A stretch of DNA of 64,000 nt, from NCBI RefSeq assembly GCF_023517795.1, contig NZ_CP082928.1, positions 868,001 through 932,000 on the forward strand, in the 5' to 3' direction. The notes under the pieces were generated by a model, which did no database searches, was not told the DNA's origin, and saw only the letters and a list, made by a program, of their open reading frames with translations. A program made the position numbers and the translations under genes. Positions 1-64,000 of the stretch are shown here, piece after piece. The DNA is from Pseudomonas fulva. GTDB taxonomy: Bacteria > Pseudomonadota > Gammaproteobacteria > Pseudomonadales > Pseudomonadaceae. Positions within the stretch are counted from its first letter, which is position 1. Every line of letters begins with the position of its first letter.

Positions 1-718
1 GTACCTGGAGCTGGTCAAGCCCGTGCTGTGGGACGAGAACGCACCGCTCGAGCGCCAGCGCGGCACCCGCCGCACCCTGGTGCGCGTGCTGGAAGTGATC
101 CTGCGCCTGGCGCACCCGTTCATGCCGTTCATCAGCGAAGAAATCTGGCAGCGCATCAAGGGGCAGGCCGGCGTCAGCGGCGACACCCTGATGCTGCAGC
201 CGTGGCCGGTGGCCAACGAAGCCCGCATCGACGCCGCCGCCGAAGGCGATATCGAATGGGTCAAGCAACTGATGCTCGGCGTACGGCAGATCCGTGGCGA
301 GATGAAGATCTCCATGGCCAAGCGCATCGACGTGATCCTCGCCAACGCCTCGGCCTCCGACCTGCGCCGCCTCAACGACAATGCCCCGCTGCTCAACAAG
401 CTGGCCAAGTTCGAGTCGGTGACGGTGCTGGCTGCCGGCGAAGAAGCGCCAATGTCGGCTACCGCCCTGGTCGGCGACATGCAGGTACTGGTGCCGATGG
501 CCGGGCTGATCGACAAGGAAGCCGAACTGGCGCGCCTGGACAAGGAAATCCAGCGCCTGGAAGGCGAAGCCAAGCGGGTCGGCGGCAAGCTGGCCAACGA
601 AGGCTTCGTCGCCAAGGCACCGGCCGAAGTGCTGGAGAAGGAACGCGCCAAGCTGGCAGAAGCCGAGCAGGCGCTGGCCAATCTGGTGGAGCAGCGCGGC
701 AAGATCGCCAGCCTGTAA
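1..718 (+). CDS. valS: Valine--tRNA ligase, C-terminal part (5' end outside window)
   Basis: ValRS charges tRNA-Val with valine in the cytoplasm. Only the last ~239 residues are present; the frame is open from base 2 ([12 protein letters not shown]...), so the catalytic core lies upstream. What is visible is the end of the anticodon-binding domain ([17 protein letters not shown], typical of class Ia synthetases) and then the C-terminal coiled-coil arm, rich in Lys/Glu/Ala/Leu with heptad spacing (about the last 65 residues), which in ValRS contacts the tRNA. An intrinsic terminator follows 18 bp after the stop. The assignment rests on this C-terminal architecture. It is partial because of the window edge, not because it is broken. 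Confidence 0.95.
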
Positions 719-735
719 ACCAGCGCGTAACGGAG

Positions 736-777
736 AACGGCCTGCAATGGTGAAAGCCCGGCAGGCCGTTTTCGTTT
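736..777 (+). terminator. Intrinsic terminator of valS
   Basis: A 10-bp perfect stem (AACGGCCTGC at 736-745 pairing with GCAGGCCGTT at 761-770) with a 15-nt loop is followed by TTCGTTT, directly downstream of the valS stop. Confidence 0.8.
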
Positions 778-840
778 ATGGGCATGCCGGCGCGCATCAG
801 GCAGTATGCTCGCGATCTCTCACCTGATCGGACGATGCAA

Positions 841-1137
841 ATGGAAGTGAGCAAGACCAAGACCAGTTTCTACCGCCGCCTCTACGTCGCCTGGCTGATC
901 GACAGTGGCACTGCCGATAGCGTCCCGGCCCTGATGGCCGCCACCGGCATGCCCAGGCGCACCGCCCAGGACACGTTGAGCGCACTGGAGGAGCTGGATA
1001 TCGACTGCCAGTTCCAGCAGCAGGACGGCGAGCGCAACAACGCCGGCCACTACGTGATCCGCGACTGGGGCGCCATCGACAAACGCTGGATCGCCGCCAA
1101 CCTGCAGCAGATCAAGGCGGTGCTCGGCTATCCCTGA
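841..1137 (+). CDS. Small winged-helix/HTH protein of unknown function
   Basis: About 98 residues. The centre (ADSVPALMAATGMPRRTAQD) reads as a helix-turn-helix: a short helix, a turn at TGMPRR and a recognition helix, followed by LSALEELDI and a short beta-wing region (GHYVIRDWG). This supports a small DNA-binding or HTH-fold protein; no target can be named. Homologous short proteins sit beside valS/holC in other Pseudomonas, from memory. The start is ambiguous: in-frame ATGs lie at 778, 835 and 841, none with a clear Shine-Dalgarno. I chose 841 because the conserved-looking part starts at SKTKTSFYRRLYVAWLID. It is transcribed after the valS terminator, so probably from its own promoter. Confidence 0.7.
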   Translation: MEVSKTKTSFYRRLYVAWLIDSGTADSVPALMAATGMPRRTAQDTLSALEELDIDCQFQQQDGERNNAGHYVIRDWGAIDKRWIAANLQQIKAVLGYP

Positions 1138-1216
1138 GAACCTGCTCAAAGGCTGCTGCGCGTCGACACTGCCGCGTTAAAAGCAGGCGCTGAAATTTCC
1201 TTGGCATGGAGCCAGA

Positions 1217-3046
1217 ATGACTCTAGATCTACTCATGGTGCTCGGCCTGCTGCTCACGGCCGTGGTGCTGTTCGTGCTCAACAAGCCGCGCATGGACGTG
1301 GTTGCGCTGATGATCCTCGTCGCGCTGCCACTGACCGGCGTGCTGAGCGTCCAGGAAACCCTGGCCGGCTTCGCCGACCCCAGCGTGATTCTGATCGCTG
1401 CGCTGTTCGTGATCGGCGAGGGGCTGGTGCGTACCGGCATCGCCTACCGCCTTGGCGACTGGCTGGTGGCCAAGGCGGGCAGCAGCGAAACCCGCCTGCT
1501 GGTATTGCTGATGGTGGCCGTGGCCGGACTCGGCTCGGTGATGAGCTCGACCGGCGTGGTGGCGATCTTCATCCCCGTGGTACTCGGCGTGGCGGCGCGC
1601 CTGAAGATCGCACCGGGCCGGCTGATGATGCCCCTGGCCTTCGCCGGCTTGATCAGCGGCATGCTCACCCTGGTGGCCACGCCGCCTAACATGGTGGTGC
1701 ACAGCGAGCTGCTGCGTGCCGGCCTGCCGGGTTTCAGTTTCTTCAGCTTCACGCCGATTGGCCTGGCCGTGCTGGTGCTCGGCGTACTCTATATGCTCGC
1801 GACCCGGCGCTGGCTGCAGCGTGACGCCGATGGCGAACCCTCGGCGCCGCCACGCCTGACCCTCGCCGACCTGGCTGACAGCTACCGCCTCGGGGAACGC
1901 GAACGGCGCCTGCAGGTACGCGCCGACTCGCCCCTGGCCAACCAGGCGCTGGACGAGCTGCAGCTGCGCTCGCACTACGGCATCAACGTGATTGCCGTGG
2001 AGCGCCAGCGGCAGTTTCGCACCCTGCTGTTGATGGCCACCGGCAACACCCAGCTGCTGCCTGGCGACGTGCTGCTGGTCGACCTGGCCAGCCCGGCCAT
2101 CGCGCTGCTCGGCGCCTATCAGGAGCTGGGCCTGGAACCGCTACCGCTGCGCAATTCGTACTACAGCGTGCATTCCCACGAACTCGGCTTGGCCGAGGTG
2201 GCGTTGCCACCGGAGTCGCGCCTGCCGGGCAAGAGCATTCAGGAGCTGGGCCTGCGCAGCCGCTACAAGCTCAACGTGGTCGGCCTGCGTCGCCATGGCC
2301 AGGCGCTGGAAGGCCTGCTGGTGGACGAGAAGCTGACCCACGCCGACACCCTGCTGGTGGCCGGCAGCTGGAAGCAGATCCATCACCTGCAAAGCCTCAA
2401 CCGCGATTTTCTGGTGCTCAGCCTGCCCGCCGAGGTCGATGAGGTGGCGCCCGCCGCGCGCAAGGCGCCCTACGCGTTGCTGAGCCTGGCGGTGATGGTC
2501 GGGCTGATGATCAGCGGCCTGGTGCCCAACGTGATGGCCGCGCTGATCGGCTGCCTGCTGATGGGCGCCTTTCGCTGCATCGACATGCCCAGCGCGTACC
2601 GGTCGATCCACTGGCCGAGCCTGATTCTGATCGTCGGCATGCTGCCGTTCGCCCTGGCCCTGCAGAAAACCGGCGGCATCGATCTGGCGGTCAATGGCCT
2701 GGTCGGTGCCCTGGGCAATGCCGGGCCGCGGGTGATTCTTGCCAGCCTGTTCGCGGTCACCGCGCTGATCGGCCTGTTCATCTCCAACACCGCAACGGCG
2801 GTGCTGATGGCGCCGGTAGCCATCGCCACCGCCCAGGCATTGGGGGTATCGCCACTGCCGTTCGCCATGACCGTCGCCCTCGCCGCCTCGGCGGCCTTCA
2901 TGACGCCGATTTCCTCCCCGGTAAACACCCTGGTGCTGGGGCCAGGCCAGTATCGCTTCGCAGATTTCGTACGCATCGGCGTGCCATTCACCGTTCTGGT
3001 GATGATCGTCAGCGTGGTGATGGTGCCGTGGATATTTCCGCTATAG
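1217..3046 (+). CDS. SLC13/DASS-family permease with two RCK_C (TrkA-C) domains
   Basis: A 609-residue inner-membrane protein. About six membrane helices (1-200) precede a cytosolic insert (about 225-395) containing two TrkA-C-like repeats (LQVRADSPLANQALDELQLR and VALPPESRLPGKSIQELGLR), followed by further helices to the C-terminus. The repeated motifs VMSSTGVVAIFIPVV and FISNTATAVLMAPVA are the paired SNT-type substrate/sodium signatures of the divalent anion/sodium symporter superfamily. Such carriers import sulfate, dicarboxylates or similar anions; the substrate here cannot be told from sequence. The start is supported by GGAG 7-10 bp upstream. It stands alone, followed by an REP element. 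Confidence 0.85.
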   Translation: MTLDLLMVLGLLLTAVVLFVLNKPRMDVVALMILVALPLTGVLSVQETLAGFADPSVILIAALFVIGEGLVRTGIAYRLGDWLVAKAGSSETRLLVLLMVAVAGLGSVMSSTGVVAIFIPVVLGVAARLKIAPGRLMMPLAFAGLISGMLTLVATPPNMVVHSELLRAGLPGFSFFSFTPIGLAVLVLGVLYMLATRRWLQRDADGEPSAPPRLTLADLADSYRLGERERRLQVRADSPLANQALDELQLRSHYGINVIAVERQRQFRTLLLMATGNTQLLPGDVLLVDLASPAIALLGAYQELGLEPLPLRNSYYSVHSHELGLAEVALPPESRLPGKSIQELGLRSRYKLNVVGLRRHGQALEGLLVDEKLTHADTLLVAGSWKQIHHLQSLNRDFLVLSLPAEVDEVAPAARKAPYALLSLAVMVGLMISGLVPNVMAALIGCLLMGAFRCIDMPSAYRSIHWPSLILIVGMLPFALALQKTGGIDLAVNGLVGALGNAGPRVILASLFAVTALIGLFISNTATAVLMAPVAIATAQALGVSPLPFAMTVALAASAAFMTPISSPVNTLVLGPGQYRFADFVRIGVPFTVLVMIVSVVMVPWIFPL

Positions 3047-3094
3047 CTCACGACAGCGGCGGGATAAAAAAGGGACGCGGCCGCTCGCCATTTC

Positions 3095-3116
3095 GTGGGA
3101 GGGGCCTTAGCCGCGA
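3095..3116. repeat. REP-type palindrome
   Basis: GTGGGAGGGGCCTTAGCCGC, then GA. This is the GTGGGAG...GCCGCGA layout of Pseudomonas repetitive extragenic palindromes, in the gap between the SLC13 permease and the convergent bacteriohemerythrin gene. Similar copies are at 41535, 50910 and 63321. Confidence 0.65.
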
Positions 3117-3220
3117 GTGCTTTACGCATAGCCAGGCAAAATCGAGGCTAAAGCGGATCGCCGCCCGGCCTCTTCCACAAAAGCTCTTCTCACCGTCCGC
3201 TTATCGTTTGAAACCGCACG

Positions 3221-3688
3221 CTACGCGGCGCGAAAAAAACGCCGCTTGGCGCGGTTCAGCCAGCCGTCCTCGGCCTTGTCGGCCGCCAGGCGCCGCAGGT
3301 TTTCGGTCACCGCCGCCACGTAGTTCTGGTCGTCGTTGCGGATATGCCCGAACAGCCAGCGGCCGAGCAGGCTGCGCAGTTCATCGCAGACGTCCTCGCC
3401 CTGGCGAAACCGCAGGCGGTAATCCTCGACCCGGCGGATGAACAACTCGTGCACCCGCTTGTGCGCCTTGGTGAACACGTAGCCCGCCTCCTCGAGCATC
3501 GCCTCCTCGAAGGCGAAGTGCGAGCTGGTGTAATCAACCAGCTCCTCGATCACCAACGCCACAGCCTGGCGCTCAGCGTCTTGCTGCGCAACGTAAAGCG
3601 CGTTGATCATGTCGACGATGCGGCGGTGCTGACCGTCGATCACCGCGATTCCGGTGTTCAGGTCATCACTCCAACTGAGATAAGCCAC
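3221..3688 (-). CDS. Bacteriohemerythrin (oxygen-binding di-iron protein)
   Basis: A cytoplasmic four-helix-bundle protein that reversibly binds O2 at a di-iron centre. With the GTG start used here (155 aa), all seven ligands of the family are in place: H21 (QH), H57 and E61 (HFAFE), H76 and H80 (HKRVH), H115 and D120 (HIRNDD). An in-frame ATG exists at 3706 (161 aa), but the GTG at 3688 has AGGGG about 7 bp upstream, and the N-terminus then reads (M)[13 protein letters not shown], matching how I recall the P. aeruginosa protein PA1673 beginning. The upstream ANR-like box is described separately. It is monocistronic and convergent with the SLC13 gene. Family certain; start moderately certain. 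Confidence 0.92.
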
Positions 3689-3715
3689 GGTGGTTGCCCC
3701 TGTCATTCCCCTGGA

Positions 3716-3764
3716 TGGGGCCAGTCTAGAGCCGGCCAGACGGCCGCTGGTTGACCTGGATCAG
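3716..3764 (-). promoter_or_regulatory. ANR/FNR-dependent class II promoter of the bacteriohemerythrin gene
   Basis: TTGACCTGGATCAG at 3751-3764 matches the FNR/ANR consensus (TTGAT-N4-ATCAA) at 8 of 10 positions. A -10-like hexamer TAGACT lies on the minus strand at 3728-3723, which places +1 near 3716. The centre of the box (3757.5) is then exactly 41.5 bp upstream of +1, the spacing of class II FNR-activated promoters. The start site is predicted, not measured. Confidence 0.75.
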
Positions 3765-3866
3765 TGCACGTCCGGCTGCAGGCGCAGGGTTTCCTACTCA
3801 AGACCCCGAGCACGGCGCCAGCGGCTGTGGGAAAATGCCCGGCCCGTCACCTGCACAATGATCAGC

Positions 3867-4850
3867 ATGCCCACCAAACGCCCGCCCAAACCGCCCGCCT
3901 CGCCTGAAAAAGGCCAGCTGCACCCCCGCAACCGCCATCAGGGCCGTTATGACTTTCCGGCGCTGATCAAGGCCAGCCCGGAGCTGGCGGCGTTCGTGAT
4001 CATCAACCCCTATGGCAACCAGAGCATCGATTTCGCCAACCCGGCGGCGGTCAAGGTGTTCAATCGCGCCCTGCTCAAGCAGTTCTATGGCATCACGCAC
4101 TGGGACATTCCGGCCGATTACCTGTGCCCGCCGATTCCCGGGCGCGCCGATTACCTGCACTACCTGGCCGATCTGCTGGCAGGCGACAACGGCGGTGAAA
4201 CGCCTCGCGGCGCGGCAGTACGGGCGCTGGACATCGGCGTGGGCGCCAACTGCATCTACCCGCTCCTGGGTAACCGCGAATACGGCTGGCGCTTCCTCGG
4301 TGCGGACATCGCGCCCCAGGCCATCGCCTCGGCAGCGGCCATCGTGGGAGCCAACACCGATTTGCGCGAGCAGATCGAACTGCGCCTGCAGGCGGATACC
4401 GCGCATGTTTTCACCCATCTCTTGCAGGCCGACGAGCGCTTCGAGGTGACCCTGTGCAACCCGCCCTTCCATGCCTCGGCGGCTGAAGCCAGCAGCGGCA
4501 GCAAACGCAAATGGCGTAACCTCGGCAAGCTCGATCCCAAGCGCAAACTGCCGGTGCTGAACTTTGGCGGTCAGGCGGCGGAGCTGTGGTGCCCGGGCGG
4601 CGAAGCGGCGTTCGTGGCCCGGCTGATTGGCGAAAGCGCCGACCACCGCGATCAGGTGCTGTGGTTCAGTACGTTGATTTCCAAGGCCGGCAACCTGCCG
4701 GGCGTATACGCCATGCTGAAGAAAGTCGGCGCTGTGGACACCCGCACGGTGGAAATGAGCCAGGGCCAGAAGCAGAGCCGCTTCGTGGCCTGGACCTTTC
4801 ACACTGCCGAACAGCGCCAGCGCTGGATGAACGCGCGCCGCGAGCCTTAA
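3867..4850 (+). CDS. rlmF: 23S rRNA (adenine-1618-N6)-methyltransferase
   Basis: RlmF/YbiN methylates the N6 of A1618 in 23S rRNA using SAM. With the ATG at 3867 the protein is 327 aa, near the usual family length. Markers seen: [13 protein letters not shown] near the N-terminus, which is characteristic of RlmF; the SAM-binding [14 protein letters not shown]; and the N6-adenine catalytic motif NPPF (N198), followed by HASAAEA. The frame is open further upstream (to 3690), but that part lacks family features and overlaps the promoter region of the divergent bacteriohemerythrin gene. Another ATG is at 3858. No strong Shine-Dalgarno was found. Its stop codon overlaps that of the convergent usp gene by 3 bp. 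Confidence 0.92.
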
Positions 4851-5737
4851 TCGTCAGCACGCGGCTGGCGCACGATCAGGGTGTCGCACGGCACCCACTG
4901 CAGCAGCTCGCTGGCCGCACTGCCCAGCAACACATTCATCAGCCCGCTGCGCCCGTGGGTGCCCATCACCACCAGATCGACACCATGCTCGCGCACGTAA
5001 TGGCTCAGGGAGGCAGCCAGCGAGCCCCGCTCGATCACGATGCGCGTGCGTTTCCTCGCCTCGTCCGGCAAATCACTGGCACTCAGAAACGCGGCGTAAT
5101 CGCCCTCCTCGATATGCCGGCGCGTCTCGCCGTCGATCACCCGTTCCAGGCGGTCGGACAGCGGCGCTTCGGTGGCGTGATACAGCACCAGTTCGCGATC
5201 GGGAAAATAACGGGCAGCCGCATGCAGCGCATGGCGCGAGGCGTCGGAAAAGTCGGTGGCCACCAGAATTCGCTGGTAGCCCCCGCGTGGCCGCTGGCGC
5301 ACCACCAGCAAGGGTTGCGGCAGCTGGCGAGCCAGCGACTCCACCGTGGAGCCGAGCAGCAAGCGGCCCCACAACGCGTCGCTCGCCACACCGGTGACCA
5401 CCAGCGCACTGCCGGTTTCCCGCGCCGCCCTGGCGATGGCCTGCACGGGCTCACCACGCTCGATACGCAGGCGCACCTGCACGTCGAGGCCGGACAGATC
5501 CTGCTGCAGCTGCTGCTCGGCAAAGCGTGCCAGGCTGGCGTCATCCCGCGCGCCCACCCAGCCCAGTACCAGATCCGGCGCCTGCGCGACTTCCAGCACG
5601 TTTATGCCAACCAGCAGCGCCTGCCACTCGCTCGCCAGCTGCGCCGCGCGATCCAGCGCACGGTCGCAGCGCACGCTCAGGTCGGTGGCCAGCAATACAC
5701 TTGCCGGTGTGCCTTCGGTCCAGGGGTGTCTGCTCAT
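4847..5737 (-). CDS. Tandem-domain universal stress protein (UspA family)
   Basis: 296 aa with two Usp domains in tandem: residues ~10-140 ([20 protein letters not shown]) and ~155-292 ([20 protein letters not shown]). The second domain keeps the ATP-binding loop G-x2-G-x9-GS ([15 protein letters not shown]). The first has a degraded version ([15 protein letters not shown] lacking the second Gly), so probably only one site binds nucleotide. Usp proteins of this layout help survival in stationary phase or anaerobiosis. An ATG far upstream (5821) exists, but MSRHPWTEG at 5737 has GAGG at the right distance. The stop overlaps the rlmF stop by 3 bp, tail to tail. Confidence 0.9.
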
Positions 5738-5828
5738 CACGCACCTCGATATCCCTGCGGGAGATGGGTCTTGGACCCAAGCAACTCCACGGGGCGAGAG
5801 ACATCGCCAAATCGTAAGCAAACACGAG

Positions 5829-6458
5829 TCAGACAGTTGGGCGGCGCAGCAGCATCAGCGCCAGCCCGGCGATCCACAGCAACGATGCACCGTAGTTGAT
5901 GCGCTGATAGAGGCCGAAACCGTGGCCGCTTTCCAGCGCACTGGCCATCAGCGGCAAGGCGCCAACGGCCGCCAGCGTGCAGAACAGCGAAAACCAGGAA
6001 AAACCTGGCGAGGCGAACAGGCGTCGACCCAGCCACACCCAGAGCCCGCTCGCCAGCAACAGGCTGAAGGCCATGACCAGGCCCGCCAGGTTGTGCAGAT
6101 TCTGGCTGGCAGACGGGTGCTCCGGTGCACAGCCGGCGTCACAGGCGAAGTAGCCGGTGCCGAAGCTGCCTAGGCCGTGAAGGATGATCAGCAGGCCGCT
6201 CAGGCGCGCCCAGCGGTTGCGAAAGCTCAGCAACAGCGCTGTACCGAACAGCAGAAACAGCACGCCCAGCGGGAAATTGTTGATCAGCGGCGAGATCACT
6301 CGAGTCGGTGCGTCCACGGCGCCGAGCAGGCTCATGGCCTGATCGACATGGCTGTAGCCGGGGTACAGCGCCCCGGCGATGGTCACGCCCAGGGTCAGCC
6401 ACAAGGGCGTGATCAGGCCTGCGAAATACCCCGGTTTGAGCGTCCTGTTCGAGTGCAT
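5829..6458 (-). CDS. DUF998-family membrane protein
   Basis: 209 aa with about six predicted membrane helices: ITPLWLTLGVTIAGALYPGY, PLGVLFLLFGTALLL, RLSGLLIILHGLGSFGTGYF, NLAGLVMAFSLLLASGLWVWL, LFCTLAAVGALPLMA and NYGASLLWIAGLALMLL. The pattern with YSHVDQAMS near the first loop, CDAGC and a conserved His before helix 4 fits DUF998. Function is unknown. An in-frame ATG at 6521 would add 21 polar residues; the ATG at 6458 is preferred because AAAGGAAA lies directly upstream. Confidence 0.8.
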   Translation of the reverse strand: MHSNRTLKPGYFAGLITPLWLTLGVTIAGALYPGYSHVDQAMSLLGAVDAPTRVISPLINNFPLGVLFLLFGTALLLSFRNRWARLSGLLIILHGLGSFGTGYFACDAGCAPEHPSASQNLHNLAGLVMAFSLLLASGLWVWLGRRLFASPGFSWFSLFCTLAAVGALPLMASALESGHGFGLYQRINYGASLLWIAGLALMLLRRPTV

Positions 6459-6643
6459 GCGCGTTTCCTTTCGGTGTCGTGAGCGTCCGTTCAGTGACGC
6501 GGCGTTGACGCTGCGCGGCACATCCGGTGCACAGCGGCCTGTCGACTGCCATGCGTCAACTGCAGCCTGCCGGGCATTTTTCGTCCATAATCGCCGCCCT
6601 CGAAAAGCTGCCGGGTTGCCTCCGGCCCTGAAAGGACGATCTC

Positions 6644-8263
6644 ATGCTGCGCATCACCGAACTGAAACTGCCCCTCGATCACGCCGACGACGCCCTGCGA
6701 CCAGCCCTGGTCGAGCGCCTGGGCATCGACGACAACGAACTGCTCGAATTCAGCGTGTTCAAGCGCAGCTACGACGCCCGCAAGAAGTCCGGCGACATGC
6801 CGTTCATCTACACCCTGGATTTCCGCGTGCGCGACGAGGCTGCCCTGCTGGCGCGCCTGGCCGACGACCGCAACCTCGGCATCGCCCCGGACGTGAGCTA
6901 CAAGCCACTGAGCGTCAGTGCCGAACAACACCCTGCCCAGCGCCCGCTGGTGATCGGCTTCGGCCCCTGCGGCATCTTCGCGGCGCTGATCCTCGCGCAG
7001 ATGGGGCTTCGGCCCATCGTGCTGGAGCGCGGCAAGGAAGTGCGCCAGCGCACCAAGGACACCTGGGGGCTGTGGCGCAAGAAGGTGCTGGATCCCGAGT
7101 CCAACGTGCAGTTCGGCGAGGGCGGCGCGGGCACCTTCTCCGATGGCAAGCTGTACAGCCAGATCAAGGACCCCAACCATTACGGGCGCAAGGTGCTCGA
7201 AGAGTTCGTCAAGGCCGGCGCGCCGGAGGAAATCCTCTACGTCAGCAAGCCGCATATCGGCACCTTCCGCCTGACCGGCGTGGTCGCCACCATGCGCGAG
7301 GAGATCAAGGCCCTTGGCGGCGAAGTGCGCTTCCAGCAGCGCGTCAGCGATGTGCTGATCGAAGACGGCCAGCTGGTCGGCGTGGAGCTGGAAAACGGCG
7401 AGCAGATACACAGCCGCCACGTCATCCTGGCCCTCGGTCACAGCTCCCGCGACACTTTCCGCGCGCTGCACAAGCGCGGCGTGTTCATGGAAGCCAAACC
7501 GTTCTCGGTGGGTTTCCGGATCGAACACCCGCAGTCGTTGATCGACCGCGCGCGCCTGGGCAAGTACGCCGGCCACCCGAAGCTGGGCGCAGCCGACTAC
7601 AAACTGGTGCATCACGCCAAGAACGGTCGCTCGGTGTACAGCTTCTGCATGTGCCCGGGCGGCACCGTGGTGGCGGCCACCAGCGAGCCGCACCGGGTGG
7701 TCACCAACGGCATGAGCCAGTACTCGCGTAACGAGCGCAATGCCAACTCGGGCATCGTGGTCGGCATCACCCCGGAGCAGGATTATCCCGGCGGTCCGCT
7801 GGCTGGCGTCGAACTGCAGGAGCGCCTGGAATCCCACGCCTACGTACTTGGCGGCAGCAACTATGAGGCGCCGGGCCAACTGGTCGGCGACTTCATCGCC
7901 GGCAAGCCGAGCACTGCGCTGGGCAGCGTCGAGCCGTCCTACAAGCCGGGCATCAGGCTCGGTGACCTGGCCCCCGCGCTGCCCGACTTCGCCATCGAGG
8001 CGATCCGTGAAGCGCTGCCGGCCTTCGCCAAGCAGATCAGGGGGTTCGATCTGCACGATGCGGTGCTCACCGGTATCGAAACACGCACCTCATCGCCCCT
8101 GCGCATCACCCGTGGCGAGGATCTGCAGAGCCTCAACGTGCGCGGCCTGTTCCCGGCCGGTGAAGGCGCGGGCTATGCCGGTGGCATTCTGTCTGCGGGT
8201 GTCGACGGCATCCGTGTCGCCGAGGGGCTGGCACGTGCGCTGATGGGTGAACAGGCCCGCTAG
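6644..8263 (+). CDS. Uncharacterised FAD-dependent dehydrogenase (COG2509 type)
   Basis: 539 aa, cytoplasmic. The N-terminal ~95 residues form a small alpha/beta cap (LRITELKLPLDHADD...; SFKRSYDARKKSG-type segment). Then comes the FAD Rossmann motif GFGPCGIFAALILAQMG with the ribose-binding acid (VLERG), and GEGGAGTFSDGKLYSQIKD typical of these enzymes. A second dinucleotide-fold region ends in GEGAGYAGGILSAGVDGIRVAE, the C-terminal FAD-binding segment. Members of this family are annotated as NAD(FAD)-utilising dehydrogenases; no physiological substrate is established to my knowledge. The start has AAGGA 9 bp upstream. Transcription converges with the sha operon, 106 bp away. Confidence 0.87.
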   Translation: MLRITELKLPLDHADDALRPALVERLGIDDNELLEFSVFKRSYDARKKSGDMPFIYTLDFRVRDEAALLARLADDRNLGIAPDVSYKPLSVSAEQHPAQRPLVIGFGPCGIFAALILAQMGLRPIVLERGKEVRQRTKDTWGLWRKKVLDPESNVQFGEGGAGTFSDGKLYSQIKDPNHYGRKVLEEFVKAGAPEEILYVSKPHIGTFRLTGVVATMREEIKALGGEVRFQQRVSDVLIEDGQLVGVELENGEQIHSRHVILALGHSSRDTFRALHKRGVFMEAKPFSVGFRIEHPQSLIDRARLGKYAGHPKLGAADYKLVHHAKNGRSVYSFCMCPGGTVVAATSEPHRVVTNGMSQYSRNERNANSGIVVGITPEQDYPGGPLAGVELQERLESHAYVLGGSNYEAPGQLVGDFIAGKPSTALGSVEPSYKPGIRLGDLAPALPDFAIEAIREALPAFAKQIRGFDLHDAVLTGIETRTSSPLRITRGEDLQSLNVRGLFPAGEGAGYAGGILSAGVDGIRVAEGLARALMGEQAR

Positions 8264-8369
8264 CGGACCAGGGTGGTGCGCCGTTGGTACGGCGCCGGAT
8301 TGAGGGCCCTGCCGATCTCGACCTGCACACCAGCGCGATCGAGATCGGCGCCCAGAGCGCCAGCCCCGT

Positions 8370-8702
8370 TCAGGATTCCCAGGGCCGCCCGCGGGTACGC
8401 CGCACCAGCTTGACCTTCTCCTGCATCGCCGACTTGGCCAGCATATGAGCGCTGACCGGCGCGGTGATGAACAGGAACATGACGATCAGCAGCTCGTGCA
8501 CACTCAAGCCTTCGGCGTGGTTGCCAAAAAAGATCATCGAGGCGACCACCATGCTACCCACCCCCAGTGTGGTGGCCTTAGTCGGGCCATGCAGGCGGGT
8601 GAAGAAATCCGGCAGGCGATACAGGCCGATGGCACCGATCAGCGCGAACGAGCAGCCGACCAGCAGAAAGAACGCTACCAGTGCTTCGATCCAGAATGGC
8701 AT
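8370..8702 (-). CDS. shaG: Na+(K+)/H+ antiporter subunit G
   Basis: 110 aa, three membrane helices (AFFLLVGCSFALIGAIGLY, GVGSMVVASMIFFG, LLIVMFLFITAPVSAHMLA). RLPDFFTRLHGPTKATTLG and the TAPVSAHMLA motif are diagnostic of MnhG/MrpG. It is the last subunit of the multi-subunit antiporter, which exports Na+ or K+ in exchange for protons. It starts 13 bp after the shaF stop and ends the operon. Confidence 0.93.
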   Translation of the reverse strand: MPFWIEALVAFFLLVGCSFALIGAIGLYRLPDFFTRLHGPTKATTLGVGSMVVASMIFFGNHAEGLSVHELLIVMFLFITAPVSAHMLAKSAMQEKVKLVRRTRGRPWES

Positions 8703-8715
8703 GGCAATTACCTCC

Positions 8716-8985
8716 TCAGTCGATGATTTCGCCGTGCAGCAGGTGCTTGCCCACCGCCACGGTGCCGACGAAGCCCATGACCGCGATCAGCAAGGCCGCC
8801 TCGAAGAACAGATCCGACTTCAGCCAGATGCCGAATACCACGATCAGCGCCAGGGCGTTGATATACAGCGTGTCCAGGGCCAGCACCCGGTCGGGCATGT
8901 CCGGGCCGCGCACCAGGCGGATCACGTTGAGGGTCACGGCAACGCCCATCAGGGTCATGCAGAAGGGAATCACGTACGCGAGCAT
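8716..8985 (-). CDS. shaF: Na+(K+)/H+ antiporter subunit F
   Basis: 89 aa, three helices. MLAYVIPFCMTLMGVAVTLNVIRLVRGP and DRVLALDTLYINALALIVV are the MnhF signature (RGPDMPDRVLALDTL). It overlaps the end of shaE by 16 bp, implying translational coupling. It is part of the hydrophobic membrane assembly of the Mrp-type complex. Confidence 0.93.
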   Translation of the reverse strand: MLAYVIPFCMTLMGVAVTLNVIRLVRGPDMPDRVLALDTLYINALALIVVFGIWLKSDLFFEAALLIAVMGFVGTVAVGKHLLHGEIID

Positions 8986-9473
8986 TCGAAAATCTCCATC
9001 AGCGGGGCTTCATAGCGCGACTTGACCTCGGCGATCAGCGCCTGGTCATCGGCCACGTCCAGGCCATGCAGCAGCAGGGTCTTGTGGTCGCTGCTGAGGC
9101 CCGAGGACACGGTGCCCGGCGTCAGCGACACGATGCAGGCGAGCACCGAGAGCATGAAGTCGTTCTCGATGTCCATCGGCACCTCGACGAATGCCGGGCG
9201 CAGCTTGCGCGTGGAGCCGAGCACCAGGCGCGCCACGTGCAGGTTGGCGATGACGATGTCCCACAGCACCATCAACAGGTAGCGGCACAGCAGCAGCGGG
9301 CGGCGCAGGCGCGGCACGTCGAGCATGAAGCCACTGCACAGCAGGGCGATGCCCCAACCGAGAAACGCGCCCAGCACCAGGTGGCCCACGCTCGGCGCAT
9401 TGACCATCAGCAACCAGATGACCGTGAGCAGCACGCTGAGCATGGGGTGGGGGAACAGACGGGACAGGCTCAT
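8970..9473 (-). CDS. shaE: Na+(K+)/H+ antiporter subunit E
   Basis: 167 aa. Two N-terminal hydrophobic segments (LLTVIWLLMVNAPSVGHLVLGAFLGWGIALL and LLCRYLLMVLWDIVIANLHVARLVL) are followed by a cytosolic domain. VPMDIENDFMLSVLACIVSLTPGTVS is the family hallmark, ending in a soluble C-terminus (HGLDVADDQALIAEVKSRYEAPLMEIF). The start overlaps the shaD stop in an ATGA arrangement. Confidence 0.93.
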   Translation of the reverse strand: MSLSRLFPHPMLSVLLTVIWLLMVNAPSVGHLVLGAFLGWGIALLCSGFMLDVPRLRRPLLLCRYLLMVLWDIVIANLHVARLVLGSTRKLRPAFVEVPMDIENDFMLSVLACIVSLTPGTVSSGLSSDHKTLLLHGLDVADDQALIAEVKSRYEAPLMEIFECSRT

Positions 9474-10972
9474 CGCTCACCTCCGCGGACGATCTGCAGA
9501 TAGGCGTTCACGTCCAGCAACTGCTGGGCGGCCGCCTGGGTGTACTCATGAATCGGCTGCGCCGCCGCGACCAGCAGCGGCCCGCCAGCCAGCAGGCAAA
9601 TGGTCGCCAGCGCGCGGATACGATCGAACTCGGCAGTTGCCGCCGGCTCGCCGGTGCAGCGCCAGAACAGCGTGCTGCCGGCGCGCACCAGGGCGATGAT
9701 CATGCCCAGGCCACCGAGCAGCACCACCGGCCAGAGCACCACTGCCTGCCAGCCGGTTTCCACCGAACGCAGCAGCATCAGCTTGCCCAGGAAACCGGAG
9801 AACGGCGGCAGGCCGGCCACGGAGATCGCGCCGATGAAGAACAACCCGCCCAGCAGCTTGGGCTGCAGCAACTGCGGGCCCTTGCGCAGACGCAAGCCTA
9901 TCTCGCCGCGTTGACGGGCCAGCATGTCGGCCAGCAGGAACAGGCCGCCGCATATCCAGGTGCTGTGAATCAGGTAGTACAGCGCCGCACTCAGGCTTTG
10001 CACACTGCCCAGCGCGACGCCTGCGAGCAGCGTACCGACCGAGACGATCACCAGGTAGCCGATCAGCCGGCCCAGGCTACGCGCCGCCAGCGCGCCGGCC
10101 ATACCGAGCAGCAGGGTCAGCGCCGCCAGCGGCCATAGCAGGTAATCGACCAGATGAGCCAGCTGCCCCGCCTCGCTGCCGAACACCAGGGTGAACACCC
10201 GGATGATCGCGTACAGCCCGACCTTGGTCATCACCGCGAACAGGGCGGCCACCGGTGCCGTGGCCGCCGCATAGGCATTGGGCAGCCAGAAGTACAGCGG
10301 CAGGATGGCGCCCTTGAGGCCGAAGACGATCAGCAGCAGATAGCCGGCGGCGGCCAGCAGGTGCTGGCGGTCGGCATCGGCTTCGGCCACCTTCAGCGCC
10401 AGGTCGGCGATGTTCAAGGTGCCGAGCAGGCCATAGAGCATGCCCACGCCGATCAGGAAGAACGACGAGGCCACCAGGTTGAGCACCACGTAGTGCATGC
10501 CCGCCTTGATGCGCTTTGGCCCGCCACCATAGACCAGCAGCGAGTAGGAGGCGATCAGCAGGATCTCGAAGAACACGAATAGGTTGAACAGGTCGCCGGT
10601 CAGGAAGGCACCGTTGATGCCGAGCAACTGAAACTGCATCAGCGCATGGAAGTTCGGGCCCCGCTGGTCATCGCCGCGTACCGCATAGAGCATGGCGAAG
10701 CTGGCCAGCGCCGCGGTCACCAGCAGCATCAGCGCCGCCAGGCGGTCGAGCAGCAGGACGATGCCGAACGGCGCCTGCCAGTTGCCCAGGGCATAGACCT
10801 GCAGCGCGCCGGCGTCCGCCTGCAGCACCAGCCAGGCGCTCAGCGGCAGCAGCGACCAGGTGGCCAGTAGGGATACCCAGCGCTTGGCGGTGATCGACAG
10901 CTGCGAGCGAACCAGCAGCAGGCTGCCGGTGAACAGCGGAATCAGGATCGGCAGGATCAACGCATGGTTCAT
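9470..10972 (-). CDS. shaD: Na+(K+)/H+ antiporter subunit D (NuoN/NuoL-like)
   Basis: 500 aa polytopic protein homologous to complex I proton-pumping subunits. It shows the conserved membrane Glu in GDLFNLFVFFEILLIASYSLL and a helix-5/7-type Lys region (RIKAGMHYVVLNLVASSFFLIGVGMLYG; LKGAILPLYFWLPNAYAAATAPVAALFAVMTKVGLYA). These residues carry protons in NuoL/M/N and in Mrp-type antiporters. It overlaps shaC by one base and shaE by four. Confidence 0.94.
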   Translation of the reverse strand: MNHALILPILIPLFTGSLLLVRSQLSITAKRWVSLLATWSLLPLSAWLVLQADAGALQVYALGNWQAPFGIVLLLDRLAALMLLVTAALASFAMLYAVRGDDQRGPNFHALMQFQLLGINGAFLTGDLFNLFVFFEILLIASYSLLVYGGGPKRIKAGMHYVVLNLVASSFFLIGVGMLYGLLGTLNIADLALKVAEADADRQHLLAAAGYLLLIVFGLKGAILPLYFWLPNAYAAATAPVAALFAVMTKVGLYAIIRVFTLVFGSEAGQLAHLVDYLLWPLAALTLLLGMAGALAARSLGRLIGYLVIVSVGTLLAGVALGSVQSLSAALYYLIHSTWICGGLFLLADMLARQRGEIGLRLRKGPQLLQPKLLGGLFFIGAISVAGLPPFSGFLGKLMLLRSVETGWQAVVLWPVVLLGGLGMIIALVRAGSTLFWRCTGEPAATAEFDRIRALATICLLAGGPLLVAAAQPIHEYTQAAAQQLLDVNAYLQIVRGGER

Positions 10973-11298
10973 CAGCGCGACTCCTCGCCATCGACATGGT
11001 CGGTGCGCAGCTCACCCAGGGCGCGCAACGACAGCACCACCACGAAGGCCGTCATGGCAAAGCCGATGACGATGGCGGTGAGCACCAGTGCCTGGGGAAT
11101 CGGGTCACCGTACTCGGCGCTCTTGCCGATGACCGCGGGCACCCCGGTACCCAGGCGGCCCATGGCGAACAGGAACAGGTTGACCGCGTAGGAGATCAGG
11201 GTCAGGCCCATGACCACCGGGTAGATGCGTGCACGCATCAGCAGGTAAACACCGCTGGCGGCCAGCACGCCGAGGGTAATGGCGAATAGCGCTTCCAT
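10972..11298 (-). CDS. shaC: Na+(K+)/H+ antiporter subunit C (NuoK-like)
   Basis: 108 aa, three helices. Features: LAASGVYLLMRARIYPVVMGLTLISYAVNLFLFAMG and DPIPQALVLTAIVIGFAMTAFVVVLSLRA, the typical MnhC/NuoK pattern with DPIPQALVLTAIVI. Start and stop codons overlap the neighbouring subunits by one base (TGATG). Confidence 0.94.
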   Translation of the reverse strand: MEALFAITLGVLAASGVYLLMRARIYPVVMGLTLISYAVNLFLFAMGRLGTGVPAVIGKSAEYGDPIPQALVLTAIVIGFAMTAFVVVLSLRALGELRTDHVDGEESR

Positions 11299-14090
11299 CA
11301 GAGTACCTCCTTGCTGGTTTCATCCTGACTGACGTGGCCGATGTTGGAGAGGATCAGCAATGTGGAACCGACCACCGCGAGGTAGACGCCCAGGTCGAAG
11401 AGCAGCGCGGTGGCCAACTCGAATTTACCGATCAGCGGCAGGTGGAAATAATCGAACGCCGAGGTCAGGAACGGCGCACCGAAAGCCAGGCTGCCCAGGC
11501 CGGTCAGTGCGGCGATCAGCACCCCGAGGCCGGCGATGCTGTGGTAGCTCCAGGGCATGCGCCGCTGGGTCCATTCCACGCCATGGGCCACGTACTGGAG
11601 GATCAGCGCGATGGCGGTGATCAGCCCGGCGATGAAGCCGCCCCCTGGCAGGTTGTGCCCACGCAGGAAGATGAAGGCCGAGACCAGCAGCGCCATCGGC
11701 AGGAGGATGCGCGCGATGCTGTCGAGAATCATCGGGTGGCTGTCCCGCGACCAGAGTTTGCCGTTCGGATCGGTAAGCGGGTGTGGCAGGTGCAGGCCAG
11801 CCAGCAGGCCGTAGATGCCGATCGCCGCGATTGCCAGGACGCTGATCTCGCCCAAGGTATCGAAGCCGCGGAAGTCGACCAGAATCACGTTGACCACGTT
11901 GGTGCCGCCGCCACCGCTGACGCTGTTCTCGAGGAAGAACGAGGCGATGCTGTCGTACGGTCGGGTCATCACCGCATAGGCCAGCAGCGCCACGACGATC
12001 CCGGTGCCGCCGGCCAGCAGCACGTCACGCAGGCCACGCAGGCTGCTCGACTCCACCGGCGTGCGATCGGGCATGAAGAACAGCGCCAGCACCAGCAGGA
12101 TGATGGTCACCACCTCCACCGACAACTGGGTCAGGGCCAGATCCGGCGCCGAATAACGGGCGAACGCCAGGGCCACCATCAAGCCCGCGCAACTCAGGGT
12201 CATCAGCGCCTTGAGGCGATTGCGGTGGAATACCACGGTCAGCACCGCCATCACGCACAGCACGGCCATGCCGAGCACGGTGATGCCATCGGGCGGCGTC
12301 AGCGGCACATCGCCGCTGAGCGATTCCATCGGCGACAGGGCGGTGATGATCAGGATCAGCGCGCTGAGCAACAGGAAGGCCACGTAACGCTGCTGGGAGC
12401 CGCTTTCCAGCAGCTTGGTCAGCCAGCGGGCGCTCTTCACCAGGCGTGCGTTGAGCAGCTCGAACAGCTCCTTGGCATCCATCTCCGGCATGCCGTTGTA
12501 CCAGCGGAACAGCGGCTCGCGGCAGGCATAGACGATGATGCCGCCGATCAGCGCGACCACGCTCATGCCCAGCGGCACGTTGAAACCGTGCCAGATCGCC
12601 AGGCTGTAGTACGGCACCTCGCCGCCCAGGGTGGCGCTGGCCGCCGATGCCAGCAACGGCGCCACCGTGTAGGCCGGCAGCATGCCGACCAGCAGGCACA
12701 GGAACACCAGGATCTCCACCGGAATCTTCATGTAGCGCGGCGGCTCGTGGGGCGGATACTTGGGCAGGTCCTTGGGCTCGCCGTTGAAGAACACGTCGTG
12801 GATGAAGCGCAGCGAATAGGCCACCGAGAACACCCCGGCCAGGGTCGCGACGGTGGGGATCATCCAGTTGAAGATGCCCAGCAGATCCTGATTGAGCGTT
12901 TCGGTAAAGAACATTTCCTTGCTCAGGAAGCCGTTGAGCAGCGGCACCCCGGCCATTGCCGAAGCCGCCACCATGGCCAGCACGGCGGTATGCGGCATGT
13001 ATTTCCAGAGCCCGGCGATACGGCGCATGTCGCGACTGCCGGTTTCGTGATCGATGATGCCGGCGGCCATGAACAGCGAGGCCTTGAAGGTCGCGTGGTT
13101 AATGATGTGGAACACCGCGGCGACCGAGGACAGGTCGGTGTTGAAGCCGAACAGCAGGGTGATCAGGCCCAGATGGCTGATGGTCGAATAGGCGAGCAGC
13201 CCTTTGAGGTCATGCTGGAACAGCGCCATGATCGCCCCGAACAGCAGGGTTGCCATGCCGGTCATGCTGACCAGGTAGAACCACCACTCGGTGCCTGCCA
13301 GGGCCGGGTATAAACGGGCCAGCAGGAAAACCCCCGCCTTGACCATCGTTGCCGAGTGCAGGTACGCGGAGACCGGGGTTGGCGCCGCCATGGCCTGGGG
13401 CAGCCAGAAATGGAACGGGAACTGCGCCGACTTGGTGAACACGCCGAGCAGGATCAGGATCAGGGTGATCGGATACAGGCCGTGGCTGCGAATGGTGTCG
13501 CCCGCCGCCAGCACTTCGCTCAGCTCGAAACTGCCGGCGATGTTGCCCAGCAGCAGAATGCCGGCCAGCAGCGCCAGGCCGCCGCCGCCGGTGACGGTCA
13601 GCGCCATGCGCGAGCCGCGGCGGGCATCCGAGCTGCCGTTCCAGAAACCGACCAACAGGAACGAGGACAGGCTGGTCAGCTCCCAGAACACCAGCATCAG
13701 CAGCATGTTCTCGGAAAGCACCACGCCCAGCATGGCCCCCATGAACAGCAGCAGATAGGCGAAGAAACGCCCCATGGGCTCCTGCTTGCTCAGGTAGTAA
13801 CGGGCGTAGAGGATCACCAGCAGGCCGATGCCGAGAATCATCAGGGCGAAAAGAAACCCCAGGCCGTCCAGGCGCAGGCTCAGATTGAGCCCCAACTCCG
13901 GCAACCACGCATAGCTCACCACCTGTACGTTGCCAGCGGACACCGCCGGTTGCTGGAGCCACAGCAGCAGCAAGGCGGCGGCCGGGCCGAGCGCCGCGGC
14001 CAGCGCGCAGAGCGAGCGGCCCATGCGGTCAGCCAGCAGCGGTAGAAAGATGCCTATAAATGGTAAGGCGATGATCAGCGCAAGCGCCAT
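11298..14090 (-). CDS. shaA: Na+(K+)/H+ antiporter subunit A/B fusion
   Basis: 930 aa. The first ~640 residues are NuoL/MrpA-like: [23 protein letters not shown] carries the membrane Glu, [41 protein letters not shown] is the channel signature, and [25 protein letters not shown] follows. The remaining part is the MrpB domain ([87 protein letters not shown]). The A-B fusion is the Pseudomonas sha/group 2 mrp form, so six genes encode seven subunits. It is the first gene of the operon; the 476-bp gap upstream holds its promoter region. Confidence 0.95.
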
Positions 14091-14508
14091 ACACTAAACC
14101 CCTTGTACGAGCCCGTCATGCAGCCAAACGGCCAGTTAGTGTGTGCCAGAATGCCGGTCGCCTGGCGCCCGGCCGATCCCTGCGATGGTGTGCGTGATGC
14201 CAACCCGGCAAGTGGAGAAACCACCTGCGCCAGCCCGCCCCGGAGCCTGTCGAGCCAGTTACGAACCTGTGTGCGCCTAGCGTGCGGCACGCTATAACTG
14301 ACTGATGAAACACTCCGAGCGTTCGACTTGTTTTTCCAGCAGAAGGCTGCAAAAACCCGCCAGGAAACGCGTTCGATTATGCTGAGCTATCGACTTGACG
14401 TCATGGATAGAATTATTACTAAAACTATCTCCGGGCTGATTCTCGAGCGTTCCGCCCGCAGTGCCTTCAGCCCCTCTAGCTCGATGCTTTCAGCGGATCC
14501 TGAAAATG
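14091..14508. other. Long intergenic region upstream of the sha operon
   Basis: No convincing gene. Short GTG-started frames (for example 14103-14297) have no family features. The stretch holds the perfect inverted repeat at 14278-14294, an A/T-rich block at 14400-14435 and presumably the sha promoter on the minus strand. I could not pick a -35/-10 pair with confidence. Confidence 0.5.
14278..14294. promoter_or_regulatory. Perfect inverted repeat, operator-like, upstream of shaA
   Basis: TAGCGTGC-G-GCACGCTA: two 8-bp arms around one base. There is no T-run, so it is not a standard terminator. It lies 188 bp upstream of the shaA start, a plausible operator position, but the binding protein is unknown. 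Confidence 0.35.
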
Positions 14509-14544
14509 CAAGAGGCCGAATCAGCGAGCTGATCCGGCCTCTTG
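14502..14544 (-). terminator. Intrinsic terminator of slyB
   Basis: Arms CAAGAGGCCG (14509-14518) and CGGCCTCTTG (14535-14544) continue into a second near-perfect stem (AATCAG/CTGATC, one mismatch) with loop CGAG. Read on the minus strand it is followed by CATTTTCA, 22 bp after the slyB stop. Confidence 0.85.
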
Positions 14545-14566
14545 CCCCGCAGGGTGAATGGACCCG

Positions 14567-15031
14567 TCAGTGGGTGACGCGGCTGGTACCGTTGACGGTC
14601 ATGATGCGTACGCGCTCACCGACGCGGAAGATCTGGTTCTCTTCGACCGCCTGCACGTAGGCGCGCATGCTGCCGTCGTCTTCGCGAACGGTGATCTCCA
14701 CACCCTGGGTACGGGTGATGCCTTCCTCGGCGGCCGCGCCCAGCAGGCCACCGGCTACCGCACCGATCACCGCTGCGACCGCAGACCCGCGGCCACCACC
14801 GACGCCGCTACCGGCCACGCCGCCGATCACCGCACCCGCACCACCCCCGATGGGGGTCTTGGTGCCTTCGATCTTCACCGGTCGCAGGGACTCGATGGTG
14901 CCCATGCGCACGGTCTGCACGGCGCGCGCTTCGTCGCGCGAGTAGCTGTCGCCGGTCAGGCTGGATGCGCAGCCGCCGAGGGTGAGCGTCGCTGCAGCAA
15001 ACAGGACGGCGAGAAGACCAGGTTTAAGCAT
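14567..15031 (-). CDS. slyB: Glycine-zipper outer-membrane lipoprotein (SlyB-like)
   Basis: 154 aa. The signal peptide ends in lipobox LGGC (Cys21), so the protein is lipidated and goes to the outer membrane. A central glycine-zipper segment (IGGGAGAVIGGVAGSGVGGG, then AVAAVIGAVAGGLLG) forms the two-helix hairpin of the 2TM glycine-zipper family. A C-terminal beta-rich domain follows (GVEITVREDDGSMRAYVQ...). The gene lies next to the sha operon as in P. aeruginosa (PA1053/PA1054, from memory). GGAGAA lies before the ATG. The role is envelope integrity; the precise function is not established. Confidence 0.9.
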   Translation of the reverse strand: MLKPGLLAVLFAAATLTLGGCASSLTGDSYSRDEARAVQTVRMGTIESLRPVKIEGTKTPIGGGAGAVIGGVAGSGVGGGRGSAVAAVIGAVAGGLLGAAAEEGITRTQGVEITVREDDGSMRAYVQAVEENQIFRVGERVRIMTVNGTSRVTH

Positions 15032-15208
15032 GACGATTCTCCAGACTGGACTGATAACCCTATGACAGCTTGGCCGCCAGGACGGTCACTGTGATTGCCG
15101 ACAAATTGCTTCACGCGTTCAGCTGCGGTACAGGTCAGAACCCGAGCACATTCGCCATGGCAGTATAGACAGCTGCCATCGGCAATTATCACCATGGCAT
15201 AGGGTGAA

Positions 15209-16351
15209 TCAGCTGCGTGCCGCCTGGGCCAGCCGCCAGAACCTGGCGAGATCGGCCGCCCGTGCTTCGAGCTCCTGCCCAGCGTTGGCGCAGGCATGTT
15301 CCAGGGTAATCGGCCCCGGTGCCAGGCTGAAGCAGGCTTCGATGCCGGCTTCGCGCACCTGCTGGTAGCCGTCGCCCAGGCTGCCGGCCAGGGCGATCAC
15401 GGGTACACCCTGCGCTTGCGCCACCCGCGCCACGCCAACCGGCGTCTTGCCATGCAGACTCTGGGCATCCAGGCGCCCTTCCCCGGTGATCACCAGGTCG
15501 GCGCCGCGCACTGCCTCGGCTAGGCCGGACAGCTCGGCCACCAGTTCGATGCCGGGGCGAAAGCGCGCACCGAGAAAGGCCTTGGCGGCAAAACCCAGGC
15601 CACCGGCCGCCCCGACGCCGGGAAAGGTGCTGAAGTCTTCGCCCAGGGCCTCACCAACCACTTCGGCCAGGCGCGCCAACGCCGCGTCCAGCTCCTTGAC
15701 CTGTTCGGGATTCGCGCCCTTCTGCGGACCGAATACCGCCGACGCACCTTTCGGGCCGCACAGCGGATTGTCGACATCCGCCGCCACATCCACCTCCACG
15801 TGCTGCAGCCGCTCGTCGAGCCCGCTGAGGTCGACCCGTTGCAGCGCTGCCAGTGCCGCACCGCCCTGGCGCAACTGGTTACCGCCGGCATCGAGAAACC
15901 TCACGCCCAGCGCGCGCAGCAACCCGCTGCCACCATCATTGGTGGCGCTGCCGCCGAGACCCAGGATGATCCGCGTGGCGCCGGCATCCAGCGCTGCGCT
16001 GATCAACTCCCCGGTGCCATAGCTGCTGGTCACCCGGGCATCACGTTGTTCGCTGGGCACCCAATGCAGGCCACTGGCGGCGGCCATTTCGATCACCGCC
16101 GTGCCGTCGCCCAGCCAACCCCAATGGGCGCTCACCGGCGTTGCCAGCGGACCCTTCACGGTCAATTCGCGGCGCTCACCGCCGCTGGCCGCCAATACGG
16201 CGTCCACGGTACCTTCCCCGCCATCGGCCATGGGGCACAGGGCGATTTCGGCGTCCGGGTATACGGCCAGCCAGCCGCGGGCGATGGCCCGGGCCACCTC
16301 GGGCGCGCTCAGGCTCTCCTTGAAGGAATCAGGCGCGATGACGATTTTCAT
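15209..16351 (-). CDS. Glycerate kinase (GarK/GlxK type)
   Basis: 380 aa. Phosphorylates D-glycerate, normally to 2-phosphoglycerate in this family, feeding lower glycolysis. Motifs: MKIVIAPDSFKESLSA at the N-terminus, PMADGGEGTVDA, GLGGSATNDGGSGLLRALG, FGPQKGA and VITGEGRLDAQSLHGKTPVGVA, all diagnostic of the glycerate kinase family. An in-frame start 35 codons upstream (16456) runs into the permease gene and lacks family sequence; the ATG at 16351 follows a GAGG. It is the last gene of a module with a GntP permease (55 bp upstream) and a CdaR regulator, suggesting use of glycerate or a sugar acid that yields glycerate. Confidence 0.93.
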   Translation of the reverse strand: MKIVIAPDSFKESLSAPEVARAIARGWLAVYPDAEIALCPMADGGEGTVDAVLAASGGERRELTVKGPLATPVSAHWGWLGDGTAVIEMAAASGLHWVPSEQRDARVTSSYGTGELISAALDAGATRIILGLGGSATNDGGSGLLRALGVRFLDAGGNQLRQGGAALAALQRVDLSGLDERLQHVEVDVAADVDNPLCGPKGASAVFGPQKGANPEQVKELDAALARLAEVVGEALGEDFSTFPGVGAAGGLGFAAKAFLGARFRPGIELVAELSGLAEAVRGADLVITGEGRLDAQSLHGKTPVGVARVAQAQGVPVIALAGSLGDGYQQVREAGIEACFSLAPGPITLEHACANAGQELEARAADLARFWRLAQAARS

Positions 16352-16406
16352 GGGCAGACCTCGATGACAGCGGGACGCCGCAGGCGACGTCCCGTAGAGA
16401 AGCGAC

Positions 16407-17765
16407 TTAGAGCAGCACCAGGCTAAGCAGCCACACGGTAAGGATGCCGACCACACCCTGGATCAGGGTGGCCATGGTCTGCGCGCGATAGGCGACGGCC
16501 ACCGGCATGCGGCTGAACTGGGTCACCACCCAGAAGAAACTGTCGTTGGCATGGGACACCGTCATGCCGCCGGCACCGATGGCCATTACGGTCAGTACCC
16601 GGCCCATCTCGCTATCCAGGCCCAGCTGGCCAAGCAACGGTGCAACCATCGCCGAGGTGGTCACCAGCGCCACGGTGGTCGAGCCCTGGGCGGTTTTCAG
16701 GGCCGCGGCGACCAGGAAGGGCATGAACAGCCCTACGCCCAAGGCGGACAGGGTGGTTCCCAGGTAATTGCCCAGCGGCGTGGCGCTGAGCACGGCGCCA
16801 AAGGCGCCCCCTGCCCCGGTGATCAGAATGATCGGCGCAGCGGACACGATCCCCTCCGAGACACGGTCATGCAGGTTCTGGCGCTTGCCATTGCCCTTGA
16901 GCAGGGTGCACGCCAAGGCCAGACCGACCAGCAGCGCCATTACCGGATGGCCCAGGAAGCTCAGTACGCTCAACAGCGTGCCATCGCCCAGCGGCCGGCT
17001 CGGAAATGCCGCGATCGAGCCCAGACAGATCAGCAGGATCGGTACGAAGATCGGCGCGAAGGCCTGGGTTGCACTGGGCAGGGTGCCGTATTGAGCGCGC
17101 AGGGCGGCGAAGTCCTCGCTGCCCGGCATGGGCGTACCGTCGTCCACCAGCTCGATGTCCTTGCCGATGAAACGGTTGGCCCAGAGCATGCCGGCCAGCG
17201 CGGTGACCATCGCCACCACCAGACCGACGACGATCACCAGGCCCAGGCTGGAACCGAGGCCAAGGTTACCGGCGGCGGCAATCGGCCCGGGCGTCGGCGG
17301 CACGAAGGTGTGGGTGGCGTAGAGGCCGGTCGCCAGCGCCACGCTCATGGCCACTACCGAGACCTTCATGCGCGCCGCCAGGGCGTTCTTCAACGAATTG
17401 AGGATCACGTAACCGGAATCGCAGAACACCGGAATCGACACTAGGTAACCGATGATCGACATGGTCAGGGTGGGAAAGCGCTCGCCGAGCAGCTTGATGA
17501 CCGTCTCGGCCATGGTGATCGCGGCGCCGCTGCGCTCGAGGATCACGCCGATGATGGTGCCCAGCACGATGACGATACCGATGTTGCCCAGGATGCCACC
17601 GAAGCCCGTGGCGACGGTCTTGAGAATGTCCTGATGGGGCAACTGGTAAGCGAAGCCGGCGATCAGGGCCGCCGCCAGCAGAGCCAGGAAGGGATGCAGC
17701 TTGAGACGGGTGGTCGACACCACGATGAACGCGATCAGTGCGACCAGGATCAGAACCAGAGCCAT
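16407..17765 (-). CDS. GntP-family gluconate/organic acid:H+ permease
   Basis: 452 aa, about 12 membrane helices. Markers: LKLHPFLALLAAALIAGFAYQLP, GIVIVLGTIIGVILERSGAA, IPVFCDSGYVILNSLKNALAARMKVSVVAMSVALATGLYATHTFVPPTPGPIAAAGNLG (the FVPPTPGP signature of GntP) and HANDSFFWVVTQFSRM near the C-terminus. The substrate could be gluconate, D-glycerate or a related hydroxy acid. The adjacent glycerate kinase makes D-glycerate the best guess, by inference only. It lies between cdaR and the kinase on the same strand. Confidence 0.92.
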   Translation of the reverse strand: MALVLILVALIAFIVVSTTRLKLHPFLALLAAALIAGFAYQLPHQDILKTVATGFGGILGNIGIVIVLGTIIGVILERSGAAITMAETVIKLLGERFPTLTMSIIGYLVSIPVFCDSGYVILNSLKNALAARMKVSVVAMSVALATGLYATHTFVPPTPGPIAAAGNLGLGSSLGLVIVVGLVVAMVTALAGMLWANRFIGKDIELVDDGTPMPGSEDFAALRAQYGTLPSATQAFAPIFVPILLICLGSIAAFPSRPLGDGTLLSVLSFLGHPVMALLVGLALACTLLKGNGKRQNLHDRVSEGIVSAAPIILITGAGGAFGAVLSATPLGNYLGTTLSALGVGLFMPFLVAAALKTAQGSTTVALVTTSAMVAPLLGQLGLDSEMGRVLTVMAIGAGGMTVSHANDSFFWVVTQFSRMPVAVAYRAQTMATLIQGVVGILTVWLLSLVLL

Positions 17766-17913
17766 GCCGGTGTCCTCGTTGTTGTTATGTGATTTGCTAG
17801 GTACCGGACATTGTCACCCAGCACTACCGGGCGACACCCTGTTCATTCGCACAACAGAAGAAACAAAGCGGAGGCCTTTTACTGTGCAGTGGCATCACCC
17901 CGGAAGGCGGCAA

Positions 17914-19020
17914 TCAGTCCGGCTCGATCAATCCCAGCCCCAGCGACAACTGCAGACGGCGATCCAGACGCGTCAGCTCCACGCCGCTGAGCTCGGCGAT
18001 GCGCTCGAGGCGATAGCGCAGGGTGTTGCGATGGATCCCCAGTGCCGCCGCGCAGCTCTGCACCTGGCCATCGTGCTCACACCAGGCTTCGAGGGTTTCG
18101 CGCAGCACGCCATTGCCGTCCTGGGCGAGCACCTGCTTCAACGGTGCCAGCCAGCCCTGCAGCAGCCAGCTGTTGCGCTGGGCATGCAGCAGGGTTGGCA
18201 AACGATGCTCTTCCAGTGCCACCAGACGCGAGGCCGGGTGACGCGCTCGGGCAAACGCCTGCAGATCACGCAGCGCCAGACACGCCTGACGCAATTGAGC
18301 ATGCGACCGCACCGCATCGCTGACCAACAGGCGAGTCACGCCCCAGCTACGTTCATCGGCGCCCTCCAGCCAATGATGATCGTCCTGGCCGGCAGCTACC
18401 GGTCGGCACCAGAGCAGTTCACGCATGCCCAAAGGCGCCCACAGGTGTTCCTTCTTGCCAGCCATGGCGCCCAGCAGCCGAGCCTGCTGCGCCAGGGGCT
18501 CGCCCTGCTCGTGCAATTCCAGCAGGCATACCTGACGCGGCCAGTTGAACGTCAGGCCCTGACGCTCGGCTTCGGCGCTCAGGGTGGCGATGGCAACCGA
18601 CGGGTCGAACAGCTGACGCAACCAGGCGTCCAGCTGATGGCGCTGCCAATGCCGTTCGGCTTGCAACTGACGCTGCTCGACCAGCATCTCCGCGGCCATG
18701 CGCACCAGTTCGGCGTAGGGCCGCACCACCTCGGGGTCGCCGGTGATGCCCAGTACGCCGATCAGCTCATCGGCATGCAGCAAGGGCAGATTCACCCCAG
18801 GGCGTACACCACGCAGGCAGGTCGCGGCCTGCTCGTCGATCTCCACCACCCGCCGGTTGGCCAGCACCAGTTGCGCCCCTTCATGGCGGGTGTGCAGGCG
18901 CAGCGGGTCGCCGCTGCCGATGATCATGCCCTGGGCATCCATCACGTTGATGTTGTAGGGCAGGATGGCCATGGCGCGATCGACGATGTGCTGGGCCAGG
19001 GTGGAGTCGAGTTCAAGCAT
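17914..19020 (-). CDS. CdaR-type sugar-acid-responsive transcriptional regulator
   Basis: 368 aa. The N-terminal diacid-recognition domain is at about residues 5-135 (MLELDSTLAQHIVDRAMAIL; NVMDAQGMIIGSGDP; ANRRVVEIDE; HADELIGVLGITGDPE..VRPYAELVRMA). A GGDEF-like middle segment follows, and a PucR/HTH_30 C-terminal DNA-binding domain (WCEHDGQVQSCAAALGIHRNTLRYRLERIAELSGVEL). CdaR proteins activate uptake and use of glucarate, galactarate and glycerate. The frame stays open upstream into pdxH, but the conserved N-terminus starts at 19020. The gntP and glycerate kinase genes downstream are its probable targets. Confidence 0.92.
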   Translation of the reverse strand: MLELDSTLAQHIVDRAMAILPYNINVMDAQGMIIGSGDPLRLHTRHEGAQLVLANRRVVEIDEQAATCLRGVRPGVNLPLLHADELIGVLGITGDPEVVRPYAELVRMAAEMLVEQRQLQAERHWQRHQLDAWLRQLFDPSVAIATLSAEAERQGLTFNWPRQVCLLELHEQGEPLAQQARLLGAMAGKKEHLWAPLGMRELLWCRPVAAGQDDHHWLEGADERSWGVTRLLVSDAVRSHAQLRQACLALRDLQAFARARHPASRLVALEEHRLPTLLHAQRNSWLLQGWLAPLKQVLAQDGNGVLRETLEAWCEHDGQVQSCAAALGIHRNTLRYRLERIAELSGVELTRLDRRLQLSLGLGLIEPD

Positions 19021-19085
19021 GCTGGGGTCTGCGCGATGGAAGCCGACGACGTCGGCCGGGTGCCAGTGTGGACGACCGCAGGTGG

Positions 19086-19733
19086 TCAGGGCGCCAGGCG
19101 CTGGCGCAGCCAGGCTTCGCCCTCGCGGCGATAGTCGAGACGGTCGTGCAGACGGCTGGCACGCCCCTGCCAGAACTCGATGCGTTCGGGCAGCAGGCGA
19201 TAACCGCCCCAGTGTGGCGGGCACTCGGGCGCCTGGTCGGCGAAGCGTCGTTCGGTTTGCGCCAGCAGGCCTTCCAGCTCGCCGCGGTCGTGGATCACCT
19301 TGCTTTGCGGCGAGGCCCAGGCACCGAGGCGGCTGCCCAGCGGGCGCACCTGGAAGTAGGCGTCGGACTCGGCAGGCGTCACCCGCTCGACTCGCCCTTC
19401 GATACGCACCTGGCGCTCCAGGGTCGGCCAGAAGAAGGTCAGCGCGGCAAAAGGGTTGGCCTCCAGCTGCTCGCCCTTGGCGCTCTGGTAGTTGCTGAAG
19501 AAGGTGAAGCCCCGCTCGTCCAGACCCTTGAGCAGCAGCACACGGCAATGCGGGCGACCATCGGCATCGACGGTCGCCAGGGTCATGGCATTGGGTTCCA
19601 CGGGGAGCTGCTCGGTTTTCACCGCGTCGGCGAACCAGCTTCTGAACAGCGCGAGGGGCTCGAGCGGCGCCTGATCCTCGCTCAACCCGTCACGGGTGTA
19701 ATCACGGCGCATGTCGGCCAGGGTCTGAGTCAT
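19086..19733 (-). CDS. pdxH: Pyridoxamine 5'-phosphate oxidase
   Basis: 215 aa, the usual length. FMN-dependent oxidation of pyridoxine or pyridoxamine phosphate to PLP. Motifs: [64 protein letters not shown] and [27 protein letters not shown] with the conserved R-x-H at the active site, ending LAP. It is 48 bp downstream of the OmpA-family gene, same strand, and 65 bp upstream of cdaR. Confidence 0.97.
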
Positions 19734-19781
19734 GAGCGTATTCTCGGAAGCGACAAAGACCCTAGCTTAACGGGACACGCC

Positions 19782-20621
19782 TTATTTGGCTTGATCTGCG
19801 GCAACCACTTTCTTGGCATCGGCCAGCTTGGTGGTGCTCTTGGCGGCGGGCTTGTCGGCAGTTTTGGCGACCGCCTTGGCAGCTGGCTTGGCGGCTGGTT
19901 TTGCAGCGGCCTTGGGCTTGGACTTGGTAGAAGCCTTGGCCACGGTTTTGCCCGCAGGTTTGGCGTCAGCCTTGGCAGCGGCTTTCTCGGCGGGTTTGTC
20001 GGCCGCGGCAACGGCCGTGGCGGCAGCCGGTGCCGGTTCCGGCGTGCTGTATTTGGCGATCAGGGCCTGCAGGGTGTCCTGGCGGGTCAGCAGAATCTCC
20101 ACGCGGCGATTGAGCTCACGGCCGTTAGCGCTGTCATTGGCGGCGCGCGGCATGTCCGGGCCCATGCCCTTGACCATCAGGCGATCCTGCTTGAGGCCGC
20201 TGAGGCGGAAGATGGCGGTGAACGCGCGGGCACGCTCGAGGCTCAGCGCGCGGTTGGTCTCCAGGGCACCGCTGCTGTCGGCATGGCCGAGTACCAGCAC
20301 GCCGACCTTGCTGTCTTTTTCCATTACCTTGGCCACGCGGGTGATCGGGCCCAGGGTGACCGGCAGCAGCATGCCCGGGCGATCCGGGTTGAACGAGCCC
20401 TTGACCGGCGCGGTGACCACCAGCAGGTTCTCACGACGCTCCATCTCGAAGTTGCTGTCCTTGATCGCGTCACGCACCAGCGGCTCGTATTCGTCCAGCC
20501 AGGCCTGGGTGACTTCGGGCGGCGGCATGGGAACCGGCTTGGGATCTTCCTTCTTCTCGAACAGGGAGCAACCTGTCAGCAGTACGCAAAGCGCCAGCGC
20601 GCAAGTCTTATAGGAAAGCAT
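19782..20621 (-). CDS. OmpA-family lipoprotein with Lys/Ala/Pro-rich histone-like tail
   Basis: 279 aa. The signal sequence ends in lipobox LLTGC (Cys18). An OmpA C-terminal peptidoglycan-binding domain spans about residues 75-190, with GHADSSGALETNRALSLERA and NGRELNRRVEILL, which keep the Asp and Arg that contact diaminopimelate. The last ~75 residues are a low-complexity tail of AAAKPA/KPAAK-type repeats, about one third Lys, resembling histone H1 or AlgP. That tail is unusual for a periplasmic protein. The same order (this gene, then pdxH) occurs in P. aeruginosa (PA1048/PA1049, from memory). Confidence 0.9.
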   Translation of the reverse strand: MLSYKTCALALCVLLTGCSLFEKKEDPKPVPMPPPEVTQAWLDEYEPLVRDAIKDSNFEMERRENLLVVTAPVKGSFNPDRPGMLLPVTLGPITRVAKVMEKDSKVGVLVLGHADSSGALETNRALSLERARAFTAIFRLSGLKQDRLMVKGMGPDMPRAANDSANGRELNRRVEILLTRQDTLQALIAKYSTPEPAPAAATAVAAADKPAEKAAAKADAKPAGKTVAKASTKSKPKAAAKPAAKPAAKAVAKTADKPAAKSTTKLADAKKVVAADQAK

Positions 20622-20710
20622 CGGTTCATCCAGTATCTAAGCGGTCGAAGTCACCCGGGTAATCCGGAGTCAGCTAAAAGCGTTACTGCGCAACAGTTTA
20701 AGCGCGGTTC

Positions 20711-21871
20711 TTAAAAACACTCACATAAGATAACCGCAAGTTTCTGTGCACGCGGATCCATTAAGACGAACGGCCCCAGGTTATTCGTAACGAAACCCAC
20801 CGCCACATCGCGCTCCGGGTCGGCGAAACCGGTGGTACCGCCGGCACCGGGGTGGCCGAAGGCGCCTGGCCCCATGCCGTAGGTAGCATTCGCCACGGTG
20901 GGCTGGTCGAGCATGCAGCCGAGGCCGAAACGGGTCGACGTCAGCAATGTTCTGTCCTCACCGACACTGTGTTCACGGGTGAGTTCAGCGAGCAACTGGC
21001 TGTCGAGCAGGCTGCCATCGAGCAGGCCGCTGTAGAATCCGGCCAGGCTGCGGGCGTTGCCATGGCCATTGGCGGCGGGCTGCTGCATGCGTCGCCACTC
21101 GGGTTTGTTGGTGCTGGTCATGATCGACGGCGGGTTGGTGAACGCCCGGGTGGTCATCGCCTGGGCGTCGGTCATCATGGTCTTGAGCATGCGCTGCGCT
21201 GCCCCATCCCCCAGGTTGCCCTTGCCGCGACTGATGGTGGCGACGCGGTGGAACTCCTCGTCCGCCAGGCCGACGTGAAAATCCAGGCCCAGCGGCCTGG
21301 CGGTACGTGCCACGATCGACTCGCCCGGGCCACGCCCCTCGACCCGCCGCAGCAACTCGCCGACCAGCCAGCCGAAGGTGATCGGCGCATAACCGTGACC
21401 CTCGCCCAGCGCCCACCAGGGCGCCTCGGCGGCCATGGCGGCGGTCATGGTCTGCCAGTCGTAAAGTGCTTCGGCAGGCAGGCTGGCGCGGATCGCCGGC
21501 AGCCCGGCCTGGTGGCTGAGCAAATGGCGCAGGGTGATGCGCTCCTTGCCCGCAGCGGCGAACTCCGGCCAGTAACGCGCGACTGGCGCATCCAGCTCGA
21601 GTTTGCCCTCGCCCACCAGCTGCAAGGCGGTTACCGCAGTAAACGGTTTGGTGCAGGAGAACAGGTTGAGAATGGTATCGCTGTGCCAGGCCTGCTGGCC
21701 GTCCTTGTCGGCGACCCCGGCCCAGATGTCCACCACGGTTTCGCCCCCCACCTGCACGCACAGCGCGGCGCCACGCTCCTGCAGGTCGTCGAACAAGGCC
21801 GCGAACGCGTCTTTTACCGCTTCGAACTTGAGGTCGAAGTAACCCTGAATCTGCACTGACTGCTCCTGCAT
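20711..21871 (-). CDS. Beta-lactamase-fold serine hydrolase (family VIII esterase-like)
   Basis: 386 aa, no signal peptide. The S-x-x-K catalytic motif is SCTK (S72, K75), followed by PFTAVTALQLVGEGKLELDAPV and RITLRHLLSHQAGLPA, the usual class C beta-lactamase/family VIII layout. GHPGAGGTTGFADPERDVAVGFVTN near the C-terminus stands in the KTG-equivalent position. These enzymes hydrolyse short-chain esters; the substrate is unknown. It lies 33 bp after the agarase-like gene on the same strand, so the two are probably cotranscribed. Confidence 0.88.
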   Translation of the reverse strand: MQEQSVQIQGYFDLKFEAVKDAFAALFDDLQERGAALCVQVGGETVVDIWAGVADKDGQQAWHSDTILNLFSCTKPFTAVTALQLVGEGKLELDAPVARYWPEFAAAGKERITLRHLLSHQAGLPAIRASLPAEALYDWQTMTAAMAAEAPWWALGEGHGYAPITFGWLVGELLRRVEGRGPGESIVARTARPLGLDFHVGLADEEFHRVATISRGKGNLGDGAAQRMLKTMMTDAQAMTTRAFTNPPSIMTSTNKPEWRRMQQPAANGHGNARSLAGFYSGLLDGSLLDSQLLAELTREHSVGEDRTLLTSTRFGLGCMLDQPTVANATYGMGPGAFGHPGAGGTTGFADPERDVAVGFVTNNLGPFVLMDPRAQKLAVILCECF

Positions 21872-21904
21872 GGAAAAGGCGCCAGCCGAGCCGGCGCGCG
21901 GTGA

Positions 21905-24316
21905 TTACGGCTTGGCCTCGGCGGCTGGCGCGTCGCCATCGACGGCCGGCGCGGGGGCCGGTACGGCCTCCCCGGCAGGCGCGGCGGCAGGTGTTGGCTC
22001 GGGCTCCTGGGCAGCCTGCTCGAGCACCAGCGGCGGTACGCTCAGGTTGGCCTTGCGTACGGCGCTGACGAAGCCATCCCACGGCCGGTCGGTGATCGCC
22101 ACCAGGCCCAGGTGACCGTTCTCGCCGTCGAGCAGGCGCCCGGTGACCGGCTGATCGAGGTACTGGAACCAGTGCACGCCGACGATCTGCGGCTCTTCCA
22201 GGGCCTTTTTCAGGAAGTTGGCATAGGCCGGGCCCCGCTCCTCTTCCTTGTACACCTCGGCAACGCCGCCCCAGAACGGGCCACGGTCGCGGGAGCCGAA
22301 ATGGAACTCGGTGACCAGCAACGGCTTGTCCAGCTTGCGCAGGGCCTCGAAGTCATAGCCATGCTGCGGCTCGCGGGTGTAGAAGTTGAAGCTCAGCACG
22401 TCGCAGTACTCGGCGCAGGCTTGCACCGCCTCGGGAATGCTCGCGGAAAAGCGGCCGCCCAGCAGCAGGTGGTTGGGCGTGTGCCAGTCGAGGGAGTCGG
22501 CGATGGTCTTGAAGTAGGTATCGGCGAACAGGCGCAAGAAGCGCTTCATGTCGTTTTCGATGGCCGGGTAGGCCGGGTTGACCGGTGGCGCCTCGAAGCC
22601 CGGGTCCTCCATCAGTTCCCAGGCCTTGAGGTCGATGCCCCAGGCCTTGGACAGCCCTTCCTGGTTGCGGTACTTGTCGCGCAGTTGCTTGAGGAAGGCC
22701 CGCTTGGCCGGCACGTCGGTAGTCAGGCGCAGCGTGGCGTAGGCCAGCGCATAGCGCGACAGCGGATCCTCTGCCGGCCCGGCCCAGGCCAGTTCGTTGT
22801 CGGCGTAGTAGCCCATCACCCAGGGATCGTCACGGTGGTCACGGGTGGCGATGGCGATGGCGCGTTCGGCGGCCATGGCGAACCGCGGGTCGAACGGGTC
22901 GGGCATGCCGCCCCACCAGTCGATGCCGGTGCTGATGGTGGCGTAGTCGCCATGGATGGACAACGGAATGCTGTAGGGCATGCGCTTGTCGAGGGCGAAG
23001 TCGTTGTCGCTCCAGTTGCCCAGGGTGTTGAAGCCCCAGGCCTGCAGGCGGTTCTGCGCACGCTCGCGCCACAGCTGGGGCTTCTGCTCACCATAGGTGC
23101 GCTGCAGGTTGGCGGCGTAAAAGTCGTACCAGCGACCCTTGTCGAAATCGCGGCCGCGGTTGGCGCCAGTATCGGATTCGTTGCTGCCACTGCCATAGAA
23201 CGCGGCCAGTGGCTCACTCTCGGCCGGCAGGGCACTGAACATCTTCTCGCGCCCTTCTACATAGGTCTGGCTCTGGGTGCCGGTCACGGTGTTCACGCCC
23301 AGCGAATAGAAGGGATTGCCTTCCGGGGTGACCAGGAACCAGCGCCCACCGCGTTTCTCGGTGCGGAAAAACCCGGTGGCCTCGAACGACGGGCCGCCGA
23401 TCCAGCCACCATAGATGTCCTGCTTGGGATGCTCGGCCTGCCAGGCCTGCAACTGCTTGTCTTCCTGGACCACGCCCTGGCGCAGCTGCTCGTCGTTCTT
23501 GATCTTGCCCGGCCAGTCGCGGCGGGTGAACTGACCGTAGCCATCGACGATCCCCTTGTAGGCCTGCTCCAGATCGCCGCTGCCACGCACGCCGAAGCGG
23601 CCCAGCAGTATGTGCTGCGCGGCCTGGGGGTTGGGGATCGACAGGGTCACGGCGGAGACGTTCCTGAGGTCGATTTCACCCTTCACGGTTTCTGCCAGCA
23701 GCAACAGGCGGCCGTCGTAACGCCAGGGCATCGGTGCCCCGGCGCGCATGCCCTGGGCTCGCGGCGAGGTGGCGCCCAGCGGCATCAGCAGCGTCTGCGC
23801 CGGGCCGGCAGGCAGGGCGATCTGGCTGGTCAGGCGCTTGCCATCGGCACTTTCGATGGTGACGTCCAGAGTCAGCGCCCAGTCCATAGCGTTCTGCACG
23901 CGCAGGCTCATGGCGCTCGCCTCGGACCAGTCCCAGGTGCCGGTTTGCGGCGTCAGGCGCAGGGTCGGACGCTCGCTCGGGTTGAAGGACACGCGGCGCA
24001 GGATCTCGCCCTGGGCGGCGCTTTCGGCCGTGACGCTGGGCAGGTAGGCGTTGTCGCCGGACACCTGCACGGCGTCCATCGGCCGTACGAAGTTGAACAG
24101 CTCCTGGCGATCGGCCGCATGGCCCAGGGCCGGCAGGCCGAGCAGCGTGACCAGCGCCAGGCGCTTGATCGCCAATGGATGTCGAGGACGGGCTGCAGCT
24201 ATGCACAGTGACAGAACTTTGGTAACCAGACCCGCGGGTGCGTGCGTAGTGCAGCGCCCCGAATGATCGGCCGACAGCAGCCAGGTGTTGACCTTCAAGA
24301 CCCCTTCTCCCCGCAA
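21905..24316 (-). CDS. Secreted agarase-like (clan GH-A) glycosidase
   Basis: A large exported protein, 756-803 aa depending on start. The hydrophobic segment IKRLALVTLLGLPALGHA followed by ADRQELF looks like a signal peptide; TTG codons at 24175, 24298 and 24316 are the candidate starts, none convincing. The body has RGGRWFLVTPEGNPFYSLGVN, then YYADNELAWAG (Asn-Glu pair as acid/base) and a later LLVTEFHFGSRDRGPFWGG (nucleophile-type Glu). This arrangement is that of GH50 beta-agarases and GH42-like enzymes of clan GH-A. The end is a Pro/Ala/Glu-rich tail of about 45 residues. Agar as substrate is unlikely in most pseudomonads, so the natural glycan is open. It precedes an esterase gene. Confidence 0.78.
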   Translation of the reverse strand: MRGEGVLKVNTWLLSADHSGRCTTHAPAGLVTKVLSLCIAAARPRHPLAIKRLALVTLLGLPALGHAADRQELFNFVRPMDAVQVSGDNAYLPSVTAESAAQGEILRRVSFNPSERPTLRLTPQTGTWDWSEASAMSLRVQNAMDWALTLDVTIESADGKRLTSQIALPAGPAQTLLMPLGATSPRAQGMRAGAPMPWRYDGRLLLLAETVKGEIDLRNVSAVTLSIPNPQAAQHILLGRFGVRGSGDLEQAYKGIVDGYGQFTRRDWPGKIKNDEQLRQGVVQEDKQLQAWQAEHPKQDIYGGWIGGPSFEATGFFRTEKRGGRWFLVTPEGNPFYSLGVNTVTGTQSQTYVEGREKMFSALPAESEPLAAFYGSGSNESDTGANRGRDFDKGRWYDFYAANLQRTYGEQKPQLWRERAQNRLQAWGFNTLGNWSDNDFALDKRMPYSIPLSIHGDYATISTGIDWWGGMPDPFDPRFAMAAERAIAIATRDHRDDPWVMGYYADNELAWAGPAEDPLSRYALAYATLRLTTDVPAKRAFLKQLRDKYRNQEGLSKAWGIDLKAWELMEDPGFEAPPVNPAYPAIENDMKRFLRLFADTYFKTIADSLDWHTPNHLLLGGRFSASIPEAVQACAEYCDVLSFNFYTREPQHGYDFEALRKLDKPLLVTEFHFGSRDRGPFWGGVAEVYKEEERGPAYANFLKKALEEPQIVGVHWFQYLDQPVTGRLLDGENGHLGLVAITDRPWDGFVSAVRKANLSVPPLVLEQAAQEPEPTPAAAPAGEAVPAPAPAVDGDAPAAEAKP

Positions 24317-24420
24317 CTCGACGACGAATATGAGTGCCCGAGACTATCCCGTCACGAGCCTTTTGCCGCGCCTCACGCGCGCAGGCGCAATAGTGCGACA
24401 GATGGGGGCTCCACCGCAAA

Positions 24421-24460
24421 GCCCGCATGTCAGATGACTGACCTTGCGGGGTGTTTTTTT
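24421..24460 (+). terminator. Plus-strand intrinsic terminator with no plus-strand gene
   Basis: CCCGCA (24422-24427) pairs with TGCGGG (24445-24450), with an inner TCAG/CTGA stem, then GTG and seven T's (24454-24460). Both flanking genes are on the minus strand, so it should end an unannotated plus-strand transcript starting somewhere in 24300-24400. The T-run is on the wrong side to terminate dinG. Confidence 0.65.
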
Positions 24461-24480
24461 CGTCGAGCGGCGCCGCAGGC

Positions 24481-26625
24481 CTAGCTGATTTCCCGTCGGA
24501 ACGGCGGCAGCGCGTTGAGGATCGCCTTGCCATAGCGCTGGGTGACCACCCGCCGATCCAGCAGGGTGATGGTGCCGCGGTCCTCTTCGGTGCGCAGCAG
24601 GCGCCCGCACGCCTGCACCAGGCGCAACGAGGCGTCGGGTACGGCGATTTCCATGAACGGGTTGCCGCCGCGCGCTTCGATCCATTCGGCCAGGGCCGCC
24701 TCGACCGGATCGTCCGGCACGGCGAAGGGAATCTTGGCGATCACCACGTGCTCGCAGTAGGCGCCCGGAAGGTCGACGCCCTCGGCGAAGCTGGCCAGGC
24801 CGAACAGCACGCTCTCCTCGCCGCTGTCGACTCGCGCCTTGTGCTTGTTGAGGGTTTCCTGCTTGGACAGGTTGCCCTGGATGAACACGCGCTTGCGCCA
24901 GTCACGCTCCAGGCCGTCGAACACGTCCTGCATCTGCCGACGCGAGGAAAACAGCACCAGCGTGCCGCGCGAACCCTGCACCAGCGCCGGCAGTTCGCGG
25001 ATGATCGCCGCGGTGTGCTCGGCGGCGTTGCGCGGATCGGCCTTGAGGTCCGGCACGCGCAGCACGCCGGCGTCGGCATGGTGGAAGGGGCTGGGCACCA
25101 CCGCCGTCGCCGCGACCTTGGGCAGGCCGGCGCGCATGCGGTAACGGTCGAAGGTGCCCAACGCGGTAAGGGTCGCCGAGGTGACCAGCGCGCCGTAGGC
25201 GACGCTCCACAGGTTGCGCCTGAGGGTTTCGGCCGCCAGGATCGGGCTGGCGTTGACCTCGATATCGAACAGCGCGCCGCTCTCGGCCAGGGTCAGCCAG
25301 CGCGCCATGGGCGGGCTGTTCTCGGGATCTTCGGCGGTGAACGCCAACCACAGCTCCCAGGTGCCCTGGGCGCGCGCCAGCAGGCTGCCGAACAGCGGGT
25401 ACCACTCCTCGGCCTGATGGCTGGCGATGCCGATGCTGGTCTCACCGTCCATGGCTTCCTTGAGCTTTTCGGTCACGCCGGTGAACAGGTCGTTGAGCTT
25501 GGAAAAACCCTTCTTCAGTTCCAGGCCCAGTTCGATCAGGTGCTCGGGCACCACGCCGCCGACGAAACGGTGGCGCGGCCGTTCTCGCCCTTCCATGTCC
25601 TCGCCGGGCTTGAAGTCCGCCACCTGCTCGCAGGCGCTGAACATGAACTGCTGGTGGCTCTTCAGCTCGCGGGCCAGCTCCGGCACCTGCTCGATCAGCC
25701 GGCCGAGATCGCCCGGCAGCGGGTGCTGGGCCAAGAGCTTGCTGAGGTTCTTGGCGATCTGCTCGAGCCAGTCGGCCGTGGAGCGCAGGCGGGTGAAATG
25801 GGCGAAGTGGCCGATGGCCTTGTCGGGCAGGTGATGGCCTTCGTCGAACACGTACAGGGTGTCGCGCGGGTCGGGCAACACGGCGCCGCCGCCCAGGGCG
25901 AGGTCGGCCAGCACCATGTCGTGGTTGGTGACGATCACGTCGACCTTGCCCATGCCTTCGCGGGCCTTGTAGAAGGTGCACTGCCCGAAGTTCGGGCAAT
26001 GGCGGCCGGTGCACTGGCTGTGGTCGGTGGTCAGCTGCGCCCAGCGGCTGTCTTCCAGCTCCTGGGGCCAGCTGTCACGGTCACCGTCCCATTTGTTGCC
26101 GGCGAGCTTCTCGATCATGGAGGTGAACAGCTTCTGGCCTTCCTCGTCCACATCGATGCGAAAGCCCTCCTCCTCGAACAGCTGCGCCGTGGAACTCTGC
26201 GCCTGGCCTTCCTGCAGCAGCACGTCGAGCTTGGACAGGCACAGGTAACGACCGCGGCCCTTGGCCAGGGCGAAGCTGAAATTCAGGCCGCTGTTGCGCA
26301 TCAGATCGGGCAGGTCCTTGTGCACGATCTGCTCCTGCAGCGCCACGGTGGCGGTCGCCAGCACCAGGCGCTTGCCCGCCGCCTTGGCGGTGGGAATGGC
26401 GGCCATGCAATAGGCCACGGTCTTGCCGGTGCCGGTGCCGGCCTCGACGGCCACCACGGCGGGATCACCGAGCCGGCGCCCTTCGTCGTCGGCCTTGATG
26501 GTGCCCAGTACCTTGGCGACCTCGGCGATCATCAGGCGTTGCCCGTAGCGAGGCTTGAGGCCCTTGGATTCGAGAAAACGGGAGTAGGCGCCCTGAATCT
26601 GGGTCTTGAGTTCGGTGCTGAGCAT
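24481..26625 (-). CDS. dinG: ATP-dependent 5'-3' DNA helicase DinG
   Basis: 714 aa, XPD-like superfamily 2 helicase with an iron-sulfur cluster, acting on R-loops, D-loops and forked DNA. Walker A: EAGTGTGKTVAYC. DEAH-like box: YVFDEGHHLPDKA. The Fe-S cysteines include LCLSKLD and QCTGRHCPNFGQCTFYKAREG. The C-terminal helicase motifs are LVLFSSRRQMQDVF, LFGLASFAEGVDLPG and RLVQACGRLLRTEEDRG. Length is as in E. coli. Start ATG at 26625. A LexA box lies 24-39 bp upstream (separate entry), fitting its damage-inducible name. Confidence 0.97.
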   Translation of the reverse strand: MLSTELKTQIQGAYSRFLESKGLKPRYGQRLMIAEVAKVLGTIKADDEGRRLGDPAVVAVEAGTGTGKTVAYCMAAIPTAKAAGKRLVLATATVALQEQIVHKDLPDLMRNSGLNFSFALAKGRGRYLCLSKLDVLLQEGQAQSSTAQLFEEEGFRIDVDEEGQKLFTSMIEKLAGNKWDGDRDSWPQELEDSRWAQLTTDHSQCTGRHCPNFGQCTFYKAREGMGKVDVIVTNHDMVLADLALGGGAVLPDPRDTLYVFDEGHHLPDKAIGHFAHFTRLRSTADWLEQIAKNLSKLLAQHPLPGDLGRLIEQVPELARELKSHQQFMFSACEQVADFKPGEDMEGRERPRHRFVGGVVPEHLIELGLELKKGFSKLNDLFTGVTEKLKEAMDGETSIGIASHQAEEWYPLFGSLLARAQGTWELWLAFTAEDPENSPPMARWLTLAESGALFDIEVNASPILAAETLRRNLWSVAYGALVTSATLTALGTFDRYRMRAGLPKVAATAVVPSPFHHADAGVLRVPDLKADPRNAAEHTAAIIRELPALVQGSRGTLVLFSSRRQMQDVFDGLERDWRKRVFIQGNLSKQETLNKHKARVDSGEESVLFGLASFAEGVDLPGAYCEHVVIAKIPFAVPDDPVEAALAEWIEARGGNPFMEIAVPDASLRLVQACGRLLRTEEDRGTITLLDRRVVTQRYGKAILNALPPFRREIS

Positions 26626-26648
26626 TAAGGATCTTGGCTGAGAAAAGG

Positions 26649-26664
26649 CTGGATATATTTTCAG
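26649..26664 (-). promoter_or_regulatory. LexA (SOS) box upstream of dinG
   Basis: CTGGATATATTTTCAG matches the CTG-N10-CAG LexA operator with an A/T-rich alternating centre and flanking TA (CAGTA). It is 24-39 bp upstream of the dinG ATG, where it would cover the promoter. Confidence 0.85.
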
Positions 26665-26872
26665 TATTCGCTAACGGCCGCTATCATAACGCGCCTATCG
26701 CCCCTGTGCTGATTCGCTTGCCGACTCCCGATGAAGAGTACGGCCACAAGCGCCAGCGGGCCCGACTTTGAAACCGATCACGGCAGGTCGCAGCGACCTG
26801 CTCGACACGCGCCAGCCGAGCAGAAGGCTGTGCAACGGCGCGGTGGTGATCCGCTGGCTACCGGAGTGCTGA

Positions 26873-27334
26873 ATGCCCCCCTATTCCCTCGTCTACACCT
26901 TGCACCTGCTCGCGGCGCTGATCTGGGTCGGCGGCATGTTCTTCGCGTGGATGGTGTTGCGTCCGGCCGCCGGCACCCTGCAGGCGCCGGAGCGCCTAAC
27001 GTTGTGGCTCGAGGTTTTCCGCCGCTTCTTCGTGTGGGTGTGGATGGCCGTCGTGGTGTTGCCGGTCAGCGGCATCGGCCTGCTGCACATGGGCTTCAGC
27101 GGTTTCGATGGTGCGCCGCGCTACGTGCAGGTGATGATGGGCCTGTACTTGGCCATGCTGGCACTGTTCCTGCGCATCCAGGCGCTGCAACTGCCCGGCA
27201 TGCGCCGCGCCGTCGAGGCGCAGGACTGGCCGGCAGCAGGCGCCGTGCTGGTGCGTATCCGCCGCCTGGTCGCTGTCAACCTGCTGCTGGGTCTGGCCGT
27301 GGTGGCCCTTGCCGCGGCGCGACCCAGCCTTTAA
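26873..27334 (+). CDS. CopD-like four-helix membrane protein
   Basis: 153 aa with four membrane helices: TLHLLAALIWVGGMFFAWMVL, FFVWVWMAVVVLPVSGIGLLHM, VMMGLYLAMLALFLRIQAL and LVAVNLLLGLAVVALAAA. The His in YTLHLLAALIWVGGMFF and the general pattern fit the CopD domain family of small copper- or heme-related membrane proteins. No copper genes are adjacent, so the function is open. The start has GGAG 8 bp upstream. It ends at a shared bidirectional terminator. Confidence 0.75.
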   Translation: MPPYSLVYTLHLLAALIWVGGMFFAWMVLRPAAGTLQAPERLTLWLEVFRRFFVWVWMAVVVLPVSGIGLLHMGFSGFDGAPRYVQVMMGLYLAMLALFLRIQALQLPGMRRAVEAQDWPAAGAVLVRIRRLVAVNLLLGLAVVALAAARPSL

Positions 27335-27360
27335 TGAAAAAGGGCCTAGGCCCTTTTCAG
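27335..27360. terminator. Bidirectional terminator between copD-like and collagen-like genes
   Basis: GGGCCTAGGCCC (27342-27353), a perfect 12-bp palindrome, is flanked by five A's on the left and TTTTC on the right, so it works on both strands between two convergent genes that end within 3 bp of it. Confidence 0.85.
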
Positions 27361-28125
27361 TTAGAAACGCACCACATCCAAGCGCCCGGCATGGCCCGGG
27401 GTACCGGGTTGCCCAGGTACGCCAGGGCGACCATCGAGGCCGGCGCGGGTACTGTAGATCCAGCAACCCTTGCTCGCCCCGCCGCGACCGGCATTGCCCG
27501 CCGCACCCGCCGGGCCGCCCGCGCCGCCATCGAGACGCGCCTGCACGTGCTCGACAGGAAAGTCGCTGGGCACCTCCAGGCGAACCTGCCCACCCGGCGC
27601 GCCAGGGTGACCGTCGCTACCATCCTGGCCGTCGTGACCGGCACTGGCCTTGCCCCACGCACAACCGCCTGCCTTGCCGTTGGCACCATCCAGGCCGGCA
27701 TAACCCGCCGCACCACGGCCGCCACGGGCATCGAGCAACCAGGGCTCGGTGCTCACCGACTGCATGCGAATCACCAGGGTGCGCCCAGGCATGGCCGCCT
27801 GTTGCGGCGTACCTGGCGCCCCCGGCGCACTGATCTGCGCACCCGCGGCAATCCGGCCGGTGCCGATATCCAGCAGCAGACGCTCGTTCGAGGGCGCGAT
27901 GGCGATCTGCGCATCGTGGCCCAGGTACAACTCACCGATACGCACTTCGCTGACCCCGACGGGAATCAGCAACGTACCGCTGTCCGCCACGGCGACCCGG
28001 TCCAGCTGCAGAACACTGCCCTGCACGGGCAAACGCGTGAAATGGTGGGAATCGACTTCGATGACCGCCGCAGCGAGCGCCGCCAACGGGCAGCACAACG
28101 CCGCCAGGAGAATCAGCTTGCGCAT
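27361..28125 (-). CDS. Secreted collagen-like (Gly-X-Y) protein
   Basis: 254 aa. A cleavable signal peptide (MRKLILLAALCCPLAALAAA) precedes an N-terminal beta-rich region (to about residue 95), then five clusters of Gly-X-Y triplets: APGAPGTPQ; ARGGRGAAGYAGLDGANGKAG; GHDGQDGSDGHPGAPGG; LDGGAGGPAGAAGNAGRGG; and GLDGRPGVPGQPGTPGHAG at the C-terminus. The triplets are interrupted by a short beta segment (QVRLEVPSDFPVEHVQARL) and two Cys (GGCAWG, KGCWIY). The function is unknown; a short triple-helical or PGII-like trimer is possible. The start ATG has GAGGAGG upstream. It overlaps the DUF1145 gene by 13 bp, so the two are coupled. A longer open frame upstream is a shadow of that gene. Confidence 0.82.
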   Translation of the reverse strand: MRKLILLAALCCPLAALAAAVIEVDSHHFTRLPVQGSVLQLDRVAVADSGTLLIPVGVSEVRIGELYLGHDAQIAIAPSNERLLLDIGTGRIAAGAQISAPGAPGTPQQAAMPGRTLVIRMQSVSTEPWLLDARGGRGAAGYAGLDGANGKAGGCAWGKASAGHDGQDGSDGHPGAPGGQVRLEVPSDFPVEHVQARLDGGAGGPAGAAGNAGRGGASKGCWIYSTRAGLDGRPGVPGQPGTPGHAGRLDVVRF

Positions 28126-28424
28126 GGGGCGACCTCCTCGGCGTTCAGTGCTACCGCCGCGGGCAGGGGCTCGGCAGCAGGCAGCGAGGCGATATGAAAG
28201 ATGCCGAACGCCAGCACCTTGGCTCGCTCGATGGCCACCCGCGGGCGCGCGCGAAGCACGCCATTGAACAGCACCAGTTCGGCCAGATGCAGGCCCAGCA
28301 CGGCGAGACCGGCAAGGGTCAGCAGCTGCGCGAAGGGTTGTGCATAAGGGGAGATCAGATTGGCCAGCACGACGCACCAGAACAGCGTCACCAGCAGCTT
28401 GCCCAGTCCTGAGATGATCTTCAT
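28113..28424 (-). CDS. DUF1145-family small membrane protein
   Basis: 103 aa. Two membrane helices (LGKLLVTLFWCVVLANLISPYAQPF and LLTLAGLAVLGLHLAELVLFNG) match the DUF1145 pattern; the C-terminal ~45 residues are polar. ATG at 28424 with GGAG upstream; an in-frame start at 28460 adds 12 unlikely residues. It is the first gene of a two-gene unit with the collagen-like protein and overlaps its start. Function unknown. Confidence 0.78.
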   Translation of the reverse strand: MKIISGLGKLLVTLFWCVVLANLISPYAQPFAQLLTLAGLAVLGLHLAELVLFNGVLRARPRVAIERAKVLAFGIFHIASLPAAEPLPAAVALNAEEVAPCAS

Positions 28425-28577
28425 TGCCCGCTCCACCCTAGCTGTGAATGTGCGGCACATTACTGGGTTTATGGGCTGGGAAACAGAGGGGCGAAACGAA
28501 AACGATGTCCATTGCGTGACATCGTGTTCCTGGCCGGCACGGGGCCGGCCAGGCTGCTCACGAAGATCGAGCTGGGC

Positions 28578-29213
28578 TTATGGCCGGGCTTCGACTTCGG
28601 CTTCCACGCGACGGTTGATCGCACGGCCTTCTTCGGTGGCGTTGTCGGCAACCGGGCGGCTTTCGCCATAGCCGACTGCGTTGACGCGGGTACCACCCAC
28701 ACCGTACTGGTTGACCAGCACCTCACGCACGGCATTGGCACGGCGCTCGGACAGTTTCTGGTTGTAGGCGTCGGTACCAACGGAGTCGGTATGGCCTTCA
28801 ACCACGGTAGTGGTTTGCGGATATTGCTTCATGAAATCAGCCAGGCTCTGGATGTCGCCCATGCTTTCCGGCTTGACCTGCGACTTGTCGAAGTCGAACT
28901 TCACGTCCAGCTCGACACGTACCGCTTCGGCAACCGGCTCTGGCGCAACGGTTTCCTCGACCACGACCGTTTCTTCAACGACAGCTACTTGCTGATCGTC
29001 TGCGCCATGAACCCAGCAATAGGCAGCGGCGAAGCCGGCGCCAATTACCGCACCACCACCTGCCCAGGCCGAGCTTTCGATGGCACCCAGAGCGGCACCG
29101 CTGACACCGCCAACGGCAGCGCAGGTCGGCCAGTCGGATTTCTGGACGCCAGCGCAGCCCGTCAGAAAGGTGGACGCAATGATCAGGGGTACCGCTTTCC
29201 TTGTAATACTCAT
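28578..29213 (-). CDS. OmpA-family outer-membrane lipoprotein
   Basis: 211 aa. Signal peptide with lipobox FLTGC (Cys19). A Gly/Ala-rich segment (AAVGGVSGAALGAIESSAWAGGGAVIGAGFAAAY) resembles a glycine zipper. A Val/Glu-rich linker follows, then an OmpA C-terminal domain: VKFDFDKSQVKPESMGDIQSLA, VEGHTDSVGTDAYNQKLSERRA and NATEEGRAINRRVEAEVEA. The domain binds peptidoglycan non-covalently and ties the outer membrane to the wall. The ATG at 29213 follows AGGAGA. Confidence 0.92.
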   Translation of the reverse strand: MSITRKAVPLIIASTFLTGCAGVQKSDWPTCAAVGGVSGAALGAIESSAWAGGGAVIGAGFAAAYCWVHGADDQQVAVVEETVVVEETVAPEPVAEAVRVELDVKFDFDKSQVKPESMGDIQSLADFMKQYPQTTTVVEGHTDSVGTDAYNQKLSERRANAVREVLVNQYGVGGTRVNAVGYGESRPVADNATEEGRAINRRVEAEVEARP

Positions 29214-29376
29214 ATGCAAGTCTCCTAATGGGAATCGGCGCAAAAACCGACACTCTGGATTAAAGACGCCCGCTTTTAAATCTGCCAGACAGCACTACGA
29301 CATCACTGCAGGCCGAACAGTTCTAGTTGAATCTGTTGCGCCGCGGTAGTCTTTTGTGATCGTTTCGAGGTTATCG

Positions 29377-29874
29377 ATGAGCCAGATCACATCTGCCCGT
29401 ACCCCCCAGCAATCACTGGCCGCTCTACTGCAACGTTATGCGCCCGCTCGGCTGCTGCTGGTCAGTGCCAGCGAACAGCCGGCGGTACGTGCCTTCGAGC
29501 AGGCTCATCCGCACAGCCTGATCGCCCACGCCGCGCCTGGCAGTCTTTGCGGCGACCTCGCCGGGCAACGCTTCGACCTCGCCGTGGTGGTCGATTGCCT
29601 GGAGCACCTGCAGCGAAAGGAAGGCCTGCAGTTGCTCGGCGGCATTCGCAACCTCAATGCCAGCCGCATGGCGGTGCTGGTCGACCTGCCCGCCTGTGGC
29701 TGGAAGGACACCGACTTCTTTGCCCTGGCACTGCAGGTCAGCGAGCGTTTCGCGCGCGACGAGCAGGTGCTCAGCCTGTTCACCTACGATTTGCTCGAAT
29801 ACAAACAGGCGCCCGACTGGCTGAACGCCAAGTTCTGGGCCAACCCGGAAAATTTTGGCAAGTACTGGTGGTAA
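29377..29874 (+). CDS. DUF6231-type protein with a methyltransferase-like fold
   Basis: 165 aa. The layout [21 protein letters not shown], then [28 protein letters not shown] and [13 protein letters not shown] is that of a shortened MetW/class I methyltransferase fold, but the glycine-rich SAM loop is missing, so catalysis is doubtful. The C-terminus is conserved ([26 protein letters not shown]). GAGG lies before the ATG at 29377. It is 2 bp upstream of the SEC-C gene. Pseudomonas-specific family, function unknown. Confidence 0.75.
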
Positions 29875-29876
29875 GC

Positions 29877-30359
29877 ATGAAGCCTGACGCGACCCCAAGC
29901 GGCTGCCCGTGCGGCAGCGGCGACCCGCTGGCCGCCTGCTGCGGGCGCTATCACGACGGCGCCGCCGCGCCCTGCGCCCTGAGCCTGATGCGCTCGCGCT
30001 ACAGCGCCTACGTATTGGGCAATGTGGATTACCTGGTGGCGACCTCGCTGCCGGCGCAGCAGGCGAACCTGGAGGTGGAAGGCATTCGTGCCTGGAGCCT
30101 GCAGAGCACCTGGCTGGGCCTGGAGGTGGAGCACTCCGAGCTGCTTGGCGGTCAGCCCGAGCATGCCCGGGTGACCTTCGTGGCCCGCTGGCACGACGCC
30201 GATGGTGAGCACAGCCACCGCGAGCGCTCGGCCTTCGTGCAGAATGGAGGCCGCTGGTATTTCATCGACCCGACCGTGGGTTTGCAGGCGGGCCGCAACG
30301 ACCCCTGCCCGTGCGCTAGCGGCCAGAAGTTCAAGAAGTGCTGCGCGACCTACCTGTAG
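29877..30359 (+). CDS. YchJ-family protein with two SEC-C zinc motifs
   Basis: 160 aa. An N-terminal SEC-C motif ([19 protein letters not shown]) and a C-terminal one ([18 protein letters not shown]) flank a NTF2-like domain beginning [26 protein letters not shown]. This is the YchJ/UPF0225 architecture. The SEC-C motif binds one Zn2+ and in SecA contacts SecB or the ribosome; YchJ function is not established. It begins 2 bp after the DUF6231 gene and is surely cotranscribed. Confidence 0.9.
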
Positions 30360-30368
30360 AGGCGCATC

Positions 30369-30911
30369 TCACAGCAGCTTGAGGTGCGAAGTGTCCGGCG
30401 CCGGCGCAGCTGGCGGCGCCTTGGCCTGGCCCATGTCGCTGCCCACCGGCGCCAGGCTCAGCGAGGACAGATCCAGATCGGGCGCGGCCACCGGCGCCTT
30501 GCCGTCCTGCAGATCCGCGCCCAATGCGGCCACGCCGAAATCCGGCGCATCCACGTCCGAGAACGCCGCCATGTACTCGTCCCGTGGCGCGACCACCAGC
30601 CGGCCGACAGGCTGTGCCGGTGCCTGACCGACAGGGGCGGCAGGTGGCGGTGGCGCCAGCTCGATTTCCTCGACGACCTGCGCCTCGGTGTCGACCACCT
30701 CGACCCGAGCCCCGGCGCGCTCCAGGGTGCTGCGATACTTCTCGGCGCCAGCCTCGTCCAGGTTGTTCTTGATCACCACGCGGCGTCCGGAAAACAACTG
30801 GGCGATGCGCTGGGCATCGGCCTGGAACAGCTTGGCCAGGTTGGCCTGCACCACCTCCAGCTGAGCACCAGGCACCAGCTCACCGGAAAATGCGATCTCG
30901 TATCGCGCCAT
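30369..30911 (-). CDS. Conserved hypothetical protein with N-terminal regulator-like domain
   Basis: 180 aa, no signal peptide. The first ~75 residues form a compact alpha/beta domain: MARYEIAFSGELVPGAQLEVVQANLAKLF, then LFSGRRVVIKNNLDEAGAEKYRSTLERAGARVEVVD. This repeats the look of a ribosomal L7/L12-like C-terminal fold. The rest is a Pro/Ala-rich, probably disordered linker with short acidic motifs. Two adjacent ATGs (30914 and 30911) follow GGAAGGG; the second has the better spacing. Function unknown. It ends only 9 bp from the convergent ychJ-like gene. Confidence 0.7.
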   Translation of the reverse strand: MARYEIAFSGELVPGAQLEVVQANLAKLFQADAQRIAQLFSGRRVVIKNNLDEAGAEKYRSTLERAGARVEVVDTEAQVVEEIELAPPPPAAPVGQAPAQPVGRLVVAPRDEYMAAFSDVDAPDFGVAALGADLQDGKAPVAAPDLDLSSLSLAPVGSDMGQAKAPPAAPAPDTSHLKLL

Positions 30912-31120
30912 CATTCCCTTCCTTTCTGTCGGCTCGCCGCGCCATTTCGGCCACGGCAATAAAACCTCAATGCGTGCAGGCCAGTATGACGCAGCTTTTT
31001 GCGCGTACACGAGAGTCGGTCGGCATTTTCCGCAACCGCCTGCCGTGCGCAATGATGACAACAGACCCTAGGGCAGTAACGCCGTCTCTTGTTACACTGG
31101 GGCCTCGAACGGAGTATGAA

Positions 31121-31618
31121 ATGTTTTATCAGGCGCAAATGATAAGAATTCTTAGCCTAATGGTATTCCTGGGTATGGGCACGGCGCTGAGCGGCTGCTC
31201 GACCTGGTTCTCGGACAGTTTCGAAGACCCGGACGTGCGTCTCGTGGACGTCAACGTGGTCAAGGCCAAACTGCTCGAACAGCGCTTCATCCTGCGCTTT
31301 CGCATCGACAACCCCAACGACGTCAGCCTGCCGGTACGTGGCCTGAACTACGTGGTGCACCTGAACGACGTGCTGCTCGCTGATGGCGAATCGGAAGTCT
31401 GGTTCACCGTGCCGGCCAAGGGGCACCTGGAATTCGACGTCCCGGTACGCACCAACCTGTGGCGCCACGTACGCCAGGTGGTCAAGCTGCTGGAAGAGCC
31501 CGACCAGCCCATCAGTTATCGCTTGCGGGGTGAGGTGAAAACCGGATTATTCTTCGGCCGCCGCGTGCACATGGCGCGCAATGGCGAGATAATTCCCGGC
31601 GATTATCTTCCGGAGTGA
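31121..31618 (+). CDS. LEA type-2 (water stress/hypersensitive response) lipoprotein
   Basis: 165 aa. Signal peptide with lipobox ALSGC, so an envelope lipoprotein. The remainder is a WHy/LEA14-type beta sandwich: [45 protein letters not shown] with the conserved NPN, and [13 protein letters not shown]. Such proteins are linked to stress protection but have no defined reaction. GGAG lies 6 bp before ATG 31121; a second ATG at 31139 is possible and gives a more compact signal peptide. Five bases separate it from the next gene. Confidence 0.88.
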
Positions 31619-31623
31619 CCCGC

Positions 31624-31824
31624 ATGACCCAGCAACCCCATGTCCACGGCCCTGACTGCAACCACGATCACGACCATGATCATGGCCACCACGGCCACGT
31701 GCACGGCCCGCACTGCAACCATGGCCCCCAGGAGCCGGTGCGCAACGCCCTGAAGGACGTTGGCCGCAATGATCCTTGCCCATGCGGCAGCGAGAAGAAA
31801 TTCAAGAAGTGCCATGGGGCCTGA
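31624..31824 (+). CDS. Small His-rich SEC-C metal-binding protein
   Basis: 66 aa. The first half is metal-ligand rich: [20 protein letters not shown] followed by a near repeat HVHGPHCNH. The second half is a SEC-C zinc motif ([19 protein letters not shown]). About 14 His and 5 Cys in 66 residues predict binding of several Zn, Ni or Co ions. It could be a small metal store or chaperone; no function is known to me. GGAG is 10 bp before the ATG, inside the preceding gene's end. Its 3' end overlaps the DUF2489 gene by 11 bp. Confidence 0.85.
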
Positions 31825-32266
31825 TCGCCTCCTGATCCTGCTTGCGGTACTGATCGTCGGCGCACTTGCCTTCTACGCTGCTTACCTCTGGCGCCGGGTC
31901 TGGGCCAGGCAGCGCCGGCAGGCCGAGGTGCGCCTCGCGCAACGTCAGCGCCTGCACGACGATCTTCGTGTGCTGGCCTCCTCCTTGCTCGACGGCCAAT
32001 TGCCGCTGGTCGAAGGTGCCATCCGCATCAAGGTATTGCTCGACAACTACGACAGCACGCTCACCCTCGCGCCCCAGGCCCAGGTGTTCCAGCAGCTATA
32101 TGACGCCACGTCCCATGTGCCGACCCATGCCGGCTGGCAGGCCCTGAGCCGCGCCGAACGCCGCCAGCACGAGGCGCGTTTTGCCGAGCTGGCCGAAGCC
32201 CACCAGCAGCAGGCTCACGAGGCGGCGCGCTGGCTGCTCGACACAGGACTGGCTGCGCGCCCCTGA
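31814..32266 (+). CDS. DUF2489-family membrane-anchored protein
   Basis: 150 aa. One N-terminal membrane helix ([21 protein letters not shown]) is followed by an Arg-rich stop-transfer segment ([20 protein letters not shown]) and a cytosolic helical domain ([54 protein letters not shown]). This is the DUF2489 pattern. Unknown function. It overlaps the SEC-C gene by 11 bp, forming a three-gene unit with it and the LEA-2 lipoprotein. Confidence 0.8.
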
Positions 32267-32384
32267 CCCCACGTCGCGTCACCCCTCGCGCCACTTGCCA
32301 GGCGCCATGGGGCTCTCTACCTTTAGCGCCTTCGCGCCCGGGGCGCCCGCCCACCACCCTCTCTATCCTTCAGGAGTCCGCCGC

Positions 32385-34916
32385 ATGTTGCCGCGCGCTT
32401 TCCGCCCTCTCGCCACCCTGAGCCTGGCCGGCCTCGTCACCAGCATGGTCGCGCTGAGCGGTTGCCAATCCCTGCTCGACAGCCGTTACCGCAGCAGTGT
32501 GGCGCCGGATCAGGGCTCCTTTCGCGTGCAGGGCCTGGCGCAGACCGCTTCGGTGCGCCGCAACCCGCTCGGCATGCCGCTGATCGAGACTCACACCTTC
32601 CACGACGCCCTGTTCACCCTGGGCTACGTGCACGCCAGCGATCGCCTCAGCCAGATGGTCAGCCTGCGCCTGATGGCAGAAGGTCGCCTGGCGGAGATGG
32701 CCGGCCCCGGCGCGCTGGAAATGGACCGGTTCATGCGCGCGGTGAACCTCAAGAAGAGCGCCGAGGTGCTCTACAAGAATGCCTCGCCACGCATGAAGGC
32801 GTTCTTCGAGGTTTACGCCCGGGGCGTCAATGCCTACCTGTTCCGCTACCGCGACAAGCTGCCGATGGACCTGGCCGAGGCTGGCTATCGCCCGCCGTAC
32901 TGGAAGCCGGAAGACTCGGTGCTGGTGTTCTGCCTGCTCAACTTCGGCCTGTCGGTGAACCTGCAGGAAGAAATCGCCGCCCTGAGCCTGACCCAGAAGG
33001 TCGGCGCCGACAAACTCGCCTGGCTGCTGCCCACCTATCCGGACGAGCCGCTGCCGTTCGAGGAAGCCGACAAGCTCAAGGGCCTCGCCCTGGGCGGCAG
33101 CATCCCCGGCCTGCAGGCGGTGAAGAGCGCCGCAGCGCAGGTGTCCGAGCAGCACATGCTCGGCGTCGCCGCCTCGAACAACTGGGCCATCGGCCCGTCG
33201 CGCAGCCGCAGCGGCAAGAGCCTCTTGGCCAACGACATGCACCTGCCGATCGAGCTGCCCTCGGTGTGGAGCTTCGTGCAGATCCGTGCGCCGAAATTCC
33301 AGGCCTCCGGGGTCACGGTCGCGGGCATCCCCGCGGTGGTCGCCGGCTTCAACGGCAAGCTGGCCTGGGGCATGACCATGGTCATGGGCGACAACCAGGA
33401 CCTGTTCCTCGAGCAGGTCAAGCGCGAAGGCAATCGCCTGCTGTACCTCGCCGATGGCAAATGGCAGCCGGCCCTGCAGCGTCAGGAAACCTTCTTCGTC
33501 AAGGGCCAGAAACCGATCCGCGAAACGATCCACGAAACCCGCCACGGCCCGCTGCTCAACAGCGTGCTGGGCGAGCGCAAACATCCGCTGCAGCCGCTGC
33601 AATTGCAGAGCGGCTATGGCCTGGCGCTGAAGACTGCACAATTCGAGGAAGATGCCAGCCTCGACGCCTTCTTCGATCTGTCCCGCGCCCAGTCCGTGGA
33701 GCAGGCCTTCGAGGCGACCCGGGAAATCCGCGCCATGCCGCTGAACCTGGTGTTCGCCGATGCCGAGCATATCGGCTGGCAGGTCACCGGGCGCTTCCCC
33801 AACCGCCGCGAAGGCCAGGGCCTGGTGCCCTCCCCAGGCTGGGACAGCCGCTACGAGTGGGACGGCTTCGCCGACCCGATGCTCCACCCCTATGACCAGG
33901 ACCCGCAGCAGGGCTGGCTGGGCAGTGCCAACCAGCGCAGCGCACCGCGCGGCTACGGCATGCAGCTGTCCAACTCCTGGTATGGGCCGGAGCGCTACGA
34001 GCGCATCGCCCAGCTGGCTGGCAGCGGCCGCCACGACACGCAGAGCATGATCGCCATGCAGTACGACCAGACCTCGCCCTTCGTCGCCAAGCTGCAGGGC
34101 ATGCTCGAGGCGCAGAACATGGCCGAACCGCTGCGCCAGGCCATCGACCGCCTGCCCGAGCCGCAGCGCGGCAAGGCCCGCGAAGCCCTGAGCCGACTGA
34201 TGGCCTTCGACGGCAAGCTGTCGGCCAACTCGGCCGACGCCGCCGTGTATGGCGCTTTCCTGCAGCAGAGCGCGCGGGAGATCTTTCTCGACGAACTGGG
34301 CCCGGACACCTCGCCGGCCTGGCAGGCGCTGGTGAACACCGCCAACCTGTCCTACTCGGCACAAGCCGATCACCTGCTCGGCCGCGACGACAGCCCGTTC
34401 TGGGACGACGTGCGCACCACCCAGAAGGAAGACAAGCCGGCGATCCTGGCCCGTAGCCTGGCGGCCAGCATCGAGCTGCTCGAACAGCGCCTGGGCAATC
34501 AGCGCACGGCGTGGCAGTGGGGCAAGCTGCACACCTACGAGTGGCTGAGCGGCAGCACGCAGATGGCGCCGTACCTGGGTGCCGGCCAGCGCGCCAGCAT
34601 CGCCTCGCTCAAGGGCTACCTGGATCGCGGCCCCTACCCAGCCGGTGGCGACCATAGCACCCTGAACGTTTCGGCCTACAACTGGGGCCAGGATTTCGAC
34701 ACCTGGCTGATCCCGAGCATGCGCATGATCGTCGACTTCGGCCGCGAAGAACCGATGATCGGCCTCAACAGCTCCGGGCAGTCCGGCAACCCGGCCAGCC
34801 CCCATTATGCCGACGGCATCGACGCCTGGCGCCGCGCCCAGTACCTGAGCTTCCCGGTGCTGCAACAGAACCTGGAGAAGACCTACGGGCGCAAACGCCT
34901 GCTGCTGACGCCTTGA
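32385..34916 (+). CDS. quiP: Penicillin-amidase-family acylase (QuiP-like N-acyl-homoserine lactone acylase)
   Basis: 843 aa precursor of an Ntn hydrolase. The export signal has an LSGC sequence (Cys27), suggesting lipidation or cleavage just there. The propeptide/alpha-chain region contains [26 protein letters not shown]. The autocleavage site and beta-chain N-terminus is at [12 protein letters not shown], with Ser264 as nucleophile; [20 protein letters not shown] and the Asn/Arg catalytic neighbourhood follow. QuiP of P. aeruginosa hydrolyses the amide of long-chain acyl-homoserine lactones, removing quorum signals; the same gene neighbourhood supports orthology. CAGGAG precedes the ATG. 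Frames reading the other strand here are shadows. Confidence 0.9.
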
Positions 34917-34927
34917 CGCACAACAGC

Positions 34928-34942
34928 GGTGCGCAGCGCACC
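34928..34942. repeat. Short perfect inverted repeat upstream of the nas operon
   Basis: GGTGCGC-A-GCGCACC, two 7-bp arms, about 100-115 bp upstream of the predicted nas transcription start, which is the normal distance for a sigma-54 enhancer. The right arm with following bases (GCACCAA) resembles an NtrC half-site, but the palindrome as a whole is inverted relative to the NtrC consensus. It could instead be the tail of a quiP terminator without a T-run. Confidence 0.35.
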
Positions 34943-35016
34943 AATACCAGTCAGCAACCGCGCTGTCGTTAACGCAGCGCCTTACCCGGCGCCCGCTCCG
35001 GTGGGCTCCATCAAGT

Positions 35017-35032
35017 TGGCACAGTCCCTGCT
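35017..35032 (+). promoter_or_regulatory. Sigma-54 promoter of the nasCA-cobA operon
   Basis: TGGCACAGTCCCTGCT fits the RpoN consensus TGGCAC-R-N4-TTGCW at all but one position, with GG and GC at exact -24/-12 spacing. Transcription would start near 35043, giving a leader of about 134 nt before the nasC-like ATG. Confidence 0.88.
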
Positions 35033-35042
35033 GTTCACTTTC

Positions 35043-35136
35043 CAGACATAACGCGGGCCGGCAAACGGCACGCTCCCCGAATGATCGGGACCGGACAAAG
35101 GCGTCCTTGCACTGGCGGTGCAGGACGCTTTTTTTT
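35043..35136 (+). promoter_or_regulatory. Transcribed leader with hexaloop hairpin and attenuator (NasR target)
   Basis: Downstream of the predicted start come a GCCG/CGGC hairpin (35057-35069), then CCCG-AATGAT-CGGG (35076-35089) and an intrinsic terminator: GCGTCC..GGACGC and TGCAC..GTGCA stems (35101-35128), one bulged T, loop TGGCG, then eight T's (35129-35136). The hexaloop has A at position 1 and G at position 4, the rule for ANTAR-protein RNA targets as I know it. The terminator ends about 30 bp before the first gene's Shine-Dalgarno. NasR binding nitrate should allow read-through. Confidence 0.8.
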
Positions 35137-35176
35137 GGCCTCGCGGTCGCCTGGGTTGGCTCCATGGAGGTGAAGG

Positions 35177-36442
35177 ATGAAGCGATTGAAACTGGTGATG
35201 ATCGGCAACGGCATGGCCGGCGTGCGCACGCTCGAAGAGCTGCTGAAGATCGCTCCGGACCTTTACCACATCACCGTATTCGGCGCCGAGCCGCACCCCA
35301 ACTACAACCGCATCCTGCTCTCGCCGGTATTGGCCGGCGAGCAGACCTTCGATGACATCGTGCTCAACGACCTCGCCTGGTACGCCAGCCATGGCATCGA
35401 ACTGCGCCTGGGCCGCAAGGTAGTGGCGATCGATCGCATCCGCCGCCGGGTGATCGCCGATGACGGCAGCAGTGCCGACTATGACCGCCTGCTGATCGCC
35501 ACCGGCTCGCGGCCGTTCATGCTGCCGGTACCCGGCAACAGGCTGGACGGCGTGATCGGCTACCGCGACATCGCCGACACCCGCCTTATGCTCGACAGCG
35601 CCAACCGGCACCGCCGCGCCGTGGTCATCGGCGGTGGCCTGCTGGGCCTGGAAGCCGCCCACGGCCTCAAGCTGCGCGGCATGGACGTCAGCGTGGTGCA
35701 CAACGGCGCCACCCTGCTCGAGCGCCAACTCGACGAGCGTGCCGGGCGGCTGCTGCAGGCGGCCCTGGAGCGCCGCGGCCTGCACTTCGCCCTCGGCAAG
35801 CAGACCAGCGAACTGATCGGCAACGCCGCCGGCCGGGTCAGCGCGGTGCGTTTCAGCGATGGCGAGAGCCTGCCCGCCGATCTGGTGGTGATGGCCGCCG
35901 GCATCCGCCCCAATATCGAACTGGCCCAGGACGCCGGCCTGCCCTGCGCCCGCGGCATCCTGGTCGACGACACGCTGCAGAGCTTCGACCCGCGCGTGTA
36001 CGCGGTGGGCGAATGCGTCAGCCACCGCGGCGTCGCCTATGGCCTGGTGGCGCCGCTGTTCGAGCAGGCGCGGGTATGCGCCAGCCACCTGGCCATGCAG
36101 GGCTATCGCCGCTACCTCGGGTCGCTGACCTCGACCAAACTGAAAGTCACCGGCATCGAGCTGTTTTCCGCCGGTGATTTCGCAGGCCACCCCGGCACCC
36201 AGAGCATCACCCTGGACGACCCAACCACCGGCAGCTACCGCAAGCTGGTGCTCAAGAACGACGTGCTGGTCGGCGCCTGCCTGTACGGCGACACCGCTGA
36301 CAGCGCCTGGTACCTGCAGCTGATCCGCGAGGGCGGCAACCTGGCCGCGATCCGCGACCTGCTGATGTTCGGCGAAGCGGCCGTGGCCAGCCTGACACCG
36401 GCCGTGCCAGCCGAACCGCTGCTCCTGCAGGGGGCGGCCTGA
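35177..36442 (+). CDS. nasC: Assimilatory nitrate reductase electron-transfer subunit (FAD/NADH)
   Basis: 421 aa flavoprotein. Two Rossmann motifs: GNGMAGVRTLEELL (FAD) and VIGGGLLGLEAAHGLKLRG (NAD(P)H), plus YDRLLIATGS and VYAVGECVSHRG (second FAD motif). It matches the N-terminal half of NirB nitrite reductases but stops before any siroheme/4Fe-4S domain. It should therefore feed NADH electrons to the adjacent nitrate reductase, like Klebsiella NasC. The C-terminal part (TSTKLKVTGIELFSAGDF onward) is the typical NirB linker domain. A very strong GGAGG-TGAAGG precedes the ATG. The stop overlaps the next start (TGATG). Confidence 0.9.
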   Translation: MKRLKLVMIGNGMAGVRTLEELLKIAPDLYHITVFGAEPHPNYNRILLSPVLAGEQTFDDIVLNDLAWYASHGIELRLGRKVVAIDRIRRRVIADDGSSADYDRLLIATGSRPFMLPVPGNRLDGVIGYRDIADTRLMLDSANRHRRAVVIGGGLLGLEAAHGLKLRGMDVSVVHNGATLLERQLDERAGRLLQAALERRGLHFALGKQTSELIGNAAGRVSAVRFSDGESLPADLVVMAAGIRPNIELAQDAGLPCARGILVDDTLQSFDPRVYAVGECVSHRGVAYGLVAPLFEQARVCASHLAMQGYRRYLGSLTSTKLKVTGIELFSAGDFAGHPGTQSITLDDPTTGSYRKLVLKNDVLVGACLYGDTADSAWYLQLIREGGNLAAIRDLLMFGEAAVASLTPAVPAEPLLLQGAA

Positions 36443-39183
36443 TGAGCAGCCGCGCCAGGCAAACCACCGCCTCGACCTGCTGCTACTGCGGCGTCGGCTG
36501 CGGCGTGCTGATCGACCACGATGGCGAGCGCATCCTCGGCATCAGCGGCGATCCGGCGCACCCGGCCAATTTCGGCAAGCTGTGCAGCAAGGGCGCCTCG
36601 CTGCACCTGACCGGCGACCTCGCCGCCCGCGCGCTGTATCCCGAACTGCGCCTCGGCAAAGGGCTGGGCCGCACCCGCACCGATTGGGACAGCGCCCTGG
36701 ATCACGCCGCTGAGGTATTCGCCGAGACCATTCGCAAACACGGCCCGGACAGCGTGGCGTTCTATATCTCCGGGCAGCTGCTGACCGAGGATTACTACGC
36801 TTTCAACAAGCTGGCCCGTGCCCTGGTCGGCACCAACAATATCGACAGCAATTCACGCCTGTGCATGTCCTCGGCCGTGGTCGGCTACAAGCGCAGCCTG
36901 GGCGCCGACGCCCCGCCCTGCTCCTACGAGGACATCGAGCAGGCCGACACGTTGCTGATCATCGGCAGCAACATGGCCTACGCCCACCCGATCCTGTTTC
37001 GTCGCCTGGAAGCGGCCAAGGCTGGCAACCCGCAGATGAAGGTGATCGTCGTCGACCCACGGCGCACCGACACCTGCGAGCTGGCCGATCTGCACCTGGC
37101 CATCGCCCCTGGCAGCGACGTGGCGCTGCTGCACGGCGTGCTGCACCTGCTGCTGGAACAGGGGCGGATCGACCACGCCTTTATCGAAGCTCACACGGAA
37201 GGTTTCGACGCCCTGCCAAGCCTGGCTGCCGACTACACGCCGGCACGGGTTGCCGGGCTGTGCGCGATCAGCGAGGCGGATCTGCGCCGCTGCGCGGAGT
37301 GGATCGGCCGCTCGCCACGCTTTCTGTCGCTGTGGTGCATGGGCGTCAACCAGTCCACCGCCGGCACCGCCAAGAACGCCGCGATCATCAACCTGCACCT
37401 GGCCACCGGGCAGATCGGCCAGCCAGGCAGCGGGCCGTTTTCCCTTACCGGCCAGCCCAATGCCATGGGCGGCCGGGAAACCGGCAGCCTGTCCAACCTG
37501 CTGCCTGGCCACCGCGAAGTCGCCAACCCCGAACACCGCGCCGAAATCGCTGCTTACTGGGGCGTCGACAGGCTGCCGGAAACGCCAGGGCTCAGCGCCA
37601 TCGAGCTGTTCGAGGCCGTCGGCAGCGGCAGGATCAAGGCACTGTGGATCGCCTGCACCAACCCGGCCCAGTCGATGCCCGATCAGCAGCGAATTCATCA
37701 GGCCCTGCGCGACTGCCCGTTCGTGGTGGTGCAGGAAGCATTTTCCACCACCGAGACCTGCCGCTTCGCCGACCTGCTGCTGCCCGCTGCCAGCTGGGGC
37801 GAGAAGGAAGGCACGGTGACCAACTCCGAGCGCCGCGTCAGCCGGGTGCGCCGTGCGGTGCCGGCACCAGGCGAGGCGCGGGCGGACTGGTCGATCACCT
37901 GCGACTTCGCCCGCCGCCTGGAAGCCAGGCTGCCGGGCACGCCGGCCGGCCTTTTCGCCTTCAGCAACCCCGAGCAACTGTTCGAGGAATACAAGGTACT
38001 GACCCGTCGGCGTGACCTGGACCTGAGCGGGCTCGGCTACGGCCTGCTGGAAGCCCGTGGCCCCCAGCAGTGGCCATTTCCCGAAGGCGCAGAACGAGGT
38101 ACGCCGCGCCTCTACGGCGATGGCCAGTTTCCGAGCGTCAACGGTCGCGCACGCTTTATCGCCGAGGCCTATCAGTCACCCAAGGAGCAGCGCGACGAGC
38201 GCTATCCACTGACGCTGAACACCGGCCGCCTGCGTGATCAGTGGCACGGCATGAGCCGCACCGGCACCGCGGCGCGGCTGTTCGCCCATGTCGAGGAACC
38301 GCTGCTCGGCCTGCATCCCCAGGACCTGGCGCAGCGGCAGCTGGAGGACGGCAGGCTGGTCGAGGTGCGCAGCCGCCGCGGCGCGCTGGTGCTGCGTGTG
38401 CAGGCCGACGCCAGCCTGCAACCGGGCCAGGCGTTCCTGCCCATGCACTGGGGCGACCGCTTTCTCAAGGGTCTGGGCGTCAACGCCCTGACCTTACCGG
38501 CATTCGATCCGCTGTCGAAGCAGCCTGAGCTCAAGCACGCCGGCATCGAGGTGCAGGCCATCGACCTGCCCTGGACCTTCCAGGCGCTGGTCGAAGGCGA
38601 CGTGCAGCAGCGCCTGCAGGCCTTGCGCCCGCTGTGCGACGGCTTCGCCCATGCCAGCTTCGCCCTGGTCGGCCGTGAAACCTCGGCACTGGTGATGCGT
38701 GCCGCCCATCATCACGCCCCGGCTGCCGCCTTGCTCGACCAGCTGCACCAGCACCTGGGCCTGAACGATGGCCCGGTGATGCGCTACGACGACCCGCGCG
38801 ATGAACTGGGCTGCATGCCCATCCACAAACGCGTGCGTATCGAGGACAGCCGCCTGACCGGTTTTGCCCTGAGTGGCGAAAGCAGAGCACATAACTGGCT
38901 GCGTGAACTCTGGCAGAACCAGACCTCGCTGGACGACGACACCGGCCGCGCCCTGCGGCGTTGGCTTCTGGCCCCGCTGGAAACCCCGCCTGGGCGGACG
39001 ACGATACGTACTGGCAAAACCTTGTGCACCTGTATGAACGTCAGTGAAACCGCCGTGCGCGAGGGCATCGAACGCGGCTGTGACCTCGCCGCACTGAAAC
39101 GGAATCTCGGCTGCGGCACCGGGTGCGGCTCCTGCGTCCCGGAAATCAAGCGCCTGCTGGCGCTACAGACGATCGAAGCCTAG
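36442..39183 (+). CDS. nasA: Assimilatory nitrate reductase, catalytic molybdenum subunit
   Basis: 913 aa, cytoplasmic (no Tat signal). The N-terminal 4Fe-4S cysteines are CCYCGVGCGV...LCSKG. Mo-bis-MGD domains follow (NSRLCMSSAV; GSNMAYAHPILFRRLEAAK; GQPNAMGGRETGSLSNLLPGHR; NTGRLRDQWHGMSRTG). The C-terminus adds a BFD-like [2Fe-2S] domain (CTCMNVSETAVREGIERG and LGCGTGCGSCVPEIKRLL), as in Klebsiella NasA. It reduces nitrate to nitrite for nitrogen assimilation, with electrons from the preceding flavoprotein. The first gene of the cell's nitrite reductase is not here. Confidence 0.95.
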   Translation: MSSRARQTTASTCCYCGVGCGVLIDHDGERILGISGDPAHPANFGKLCSKGASLHLTGDLAARALYPELRLGKGLGRTRTDWDSALDHAAEVFAETIRKHGPDSVAFYISGQLLTEDYYAFNKLARALVGTNNIDSNSRLCMSSAVVGYKRSLGADAPPCSYEDIEQADTLLIIGSNMAYAHPILFRRLEAAKAGNPQMKVIVVDPRRTDTCELADLHLAIAPGSDVALLHGVLHLLLEQGRIDHAFIEAHTEGFDALPSLAADYTPARVAGLCAISEADLRRCAEWIGRSPRFLSLWCMGVNQSTAGTAKNAAIINLHLATGQIGQPGSGPFSLTGQPNAMGGRETGSLSNLLPGHREVANPEHRAEIAAYWGVDRLPETPGLSAIELFEAVGSGRIKALWIACTNPAQSMPDQQRIHQALRDCPFVVVQEAFSTTETCRFADLLLPAASWGEKEGTVTNSERRVSRVRRAVPAPGEARADWSITCDFARRLEARLPGTPAGLFAFSNPEQLFEEYKVLTRRRDLDLSGLGYGLLEARGPQQWPFPEGAERGTPRLYGDGQFPSVNGRARFIAEAYQSPKEQRDERYPLTLNTGRLRDQWHGMSRTGTAARLFAHVEEPLLGLHPQDLAQRQLEDGRLVEVRSRRGALVLRVQADASLQPGQAFLPMHWGDRFLKGLGVNALTLPAFDPLSKQPELKHAGIEVQAIDLPWTFQALVEGDVQQRLQALRPLCDGFAHASFALVGRETSALVMRAAHHHAPAAALLDQLHQHLGLNDGPVMRYDDPRDELGCMPIHKRVRIEDSRLTGFALSGESRAHNWLRELWQNQTSLDDDTGRALRRWLLAPLETPPGRTTIRTGKTLCTCMNVSETAVREGIERGCDLAALKRNLGCGTGCGSCVPEIKRLLALQTIEA

Positions 39184-39220
39184 CGAAGACTGGGTTGAAC
39201 CTAGACAGAGGAATCCCGTG

Positions 39221-39967
39221 ATGAACCCAAGCGTATGGCTGATCGGCGCCGGCCCCGGCGACCCGGAATTGCTCACTCTCAAGGCAGTGCGCGCCCTCGG
39301 CCTGGCCGACGTGGTGCTGATCGACGATCTGGTCAACCCCCAGGTGCTGGAGCACTGCCCCGGCGCCCGGGTGATTCGCGTCGGCAAGCGCGGCGGCTGT
39401 CGCTCCACGCCCCAGGCGTTCATCCACCGCCTGATGTTGCGCTACGCCCGCCAGGGCAAGGTGGTGGCGCGCCTCAAGGGCGGCGACCCGTGCATCTTCG
39501 GCCGTGGCGGCGAAGAAGCCGACTGGCTGGCGGGGCGCGGCGTGCGTTGCGAGATCGTCAACGGCATCACCGCCGGCCTGGCTGCAGCGACACGCTGCGG
39601 TATCTCCCTGACCCTGCGCGGCGTGGCGCGCGGGGTGACGCTGGTCACCGCGCACACCCAGGACGGCACCTCGCCGAACTGGCAGGCCCTGGCCCACGCC
39701 GGCACCACGCTGGTGGTGTACATGGGCATCGCCACCCTGGCCGACACCCGCCAGCATCTGCTGGACGCCGGCATGCCCGCCGACACCGCGGTGGCGATGA
39801 TCGAGAACGCCTCGCTGCCCGAGCAGCGTGAATGCCGCAGCACGTTGCAGGCGATGGCCGACGACGCCCAGGCCATTCAGTTGAAAAGCCCGGCCATCCT
39901 GGTGATCGGCGAGGTGGTTGGCGCCGCCATGCTGGCCGCCGAGCAATTGCACCTGCACAGCGCCTGA
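39221..39967 (+). CDS. cobA: Uroporphyrinogen-III C-methyltransferase (SUMT)
   Basis: 248 aa. SAM-dependent methylation at C2 and C7 to precorrin-2, the first committed step to siroheme (nitrite/sulfite reductase) and cobalamin. Motifs: VWLIGAGPGDPELLTLKAVRAL (GxGxGDxxLLT), VRLKGGDPCIFGRGGEEADWL and VTAHTQDG, all conserved. GTG at 39218 and ATG at 39221 are adjacent; ATG is preferred given the AGAGGA spacing. It is the third gene of the nas operon, 37 bp after nasA, which ties siroheme supply to nitrate use. Confidence 0.95.
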   Translation: MNPSVWLIGAGPGDPELLTLKAVRALGLADVVLIDDLVNPQVLEHCPGARVIRVGKRGGCRSTPQAFIHRLMLRYARQGKVVARLKGGDPCIFGRGGEEADWLAGRGVRCEIVNGITAGLAAATRCGISLTLRGVARGVTLVTAHTQDGTSPNWQALAHAGTTLVVYMGIATLADTRQHLLDAGMPADTAVAMIENASLPEQRECRSTLQAMADDAQAIQLKSPAILVIGEVVGAAMLAAEQLHLHSA

Positions 39968-40041
39968 AGCAGGTGGCCCAGCAGAACTGGACTGCTATTT
40001 GCACCGTTCTGGTTCAACACTGCGACCGACAAGACCCTGCC

Positions 40042-41349
40042 ATGCCCGATCACAAGATGCCCGCCACCCTGCGTTTCATGCTCGCCGCCCGCCGTTGCGA
40101 GCTGCAGGGCCTGGAAAGCCTGTCCGTCACCTGCGAGCTGGTTACCCGGATCAGCCAGCTGGTACACCAGCTGCAGAAGGAACGGGGCTACTCGAACGTC
40201 TATCTGGGCAACCAGACGGACCACTATCTGCACCAACTTGATGCCCACAGCGCAGACTGCGCCGTCGTAGAGCGCGAGGTGCATGGTTTTTTTCTGTCCA
40301 TGGACACCGCCCAGGCCAACGCCGCCGACCGGGCGCGCCTGTTCAACCGCATCGCCTACGTGCTGCATGGCTTCGACGAACTGCCTGGGCTGCGCCGGCG
40401 CATCCGTGAACGGCAATTGTCGCCACGCCAGGCGACCCAGGCCTTTACCCGCCTCATCGGCGGGCTTCTGGCGGTGGTCTTCGAAGCGGCCGATACCGCC
40501 GCCGACCCCGGCCTCACCCGGCTGCTGGTAGCGCTGTTCAACTTCATGCAGGGCAAGGAGCTCGCCGGCCAGGAACGTGCAGTCGGCGTGGAAGGTTTTT
40601 CCCGTGGGCACTTCGATGACGAACTGCAGGCCCGCCTGCTGCATCTGCAGGAAGGCCAGGAGCGCTGCTTCGACATCTTCGGCGAGTTCGCCGATGCCGA
40701 GGCCAGTGCCCTGTGGCAGGGTATTCTCGGCACCGACACCGTGGCCCAGGTGATCAGCCTGCGCGGGGTCGCCAGGCGCACCTCCGCCGCGGCCCAGGTG
40801 GACCCGGGCTTGTGCGAGCTATGGTTCGAGCTCAACACCAGGCGCATCGACGCCATGAAACAGGTGGAAAGCCACCTGACCCAGTGCCTGCTCGAACGCT
40901 GCCGGCGCAGCATCGCCGAAGCCCATGCCGACCTGGACAACCACCGCGCCCTGCTCGGCCGTGTGGCGCAGATGGATGCTGCCAGCGACCAGGCGCTGTT
41001 GTTCAGCGTGCACAGCAGCACCCTCGACACCCCACCCCAGGGTGCCGTGGGCAGCCACCTGGCCCGCTCGGTGCTGGATCTTCTCCACGAGCAGAACCAG
41101 CGCCTGCAAAAGGTCAGCGACGAACTGCAGGAAACCCGCGAAACCCTCAACGAGCGCAAGCTGATCGAGCGGGCCAAGAAGCTGCTGATGAACGACTACG
41201 GCCTGAGCGAAGAGGACGCCTACGCGCGTCTGCGCCAATCGGCCATGGAGCGCAGCATGCGCCTGGTCGACGTGGCCCAGAGCCTGCTCACCTTTGCCGC
41301 GCGCAAGGCGCAGCCAACTCCGCGAGGCGACAAGGGCAAGCGCGGCTGA
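40042..41349 (+). CDS. nasR: Nitrate-sensing antitermination regulator NasR (NIT-ANTAR)
   Basis: 435 aa. The N-terminal NIT domain covers roughly residues 25-300 and contains LVHQLQKERGYSNVYLG, with the Arg expected to help hold nitrate or nitrite. The C-terminal ANTAR RNA-binding domain is at about 365-425 (ERKLIERAKKLLMNDYGLSEEDAYARLRQSAMERSMRLVDVAQSLL), joined by a helical linker (LARSVLDLLHEQNQRLQKVSDELQETRETL). Klebsiella NasR binds nitrate and then the nasF leader RNA to prevent termination. Here it lies between two operons with matching leaders. It is 74 bp after cobA on the same strand, so it may be expressed both with the operon and on its own. Confidence 0.94.
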   Translation: MPDHKMPATLRFMLAARRCELQGLESLSVTCELVTRISQLVHQLQKERGYSNVYLGNQTDHYLHQLDAHSADCAVVEREVHGFFLSMDTAQANAADRARLFNRIAYVLHGFDELPGLRRRIRERQLSPRQATQAFTRLIGGLLAVVFEAADTAADPGLTRLLVALFNFMQGKELAGQERAVGVEGFSRGHFDDELQARLLHLQEGQERCFDIFGEFADAEASALWQGILGTDTVAQVISLRGVARRTSAAAQVDPGLCELWFELNTRRIDAMKQVESHLTQCLLERCRRSIAEAHADLDNHRALLGRVAQMDAASDQALLFSVHSSTLDTPPQGAVGSHLARSVLDLLHEQNQRLQKVSDELQETRETLNERKLIERAKKLLMNDYGLSEEDAYARLRQSAMERSMRLVDVAQSLLTFAARKAQPTPRGDKGKRG

Positions 41350-41446
41350 GCGAGCTGCGGCTCTATGACTGAGCGTCGCCTCCCCCCCCACCCCAAGAAT
41401 GCCATTCGCAATGGCTTAAACGTGGCGGGAGCGGCCGGTCGTTCCC

Positions 41447-41522
41447 GTAGGGTGGACAACGCTCTTTTTGTCCACCATTGCGATTGCAGAGCGGTGGATG
41501 GGTGAAGCGTCATCCACCCTAC
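41447..41522. repeat. Long intergenic palindromic repeat
   Basis: GTAGGGTGGA at 41447-41456 and TCCACCCTAC at 41513-41522 form a perfect 10-bp outer stem, with inner GTCCACC/GGTGGAT arms. The composition is that of an extragenic palindromic element in several pseudomonads (from memory). It sits in the nasR-nasF gap, next to a separate REP unit. Confidence 0.65.
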
Positions 41523-41534
41523 GCCTGATCCCTT

Positions 41535-41558
41535 GTGGGAGCGGGCCATGCCCGCGAA
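41535..41558. repeat. REP element
   Basis: GTGGGAGCGGGCCATGCCCG, then CGAA: a classic Pseudomonas REP with GCGGGC/GCCCGC stem, 13 bp from the larger palindrome. Confidence 0.85.
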
Positions 41559-41559
41559 A

Positions 41560-41850
41560 AATCACGGGTATCACCGCCCGTTCTCACGGATAGGGTAACG
41601 GCCGCTTTTGCCTTATTTCCCTAGATCCATCTGACTACCAGCGCCCATTCCCGAACCTCCATGCACCTGCGCCGCGCACCAAAGACGTATCGCGCCCCGC
41701 TGCTGTGCGATAGCGACGGTGGCCCGCGCACTGCGCGGATCGCCGTGACGTATCGAGCGCGGTCCGAAAAGCCTTCCCGCTCAACCAGTTAACGCCTCGA
41801 TAAGGGGGCTCCACCATCGACGGCCCCGCAGTCGAATCAGGCGCCGAAAT
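41560..41850. other. Non-coding upstream region of the nitrate transporter operon
   Basis: No gene seen. It probably holds activator sites for the sigma-54 promoter downstream. GCGCACCAA at 41674-41682 repeats the NtrC-half-site-like string found upstream of the nas promoter (34936-34944). I did not find a full NtrC palindrome. Confidence 0.4.
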
Positions 41851-41853
41851 GGC

Positions 41854-41869
41854 TGGCATGCAACCTGCT
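41854..41869 (+). promoter_or_regulatory. Sigma-54 promoter of the nitrate transporter operon
   Basis: TGGCATGCAACCTGCT fits TGGCAY-R-N4-TTGCW with the GG and GC at correct -24/-12 spacing; the single deviation (C for T before TGC) is the same as in the nas promoter at 35017. The start is predicted near 41880, giving a leader of about 122 nt. Confidence 0.87.
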
Positions 41870-41879
41870 ACGTCTCCTG

Positions 41880-41979
41880 GCAAGGAGGCAGGCCCTGCCC
41901 CTCCACAATCCGAACTCTGGACAACGGCGTCCACACTCGATGCAGCCCAGCGCTGCCTGAGCGTGACGCCGTTTTTTTT
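41880..41979 (+). promoter_or_regulatory. Transcribed leader with attenuator before nasF (NasR target)
   Basis: The 5' end of the predicted RNA folds as GGCAG-GCC-CTGCC with an outer GGA/TCC (41884-41904). A strong intrinsic terminator follows: CGGCGTC..GACGCCG, CACACTC..GAGCGTG (one mismatch) and GCAGC..GCTGC stems (41925-41971) and eight T's (41972-41979). It ends 22 bp before the ATG. Length and layout match the Klebsiella nasF leader (about 119 nt as I recall). A hexaloop with A1/G4 was not obvious here, unlike in the nas leader. Confidence 0.78.
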
Positions 41980-42001
41980 GCGTGCCTTTGGGGAGAACGA
42001 G

Positions 42002-43333
42002 ATGGACGACACGCCACGCGAACAGCAGAACGCCGAAGAAAGAACCGGCCTGCCACGCCGCACCTTCCTCAAGCAGTCCATGGGGCTGCTCGGCGGCGGT
42101 GCCTTGATGAGCCTGCTGCCGGCAGGTCTGAGCAGTGCGGTCTGGGCTGCCGGCACGGATGGCCTGGAAACCACCAAGGCCAAACTCGGCTTTATCGCCC
42201 TCACCGATGCTGCGCCACTGTTCGTCGCCGAAGAGCTGGGGTTGTTCGCCAAGCACGGCATGACCGGGGTGGAAGTGCTCAAGCAATCCTCCTGGGGCAC
42301 CACCCGCGACAACCTGGTGCTCGGCGCTGGCAGTGGCGGCATCGACGGTGCCCATATCCTCACGCCGATGCCCTACCTGATGGCCGCCGGCAAGATCACC
42401 ACCAACAACACGCCGCTGCCGATGGTCCTGCTGGCGCGCCTGAACCTCAACGGCCAGGGCATCTCCATCAGCAAGGAATACGCGGACCTCAAGCTCGGCA
42501 CCGACGCCAGCGCCTTCAAGCAGGCGGTCGCGACCAAGCAGGCCAAGGGCCAGAAGATCGCCGCGGCCATGACCTTCCCCGGCGGCACCCATGACCTGTG
42601 GCTGCGCTACTGGATGGCCGCCGGCGGCATCGAGCCCAACACGGATCTGCCGACGGTGGTCATCCCGCCGCCGCAGATGGTCGCCAACATGAAGGTCGGC
42701 AGCATGGATGCCTTCTGCGTCGGCGAGCCATGGAACGCCCAGCTGATCAACCAGGACATCGGCTACAGTGCGGTGACCACCGGCGAGCTGTGGGCCAACC
42801 ACCCGGAAAAGGCGCTGTCGCTGCGCGCCGACTACGTGAACGCCAACCCCAACGCGACCCGCGCCCTGCTCAAGGCGGTGATGGAAGCGCAGATGTTCTG
42901 CGAGGCCGCGGCGAACAAGGAAAAGGTCGCGGAGATCTGCGCCAAGCGCCGCTGGATCGGCGCCCCGGCCAAGGACCTGCTGGCGCGCCTGCAGGGCAAC
43001 ATCGACTACGGCAACGGCCGTGTGGTGGAAAACAGCCCGCACCTGATGCGCTTCTGGAGCGAGTTCGCCTCCTATCCGTTTCAGAGCCACGACCTGTGGT
43101 TCCTCACCGAAAACAAGCGCTGGGGCTACCTGCCCAAGGATTTCGACAGCCAGGCACTGATCGACCAGGTCAACCGCGAGGACATCTGGCGCCAGGCGGC
43201 GGCCGAACTCGGCGTGCCCGCCGAACAGATTCCCCAGGGTAAATCCCGCGGCGTCGAAACCTTTTTCGACGGCAAGACCTTCGACCCGCAAAACCCGCAA
43301 GCCTATCTCGATAGCCTGACTCTCAAGGTCTAA
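42002..43333 (+). CDS. nasF: Nitrate ABC transporter, substrate-binding protein
   Basis: 443 aa, NrtA/CmpA family, periplasmic. A Tat-type signal (RRTFLKQSMGLLGGGALMSLLPAGLSSAVWA, RRTFLK motif) suggests export in folded form. The mature part begins KLGFIALTDAAPLFVAEELGLFAKHGM, with TPMPYLMAAG, AMTFPGGTHDLWLRYWMAAGGI, VIPPPQMVANMKVGSMDAFCVGEPWNAQLI and LWANHPEKALS, all nitrate-binding-family hallmarks. The start at 42002 has GGGGAG upstream and follows the attenuator; the frame's upstream extension is leader sequence. Confidence 0.94.
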   Translation: MDDTPREQQNAEERTGLPRRTFLKQSMGLLGGGALMSLLPAGLSSAVWAAGTDGLETTKAKLGFIALTDAAPLFVAEELGLFAKHGMTGVEVLKQSSWGTTRDNLVLGAGSGGIDGAHILTPMPYLMAAGKITTNNTPLPMVLLARLNLNGQGISISKEYADLKLGTDASAFKQAVATKQAKGQKIAAAMTFPGGTHDLWLRYWMAAGGIEPNTDLPTVVIPPPQMVANMKVGSMDAFCVGEPWNAQLINQDIGYSAVTTGELWANHPEKALSLRADYVNANPNATRALLKAVMEAQMFCEAAANKEKVAEICAKRRWIGAPAKDLLARLQGNIDYGNGRVVENSPHLMRFWSEFASYPFQSHDLWFLTENKRWGYLPKDFDSQALIDQVNREDIWRQAAAELGVPAEQIPQGKSRGVETFFDGKTFDPQNPQAYLDSLTLKV

Positions 43334-43346
43334 CCGGAGAAACGCC

Positions 43347-44192
43347 ATGAATGCGCCCGTCAAATCGCTGGCCCTGCCGGCTGGCGTCATCGCCCCCAGC
43401 TGGCTGAAACGCCTGTCGACCACCCTGATGCAGTCGGTGCTGCCGCCGCTGGTGATCACCGCCGCGCTGATGCTCGTCTGGCAACTGCTGTGCAGCGGCG
43501 CCAATGCCGCGCTGCCGCCGCCCAGCCAGGTCATCGAGGACACCTGGGAACTGATCGTCAATCCGTTCTACGACAACGGCGGCACCGACGTCGGCATGGC
43601 CTGGCAGCTGCTCGCCAGCCTCGAGCGCGTGGCCTATGGCTATGCCCTGGCGGTGGTGGTCGGCGTCGCCCTCGGCGTGCTGGTCGGCCAGTCGACCTGG
43701 GCGATGCGCGGCCTCGACCCGCTGTTCCAGATCCTGCGTACCGTGCCGCCGCTGGCCTGGCTGCCGCTGTCGCTGGCCGGTTTCAAGGACAGCCACCCCT
43801 CGGCACTGTTCGTGATCTTCATCACCGCCATCTGGCCGATCATCATCAATACCTCGGTGGGCATCCGCAACATTCCCGAGGACTACCGCAACGTCGCCAA
43901 GGTGCTGCGCCTCAATGGCGTGGAATACTTCCAGAAGATCATGCTGCCGGCCGCCGCACCGTACATCTTCTCCGGGCTGCGTATCGGCGTGGGCCTGTCG
44001 TGGCTGGCGATCATCGCCGCCGAGATGCTGATCGGCGGCGTGGGCATCGGCTTCTTCATCTGGGATGCGTGGAACGCCTCGCGCATCAGCGACATCATTC
44101 TCGCCCTGATCTACGTCGGCGTGGTCGGCTTCGTGCTCGACCGTCTGGTGCTGTTCGTCGGCAATCGCATCACCCGCGGCACATCGGCCTGA
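43347..44192 (+). CDS. nasE: Nitrate ABC transporter, permease
   Basis: 281 aa, about six membrane helices, NrtB family. The EAA loop is recognisable in NVAKVLRLNGVEYFQKIMLPAAAPYIFSGLRIGVGLSWLAIIAAEML, and PLFQILRTVPPLAWLPLSLAGF is the usual SsuC/NrtB segment. Partner of the binding protein and ATPase on either side; GGAG precedes the ATG, 13 bp after nasF. Confidence 0.95.
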   Translation: MNAPVKSLALPAGVIAPSWLKRLSTTLMQSVLPPLVITAALMLVWQLLCSGANAALPPPSQVIEDTWELIVNPFYDNGGTDVGMAWQLLASLERVAYGYALAVVVGVALGVLVGQSTWAMRGLDPLFQILRTVPPLAWLPLSLAGFKDSHPSALFVIFITAIWPIIINTSVGIRNIPEDYRNVAKVLRLNGVEYFQKIMLPAAAPYIFSGLRIGVGLSWLAIIAAEMLIGGVGIGFFIWDAWNASRISDIILALIYVGVVGFVLDRLVLFVGNRITRGTSA

Positions 44193-44202
44193 GGAGACAG
44201 AC

Positions 44203-45048
44203 ATGAGCAAGCACTACCTGAGCATCGAGCATGTGGAAAAGTACTTCGAGCGTGACGGTGTCACGTCCCACGTCCTGAACCAGATCAACCTCAACGTCGA
44301 GCGCGGCGAGTACATCTCCATCATCGGCCATTCCGGCTGCGGCAAGTCGACGGTGCTCAACATCGTCGCCGGCCTCACCGACTCGACCAGCGGTGCGGTG
44401 ATTCTCGACGGACGCGAGGTACGTGGTCCCGGCCCGGATCGCAGCCTGGTGTTCCAGAACCACTCGCTGCTGCCCTGGCTGACCGTGCAGGAAAACGTCG
44501 CCCTGGCGGTGGACAAGGTATTCAAGCACAAGAAGAGCAAGGCCGAGCGCCGCGACTGGACGCTGCATCATCTGGAACTGGTAAGCATGGGCCACGCCCT
44601 GCACAAGCGCCCCAACGAGATTTCCGGCGGCATGAAGCAGCGCGTCGGCATCGCCCGCGCCCTGGCGATGGAACCCAAGGTGCTGCTGCTCGACGAGCCG
44701 TTCGGCGCACTCGATGCCCTGACCCGCGCCCACCTGCAGGATGAGGTCATGCGCATCCAGAGCGAGCTGCACAACACGGTGATGATGATCACCCACGATG
44801 TCGACGAAGCCGTATTGCTCTCCGACCGCATCGTGATGATGACCAACGGCCCATCGGCGACCATCGGCGAGATCCTCAGCATCGACCTGCCGCGCCCGCG
44901 CGACCGCATCGCCCTGGCGGACGATCCGCGCTACAACGCCTATCGCCACGCGGTGCTGAGCTTCCTGCATGAAAAACAGCGCAAGGTCGAGCCCCTGCAA
45001 CGACGTAGCACCAGTGCGCCTGCCGACCAGCAGCGCGCCCGGGCGTAG
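44203..45048 (+). CDS. nasD: Nitrate ABC transporter, ATP-binding protein
   Basis: 281 aa. Walker A GHSGCGKST, Q-loop VFQNHSLLPWLTV, signature ISGGMKQRVGIARALAM, Walker B VLLLDEPFGALDA and H-loop ITHDVDEAV. It is the NrtD/CmpD type, with a single ATPase domain and no fused binding domain. It powers nitrate import with the two preceding gene products. It ends 9 bp before a convergent small gene, with no terminator in between. Confidence 0.95.
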   Translation: MSKHYLSIEHVEKYFERDGVTSHVLNQINLNVERGEYISIIGHSGCGKSTVLNIVAGLTDSTSGAVILDGREVRGPGPDRSLVFQNHSLLPWLTVQENVALAVDKVFKHKKSKAERRDWTLHHLELVSMGHALHKRPNEISGGMKQRVGIARALAMEPKVLLLDEPFGALDALTRAHLQDEVMRIQSELHNTVMMITHDVDEAVLLSDRIVMMTNGPSATIGEILSIDLPRPRDRIALADDPRYNAYRHAVLSFLHEKQRKVEPLQRRSTSAPADQQRARA

Positions 45049-45057
45049 GGAGGCCGG

Positions 45058-45285
45058 TCAGTCCTTGGCGATGCCGGTGATGGTGATGCCGTAGCGCTCC
45101 TCGAGGCGCACCGCTGGCGTCTGCTCCTCGTGGGGCTGCTCCTTGGGCTCGAGGGGTTCGAGATTCTCCTGCGCCCATTCGAGCACCCAGGTGACCGCCT
45201 GCTCCAGGCTGGGCTTGTCTTTCGATTTCACCTTGAGGACTTCGGCAGCCTCATCTCGGCTATAGGTGATGATCCATCGGCTCAT
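45058..45285 (-). CDS. Small conserved hypothetical protein
   Basis: 75 aa, acidic: MSRWIITYSRDEAAEVLKVKSK, then SLEQAVTWVLEWAQENLEPLEPKEQPHEEQTPAVRLEERYGITITGIAKD. Predicted alpha/beta with a charged middle; no recognised domain. GGGAG precedes the ATG at 45285. It is convergent with the nitrate transporter operon and 9 bp from it. Function unknown. Confidence 0.65.
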   Translation of the reverse strand: MSRWIITYSRDEAAEVLKVKSKDKPSLEQAVTWVLEWAQENLEPLEPKEQPHEEQTPAVRLEERYGITITGIAKD

Positions 45286-45389
45286 GGCGAGTCTCCCGCA
45301 GGCAACAACGTGGCGACACGCCAAGCCGGCGTGCCCTGATACTCATGTAGACCTGCCGCCTTCGAACAGTTCGCCCTATAAATCTCGGG

Positions 45390-45416
45390 GAACTTCACTG
45401 GCCCGAGTCACTCACA
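45390..45416 (+). promoter_or_regulatory. AlgU/sigma-E-like promoter
   Basis: GAACTT (45390-45395), 16-bp spacer, TCACA (45412-45416): close to the AlgU consensus GAACTT-N16-TCTGA. No annotated plus-strand gene follows before a terminator at 45441-45465, so it may drive a very short RNA. Confidence 0.45.
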
Positions 45417-45440
45417 AATGGTGCATCGATTGATTTCTCC

Positions 45441-45465
45441 GGGCGCATGAAGCGCCCATTTTTTT
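45441..45465 (+). terminator. Plus-strand intrinsic terminator without its own gene
   Basis: GGGCGC-ATGAA-GCGCCC then A and seven T's. Either the distal end of the nitrate transporter transcript, read across the convergent small gene, or the end of a small RNA from the AlgU-like promoter. Confidence 0.75.
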
Positions 45466-45521
45466 GCCCGCGATTCGCTGCTTCGTCCGGTATCGGCACG
45501 AGCGCCGGGCGCAGTCGGGCA

Positions 45522-45550
45522 TAAAAAAACCGGGCCATGCCCGGTTTTTT
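45522..45550. terminator. Bidirectional terminator of dcd
   Basis: CCGGGC-CAT-GCCCGG flanked by seven A's on one side and six T's on the other, 17 bp from the dcd stop. It can terminate dcd on the minus strand. Confidence 0.85.
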
Positions 45551-45566
45551 CACGCTGCAGCGGCCG

Positions 45567-46133
45567 TCAGGCCTTTGGCAGGGTGACGCCGGTCTGGCCC
45601 TGGTACTTGCCGCCACGATCCTTGTAGGACACCTCACAGGCCTCGTCGGACTGCAGGAACAGCATCTGCGCCACGCCTTCGTTGGCGTAGATCTTCGCCG
45701 GCAGGTTGGTGGTGTTGGAGAACTCCAGGGTCACGTGACCTTCCCACTCCGGCTCCAGCGGCGTGACGTTGACGATGATGCCGCAACGCGCATAGGTGCT
45801 CTTGCCCAGGCAGATGGTCAGCACGTCACGGGGAATGCGGAAGAACTCCACGGTGCGCGCCAGGGCGAAGGAGTTCGGCGGGATGATGCACACGTCGCTT
45901 TTGATGTCGACGAAGCTCTTGGCATCGAAGTTCTTCGGGTCCACCACCGCCGAGTGGATGTTGGTGAACACCTTGAATTCATCGGCGCAGCGCACGTCGT
46001 AGCCGTAGCTGGACACCCCGTAGGAGATCACCCGGCTGTCGTCCGCGCCGCGCACCTGACGCTCGACGTAGGGCTCGATCATGCCGTGTTCCTGGGCCAT
46101 GCGGCGAATCCACTTGTCCGATTTGATGCTCAT
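45567..46133 (-). CDS. dcd: dCTP deaminase
   Basis: 188 aa, full family length. Deaminates dCTP to dUTP, feeding dTMP synthesis. Motifs: [88 protein letters not shown] (nucleotide-binding and catalytic Glu region) and [19 protein letters not shown]. Cytoplasmic homotrimer. Monocistronic between the two terminators. Confidence 0.97.
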
Positions 46134-46459
46134 GGCGGGGCCGTCCTGAAGGTCTGTGCGGTGAAAAGTGCAGGCATCTTACCGGGCTGCAAGGCTGGGT
46201 TCAAAGCCTCTCGACAGGCCGCAGCGAGGCGCCCGCGCAGGCGCCGATGCAAGTAAATCGCAGAAAGACTGACAGACCATTCGCACTTCGCGAAAAAAGC
46301 GGGTATGGTGATCCCACTGTGCTGCATGTGTCACCGCGAATCGCTACATGATGCCTAGATTTCGATCCAAACATCGTCCGACTCCTAGTACTCGTTGCAC
46401 TCAGTCCCGGCCTGGTTCTATCCAGGGCTGTTAATTATTTAGTTCTTAGGAGACATCAC
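46134..46459 (+). promoter_or_regulatory. Upstream region and 5' leader of the cold-shock gene
   Basis: No gene. A hairpin CCTGG-TTCTAT-CCAGG lies at 46411-46426, followed by the A/T-rich TTAATTATTTAG and the Shine-Dalgarno AGGAGA at 46448-46453. A long structured leader is typical of cspA-type genes and mediates temperature-dependent translation. I did not find a confident promoter; the dcd promoter is also in this gap. Confidence 0.5.
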
Positions 46460-46669
46460 ATGTCCAATCGTCAGACTGGCACCGTTAAGTGGTTCAACGA
46501 TGAAAAAGGCTACGGCTTCATCACCCCGCAATCCGGTGACGACCTGTTCGTACACTTCAAAGCTATCCAGAGCGATGGCTTCAAGAGCCTGAAAGAAGGC
46601 CAGCAGGTTTCCTTCGTGGCCACCCGTGGTCAGAAAGGCATGCAAGCTGAGGAAGTTCAGGTTATCTAA
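46460..46669 (+). CDS. Cold-shock domain protein (CspA family)
   Basis: 69 aa single OB-fold domain. RNP1 KGYGFITP and RNP2 DLFVHF are intact in [32 protein letters not shown]. Binds single-stranded RNA or DNA as an RNA chaperone. The C-terminus ([16 protein letters not shown]) fits the Pseudomonas CspA/CapB group. A strong Shine-Dalgarno is present. Its terminator follows 21 bp after the stop. Confidence 0.96.
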
Positions 46670-46690
46670 CCTGCTCCTTCCGCAAAAGAA

Positions 46691-46713
46691 CCCCGCCTAG
46701 GCGGGGTTTTTTT
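46691..46713 (+). terminator. Intrinsic terminator of the cold-shock gene
   Basis: CCCCGCCTAGGCGGGG, a perfect 16-base palindrome, followed by seven T's. Confidence 0.9.
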
Positions 46714-46763
46714 ATATCTGCGCTTCGTGCAGCAGGCACGCCGTGGCGCACCCGCGCTGGCGA

Positions 46764-47858
46764 TCAGTCGTCGGCGATGACGATGTTCGGCATGCCCTGA
46801 GCGTTGCCGGCGCTGGTTGCAATGCGCGCGCCGACCAGGCGGGCGATCTGCTGGTAGAGCATGGCGATCTGGCTTTCCGGGTCGGCAATGGCGGTGGGTT
46901 TGCCACCATCGGCCTGCAGGCGGATGGCCATCGACAACGGCATCGAGGCCAGCAGATCGACACCGAATTGCGCCGCCAGCTTCTCGCCGCCGCCCTCGCC
47001 GAACAGGTGCTCGGCATGGCCGCAGTTCGAGCAGATGTGCACAGCCATGTTCTCCACCACGCCAAGCACCGGGATGTTCACCTTGCGGAACATCTCCACG
47101 CCCTTCTTGGCATCGAGCAGCGCCAGATCCTGGGGGGTGGTGACGATCACCGCACCGGCCACCGGCACCTTTTGGGCCAGGGTCAGGTGGATGTCGCCGG
47201 TACCCGGCGGCATGTCGATGATCAGGTAGTCGAGGTCGTTCCACGCCGTTTGGGTGACCAGCTGGATCAGCGCCCCGGAGACCATCGGGCCGCGCCAGAC
47301 CACCGGCGTGTTGTCGTCGGTCAGGAAAGCCATCGACATCACCTGTACGCCATGGGCCTCCAGGGGCACGAACCACTTCTGCTCGCGCACCTGCGGCCGC
47401 GTGCCTTCGGCGATACCGAACATGATGCCCTGGCTGGGGCCGTAGATATCGGCATCGAGAATGCCCACCCGCGCGCCCTCACGGGCCAGTGCCAGAGCCA
47501 GGTTGGCAGCGGTGGTGGACTTGCCCACGCCACCCTTGCCGGAGGCCACGGCGATCACGTTCTTGACGTTGGCCAGTGCCGGCACCTGGGCCTGCGCCTT
47601 GTGGGCGGCGATCACGCAGTTCACCTCGACAGTGGCACTGCGCACGCCTTCGAGGTTCTCGATGGCCAACTGCAGCATCTGCGCCCAGCCCTGCTTGAAT
47701 TGCCCTGCGGCGTAGCCCAGTTCCAGTTGTACGCCGACCTGCCCGTCCTGCACGTCGAGGGCACGCACGCAGCCGGCGCTGAGCGGATCCTGGTCGAGAT
47801 GGGGGTCGGTGTACTGGCGCAATACGGCTTCGACCGCAGCGCGGATATCAGCGCTCAT
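46764..47858 (-). CDS. apbC: Iron-sulfur cluster carrier protein ApbC/Mrp
   Basis: 364 aa. An N-terminal DUF59/MIP18 domain (about 1-90: IRAAVEAVLRQYTDPHLDQDPLSAG) is fused to a ParA-type ATPase: Walker A ASGKGGVGKSTTAANLALAL, IDMPPGTGDIHLTL. The cluster-binding CxxC is in HICSNCGHAEH. Delivers 4Fe-4S clusters to target proteins. It is divergent from metG with the OmpA gene between, as in P. aeruginosa (metG-mrp region). Confidence 0.95.
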   Translation of the reverse strand: MSADIRAAVEAVLRQYTDPHLDQDPLSAGCVRALDVQDGQVGVQLELGYAAGQFKQGWAQMLQLAIENLEGVRSATVEVNCVIAAHKAQAQVPALANVKNVIAVASGKGGVGKSTTAANLALALAREGARVGILDADIYGPSQGIMFGIAEGTRPQVREQKWFVPLEAHGVQVMSMAFLTDDNTPVVWRGPMVSGALIQLVTQTAWNDLDYLIIDMPPGTGDIHLTLAQKVPVAGAVIVTTPQDLALLDAKKGVEMFRKVNIPVLGVVENMAVHICSNCGHAEHLFGEGGGEKLAAQFGVDLLASMPLSMAIRLQADGGKPTAIADPESQIAMLYQQIARLVGARIATSAGNAQGMPNIVIADD

Positions 47859-47952
47859 GCTTGGCTCCGGAGATGGCAGAAAAGACGCCTATCCTACCCG
47901 AGCCGCACGGCCGATGCAGGCTGGCGACCGGCAGGCCGCCAGCCGGCGGGAC

Positions 47953-48642
47953 TCACTGCACGGGTTGGCCCGGCAGCGGCTTGAGGTTGACTTCGACGCG
48001 GCGGTTCTGCGCACGGCCCTCGGCGGTGGCGTTGTCGGCGATCGGCTGGTCCGGGCCGGCACCGCGGCTGGACAGGCGCGAGCCGTCGATGCCCTGGGCA
48101 GTGAGATAACTGGTCACGCTCTGTGCACGGCGCTGCGACAGCGCCATGTTGTGCTGACGCGAACCGGTGCTGTCGGTGTAGCCGACGATTTCGATGCTGT
48201 TGTTCTGGAATTGCTTGAACGAGGTGGCCAGGTTGTTCAGCGGCGCATAGAAACTTGGCGCAATCTCGGCCGAGTCGGTGGCGAAGGTGATGTTGCCCGG
48301 CATGATCAGCTTGATGTCATCGCCCTGGCGCTGCACTTCCACCCCGGTGCCTTCCATGCTGCGACGCAGCTCGGCCTCCTGGCGATCGGCGTAATAGCCG
48401 TAGCCGGCCCCCGCCGCGCCGGCCAGCACCGCACCGATGGCCGCACCCTTGCCACGGTCGTCATGGTTGATCGCCGCGCCGGCCGCGGCACCGGCCAGAG
48501 CGGCCAGGCCGCCATAGGTCGCGGTGCGATGGCCGCCGCCGGCGCCACCACCACCGACATTGTCGTACGGGTTGTTCGAGGCACAACCCACCAGGAGCGC
48601 CAGCGCGGTAGCGCAGGCGAGCGGACGTAAAACTGCAGGCAT
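47953..48642 (-). CDS. OmpA-family lipoprotein with glycine zipper (YiaD-like)
   Basis: 229 aa. Signal peptide with lipobox LLVGC (Cys20). A Gly-rich segment with zipper ([50 protein letters not shown]) precedes the OmpA domain ([70 protein letters not shown]). Outer-membrane lipoprotein gripping peptidoglycan. AAGGAGA lies before the ATG, and an AlgU-like promoter is upstream. Confidence 0.93.
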
Positions 48643-48676
48643 GGTTCATCTCCTTGCTGGGAGCGGAAGGTATTGG

Positions 48677-48703
48677 TTGGAACCCGCTGCCCTCACGAAA
48701 TTC
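48677..48703 (-). promoter_or_regulatory. AlgU/sigma-E-like promoter of the OmpA lipoprotein gene
   Basis: On the minus strand GAATTT (48703-48698), 16-bp spacer, TCCAA (48681-48677), near the AlgU consensus GAACTT-N16-TCYRA. The predicted start is about 48670, giving a ~28-nt leader. An envelope-stress promoter suits the product. Confidence 0.45.
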
Positions 48704-48794
48704 AAGCCGATATCCGCCAAATTTGCCCGCTGGCCGGAACGCGCCCGCTTACTTTATAGTGATCGACCACCCGCCAACCGATGACCGCCTGACA

Positions 48795-50828
48795 ATGTCC
48801 CAAGCCCGCCAGATTCTCGTTACCAGCGCCCTTCCCTATGCCAACGGTTCGATCCACATTGGCCATATGCTGGAGTACATCCAGACCGACATGTGGGTGC
48901 GTTTCCAGAAGCTGCGCGGCAACCAGGCCGTCTATGTATGCGGCGACGACGCGCACGGCTCGGCGATCATGCTGCGTGCGGAGAAGGAAGGCATCACACC
49001 CGAACAACTGATCGACGGCCTTAAGGCGGAGCACAGCGCCGATTTTGCTGGGTTTCTTGTCGACTTCGACAATTACCATTCGACCCACTCCGAGGAGAAC
49101 CGCGAGCTGTCCGCCGCGATCTACCTCAAGCTGCGCGATGCTGGCCATATCACCACGCGTTCGGTGACCCAGTATTTCGACCCGGAAAAGGGCATGTTTC
49201 TGGCCGACCGCTTCATCAAAGGCACCTGCCCGAAATGCGCGACGCCGGACCAGTACGGCGACAACTGCGAGAAATGCGGCGCCACCTACGAGCCCACCGA
49301 ATTGAAAGATCCGCGCTCGACAATTTCTGGCGCGGTGCCAGTACTGAAGGACTCCAAGCACTTCTTCTTCAAGCTGCCGCAGTTTCAGGAAATGCTCCAG
49401 CAGTGGACGCGCAGCGGCACCCTGCAGGAGTCGGTGGCCAACAAGCTCGCCGAATGGCTCGATAGCGGCCTGCACGAGTGGGACATCAGCCGCGATGCGC
49501 CCTACTTCGGTTTCGAAATTCCCGACGAGCCGGGCAAGTACTTCTACGTCTGGCTGGATGCGCCGATCGGCTACATGGCCAGCCTCAAGAACCTCTGTGC
49601 GCGTCGGCCGGAGCTGGATTTCGACGCGTTCTGGAACAAGGACTCCAGCGCCGAGGTGTACCACTTCATCGGCAAGGACATCGTCAACTTCCACGCCCTG
49701 TTCTGGCCGGCCATGCTCGAGGGCGCCGGCTACCGCAAGCCGACCGCCATCAACGTGCACGGCTACCTGACAGTCAATGGCCAGAAGATGTCCAAGTCGC
49801 GCGGCACCTTCATCAAGGCGCGCACCTACCTGGATCACCTGAATCCCGAATACCTGCGTTACTACTACGCGGCCAAGCTGGGCCGCGGCGTCGATGACCT
49901 GGACCTGAACCTCGAGGACTTCATCCAGAAGGTCAACTCCGACCTGGTCGGCAAGGTGGTCAACATCGCCAGCCGCTGCGCCGGCTTCATCCACAAGGGC
50001 AACGCCGGCGTGCTGGTTGCCGCCAACCCGGAGCCGGAGCTGTGGAATGCCTTCCAGAGCGCCGCGCCGAGCATCGCCGACGCCTACGAGAGTCGCGACT
50101 TCGCCCGCGCCATGCGTGAGATCATGGCCCTGGCCGACCGCGCCAACGCCTGGATCGCCGACAAGGCGCCCTGGTCGCTGGCCAAGCAGGACGGCAAGGC
50201 CGACGAGGTGCAGGCGATCTGCGCCCTGGGCGTCAACCTGTTCCGCCAGCTGGTGATCTTCCTCAAGCCGGTGCTGCCGAACCTGGCACGCGACGCCGAA
50301 GCCTTCCTCAACGTCGCACCGCTGACCTGGGCTGACCTGGCCACGCCGCTGGCCGATCATCCGCTCAATCCGTTCAGCCCGCTGCTGGCGCGCATCGAGC
50401 CGGCCAAGGTGGAAGCCATGGTCGAAGCCTCCAAGGAAGACCTGGCGGCCGCCGAAGCGCCCACAGGCAATGGCGAACTGAAGAAGGATCCGTTGGCCGC
50501 GGAAATCGCCTTCGACGCCTTCGCCGCCGTCGACCTGCGCATCGCGCTGATCGAGAAATGCGAATTCGTCGAGGGCGCCGACAAGCTGCTGCGCCTGACC
50601 CTCGATATCGGTGACGAGAAGCGCAACGTTTTCAGCGGCATCAAGAGCGCCTACCCGGACCCGAGCAAGCTCGAGGGCCGCCTGACCCTGTACGTGGCCA
50701 ACCTGGCCGCGCGCAAGATGAAGTTCGGCGTGTCCGAAGGCATGGTCCTGGCCGCCGGCCCCGGCGGCGAGGAAATCTACCTGCTCAGCCCGGACAGCGG
50801 CGCCAAGCCGGGCCAGCGGGTCAAGTAA
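48795..50828 (+). CDS. metG: Methionine--tRNA ligase
   Basis: 677 aa. HIGH motif in [20 protein letters not shown] in [12 protein letters not shown]. The zinc knuckle has [23 protein letters not shown] with four Cys. The anticodon domain is followed by a C-terminal EMAP/Arc1p-type tRNA-binding domain ([48 protein letters not shown]), giving the long dimeric form. The frame is open upstream, but the family N-terminus starts at ATG 48795. Confidence 0.97.
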
Positions 50829-50909
50829 AATGATTATCGGACCCGGTTCTCCTCACCCAGAGCCGGGAGTTGGTAATTAACGTAATAGGCGGCCGTTTGG
50901 CGGTTCATT

Positions 50910-50972
50910 GTGGGAACGGGCGGGGACGCCTAGTTCACGCCCGCGACTTCGCGCGCATGGCGCGCTCCCACG
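50910..50972. repeat. Paired REP elements in inverted orientation
   Basis: GTGGGAACGGGC at 50910-50921 and, about 40 bp on, GCGCGCTCCCAC in opposite orientation (ending near 50971), with GCCCGCGA between. A REP pair that can fold as one cruciform in the 239-bp metG-DUF4349 gap; no gene is seen there. Confidence 0.7.
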
Positions 50973-51067
50973 AAAGCAGGCCGATGTCCGGTATCGTTTT
51001 TTTCTGGCGTAGATACGCGCTGGCAAGCCATGCGCGACAGATCGCGAACTGTATCCGAGGTACAGGG

Positions 51068-51871
51068 ATGCTTTTCTCTAAATCCCGTTTTCTCACCACC
51101 GCGCTCGCCCTGCTGACGCTGGTCGGCTGCTCACCTTCCGGTGACGGTCGGCCACCGGCCGGCGCTGCATTGCTTGGCGAAACGGCCCAGCAAGGCGCCT
51201 TTCTCGCCTATGAACACAGCGTCGGTATCCGCCTGCCGGTCGAGCAGGTCGAGCCGCGCCTGGCTGCCGTGCGCGAGGCGTGCAGCAGCCAGCGCTTCGG
51301 CCAGTGCGACCTGCTGGCCATCGAGCAGAGCCAGGGCGCTTACCAGGCGGCCAGCATTACCGTGCGCATCGCACCGGCGGGCGTCGAGCCTCTGGTCGGC
51401 TTTGCCGGTGAAGGCGGCGAGCTGCAAAGTCGGCATACGCGCGCCGAGGACCTCGCCCAGGCGGTCAGCGATACCGAACAGCAACGCCAGCGCCTGGAAC
51501 GCCAGCGCAAGACGCTGCTGCAGTACCAGGCGCGCAGTGACCTGAGCGTCAGCGACATGCTCGCCCTGGCCCGCGAGCTGGCCGACGTGGAAGTGCAACT
51601 GGCCGGTAACGCCCAGCAATCGGCGCAGCAGCAACGGCGATTGACCACCAACCTGTTGACCCTGAGCTTCAGCACCGACGGCGAGCCGGTCGGGCGCCTG
51701 GCGCGTATCGGCGCCGCGGCCGGCGGCATGCTCGACAACGCCACCGAGGGCGCCACCGAAGCCATCCGCCTACTTGGCTACGGTATTCCCTTCGTCATCA
51801 TCCTGTTTCCGCTCGCCTTGCTGGTCCGCTGGCTGTGGCGCAAGGCCAGCCGGGTGCGCAACGGCGCCTGA
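51068..51871 (+). CDS. DUF4349 lipoprotein with C-terminal membrane helix
   Basis: 267 aa. Lipobox LVGC (Cys21). The central region has VRIAPAGVEPLVGFAGEGGELQSRHTRAEDLAQAVSDTEQQRQRLERQRKTLL, a coiled coil of about 60 residues, and SVSDMLALARELADVEVQLAG, typical of DUF4349. A C-terminal helix (YGIPFVIILFPLALLVRWLWRKASR) with positive end anchors it in the inner membrane. Having both a lipid anchor and a membrane helix is odd but normal for the family. Function unknown. Confidence 0.85.
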   Translation: MLFSKSRFLTTALALLTLVGCSPSGDGRPPAGAALLGETAQQGAFLAYEHSVGIRLPVEQVEPRLAAVREACSSQRFGQCDLLAIEQSQGAYQAASITVRIAPAGVEPLVGFAGEGGELQSRHTRAEDLAQAVSDTEQQRQRLERQRKTLLQYQARSDLSVSDMLALARELADVEVQLAGNAQQSAQQQRRLTTNLLTLSFSTDGEPVGRLARIGAAAGGMLDNATEGATEAIRLLGYGIPFVIILFPLALLVRWLWRKASRVRNGA

Positions 51872-52033
51872 ACGAACCCCCGGGTGGTCTTGCCCTGTAC
51901 CGGGGGCGGCGCATGCCGGATAATGCCCGGCTCACGCTTCAGCCAGACCCGCAACACCGATGATCGACTCTCGCCACCTCACCTGCCCGTACCGTCATGG
52001 GTCACGCCCGTGCCGGCATGCCTGGGTGCGCCC

Positions 52034-53158
52034 ATGAGCAGCGCGCAGCGCATCGCCGCCATCGACGCCCTGCTGCCGCAGACGCAATGCGGAAAGTGCG
52101 GCCACCCCGGCTGCCTGCCTTACGCCGAAGGCATCGCCGCGGGCGAGGCGATCAACAAGTGTCCACCCGGTGGCACCGCGACCCTTCGCGCCCTGGCCGA
52201 TCTGCTGCAGGTGCCCGAACTGCCGCTGGCCTTGCCCGCCACGCCGGCCCAGGTGGCGGTGATTCGCGAGGCCGAGTGCATCGGCTGCACCAAATGCATC
52301 CAGGCCTGCCCGGTGGATGCCATCGTCGGCGCCGCCAAGCTGATGCACACGGTGATCACCGATGAATGCACGGGCTGCGAGCTGTGCATCGCCCCCTGCC
52401 CGGTGGACTGCATCGACCTGATCAGCTTGCCGCCGGCCGAAGCCGCCGTGCAACGCGCCCGGGCCGACCAGTTCCGCACCCGCCATCAGCATCGCCAGGC
52501 CCGCCTGGCGCGCCACGATGCCCGCCGCCGCGCGGCTCGCCCGGTACGCCCTGCACCGCTGGAAACGCCCGCCGCCGCGCCCCGGCAGCCCGCCGTGGCG
52601 CCCTCGCTGAAGCAGGCGAAGATCGATGCCGCCATGAGCCGTGCTCAGCTGCAAAAGGCCCTGAAGGCCTTTGGTGATAATCCGGATGACGGCCAGCGCC
52701 AGCAACTTGCCTCCCTGCAGCAGGCCGCCGAACGCGACCAGCAGCGTCTCACCGCGCTGCAGACAATGCCCGCACAGGAAGCGCCAAGCCTGGGCGAACA
52801 GGCCCTCAAGCAGGCCAAGATCGACCTGGCCAGCCACCGCATGGCCCTCAAGGCCGGTGAACGCCGCGGCCTCGACGAACAGGCCCTGGCGCCATTGCGC
52901 AGTGCCTATGCCGCCGCCCAGGAGGCTCTGCACCTGGCTGAAGAACGCTGCGGCAAGCCCGCGCCTGCCCGTGTGCTAGTCGACAAGGCTGGGCTCAGCG
53001 CACCGCTGCGCCAGTTGAAGACCGATCTGGCCTATGCCCGCGCCGAACTCAGCAAATTGCAGCGCAGCGAACCGGCTGACAGCACCAAGATACGCGATGC
53101 CCAAACGCGCCTGGCAGAGGCAGAACGCCGCCTGCAGGCGCACACCAGCGCCAGTTAG
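52034..53158 (+). CDS. rnfB: Orphan RnfB-like ferredoxin protein with long helical C-terminus
   Basis: 374 aa. It begins almost directly with the Fe-S domain [38 protein letters not shown] (four-Cys RnfB motif) and then has two 4Fe-4S ferredoxin motifs, [16 protein letters not shown] and [16 protein letters not shown]. The N-terminal membrane helix of ordinary RnfB is absent. After ~150 residues come an Arg/Ala/Pro-rich linker and a predicted coiled coil with near repeats [37 protein letters not shown] and [15 protein letters not shown]. It is followed by nth (28 bp), as in complete rnf operons, but rnfA, C, D, G and E are missing. Confidence 0.88.
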
Positions 53159-53186
53159 AGCGCCACGACAGACCTGATGCCCGAAC

Positions 53187-53825
53187 ATGAACGCCGCCAA
53201 GCGCCTTGAAATCTTCCGCCGTCTGCACGAAGACAACCCCGAGCCCAAGACCGAGCTGGCCTACAGCACGCCGTTCGAGCTGCTGATCGCGGTGATCCTC
53301 TCCGCCCAGGCCACCGACGTGGGCGTCAACAAGGCCACCGCCAAGCTCTACCCGGTGGCCAACACGCCGGAGGCGATCCTCGCCCTGGGCGTCGACGGCC
53401 TGAGCGAGTACATCAAGACCATCGGCCTGTATAACAGCAAGGCCCGAAATGTCATCGAGACCTGCCGGATTCTCGTCGAGCAGCACGGCAGCCAGGTGCC
53501 GGAAACCCGCGAGGCCCTGGAGGCGCTGCCCGGCGTAGGCCGCAAGACCGCCAACGTGGTGCTCAATACCGCCTTTCGCCAGCTGACCATGGCCGTGGAC
53601 ACGCACATTTTCCGGGTCAGCAACCGCACCGGCATCGCCCCCGGCAAGAACGTGGTGGAGGTCGAGAAGAAGCTGCTCAAGTTCGTGCCCAGGGATTATC
53701 TGCTCGACGCGCACCACTGGCTGATCCTCCATGGTCGCTACGTGTGCCAGGCCCGCAAGCCGCGCTGCGGCAGCTGCCGTATCGAGGACCTGTGCGAATA
53801 CAAGGCGAAGACATCCGACGATTGA
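53187..53825 (+). CDS. nth: Endonuclease III
   Basis: 212 aa. DNA glycosylase/AP lyase for oxidised pyrimidines. Helix-hairpin-helix LPGVGRKTANVVL with catalytic Lys120, and Asp138 in VDTHIF, the same numbers as E. coli. The 4Fe-4S loop is C-x6-C-x2-C-x5-C in CQARKPRCGSCRIEDLCEYK. The frame runs on from the rnfB operon remnant, 28 bp behind it. Confidence 0.97.
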   Translation: MNAAKRLEIFRRLHEDNPEPKTELAYSTPFELLIAVILSAQATDVGVNKATAKLYPVANTPEAILALGVDGLSEYIKTIGLYNSKARNVIETCRILVEQHGSQVPETREALEALPGVGRKTANVVLNTAFRQLTMAVDTHIFRVSNRTGIAPGKNVVEVEKKLLKFVPRDYLLDAHHWLILHGRYVCQARKPRCGSCRIEDLCEYKAKTSDD

Positions 53826-53932
53826 AGCTTCATAGCTTTCTGATATGAGTTGATTGAAAAAATCTTTTTTACTCCCTTCACGTTTGCCCTTATAAGGTCG
53901 GCAAATGGCCCCTGTAGCCGGGAGTGAAGCGC

Positions 53933-54112
53933 ATGAGCAACGGCAAAGAAGACCTGGAACTGGACGACGACTTCGTCAGCGACGAAACGGACAGCAGCGA
54001 AGCCCCGGTGGAAGTGGCGAAAACCAACCTCACCAAGCGACGCATCATCGACAATTTCCTCGAGGAGCGACGCCTGCACAAGCAGCTGGCCGAGTACGAC
54101 TTCGATCTGTAA
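53933..54112 (+). CDS. PA3496-family small protein (putative envelope integrity)
   Basis: 59 aa. An acidic N-terminus (EDLELDDDFVSDETDSSEAPVE) is followed by a basic helical part (TNLTKRRIIDNFLEERRLHKQLAEYDFDL). Family defined by P. aeruginosa PA3496, which follows nth there too. GGGAG precedes the ATG. Molecular role unknown. Confidence 0.85.
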   Translation: MSNGKEDLELDDDFVSDETDSSEAPVEVAKTNLTKRRIIDNFLEERRLHKQLAEYDFDL

Positions 54113-54140
54113 GCTGCCGCCACGATCGTGATCCAATGAA

Positions 54141-54174
54141 AAATGCCCGTGTCGGTGGACACGGGCATTTTTTG
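54141..54174 (+). terminator. Intrinsic terminator after the PA3496-like gene
   Basis: AAATGCCCGTGTC-GGTG-GACACGGGCATTT, a perfect 13-bp stem, followed by further T's (54171-54173). Confidence 0.9.
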
Positions 54175-54223
54175 TGGCCTACCGTCCCTGGCGGCCACCC
54201 TGCGGGCCGTCGCAAGCGACGTC

Positions 54224-54247
54224 AAAAACTTCTCCCGGAAGTTTTTT
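54224..54247 (-). terminator. Intrinsic terminator of trxB
   Basis: AAAAACTTC (54224-54232) pairs with GAAGTTTTT (54238-54246) around TCCCG. On the minus strand it gives a hairpin with a T-run, 22 bp after the trxB stop. Confidence 0.75.
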
Positions 54248-54268
54248 GTTTCAGGCGCAGCGAGCCGG

Positions 54269-55387
<1,119 letters not shown>

Positions 55388-55445
55388 TCACCGCGGCGGC
55401 AAAATGGGTAAGGTCGCGCCACGTTCACTTGTTGGAGACACCTCG

Positions 55446-56213
55446 ATGCGCGCTCCCGTGCTGTCCGGCCCGCAGTACCTCGGCGAAGGCCTGAAACTGG
55501 TCATGAGCCCCGGCCTGCGGCTGTTCGTACTGCTGCCGCTGGCCATCAACCTGATCCTGTTCAGCCTGATGATCGGCTTCGCCGTACAGCAGTTCGGCGG
55601 CTGGGTGGACACCTTCATGCCGTCGCTGCCGAGCTGGCTGAGCTTTTTGCAATACATCCTCTGGCCGCTGTTCGTGGTGCTGGTGATACTCATGGTGTTC
55701 TTCACCTTCACCATGCTGGCCAATATCGTCGCCGCCCCCTTCAATGGCTTTCTCGCCGAGAAGGTCGAAGTGGTGGTGCGCGGCCAGGACAACTTCCCGC
55801 CGTTCAGCTGGGGCGAACTGGTCGCCATGGTGCCGCGCACCCTGGGTCGCGAAGGCCGCAAGCTGGCCTACTTCCTGCCGCGGGCCCTGGGCCTGCTGAT
55901 CCTGTCGTTCATCCCGGTGGTCAATCTGGTGGCAGCGCCGCTGTGGCTGCTGTTCGGCGTGTGGATGATGGCCATCCAGTACATCGACTATCCCGCCGAC
56001 AACAACAAGGTCAGCTGGCAGGACATGCTCGCCTGGCTGCGCGAAAAACGTTGGCAGTCCTTGGGTTTCGGCGGCATCACCTACGCAGCCCTGCTGGTCC
56101 CTTTCGTGAACATCGTGATGATGCCTGCCGCCGTGGCGGGCGCGACGCTGTTCTGGGTACGTGAAGGGGGTGTGAGCGCAGGCACCGGGGTTGTCACGCA
56201 AACGCCACGTTGA
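55446..56213 (+). CDS. cysZ: Sulfate transporter CysZ
   Basis: 255 aa inner-membrane protein supporting sulfate uptake. N-terminal [35 protein letters not shown], then a long hydrophobic hairpin ([44 protein letters not shown]) and [29 protein letters not shown], all conserved in CysZ. GGAG lies 8 bp before ATG 55446. Confidence 0.93.
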
Positions 56214-56228
56214 TGTCACAGACGCTAC

Positions 56229-57458
56229 ATGACGGCAGCCCAGACTGCTGTCATGAGCACTCCCCCGCTATTCATCGCCCTGGTCAGCGAGACCTACAGT
56301 CCGGAAATCAACGGCGTGGCCAATACCCTTGGCCACCTGGTCAACGGGCTGCGCGCACGCGGCCATCGCCTGCAGTTGATCCGCCCCCGGCAGCACCACG
56401 ACGCCCCCGCCGCCAATGACGACGACCTGCTGCTCACCCGCGGCTGGCCACTGCCCGGCTACCGCGGCCTGCAGTGGGGCCAGTCGGCTCGTCACAAGTT
56501 GCTGCGCCTGTGGCGGCGTCAGCGCCCGGATGTGCTGTATATCGCCACCGAAGGTCCGCTGGGCCTGTCCGCCCTGCGCGCCGCGCGGCGCCTGCGGATA
56601 CCGGTGATCAGCGGCTTTCACACCAACTTCCAGCAGTACACCGGGCATTACGGCATCACCCTGGTGACCCGCTTGCTGACCAACTACCTGCGCTGGTTCC
56701 ACAACGCCTCGCGCATGACCCTGGTGCCCAGCCTCAGCCAGCGCTGCGAACTGCAGCGCCGCGGTTTCGAGCGCCTGGAACTGCTCGCCCGCGGTGTGGA
56801 TGCCGGGCTGTTCAACCCGGCCCGGCGTAGCGATGAACTACGCCGCAGCTGGGGCCTGGCCGAGCAGGACATCGCCGTGCTGCATGTGGGTCGGCTGGCC
56901 GCGGAAAAGAACCTGGACCTGCTGGTCAGCACCTTTCAGGCGCTGCAGCGCCAGTCCGCCGGGCTGAACCTGAGGCTGGTGGTGGTCGGTGATGGCCCGC
57001 TGCGCGAGCGCCTCCACAAGCAACTGCCGGATGCCCTGTTCTGCGGCATCCAGCGCGGTGAAACCCTGGCGCAGCATTACGCCAGCGGCGATATCTTCCT
57101 GTTTCCGAGTCTTTCGGAAACCTTCGGCAACGTGCTGCTCGAGGCCATGGCCTCGGGGCTCGGCGTGGTCGCCTTCGATCAGGCCGCCGCCGCCCAGCAT
57201 GTGGAGGATGGCCACAATGGCATGCTGGCCAGCGCCGACGATCAGCGCACCTTCATCGAGGCCGCGGGCTGGCTGATGGAGAACAGCGAGAACCTGCGCC
57301 GGGTTCGTCTCAATGCCCGTCAGCACGCCGCCAGGCAGAGCTGGTCGAGCATCGTCGAGCAGTTCGAGCAACACCTGCATGCCGCGCGGCTGGACGGCCC
57401 GGTACCGAGCGGCGGACGCACGCCAGCCCTGGTGATCGAGACCAAGCGCGCGAATTGA
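56229..57458 (+). CDS. Glycosyltransferase, GT4 family
   Basis: 409 aa with a GT-B fold. N-terminal ALVSETYSPEINGVANTLGHLVNGLRARGH; FHTNFQQYTGHYG; donor domain VLHVGRLAAEKNLDLLV and E-x7-E in SLSETFGNVLLEAMASGLGVVAFD, which binds the sugar nucleotide. It resembles alpha-mannosyltransferases acting on lipid or glycolipid acceptors; the acceptor is unknown. ATGs at 56229 and 56253 are both possible starts. It lies 15 bp after cysZ. Confidence 0.88.
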   Translation: MTAAQTAVMSTPPLFIALVSETYSPEINGVANTLGHLVNGLRARGHRLQLIRPRQHHDAPAANDDDLLLTRGWPLPGYRGLQWGQSARHKLLRLWRRQRPDVLYIATEGPLGLSALRAARRLRIPVISGFHTNFQQYTGHYGITLVTRLLTNYLRWFHNASRMTLVPSLSQRCELQRRGFERLELLARGVDAGLFNPARRSDELRRSWGLAEQDIAVLHVGRLAAEKNLDLLVSTFQALQRQSAGLNLRLVVVGDGPLRERLHKQLPDALFCGIQRGETLAQHYASGDIFLFPSLSETFGNVLLEAMASGLGVVAFDQAAAAQHVEDGHNGMLASADDQRTFIEAAGWLMENSENLRRVRLNARQHAARQSWSSIVEQFEQHLHAARLDGPVPSGGRTPALVIETKRAN

Positions 57459-57475
57459 ACGAGCGGAAAGATGAC

Positions 57476-57494
57476 GGGCCGCCGGCAGCGGCCC
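57476..57494. terminator. Stable hairpin between convergent genes
   Basis: GGGCCGC-CGGCA-GCGGCCC in the 41-bp gap between the glycosyltransferase and gpx stops. No T-run, so termination is uncertain. Confidence 0.4.
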
Positions 57495-57499
57495 GAGGG

Positions 57500-57982
57500 T
57501 CAGGCCAGGGCCTTCTCGATGGCCTGGATCAGGGCAGGATCATCCGGCGCGGTACGCGGCGAGAAACGCGCGAGCACGCGGCCATCCTGGCCGACCAGAA
57601 ACTTCTCGAAGTTCCAGGTGATGTCGCCGGGAAACTCCGCGCCTTCACCGGCCAGCAGGCGATACAGCGGATGGCGACCACTGCCGTTGACCTCCAGCTT
57701 GCTGCTCAGCGCAAAGGTCACCCCGTAGTTCAGGCTGCAGAACTGGGCGATGGCCGCCTCGTCGTCCGGCTCCTGCCCGGCGAACTGGTTGCAGGGCACA
57801 CCCAGCACGCTGAAGCCCTGATCCGCATAGGTCTGCTGCAGGCGCTCCAGGCCCGCATACTGCGGCGTGAGCCCGCATTTGGAGGCGACGTTGACCACCA
57901 GCACCACCTTGCCTTTGAGCGGAGCCAGCGGCAGCTCCTGGCCGTCCAATGCGTGCAATGTCAGGTCGTGAAAGGCGCTCAT
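57500..57982 (-). CDS. Thiol peroxidase of the glutathione peroxidase family
   Basis: 160 aa. Catalytic Cys36 in VVNVASKCGLTPQY, the Gln region NQFAGQEP and Trp in WNFEKFLV give the tetrad of Gpx enzymes. Selenocysteine is replaced by Cys, as usual in bacteria, and such enzymes mostly use thioredoxin. It reduces peroxides in the cytoplasm. ATG 57982 with GGAG upstream; the longer frame reaches over the slyD terminator. Confidence 0.94.
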   Translation of the reverse strand: MSAFHDLTLHALDGQELPLAPLKGKVVLVVNVASKCGLTPQYAGLERLQQTYADQGFSVLGVPCNQFAGQEPDDEAAIAQFCSLNYGVTFALSSKLEVNGSGRHPLYRLLAGEGAEFPGDITWNFEKFLVGQDGRVLARFSPRTAPDDPALIQAIEKALA

Positions 57983-58025
57983 GATGGGTGCTCCGGGTAA
58001 CGCGAAAGGCAGTGAGAAAAAGACA

Positions 58026-58053
58026 AAAAAGGCGCCTGAAAAGGCGCCTTTCC
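58026..58053 (-). terminator. Intrinsic terminator of slyD
   Basis: AAGGCGCC and GGCGCCTT arms (58029-58050) with a short A/T loop; on the minus strand it is followed by TTTTTTGTC. It lies 69 bp after slyD and 44 bp before the gpx start. Confidence 0.85.
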
Positions 58054-58121
58054 ATGACTGCAGCTTAGCAGCCACTCATGATCATCTGCCAGCAGCGACC
58101 GATCCGCTGCCGACATACGGA

Positions 58122-58607
58122 TCAGTGGTGATGACCACCCTCGCCATGGATGTGACCATGGGCAATCTCTTCCTGGCTGGCGTCACGCACGTTGACGACT
58201 TTGACCGCGAAATTGAGGCGCTGGCCAGCCAGCGGGTGGTTGCCGTCGACGATCACATCGTCGCCTTCCAGTTCGCGGATGGTGACGATCTGCATGCCGC
58301 CGTCCGGGCCGGAGGCGTGGAACTGCATGCCGACTTCCAGCTCGTCGACGCCTTCGAACATCGAACGGTTCAGGGTGGCGACCAGCTCGGCGCTGTACTC
58401 GCCATAGGCTTCTTCCGGCTCGACGGCAACCTTGACCTCGTCACCGGCCTGCTTGCCGACCAGGGCCTTCTCGAGACCGACGATGATGTTGCCGGCACCG
58501 TGCAGGTAAACCAGCGGCGCGCCGCCAGCGGAACTATCGATCACCTCGCCGGCATCGTTGGTCAGGGTATAGTCGATGGAAACGGCCTTGTTGGCGGCGA
58601 TCTGCAT
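58122..58607 (-). CDS. slyD: FKBP-type peptidyl-prolyl isomerase SlyD
   Basis: 161 aa. FKBP core with inserted IF domain: VSIDYTLTNDAGEVIDSS, PLVYLHGAGNIIVGLEKALVGKQAGDEVKVAVEPEEAYGEYSAELVATLNRSMF and VDGNHPLAGQRLNFAVKVVNVRDAS. The C-terminus is His-rich (HGHIHGEGGHHH), the metal-binding tail that handles Ni2+. Folding helper and possible nickel chaperone. ATG 58607; further-upstream frame ignored. Confidence 0.96.
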   Translation of the reverse strand: MQIAANKAVSIDYTLTNDAGEVIDSSAGGAPLVYLHGAGNIIVGLEKALVGKQAGDEVKVAVEPEEAYGEYSAELVATLNRSMFEGVDELEVGMQFHASGPDGGMQIVTIRELEGDDVIVDGNHPLAGQRLNFAVKVVNVRDASQEEIAHGHIHGEGGHHH

Positions 58608-58920
58608 GGGGGCGAACCTTTTGCTCGAGGAAAATGAACGTGAGAGTGTAACCAACGGCGGGGGTGAAAGCGACCCAAGCCCAGACGGGCGGGCCGCGTC
58701 GACGGTTACCCTGGTCGGTTTTGAGCAAGATCATGACGGCCACTGGGTCGCTGCCTTATCTTGTGGTCATACTCAACACCTGCGCCATCAGCCGCCCTGG
58801 CAAAATCGCCCCTGGGTGCTCGACGCGGCGCAGCGGCACGCGCATATCGGCACGAACTTCACCTGCGGCTGGTGTGTCGCAACACTGGCTCCAACGCCTC
58901 CCGATGCTAAGGACTCTTGA
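58606..58920 (+). CDS. DUF3565-family small protein
   Basis: About 104 aa. The conserved core is VGFEQDHDGHWVAALSCGHTQHLRHQPPWQNRPWVLD, then CGWC near the C-terminus, the DUF3565 pattern with His/Cys residues that may bind a metal. The start is uncertain: ATG at 58576 or 58606 or TTG at 58621, and none has a clear Shine-Dalgarno; the first 30 residues are not conserved. It is divergent from slyD. Its TGA directly abuts the ackA ATG, so it is translated in the same operon. Confidence 0.7.
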   Translation: MGANLLLEENERESVTNGGGESDPSPDGRAASTVTLVGFEQDHDGHWVAALSCGHTQHLRHQPPWQNRPWVLDAAQRHAHIGTNFTCGWCVATLAPTPPDAKDS

Positions 58921-60105
58921 ATGCCCGCACGCAATATTCTGGTGATCAATTGCGGTAGTTCCTCCATCAAGTTCGCCCTGGTCGACCCCGACCAGCAGGC
59001 GTTCGCCATCAGCGGTCTGGCCGAGCGTCTCGGCAGCGCCGACGCGGTATTGCACTGGCAACGCGATGGCATCAAGCACAGCCAGGCGATTGCAAACGAT
59101 GATCACCGTGCAGCGCTCGCTCATCTGCTTCAGCGCGTGCAGGAAGCCAGCGGCGGCCAACTGAATGGCATCGGCCACCGGGTGGTACATGGCGGCGAGC
59201 ACTTCACCAGCGCCAAGCGCCTGGACGACGACGTGATCGCCGCGATTCGCGCCGTCGCGCCCCTGGCGCCGCTGCACAACCCGGCCGGCCTGCTGGGCAT
59301 CGAGGCGGCCCTGGCGCTGTACCCCGAGCTGCCCCAGGTGGCGGTGTTCGACACGGCCTTCCACCAGAGCCTCCCCGAGCACGCCTTCCGCTACGCGGTG
59401 CCGGAACAGCTGTACCGCGACCACGGCGTGCGCCGTTACGGCTTCCACGGCACCAGCCACCGCTTCGTCAGTGCCCGTGCCGCCGAGCTGACCGGCCTGG
59501 CGGCGGGCGACAGTGCCTGGCTGGTCGCCCACCTGGGCAATGGCTGCTCGACCTGCGCGGTGCTCGACGGCGAGAGCCGCGACACCAGCATGGGCCTGAC
59601 GCCCCTCGAAGGCCTGGTAATGGGCACCCGCAGTGGCGACGTGGACCCCAACCTGCACAGCCACCTCGCGCGCACCCTGGGCTGGAGCCTGGAGCAGATC
59701 GACCGCATGCTCAACCATGACAGCGGCCTGCTTGGCCTGTCGGGCCTGTCCAACGACATGCGCAGCCTCGAGCAGGCCCGCGAAGAGGGTCATGCCGGCG
59801 CCACCCTGGCCATCGAGGTGTTCTGCTACCGCCTGGCCAAATCCCTGGCGGCCATGAGCTGCGCCCTGCCGCGCCTGGACGGGCTGATCTTCACCGGCGG
59901 CATCGGCGAGAACTCACCGCTGATCCGCAGCAGGACGGTGGCCCACCTCGGCCTGCTCGGCCTCAAGCTCGACGAGGCGGCCAACGCGCGTTGCCTGCGA
60001 GGCGTCAGCGGGCCGATCCACGCGCCAGACCATACCCGGGTGCTGGTGGTGCCGACCAACGAAGAGCGGCAGATCGCCCTCGACACCCTGGCGCTGCTCG
60101 ACTGA
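58921..60105 (+). CDS. ackA: Acetate kinase
   Basis: 394 aa. Acetyl-phosphate + ADP to acetate + ATP. Motifs: [17 protein letters not shown] at the N-terminus, [45 protein letters not shown] (catalytic His/Arg region), [24 protein letters not shown] and [13 protein letters not shown]. The start follows the DUF3565 stop with no gap. Operon with pta 14 bp downstream. Confidence 0.97.
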
Positions 60106-60119
60106 TTACGGAGAACCCC

Positions 60120-62213
60120 ATGCACACCTTTTTCATCTCGCCGACCGGTTTCGGCGTCGGCCTCACCTCCATCAGCCTGGGCCTGGTCGGTGCGCTGGAG
60201 CGCGCCGGGCTCAAGGTGGGCTTCTTCAAGCCCATCGCCCAGCCGCATCAGGGTGACGCCGGCCCCGAGCGTTCCAGCGAACTGGTGGCCCGCACCCACG
60301 GCCTGCATTCGCCCAAGCCCCTGGCCCTCGCCCACGTCGAGCGGCGCCTCGGTGACGGCGACCTGGACGAGCTGCTCGAGGAGATCATCAGCCTCTACCA
60401 GGAAGCCGCCAAGGACAAGGACGTGGTGATCGTCGAAGGCATGGTGCCGACCCGTCAGGCCAGCTACGCCGCGCGGGTCAACTTTCACCTGGCCAAGAGC
60501 CTGGATGCCGACGTGATCCTGGTCTCGGCCCAGGAGCAGGAAACCCTCGGCGAGCTGTGCGACCGCGTGGAAATCCAGGCCCAGCAGTTCGGCGGCCCGA
60601 AGGACCCCAAGGTACTCGGCGTGATCCTCAACAAGATCCGCAGCGACGATGGCCTGGAGGCCTTCACCGCACGCCTGCGCGAACAGTCCTCGCTGCTGCG
60701 CCACCCGGAATTTCGCCTGCTCGGTTGCATCCCGTGGCTCGACGAACTGAACGCGCCGCGTACCCGCGACATCGCCGAACTGCTCGGCGCGCGCATTCTC
60801 AATGCCGGCGACTACGAACAGCGGCGCATGCTCAAGATCGTGCTCTGCGCCCGTGCCGTGGCCAACACCGTGCAGTTGCTCAAACCCGGCACCCTGGTGG
60901 TCACCCCAGGTGACCGCGACGACATCATCCTCGCCGCCAGCCTGGCGGCCATGAACGGTATGCCGCTGGCCGGCCTGCTGCTGTGCAGCGACTTCGCCCC
61001 CGACCCGCGCATCATGGAACTGTGCCGCGGCGCCCTGCAGAGCGGCCTGCCGGTGATGACGGTGAGTACCGGCTCCTACGACACGGCCACCAACCTGAAC
61101 CGCTTGAACAAGGAAATCCCGGTCGACGACAAGGAACGCGCCGAGAAGGTCGCCGACTTCGTCGCCAGCCACCTGGACCACGACTGGCTGGCCGCCCGCT
61201 GCGGCAGTCCGCGTGAGTTGCGCCTGTCGCCGCCGGCGTTCCGTTACCAGCTGGTGCAGCAGGCCAAGGCGGCCAACAAGCGCATTGTCCTGCCCGAGGG
61301 CGCCGAGCCACGCACCGTGCAGGCCGCTGCCATCTGCCAGGCCCGTGGCATCGCCCGTTGCGTGCTGCTGGCCAAGCCGGAAGAAGTCCACAGCGTGGCG
61401 CAGGCCCAGGGCATCGAGCTGCCGCCAGGGCTGGAGATCCTCGACCCGGACCTGATCCGCGAGCGCTATGTCGAGCCGATGGTCGAGCTGCGCAAGGGCA
61501 AGGGCCTCAACGCGCCGATGGCCAGCGCCCAGCTCGAAGACACCGTGGTGCTGGGCACCATGATGCTCGCCCTGGACGAGGTCGACGGCCTGGTTTCCGG
61601 TGCCGTGCACACCACTGCCAACACCATCCGCCCGGCACTGCAGCTGATCAAGACCGCGCCCGGTTACAACCTGGTGTCGTCGGTATTCTTCATGCTGCTG
61701 CCGGACCAGGTGCTGGTGTATGGCGACTGTGCGGTCAACCCGGACCCCAACGCCGAGCAACTGGCGGAAATCGCCCTGCAGAGCGCCAGCTCCGCCCAGG
61801 CCTTCGGCATCCCGCCGCGGGTAGCGATGCTCAGCTATTCCACCGGTGATTCGGGCAGCGGCGAGGAAGTGGAAAAGGTTCGCGAGGCCACGCGCCTGGC
61901 GCGCCAAGCCAATCCGCAGTTGCTGGTCGACGGCCCGCTGCAGTACGACGCCGCGGCCATCGAAAGCGTCGGCCGGCAAAAGGCTCCCAACAGCCCGGTG
62001 GCCGGTCGCGCCACGGTGTTCATCTTCCCCGACCTGAACACCGGCAACACCACCTACAAGGCGGTGCAGCGCAGCGCCGACTGCATCAGCGTCGGGCCCA
62101 TGCTGCAGGGCTTGCGCAAGCCGGTGAACGACCTGTCGCGCGGCGCATTGGTCGACGACATCGTCTTCACCATCGCCCTGACCGCCATCCAGGCCGCCAA
62201 TATGCGCCAGTGA
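60120..62213 (+). CDS. pta: Phosphate acetyltransferase (long form)
   Basis: 697 aa. An N-terminal P-loop-like domain (MHTFFISPTGFGVGLTSISLGLVGALERAG) and DRTGG middle domain (VTPGDRDDIILAASLAA) precede the catalytic PTA domain (KRIVLPEGAEPRTVQAAAICQARGIARCVLL; MLSYSTGDSGSGEEVEKVREATRL; VFIFPDLNTGNTTYKAVQRSA). Converts acetyl-CoA to acetyl-phosphate. The long form is the enterobacterial/Pseudomonas type with regulatory N-terminus. The ATG straddles 60120-60122 after GGAGAA. Confidence 0.97.
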   Translation: MHTFFISPTGFGVGLTSISLGLVGALERAGLKVGFFKPIAQPHQGDAGPERSSELVARTHGLHSPKPLALAHVERRLGDGDLDELLEEIISLYQEAAKDKDVVIVEGMVPTRQASYAARVNFHLAKSLDADVILVSAQEQETLGELCDRVEIQAQQFGGPKDPKVLGVILNKIRSDDGLEAFTARLREQSSLLRHPEFRLLGCIPWLDELNAPRTRDIAELLGARILNAGDYEQRRMLKIVLCARAVANTVQLLKPGTLVVTPGDRDDIILAASLAAMNGMPLAGLLLCSDFAPDPRIMELCRGALQSGLPVMTVSTGSYDTATNLNRLNKEIPVDDKERAEKVADFVASHLDHDWLAARCGSPRELRLSPPAFRYQLVQQAKAANKRIVLPEGAEPRTVQAAAICQARGIARCVLLAKPEEVHSVAQAQGIELPPGLEILDPDLIRERYVEPMVELRKGKGLNAPMASAQLEDTVVLGTMMLALDEVDGLVSGAVHTTANTIRPALQLIKTAPGYNLVSSVFFMLLPDQVLVYGDCAVNPDPNAEQLAEIALQSASSAQAFGIPPRVAMLSYSTGDSGSGEEVEKVREATRLARQANPQLLVDGPLQYDAAAIESVGRQKAPNSPVAGRATVFIFPDLNTGNTTYKAVQRSADCISVGPMLQGLRKPVNDLSRGALVDDIVFTIALTAIQAANMRQ

Positions 62214-62220
62214 AACGGGC

Positions 62221-62258
62221 CGATCCGAACGCCGGTGACACACCCGGCATTCGGATCG
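62221..62258 (+). terminator. Strong hairpin after pta
   Basis: CGATCCGAA/TTCGGATCG (9 bp) and GCCGG/CCGGC (5 bp) stems with one C/A mismatch between and loop TGACACAC. No T-run follows; it may protect or end the ackA-pta transcript. Confidence 0.5.
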
Positions 62259-62348
62259 ACTTGCAGTTCCATCACCAATGGTTACCCTGTGCGCCATTCA
62301 CGCCCGGCACGCTTGCCGGGCGCCAACCTGCCTGAGGTTCGCACGTCC

Positions 62349-63248
62349 ATGCTGCACTTCCTGCCTGCCCCACTGCTCGGCCTTTTGGGCAGCGTTTCGC
62401 TGGCGTTGAACACGCTGTTCTGGTGCTGGCCGCTGTTCGCCGTCACCCTGCTGCGCATCGTCCTGCCCCTGCCGCTGGTGCAACGTGGCTGCGACCGCCT
62501 GATGATTGTCATCCAGGAGGGCTGGATAAGTTGTAACAAGGCATGGATGAACCTGCTGGGTAAAACCCGCTGGCATATCGAGGGTGACCAGCGCTTCGAT
62601 TACGAGCACTCCTACCTGGTTACCAGTAACCACCAGAGCTGGGTGGACATCCTGGTGCTGCAGTCCCTGCTCAACCGGCGCATCCGCCCGCTGAAATTCT
62701 TCCTCAAGCAGGAGCTGATCTGGGTGCCGGTGATCGGCCTGTGCTGGTGGGCGCTGGGCTTTCCCTTCATGAAACGCTACTCGAAGGAATACCTGGCCAG
62801 ACACCCGGAAAAGAAGGGCAAGGACCTGCAGACCACCCGCCGCACCTGCGCCAAGTTTCGCCACAACCCGGTGGGCATCTTCAATTTCGTCGAAGGCACC
62901 CGCTTCACCCCGGCCAAGCACCAGGAGCAACGGTCGCCCTACCGCTACCTGCTCAAGCCGAAGGCCGGCGGCCTGGCCTTCGTGCTCGATGCCATGGGCG
63001 AGCAGTTGCACGGCATGATCAACGTGACCCTGCATTACCCCCAGGGCAGCCCGGGTTTCTGGACCCTGCTCAGCGGGCAGCTCGACGAAGTGGTGGTGGT
63101 GGTCGAGCAGCTACCGATCCCGGATCGTTTCATCGGCCGCGCCTATGACCAGGACGAGGCCTATCGCAAGGATTTCCAGCAGTGGATCAATACGCTCTGG
63201 GAATCCAAGGACGGCTTGCTGGAGCGCTTGCACCAGCAGCATCCTTAG
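62349..63248 (+). CDS. Lysophospholipid acyltransferase family protein (PlsC/YihG-like)
   Basis: 299 aa. Two N-terminal membrane segments (LLGLLGSVSLALNTLFWCWPLFAVTLL). H-x4-D catalytic motif in SNHQSWVDILVLQ; acceptor-binding NFVEGTRFTPAK; KPKAGGLAFVLDAMG. This is the plsC-like group that remodels phospholipids at the inner membrane (YihG acyltransferase in E. coli). GAGG upstream. Ends just before an REP and the IS element. Confidence 0.9.
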   Translation: MLHFLPAPLLGLLGSVSLALNTLFWCWPLFAVTLLRIVLPLPLVQRGCDRLMIVIQEGWISCNKAWMNLLGKTRWHIEGDQRFDYEHSYLVTSNHQSWVDILVLQSLLNRRIRPLKFFLKQELIWVPVIGLCWWALGFPFMKRYSKEYLARHPEKKGKDLQTTRRTCAKFRHNPVGIFNFVEGTRFTPAKHQEQRSPYRYLLKPKAGGLAFVLDAMGEQLHGMINVTLHYPQGSPGFWTLLSGQLDEVVVVVEQLPIPDRFIGRAYDQDEAYRKDFQQWINTLWESKDGLLERLHQQHP

Positions 63249-63320
63249 GACCTGTTCAGGATCTTTTCAGGCGACATGAAAGAGGCTGCTACAAGGCAAA
63301 AGCGGTCGTTCGCGTAACTC

Positions 63321-63344
63321 GTAGGAGGGGCTTTAGCCCCGAAC
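63321..63344. repeat. REP element
   Basis: GTAGGAGGGGCTTTAGCCCC, then GAAC: a REP variant with GGGGC/GCCCC stem downstream of the acyltransferase. Confidence 0.75.
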
Positions 63345-63459
63345 TCTTTACGTTCCAGACTAGATGCGAGAGCTGGGCTTGCCAGCGTTATCGCGTTGTT
63401 CATACGTTCGGTTCCGCTCTGTCGAGCGGGTTTCTTTTGGCATCGCCCTGTACGGACCG

Positions 63460-64000
63460 GAGACATAGCTGACAGGTGTACGGGGACATGGTTGACACTT
63501 TCGGTGAGTAGACCTTGCCGGGAGTCCCACCATGCCCTGGAATACGAGAGATGCTATGAGCCTGAAGGAAGAGTTCGTTGCCTTGGCGTTAGATGCCGCC
63601 AGCAACCGACGAGAGTTATGTCGGCGTTTCGGTATCAGTCCGCAAACAGCATACAAATGGCTACGCCGCTATGCAGAGCATGGCTCCGAAGGATTGCAGG
63701 AGCACTCAAGGCGGCCGCACAGCAGCCCCTCTCAGACGCTACCGGATCTTGAGGCAAAGGTTGTCGCCTTGCGTCGCGAGCACCCTGCCTGGGGCGGGCG
63801 CAAGATTAGCCATGTGCTGAACTGTTCCATTGCGCCCAGCACGGTCACCAATGTTTTGCATCGACACGGCTTGGTCGAGCCAGCAGGCGAGGAGATCAAG
63901 AAGCCTTGGCTGCGCTTTGAGCATGATGCGCCCAATGACCTCTGGCAGATGGACTTCAAAGGCTATTTTCAGACCGCTGAGGGTCATTGCCACCCACTTA
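63460..64000 (+). mobile_element. IS481-family insertion sequence, left part
   Basis: The left boundary is placed at about 63460 by composition: the region AGCTGACAGGTGTACGGGGA...GGTTGACACTT precedes the transposase gene and looks like the end region of IS481-type elements with repeated TGACA strings. The right end and the terminal inverted repeat partner are outside the window, so the exact end and target duplication cannot be checked. Confidence 0.65.
63532..64000 (+). CDS. IS481-family transposase, N-terminal part (runs off window)
   Basis: The frame from ATG 63532 is open to the window edge (156 codons). It starts MPWNTRDAMSLKEEFVALAL, followed by an HTH (SNRRELCRRFGISPQTAYKWLRRYAEHG), then the second HTH-like region (LRREHPAWGGRKISHVL; APSTVTNVLHRHG) and the start of the DDE/rve integrase core (PNDLWQMDFKGYF, first catalytic Asp). 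This is the standard IS481 order. No frameshift is seen in the visible part; the remaining DDE residues lie outside. Confidence 0.9.
   Translation, partial: MPWNTRDAMSLKEEFVALALDAASNRRELCRRFGISPQTAYKWLRRYAEHGSEGLQEHSRRPHSSPSQTLPDLEAKVVALRREHPAWGGRKISHVLNCSIAPSTVTNVLHRHGLVEPAGEEIKKPWLRFEHDAPNDLWQMDFKGYFQTAEGHCHPL

Follow-up and report, generated by a model that had tools for sequence, protein, structure and literature searches.

Genes at the nitrate locus

The window analysed here is a stretch of 64,000 nt from Pseudomonas fulva (GCF_023517795.1, NZ_CP082928.1, positions 868,001-932,000, forward strand), and all coordinates refer to it. A nitrate reductase gene group is followed by a sensor gene and by the genes of a nitrate importer:

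35177..36442, + strand: redA, NADH/FAD subunit (Pyr_redox_2) that matches the N-terminal part of NirB of relatives' P11 operons
36442..39183, + strand: nasA, molybdopterin oxidoreductase of the assimilatory nitrate reductase type with a BFD-like domain (below NCBIfam cut-offs)
39218..39967, + strand: cobA, uroporphyrinogen-III C-methyltransferase (profile matches)
40042..41349, + strand: nasR, nitrate sensor of the NIT-ANTAR type and probable RNA-binding antiterminator, the fourth gene after leader 1
42002..43333, + strand: nrtA, nitrate ABC importer, binding protein (Pfam NMT1_2)
43347..44192, + strand: nrtB, nitrate ABC importer permease (TIGR01183 over cut-off)
44203..45048, + strand: nrtC, nitrate ABC importer ATPase (TIGR01184 over cut-off)

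RedA matches residues 1-406 of NirB at 71-74% in the five P11 loci that were fetched, and the NirB proteins of those loci are ~36% identical to this genome's own NirB.

The assignment of nasR in the first-pass annotation is borne out by a Pfam NIT domain (187.6 bits) fused to an ANTAR domain (64.9 bits), and the protein matches PDB 4akk with an E of 1e-53. It is the single ANTAR match in the genome (70/70 candidates scored). A genome scan for a NasT-type ANTAR protein, as in NasS-NasT systems, found none, the lone ANTAR match being the NIT-ANTAR protein itself. The RNA-contact residues described for Klebsiella oxytoca NasR are R340, K341, K345, K347 and R366 (PMC7496416); R340, K341, K347 and R366 are kept in the window NasR and K345 is replaced by R. 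An alanine mutant of N373 in K. oxytoca NasR is described as having lost RNA binding (PMC7496416). This position is S in the window NasR; of 19 aligned rows, 17 have a letter there, in each case G or S. W362 is replaced by Y.

Two attenuator leaders flank nasR

The presence of two attenuator leaders on either side of nasR has held up. Leader 1 precedes the reductase genes (35017-35136) and leader 2 the importer genes (41854-41979). Each has a sigma-54 box of the GG-N10-GC type and an intrinsic terminator with a T8 tract, overlapped by a hairpin with an ANTAR hexaloop (P2). The leader lengths of ~134 nt (leader 1) and ~122 nt (leader 2) were likewise recovered, derived from the boxes with predicted starts, as were the terminators with T8 before the first genes, which end at 35136 and 41979, upstream of the ATG codons at 35177 and 42002.

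The window was scanned for C[ANNGNN]G hairpins of 4 bp or more that overlap terminators of 7 bp or more followed by T5. Exactly two such sites lie on the + strand and none on the - strand, and 20 simulated order-1 Markov strands gave one match in total. The P2 pattern GGACAANGNNGTCC has three matches in the 5.4 Mb genome, two of them at these leaders, and a reversed control pattern has 27. The third match (G000:C1:4010741) was rejected, as it lies inside reading frames with no T5 within 150 nt downstream. A general terminator scan of 34900-42100 was at chance level (5 found, 4.4 expected); it included leader 1 and missed leader 2, the stem of which has a longer loop. The case is therefore carried by the hexaloop overlap and by conservation.

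Folding of the full leader RNAs gives the terminator, with z values of -4.4 for leader 1 and -3.9 for leader 2. When the RNAs are cut before the 3' arm of the terminator, the minimum-energy fold has P2, plus P1, a second hexaloop hairpin, in leader 1. Terminator and P2 are thus predicted to be mutually exclusive folds in both leaders.

Promoters

The following promoter elements were located:

34917..34943, + strand: NtrC-like island, GCAC then CGCACC, upstream of the reductase promoter (in 11/12 clade members, all but L126)
35017..35031, + strand: sigma-54 box of leader 1, TGGCACAGTCCCTGC (a TGGCAC...CTGC box in 11/11 fetched clade loci)
41662..41709, + strand: two NtrC-like sites, TGCACCTGCGCCGCGCA and CGCCCCGCTGCTGTGCG, preceding the importer promoter
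41781..41791, + strand: IHF-like core TCAACCAGTTA, between the NtrC-like sites and the importer promoter (TCAA-N4-TTR in 7/12 clade members)
41854..41868, + strand: sigma-54 box of leader 2, TGGCATGCAACCTGC (identical in 11/11 fetched clade loci)

The two boxes had been described as near-consensus with the same single deviation. The CTGC in place of TTGC is indeed common to both, but each box has two deviations from the sigma-54 consensus TGGCACG-N4-TTGC, the second being A for G at position 7 in leader 1 and T for C at position 6 in leader 2. The GG-N10-GC box of an NtrC/sigma-54 promoter is present. There are four exact matches to TGGCAYNNNNNCTGC in the 64 kb, with 1.2 expected, and two of these are the leader boxes.

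Predicting NtrC sites by consensus alone was rejected, as 61 matches with 64 expected is chance level. The first site of the importer pair is found at -190 to -192 in 12/12 clade members, and the second site keeps its core G[CT]TGTGCG in 12/12 as well. The genome has ntrC, and this together with the conserved NtrC-like islands makes NtrC control of both promoters plausible. A scan of 34900-42100 for a sigma-70 promoter match for nasR found none with 0.6 expected, a result of little weight.

The reductase leader belongs to the P11 family

Leader 1 is composed as follows:

35005..35129, + strand: Rfam RF00625 (P11), 81.5 bits with a gathering cut-off of 70, E 8e-16
35076..35089, + strand: P1 hexaloop hairpin CCCG[AATGAT]CGGG, closing pair G:C
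35093..35106, + strand: P2 hexaloop hairpin GGAC[AAAGGC]GTCC, overlapping the terminator 5' arm
35101..35136, + strand: intrinsic terminator with T8 (terminator scan, folding)

It is the sole P11 match over the gathering cut-off in the genome. P1 has an A1/G4 hexaloop in 11/12 clade leaders and is retained across a 2-nt indel. Its closing pair is G:C or A:U and not the C:G preferred in SELEX; under a loose P1 rule that requires C:G, one of the 12 leaders gives a match, and this is an unrelated hairpin.

The Rfam entry is named 'Pseudomonas sRNA P11' and is of type Gene, and a terminated leader 1 would be a short RNA of ~90 nt, so that it could be asked whether the element is mainly a trans-acting small RNA. 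This is very improbable. In all 30 loci read, which are the best-scoring ones from 262 genomes and not a random draw, P11 has a redA/nirB homologue no more than 1.5 kb away, and the P11 RNA bears ANTAR hexaloops that overlap the terminator. Moreover NalA, the nirBD leader of other Pseudomonas, is described as NasT-antiterminated (PMC12830290). P11 is taken here as NalA on the basis of its position before nirB-nasA-cobA in relatives and of that review's description. P11 relatives precede nirB-nasA-cobA in other Pseudomonas (5/6 fetched stretches, those that hold P11). With NalA described as NasT-antiterminated, Klebsiella nasF, the precedent named in the first-pass annotation, is not the only one.

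No canonical P1 in the importer leader

The two leaders had been treated as alike. The reductase leader has both P1 and P2, whereas the importer leader has no canonical P1 hairpin:

41884..41904, + strand: H1 hairpin without an ANTAR-type loop (folding, clade comparison)
41904..41908, + strand: CACAA, conserved between H1 and P2, unpaired in predicted folds
41918..41933, + strand: P2 hexaloop hairpin TGGAC[AACGGC]GTCCA
41924..41979, + strand: intrinsic terminator with T8, which shares P2 loop positions 2-6 and the P2 3' arm

Importer leaders were compared in a set of 41, the window included, from which the near-identical Stutzerimonas rows L143, L145, L150, L151, L154 and L181 were omitted. 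P2 is kept in 41/41 as GG[AG]C[AACGNN]GTCC. Five P. oryzihabitans-group importer leaders are outside the set because the P2 scan found none in these loci; the two inspected have the loop GAAGGT, without A1. A canonical P1 with an A1/G4 hexaloop is absent in 40/41 by a strict rule. P1 with a stem of at least 3 bp is seen in 1/41 with 3.2 expected, and P1 by a loose rule in 6/41, the window's own included, with ~2 expected. Against the P11 model, leader 2 scores 16.8 bits (E 0.51), below the gathering cut-off of 70 bits and second best in the genome.

Covariation in relatives, which the first-pass annotation had suggested as a check, was borne out for one of the two stems. In an alignment (A3) of 28 of the 41 leaders, 5 of the 13 terminator pairs are changed on both sides, and the covariation is 0.188 compared to 0.128 in shuffled alignments (0/500). 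The P2 stem hardly varies, and its pairing is therefore not proved by covariation.

The terminator before nrtA could be a plain attenuator, or could end transcripts coming from nasR, and not respond to NasR at all. The absence of a canonical P1 favours a plain terminator, as do the five P. oryzihabitans-group leaders missed by the P2 scan, of which the two inspected have lost A1, and part of the conservation of P2 could be the terminator's own, since the terminator stem also includes the P2 3' arm and loop positions 2-6. However, the P2 5' arm GG[AG]C and the loop A1 are outside the terminator stem and yet are kept in every leader of the set, and substitutions at loop positions 5 and 6 go along with substitutions in the terminator 3' arm. 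The terminator also has a conserved sigma-54 box of its own upstream, and a P2-terminator leader is found directly before nrtA in 46/51 NasR-linked loci that hold nrtA. A terminator that ignores NasR is regarded as improbable.

A third leader precedes nirBD

The first-pass annotation counted two attenuators. The genome holds three such leaders, the third being before nirBD, outside the window and 0.7 Mb from it. With R1, a model derived from 28 importer leaders, the nirB leader is recovered at an E of 1.3e-6 and is the only other match in the genome below E 0.03. A leader of this type is upstream of nirB in 18/18 NasR genomes with a nirB match. Its sigma-54 box is identical to that of leader 2. 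P2 is present and P1 is degenerate; the A1/G4 hexaloop, C:G closing pair and terminator overlap of P2 are found in leaders 1 and 2 and in the nirB leader.

It may be that the importer and nirBD leaders have a non-textbook second docking site in place of P1, either a bulged hairpin of the CCTGAC[AAGGAG]GCAGG type or the CACAA motif. The dual-site rule would then hold and there would be no true single-hexaloop leader. The bulged A1/G4 hairpin is found in the window and in L117 (here with a single compensatory change), L119, L121 and L129, but in leader 2 it competes with H1, and P1 forms are scarce in importer leaders under the loose and the 3-bp rules. Some form of P1 is seen in 12/18 nir leaders by the loose rule, with ~1.6 expected. 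The CACAA motif occurs in 28/41 importer leaders (3.1 expected) and ACA[AT] in 38/41 (11.1 expected), making CACAA a candidate substitute, yet it is not enriched in nir leaders (4/18, 3.4 expected). A substitute for P1 is considered rather unlikely. The best reading of the leaders remains a regulon of one dual-hexaloop leader and one, perhaps two, single-hexaloop leaders.

Comparison with other ANTAR systems

The window and the NasR/nasF system of K. oxytoca have in common a NIT-ANTAR protein, a leader terminator and an overlapping P2 hexaloop. As in the window, nasR of K. oxytoca adjoins an importer gene, which there is nasF. Unlike K. oxytoca, the window genome has separate leaders for the reductase and for the nitrite reductase, and its nasR belongs to the presumed leader-1 operon. 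The nasF leader of K. oxytoca, compared here by its published description, has P1 and P2 (PMC7496416), while the window importer leader has no canonical P1. Klebsiella NasR is reported to bind P2 alone ~12-fold more weakly (PMC7496416).

The NalA/NasT system of P. aeruginosa and P. putida shares a P11 family leader before nasA-cobA, a sigma-54 box, and hexaloops with a terminator. It differs in that the sole ANTAR protein here is NasR and leader 1 has two hexaloops and not three. In contrast to the P11 operons of relatives, the leader-1 operon has NirB cut to its FAD part, and nirD is outside it.

The service of several leaders by one ANTAR protein is already known or predicted. EutV of Enterococcus faecalis acts at four eut sites and shares with the window one ANTAR protein and several terminator leaders (PMC7496416, PMC8934654); these sites are described as four dual hexaloops with a limited linker, whereas the window has at least one leader with a single hexaloop. 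The EutV model requires P1, which is needed in vivo (PMC8934654). NasT in Bradyrhizobium also serves several nitrogen-gene leaders (PMC6759348). It differs in being part of a two-component NasS-NasT system, in having denitrification genes among its targets and in that most targets are without the NasT-interaction hairpin. Known or predicted ANTAR regulons with matches upstream of genes for nitrate transporters and nitrite reductases have been described in addition (PMC3369931). Since multi-leader ANTAR regulons are known, the new part is the conserved single-hexaloop terminator leader.

Proposed mechanism

The locus is probably a NasR antitermination regulon on sigma-54 promoters, most likely with NtrC, and has three leaders as its targets. 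Under nitrogen limitation NtrC would start transcription, which would end at the terminators of the leaders when nitrate is absent. Either nitrate or nitrite would free the ANTAR domain of NasR, which is autoinhibited by the NIT domain, and the freed domain would keep the P2 hexaloop hairpin closed. Because part of the P2 loop and its 3' arm are common to the terminator 5' arm, the terminator could then not form and the polymerase would read on. The proposed targets are redA-nasA-cobA-nasR (P11-type leader with P1 and P2), nrtABC (P2 only) and nirBD (P2 with a degenerate P1). As nasR is inside the presumed leader-1 operon, read-through should raise NasR. Leader 1 with its full site may respond first and feed back on NasR, and the P2-only leaders may need more active NasR. 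Of the first-pass interpretation, the NasR-type protein, the sigma-54 boxes and the two attenuators with P2 over the terminator are retained; its precedents, the number of leaders and their equivalence are revised.

Several observations were counted against the regulon reading: the absence from leader 2 of the canonical P1 that EutV is described as requiring in vivo (PMC8934654), the P1 closing pair of leader 1, the N373 and W362 changes in NasR, the P. oryzihabitans-group leaders missed by the P2 scan, the chance-level NtrC consensus, the nearly invariant P2 stem and the non-significant P11 score of leader 2.

The P11 leader, linked to NasT elsewhere, is here apparently under NasR. With the gene for NasR, the genome's one ANTAR protein, located within the P11 operon, this would be a regulator swap with feedback. 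A combined proposal can be offered tentatively, as a possibility more than an expectation: single-hexaloop antitermination would act on a moving polymerase at a P2-only importer leader, through the same protein as at a dual-hexaloop leader; the affinity gap, with nasR in the high-affinity operon, would give an ordered or bistable response of reductase and sensor and then importer; and P11 would have been taken over by NasR.

Significance

The EutV structure paper reduced the binding site to one hexaloop and retained P1 as a recruitment hairpin that antitermination requires, without settling to what extent single hexaloops function (PMC8934654). This question becomes directly testable within a single organism when, across Pseudomonas, an importer leader keeps P2 and the terminator with no canonical P1 and its genome also has a dual-hexaloop leader for that protein. 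Surveys requiring two hairpins, such as that described in PMC3369931, may miss leaders of this type, and NasR and NasT regulons may therefore be under-counted. The pairing of P11 with NasR hints at a way for a leader to persist when its regulator is replaced, and an importer terminator with half of the usual docking site offers a naturally occurring test case for the working of such switches.

The nitrate locus and its relatives

The genome that holds the window is a single contig of 5.44 Mb.

Features of the nitrate locus and the nirB region (window positions; G000:C1, the window's own genome outside the window)
35076-35089: P1, first ANTAR-type hexaloop hairpin of leader 1 (before redA), CCCG[AATGAT]CGGG; A1 and G4, closing pair G:C
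35093-35106: P2 of leader 1, GGAC[AAAGGC]GTCC; A1, G4, C:G closing pair
35177 (start), +: redA
36442 (start), +: nasA
39218 (start), +: cobA
40042 (start), +: nasR, 74 bases after cobA
41918-41933: P2 of leader 2 (importer leader, before nrtA), TGGAC[AACGGC]GTCCA; A1, G4, C:G closing pair
42002 on, +: nrtA, nrtB, nrtC
G000:C1:1614122-1616503, -: nirB, nirD directly after
G000:C1:1616613-1616744, -: leader of nirBD; sigma-54 box, P2 hexaloop, terminator

Between nasR and nrtA lie about 650 nt of intergenic DNA. At 41440-41530, before the importer promoter, this DNA holds an inverted-repeat stretch (GTAGGGTGGA and its complement) that by eye resembles an interspersed repeat. A match to the Rfam cspA thermoregulator at 46383-46714 (+) scores 62.4 bits, below the cut-off of 78. 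Among the 80 relatives retained out of 420, the named species with the most similar NasR are P. argentinensis, P. straminea and P. punonensis (92-93%), followed by P. daroniae, P. seleniipraecipitans, P. flavescens and P. dryadis (78-85%). The order redA, nasA, nasR, nrtA recurs in 11 fetched loci (L117-L126, L129), with cobA found in nine; with the window they form a clade of 12.

Three leaders with a predicted P2-terminator switch

Both leaders contain, in order, a sigma-54 box (GG-N10-GC spacing), hairpins, a terminator with T8 and the start codon. The first-pass annotation had described such leaders before redA and nrtA, and the sequence, the scan and the folds bear this out. The known features of ANTAR hairpins are A1, G4 and a C:G closing pair (PMC3369931, PMC7496416). 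In each leader the terminator 5' arm reuses the P2 3' arm and part of its loop; the full leader is predicted to fold into the terminator, and RNA ending before the terminator 3' arm into P2. A mechanical scan for this hexaloop-terminator combination gave two sites on the + strand of the window and none on the - strand, versus one on 20 simulated strands, and both sites are present in 11/11 same-order loci. Antitermination by NasR is likely the mechanism at these leaders.

The annotation's two attenuators are the two that the scan sees in the window, but for the genome the count falls short, as a third leader lies before nirB. It has the same box TGGCATGCAACCTGC, a P2 of AGGC[AAAGAC]GCCT and a terminator with T8. 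An RNA model built from 28 importer leaders, the window's included, retrieved leader 2 from the genome and then the nirB leader (E 1.3e-6; next match E 0.04). Of 21 NasR genomes searched, all 18 with a nirB match at E 1e-200 have a P2-terminator leader before it. Judged by sequence, the nirBD leader is a candidate third member of the NasR regulon.

The reductase leader is a P11 RNA

Rfam family P11 (RF00625) matches leader 1 at 35005-35129 with 81.5 bits (cut-off 70), the sole match above cut-off in the genome. P11 is found at E <= 0.001 in 262/396 genus genomes and above cut-off in 235. It precedes nirB, nasA and cobA in 5/6 fetched stretches; in the sixth (L228) neither the P2 of P11 nor the queried genes were found. 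A 2026 review (PMC12830290) describes NalA as the nirBD operon leader, antiterminated by NasT, with NtrC and sigma-54 starting transcription. Because of the P11 match, the genes that follow P11 and this description, the reductase leader is most likely a member of a family with known antitermination in Pseudomonas. NalA in other Pseudomonas uses NasT as antiterminator, whereas the sole ANTAR match in the window's genome is NasR (70/70 candidates scored). Of the 30 best-scoring P11 leaders, 29 have at least three A1/G4 hexaloops, whereas leader 1 has two (P1, P2) in the window's clade. The first hairpin of leader 1 in the window now has a five-base loop. In P1 of this leader, an indel of two bases falls in the loop region, and either version still has an A1/G4 hexaloop.

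The importer leader keeps P2 without a canonical P1

Among 80 named loci 51 have nrtA, with a P2-terminator leader directly upstream in 46; the five without a scanned leader are all of the P. oryzihabitans group. Two importer leaders inspected in this group (L174, L175) have the same layout, with the loop GAAGGT, which lacks A1. Near 12600-12900 in L172, L174 and L175, a C[AACGGC]G hexaloop hairpin is followed by P2 GGAC[AAAGGC]GTCC and a terminator; the reading frame after this site in L174 and L175 is cobA. In the Achromobacter loci L182, L184, L190 and L195, a nasA relative (44%) is preceded, on the minus strand near 12550, by a hexaloop hairpin CAGGGC[AATGGC]GCCCTG that overlaps a terminator.

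The motif GG[AG]C[AACGNN]GTCC is present in 41/41 importer leaders (window included). A strict P1 (A1/G4 hexaloop, at least 4 bp; random expectation 0.025 to 0.057 per leader) is found in 11/12 leader-1 relatives, 7/18 nirB leaders and 1/41 importer leaders. With 3 bp the counts are 12/12, 9/18 and 1/41 (1.3, 2.3 and 3.2 expected). A looser rule, which allows a bulge or mismatch and demands a C:G closing pair, finds P1 in 12/18 nirB leaders (about 1.6 expected) and 6/41 importer leaders (about 2 expected), five of the six in the window's clade (CCTGGC[AAGGAG]GCAGG in the window), and in just 1/12 leader-1 relatives, since these have a P1 with a closing pair other than C:G. One compensatory change in L117 means that the bulged hairpin should be taken seriously. 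Importer leaders also share, by eye, a hairpin H1, and between H1 and P2 a CACAA element (41904-41908 in the window; 28/41, 3.1 expected) that is not enriched in nirB leaders (4/18, 3.4 expected). GAAT follows the CACAA position in 19/41 importer leaders (3.2 expected) and 13/18 nirB leaders (2.4 expected).

In 28 aligned importer leaders, 86.5% of terminator cells are paired. The covariation score is 0.188 (shuffled mean 0.128, reached by 0/500), although related sequences may exceed shuffles without structure; slid versions score lower here. In five pairs both partners change (3.4 in shuffles; 21/500 reached five), and pair types are no more numerous than in shuffles (260/500). The P2 stem is almost invariant, so P2 is supported not by covariation but by invariance, position and its 5' arm and A1, which are constant yet lie outside the terminator stem.

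Promoters

The genome has ntrC (796.6 bits, cut-off 558.6). An NtrC-like site with two mismatches, 190-192 bases upstream of the importer box, and a second core about 31 bases after it occur in 12/12 clade members, an IHF-like core between these sites and the box in 7/12, and an NtrC-like island at leader 1 in 11/12. Consensus matches in the window are at chance level; with ntrC and the conserved islands, NtrC control of both leaders is at most likely.

Proposed recognition by NasR

Binding by K. oxytoca NasR requires nitrate or nitrite and takes about 1 uM for P1P2, compared with about 12 uM for P2 without P1 (PMC7496416). In the E. faecalis EutV model, P1 is the recruitment hairpin and is required in vivo, and a 20-nt longer linker abolishes antitermination (PMC8934654); leader 2 is without a canonical P1, so a poor response would be expected on that model. 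Either a single hexaloop is sufficient with abundant NasR, or another element replaces P1. The window's NasR keeps R340, K341, K347 and R366 of the Klebsiella protein and has K345 to R, W362 to Y and N373 to S; given these changes, its RNA recognition may differ.

Multi-leader ANTAR regulons are already known or predicted: Bradyrhizobium has several NasT targets (PMC6759348), and predicted regulons include matches before genes for nitrite reductase and for nitrate and nitrite transporters (PMC3369931, section 10). Neither a three-leader NasR regulon with P11 under NasR nor a conserved P2-only terminator leader was found in the literature searched, which covered few subscription papers, so this absence is weak evidence of novelty.

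A proposed change of regulator and a putative feedback

ANTAR proteins occur in 365/398 genus genomes, and a NasR relative (E 1e-20) in just 19/396. Each of seven further genomes that share the gene order (G382, G358, G147, G001, G164, G356, G397; cobA not found in G356) has one ANTAR match among 16 candidates scored. Residues 1-406 of NirB from five P11 operons, its N-terminal FAD part, share 71-74% identity with RedA; those NirB proteins are just about 36% identical to the NirB of the window's genome. The sole nirD match in the genome adjoins this nirB, and the redA-nasA-cobA-nasR stretch lacks nirD and the rest of nirB. By eye, the P11 operon of L225 has a Rieske-like frame between nirB and nasA.

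The simplest reading is that the ancestor would have been a NasT-controlled P11-nirBD-nasA-cobA operon, from which NasST, nirD and the remainder of nirB would have disappeared, with nasR added as its last gene. A sigma-70 promoter scan of 34900-42100 found no match (0.6 expected by chance), which says little. Should the four genes form a single operon, nasR would depend at least partly on leader 1 read-through, a putative positive feedback from which the NasR abundance for leader 2 would come.
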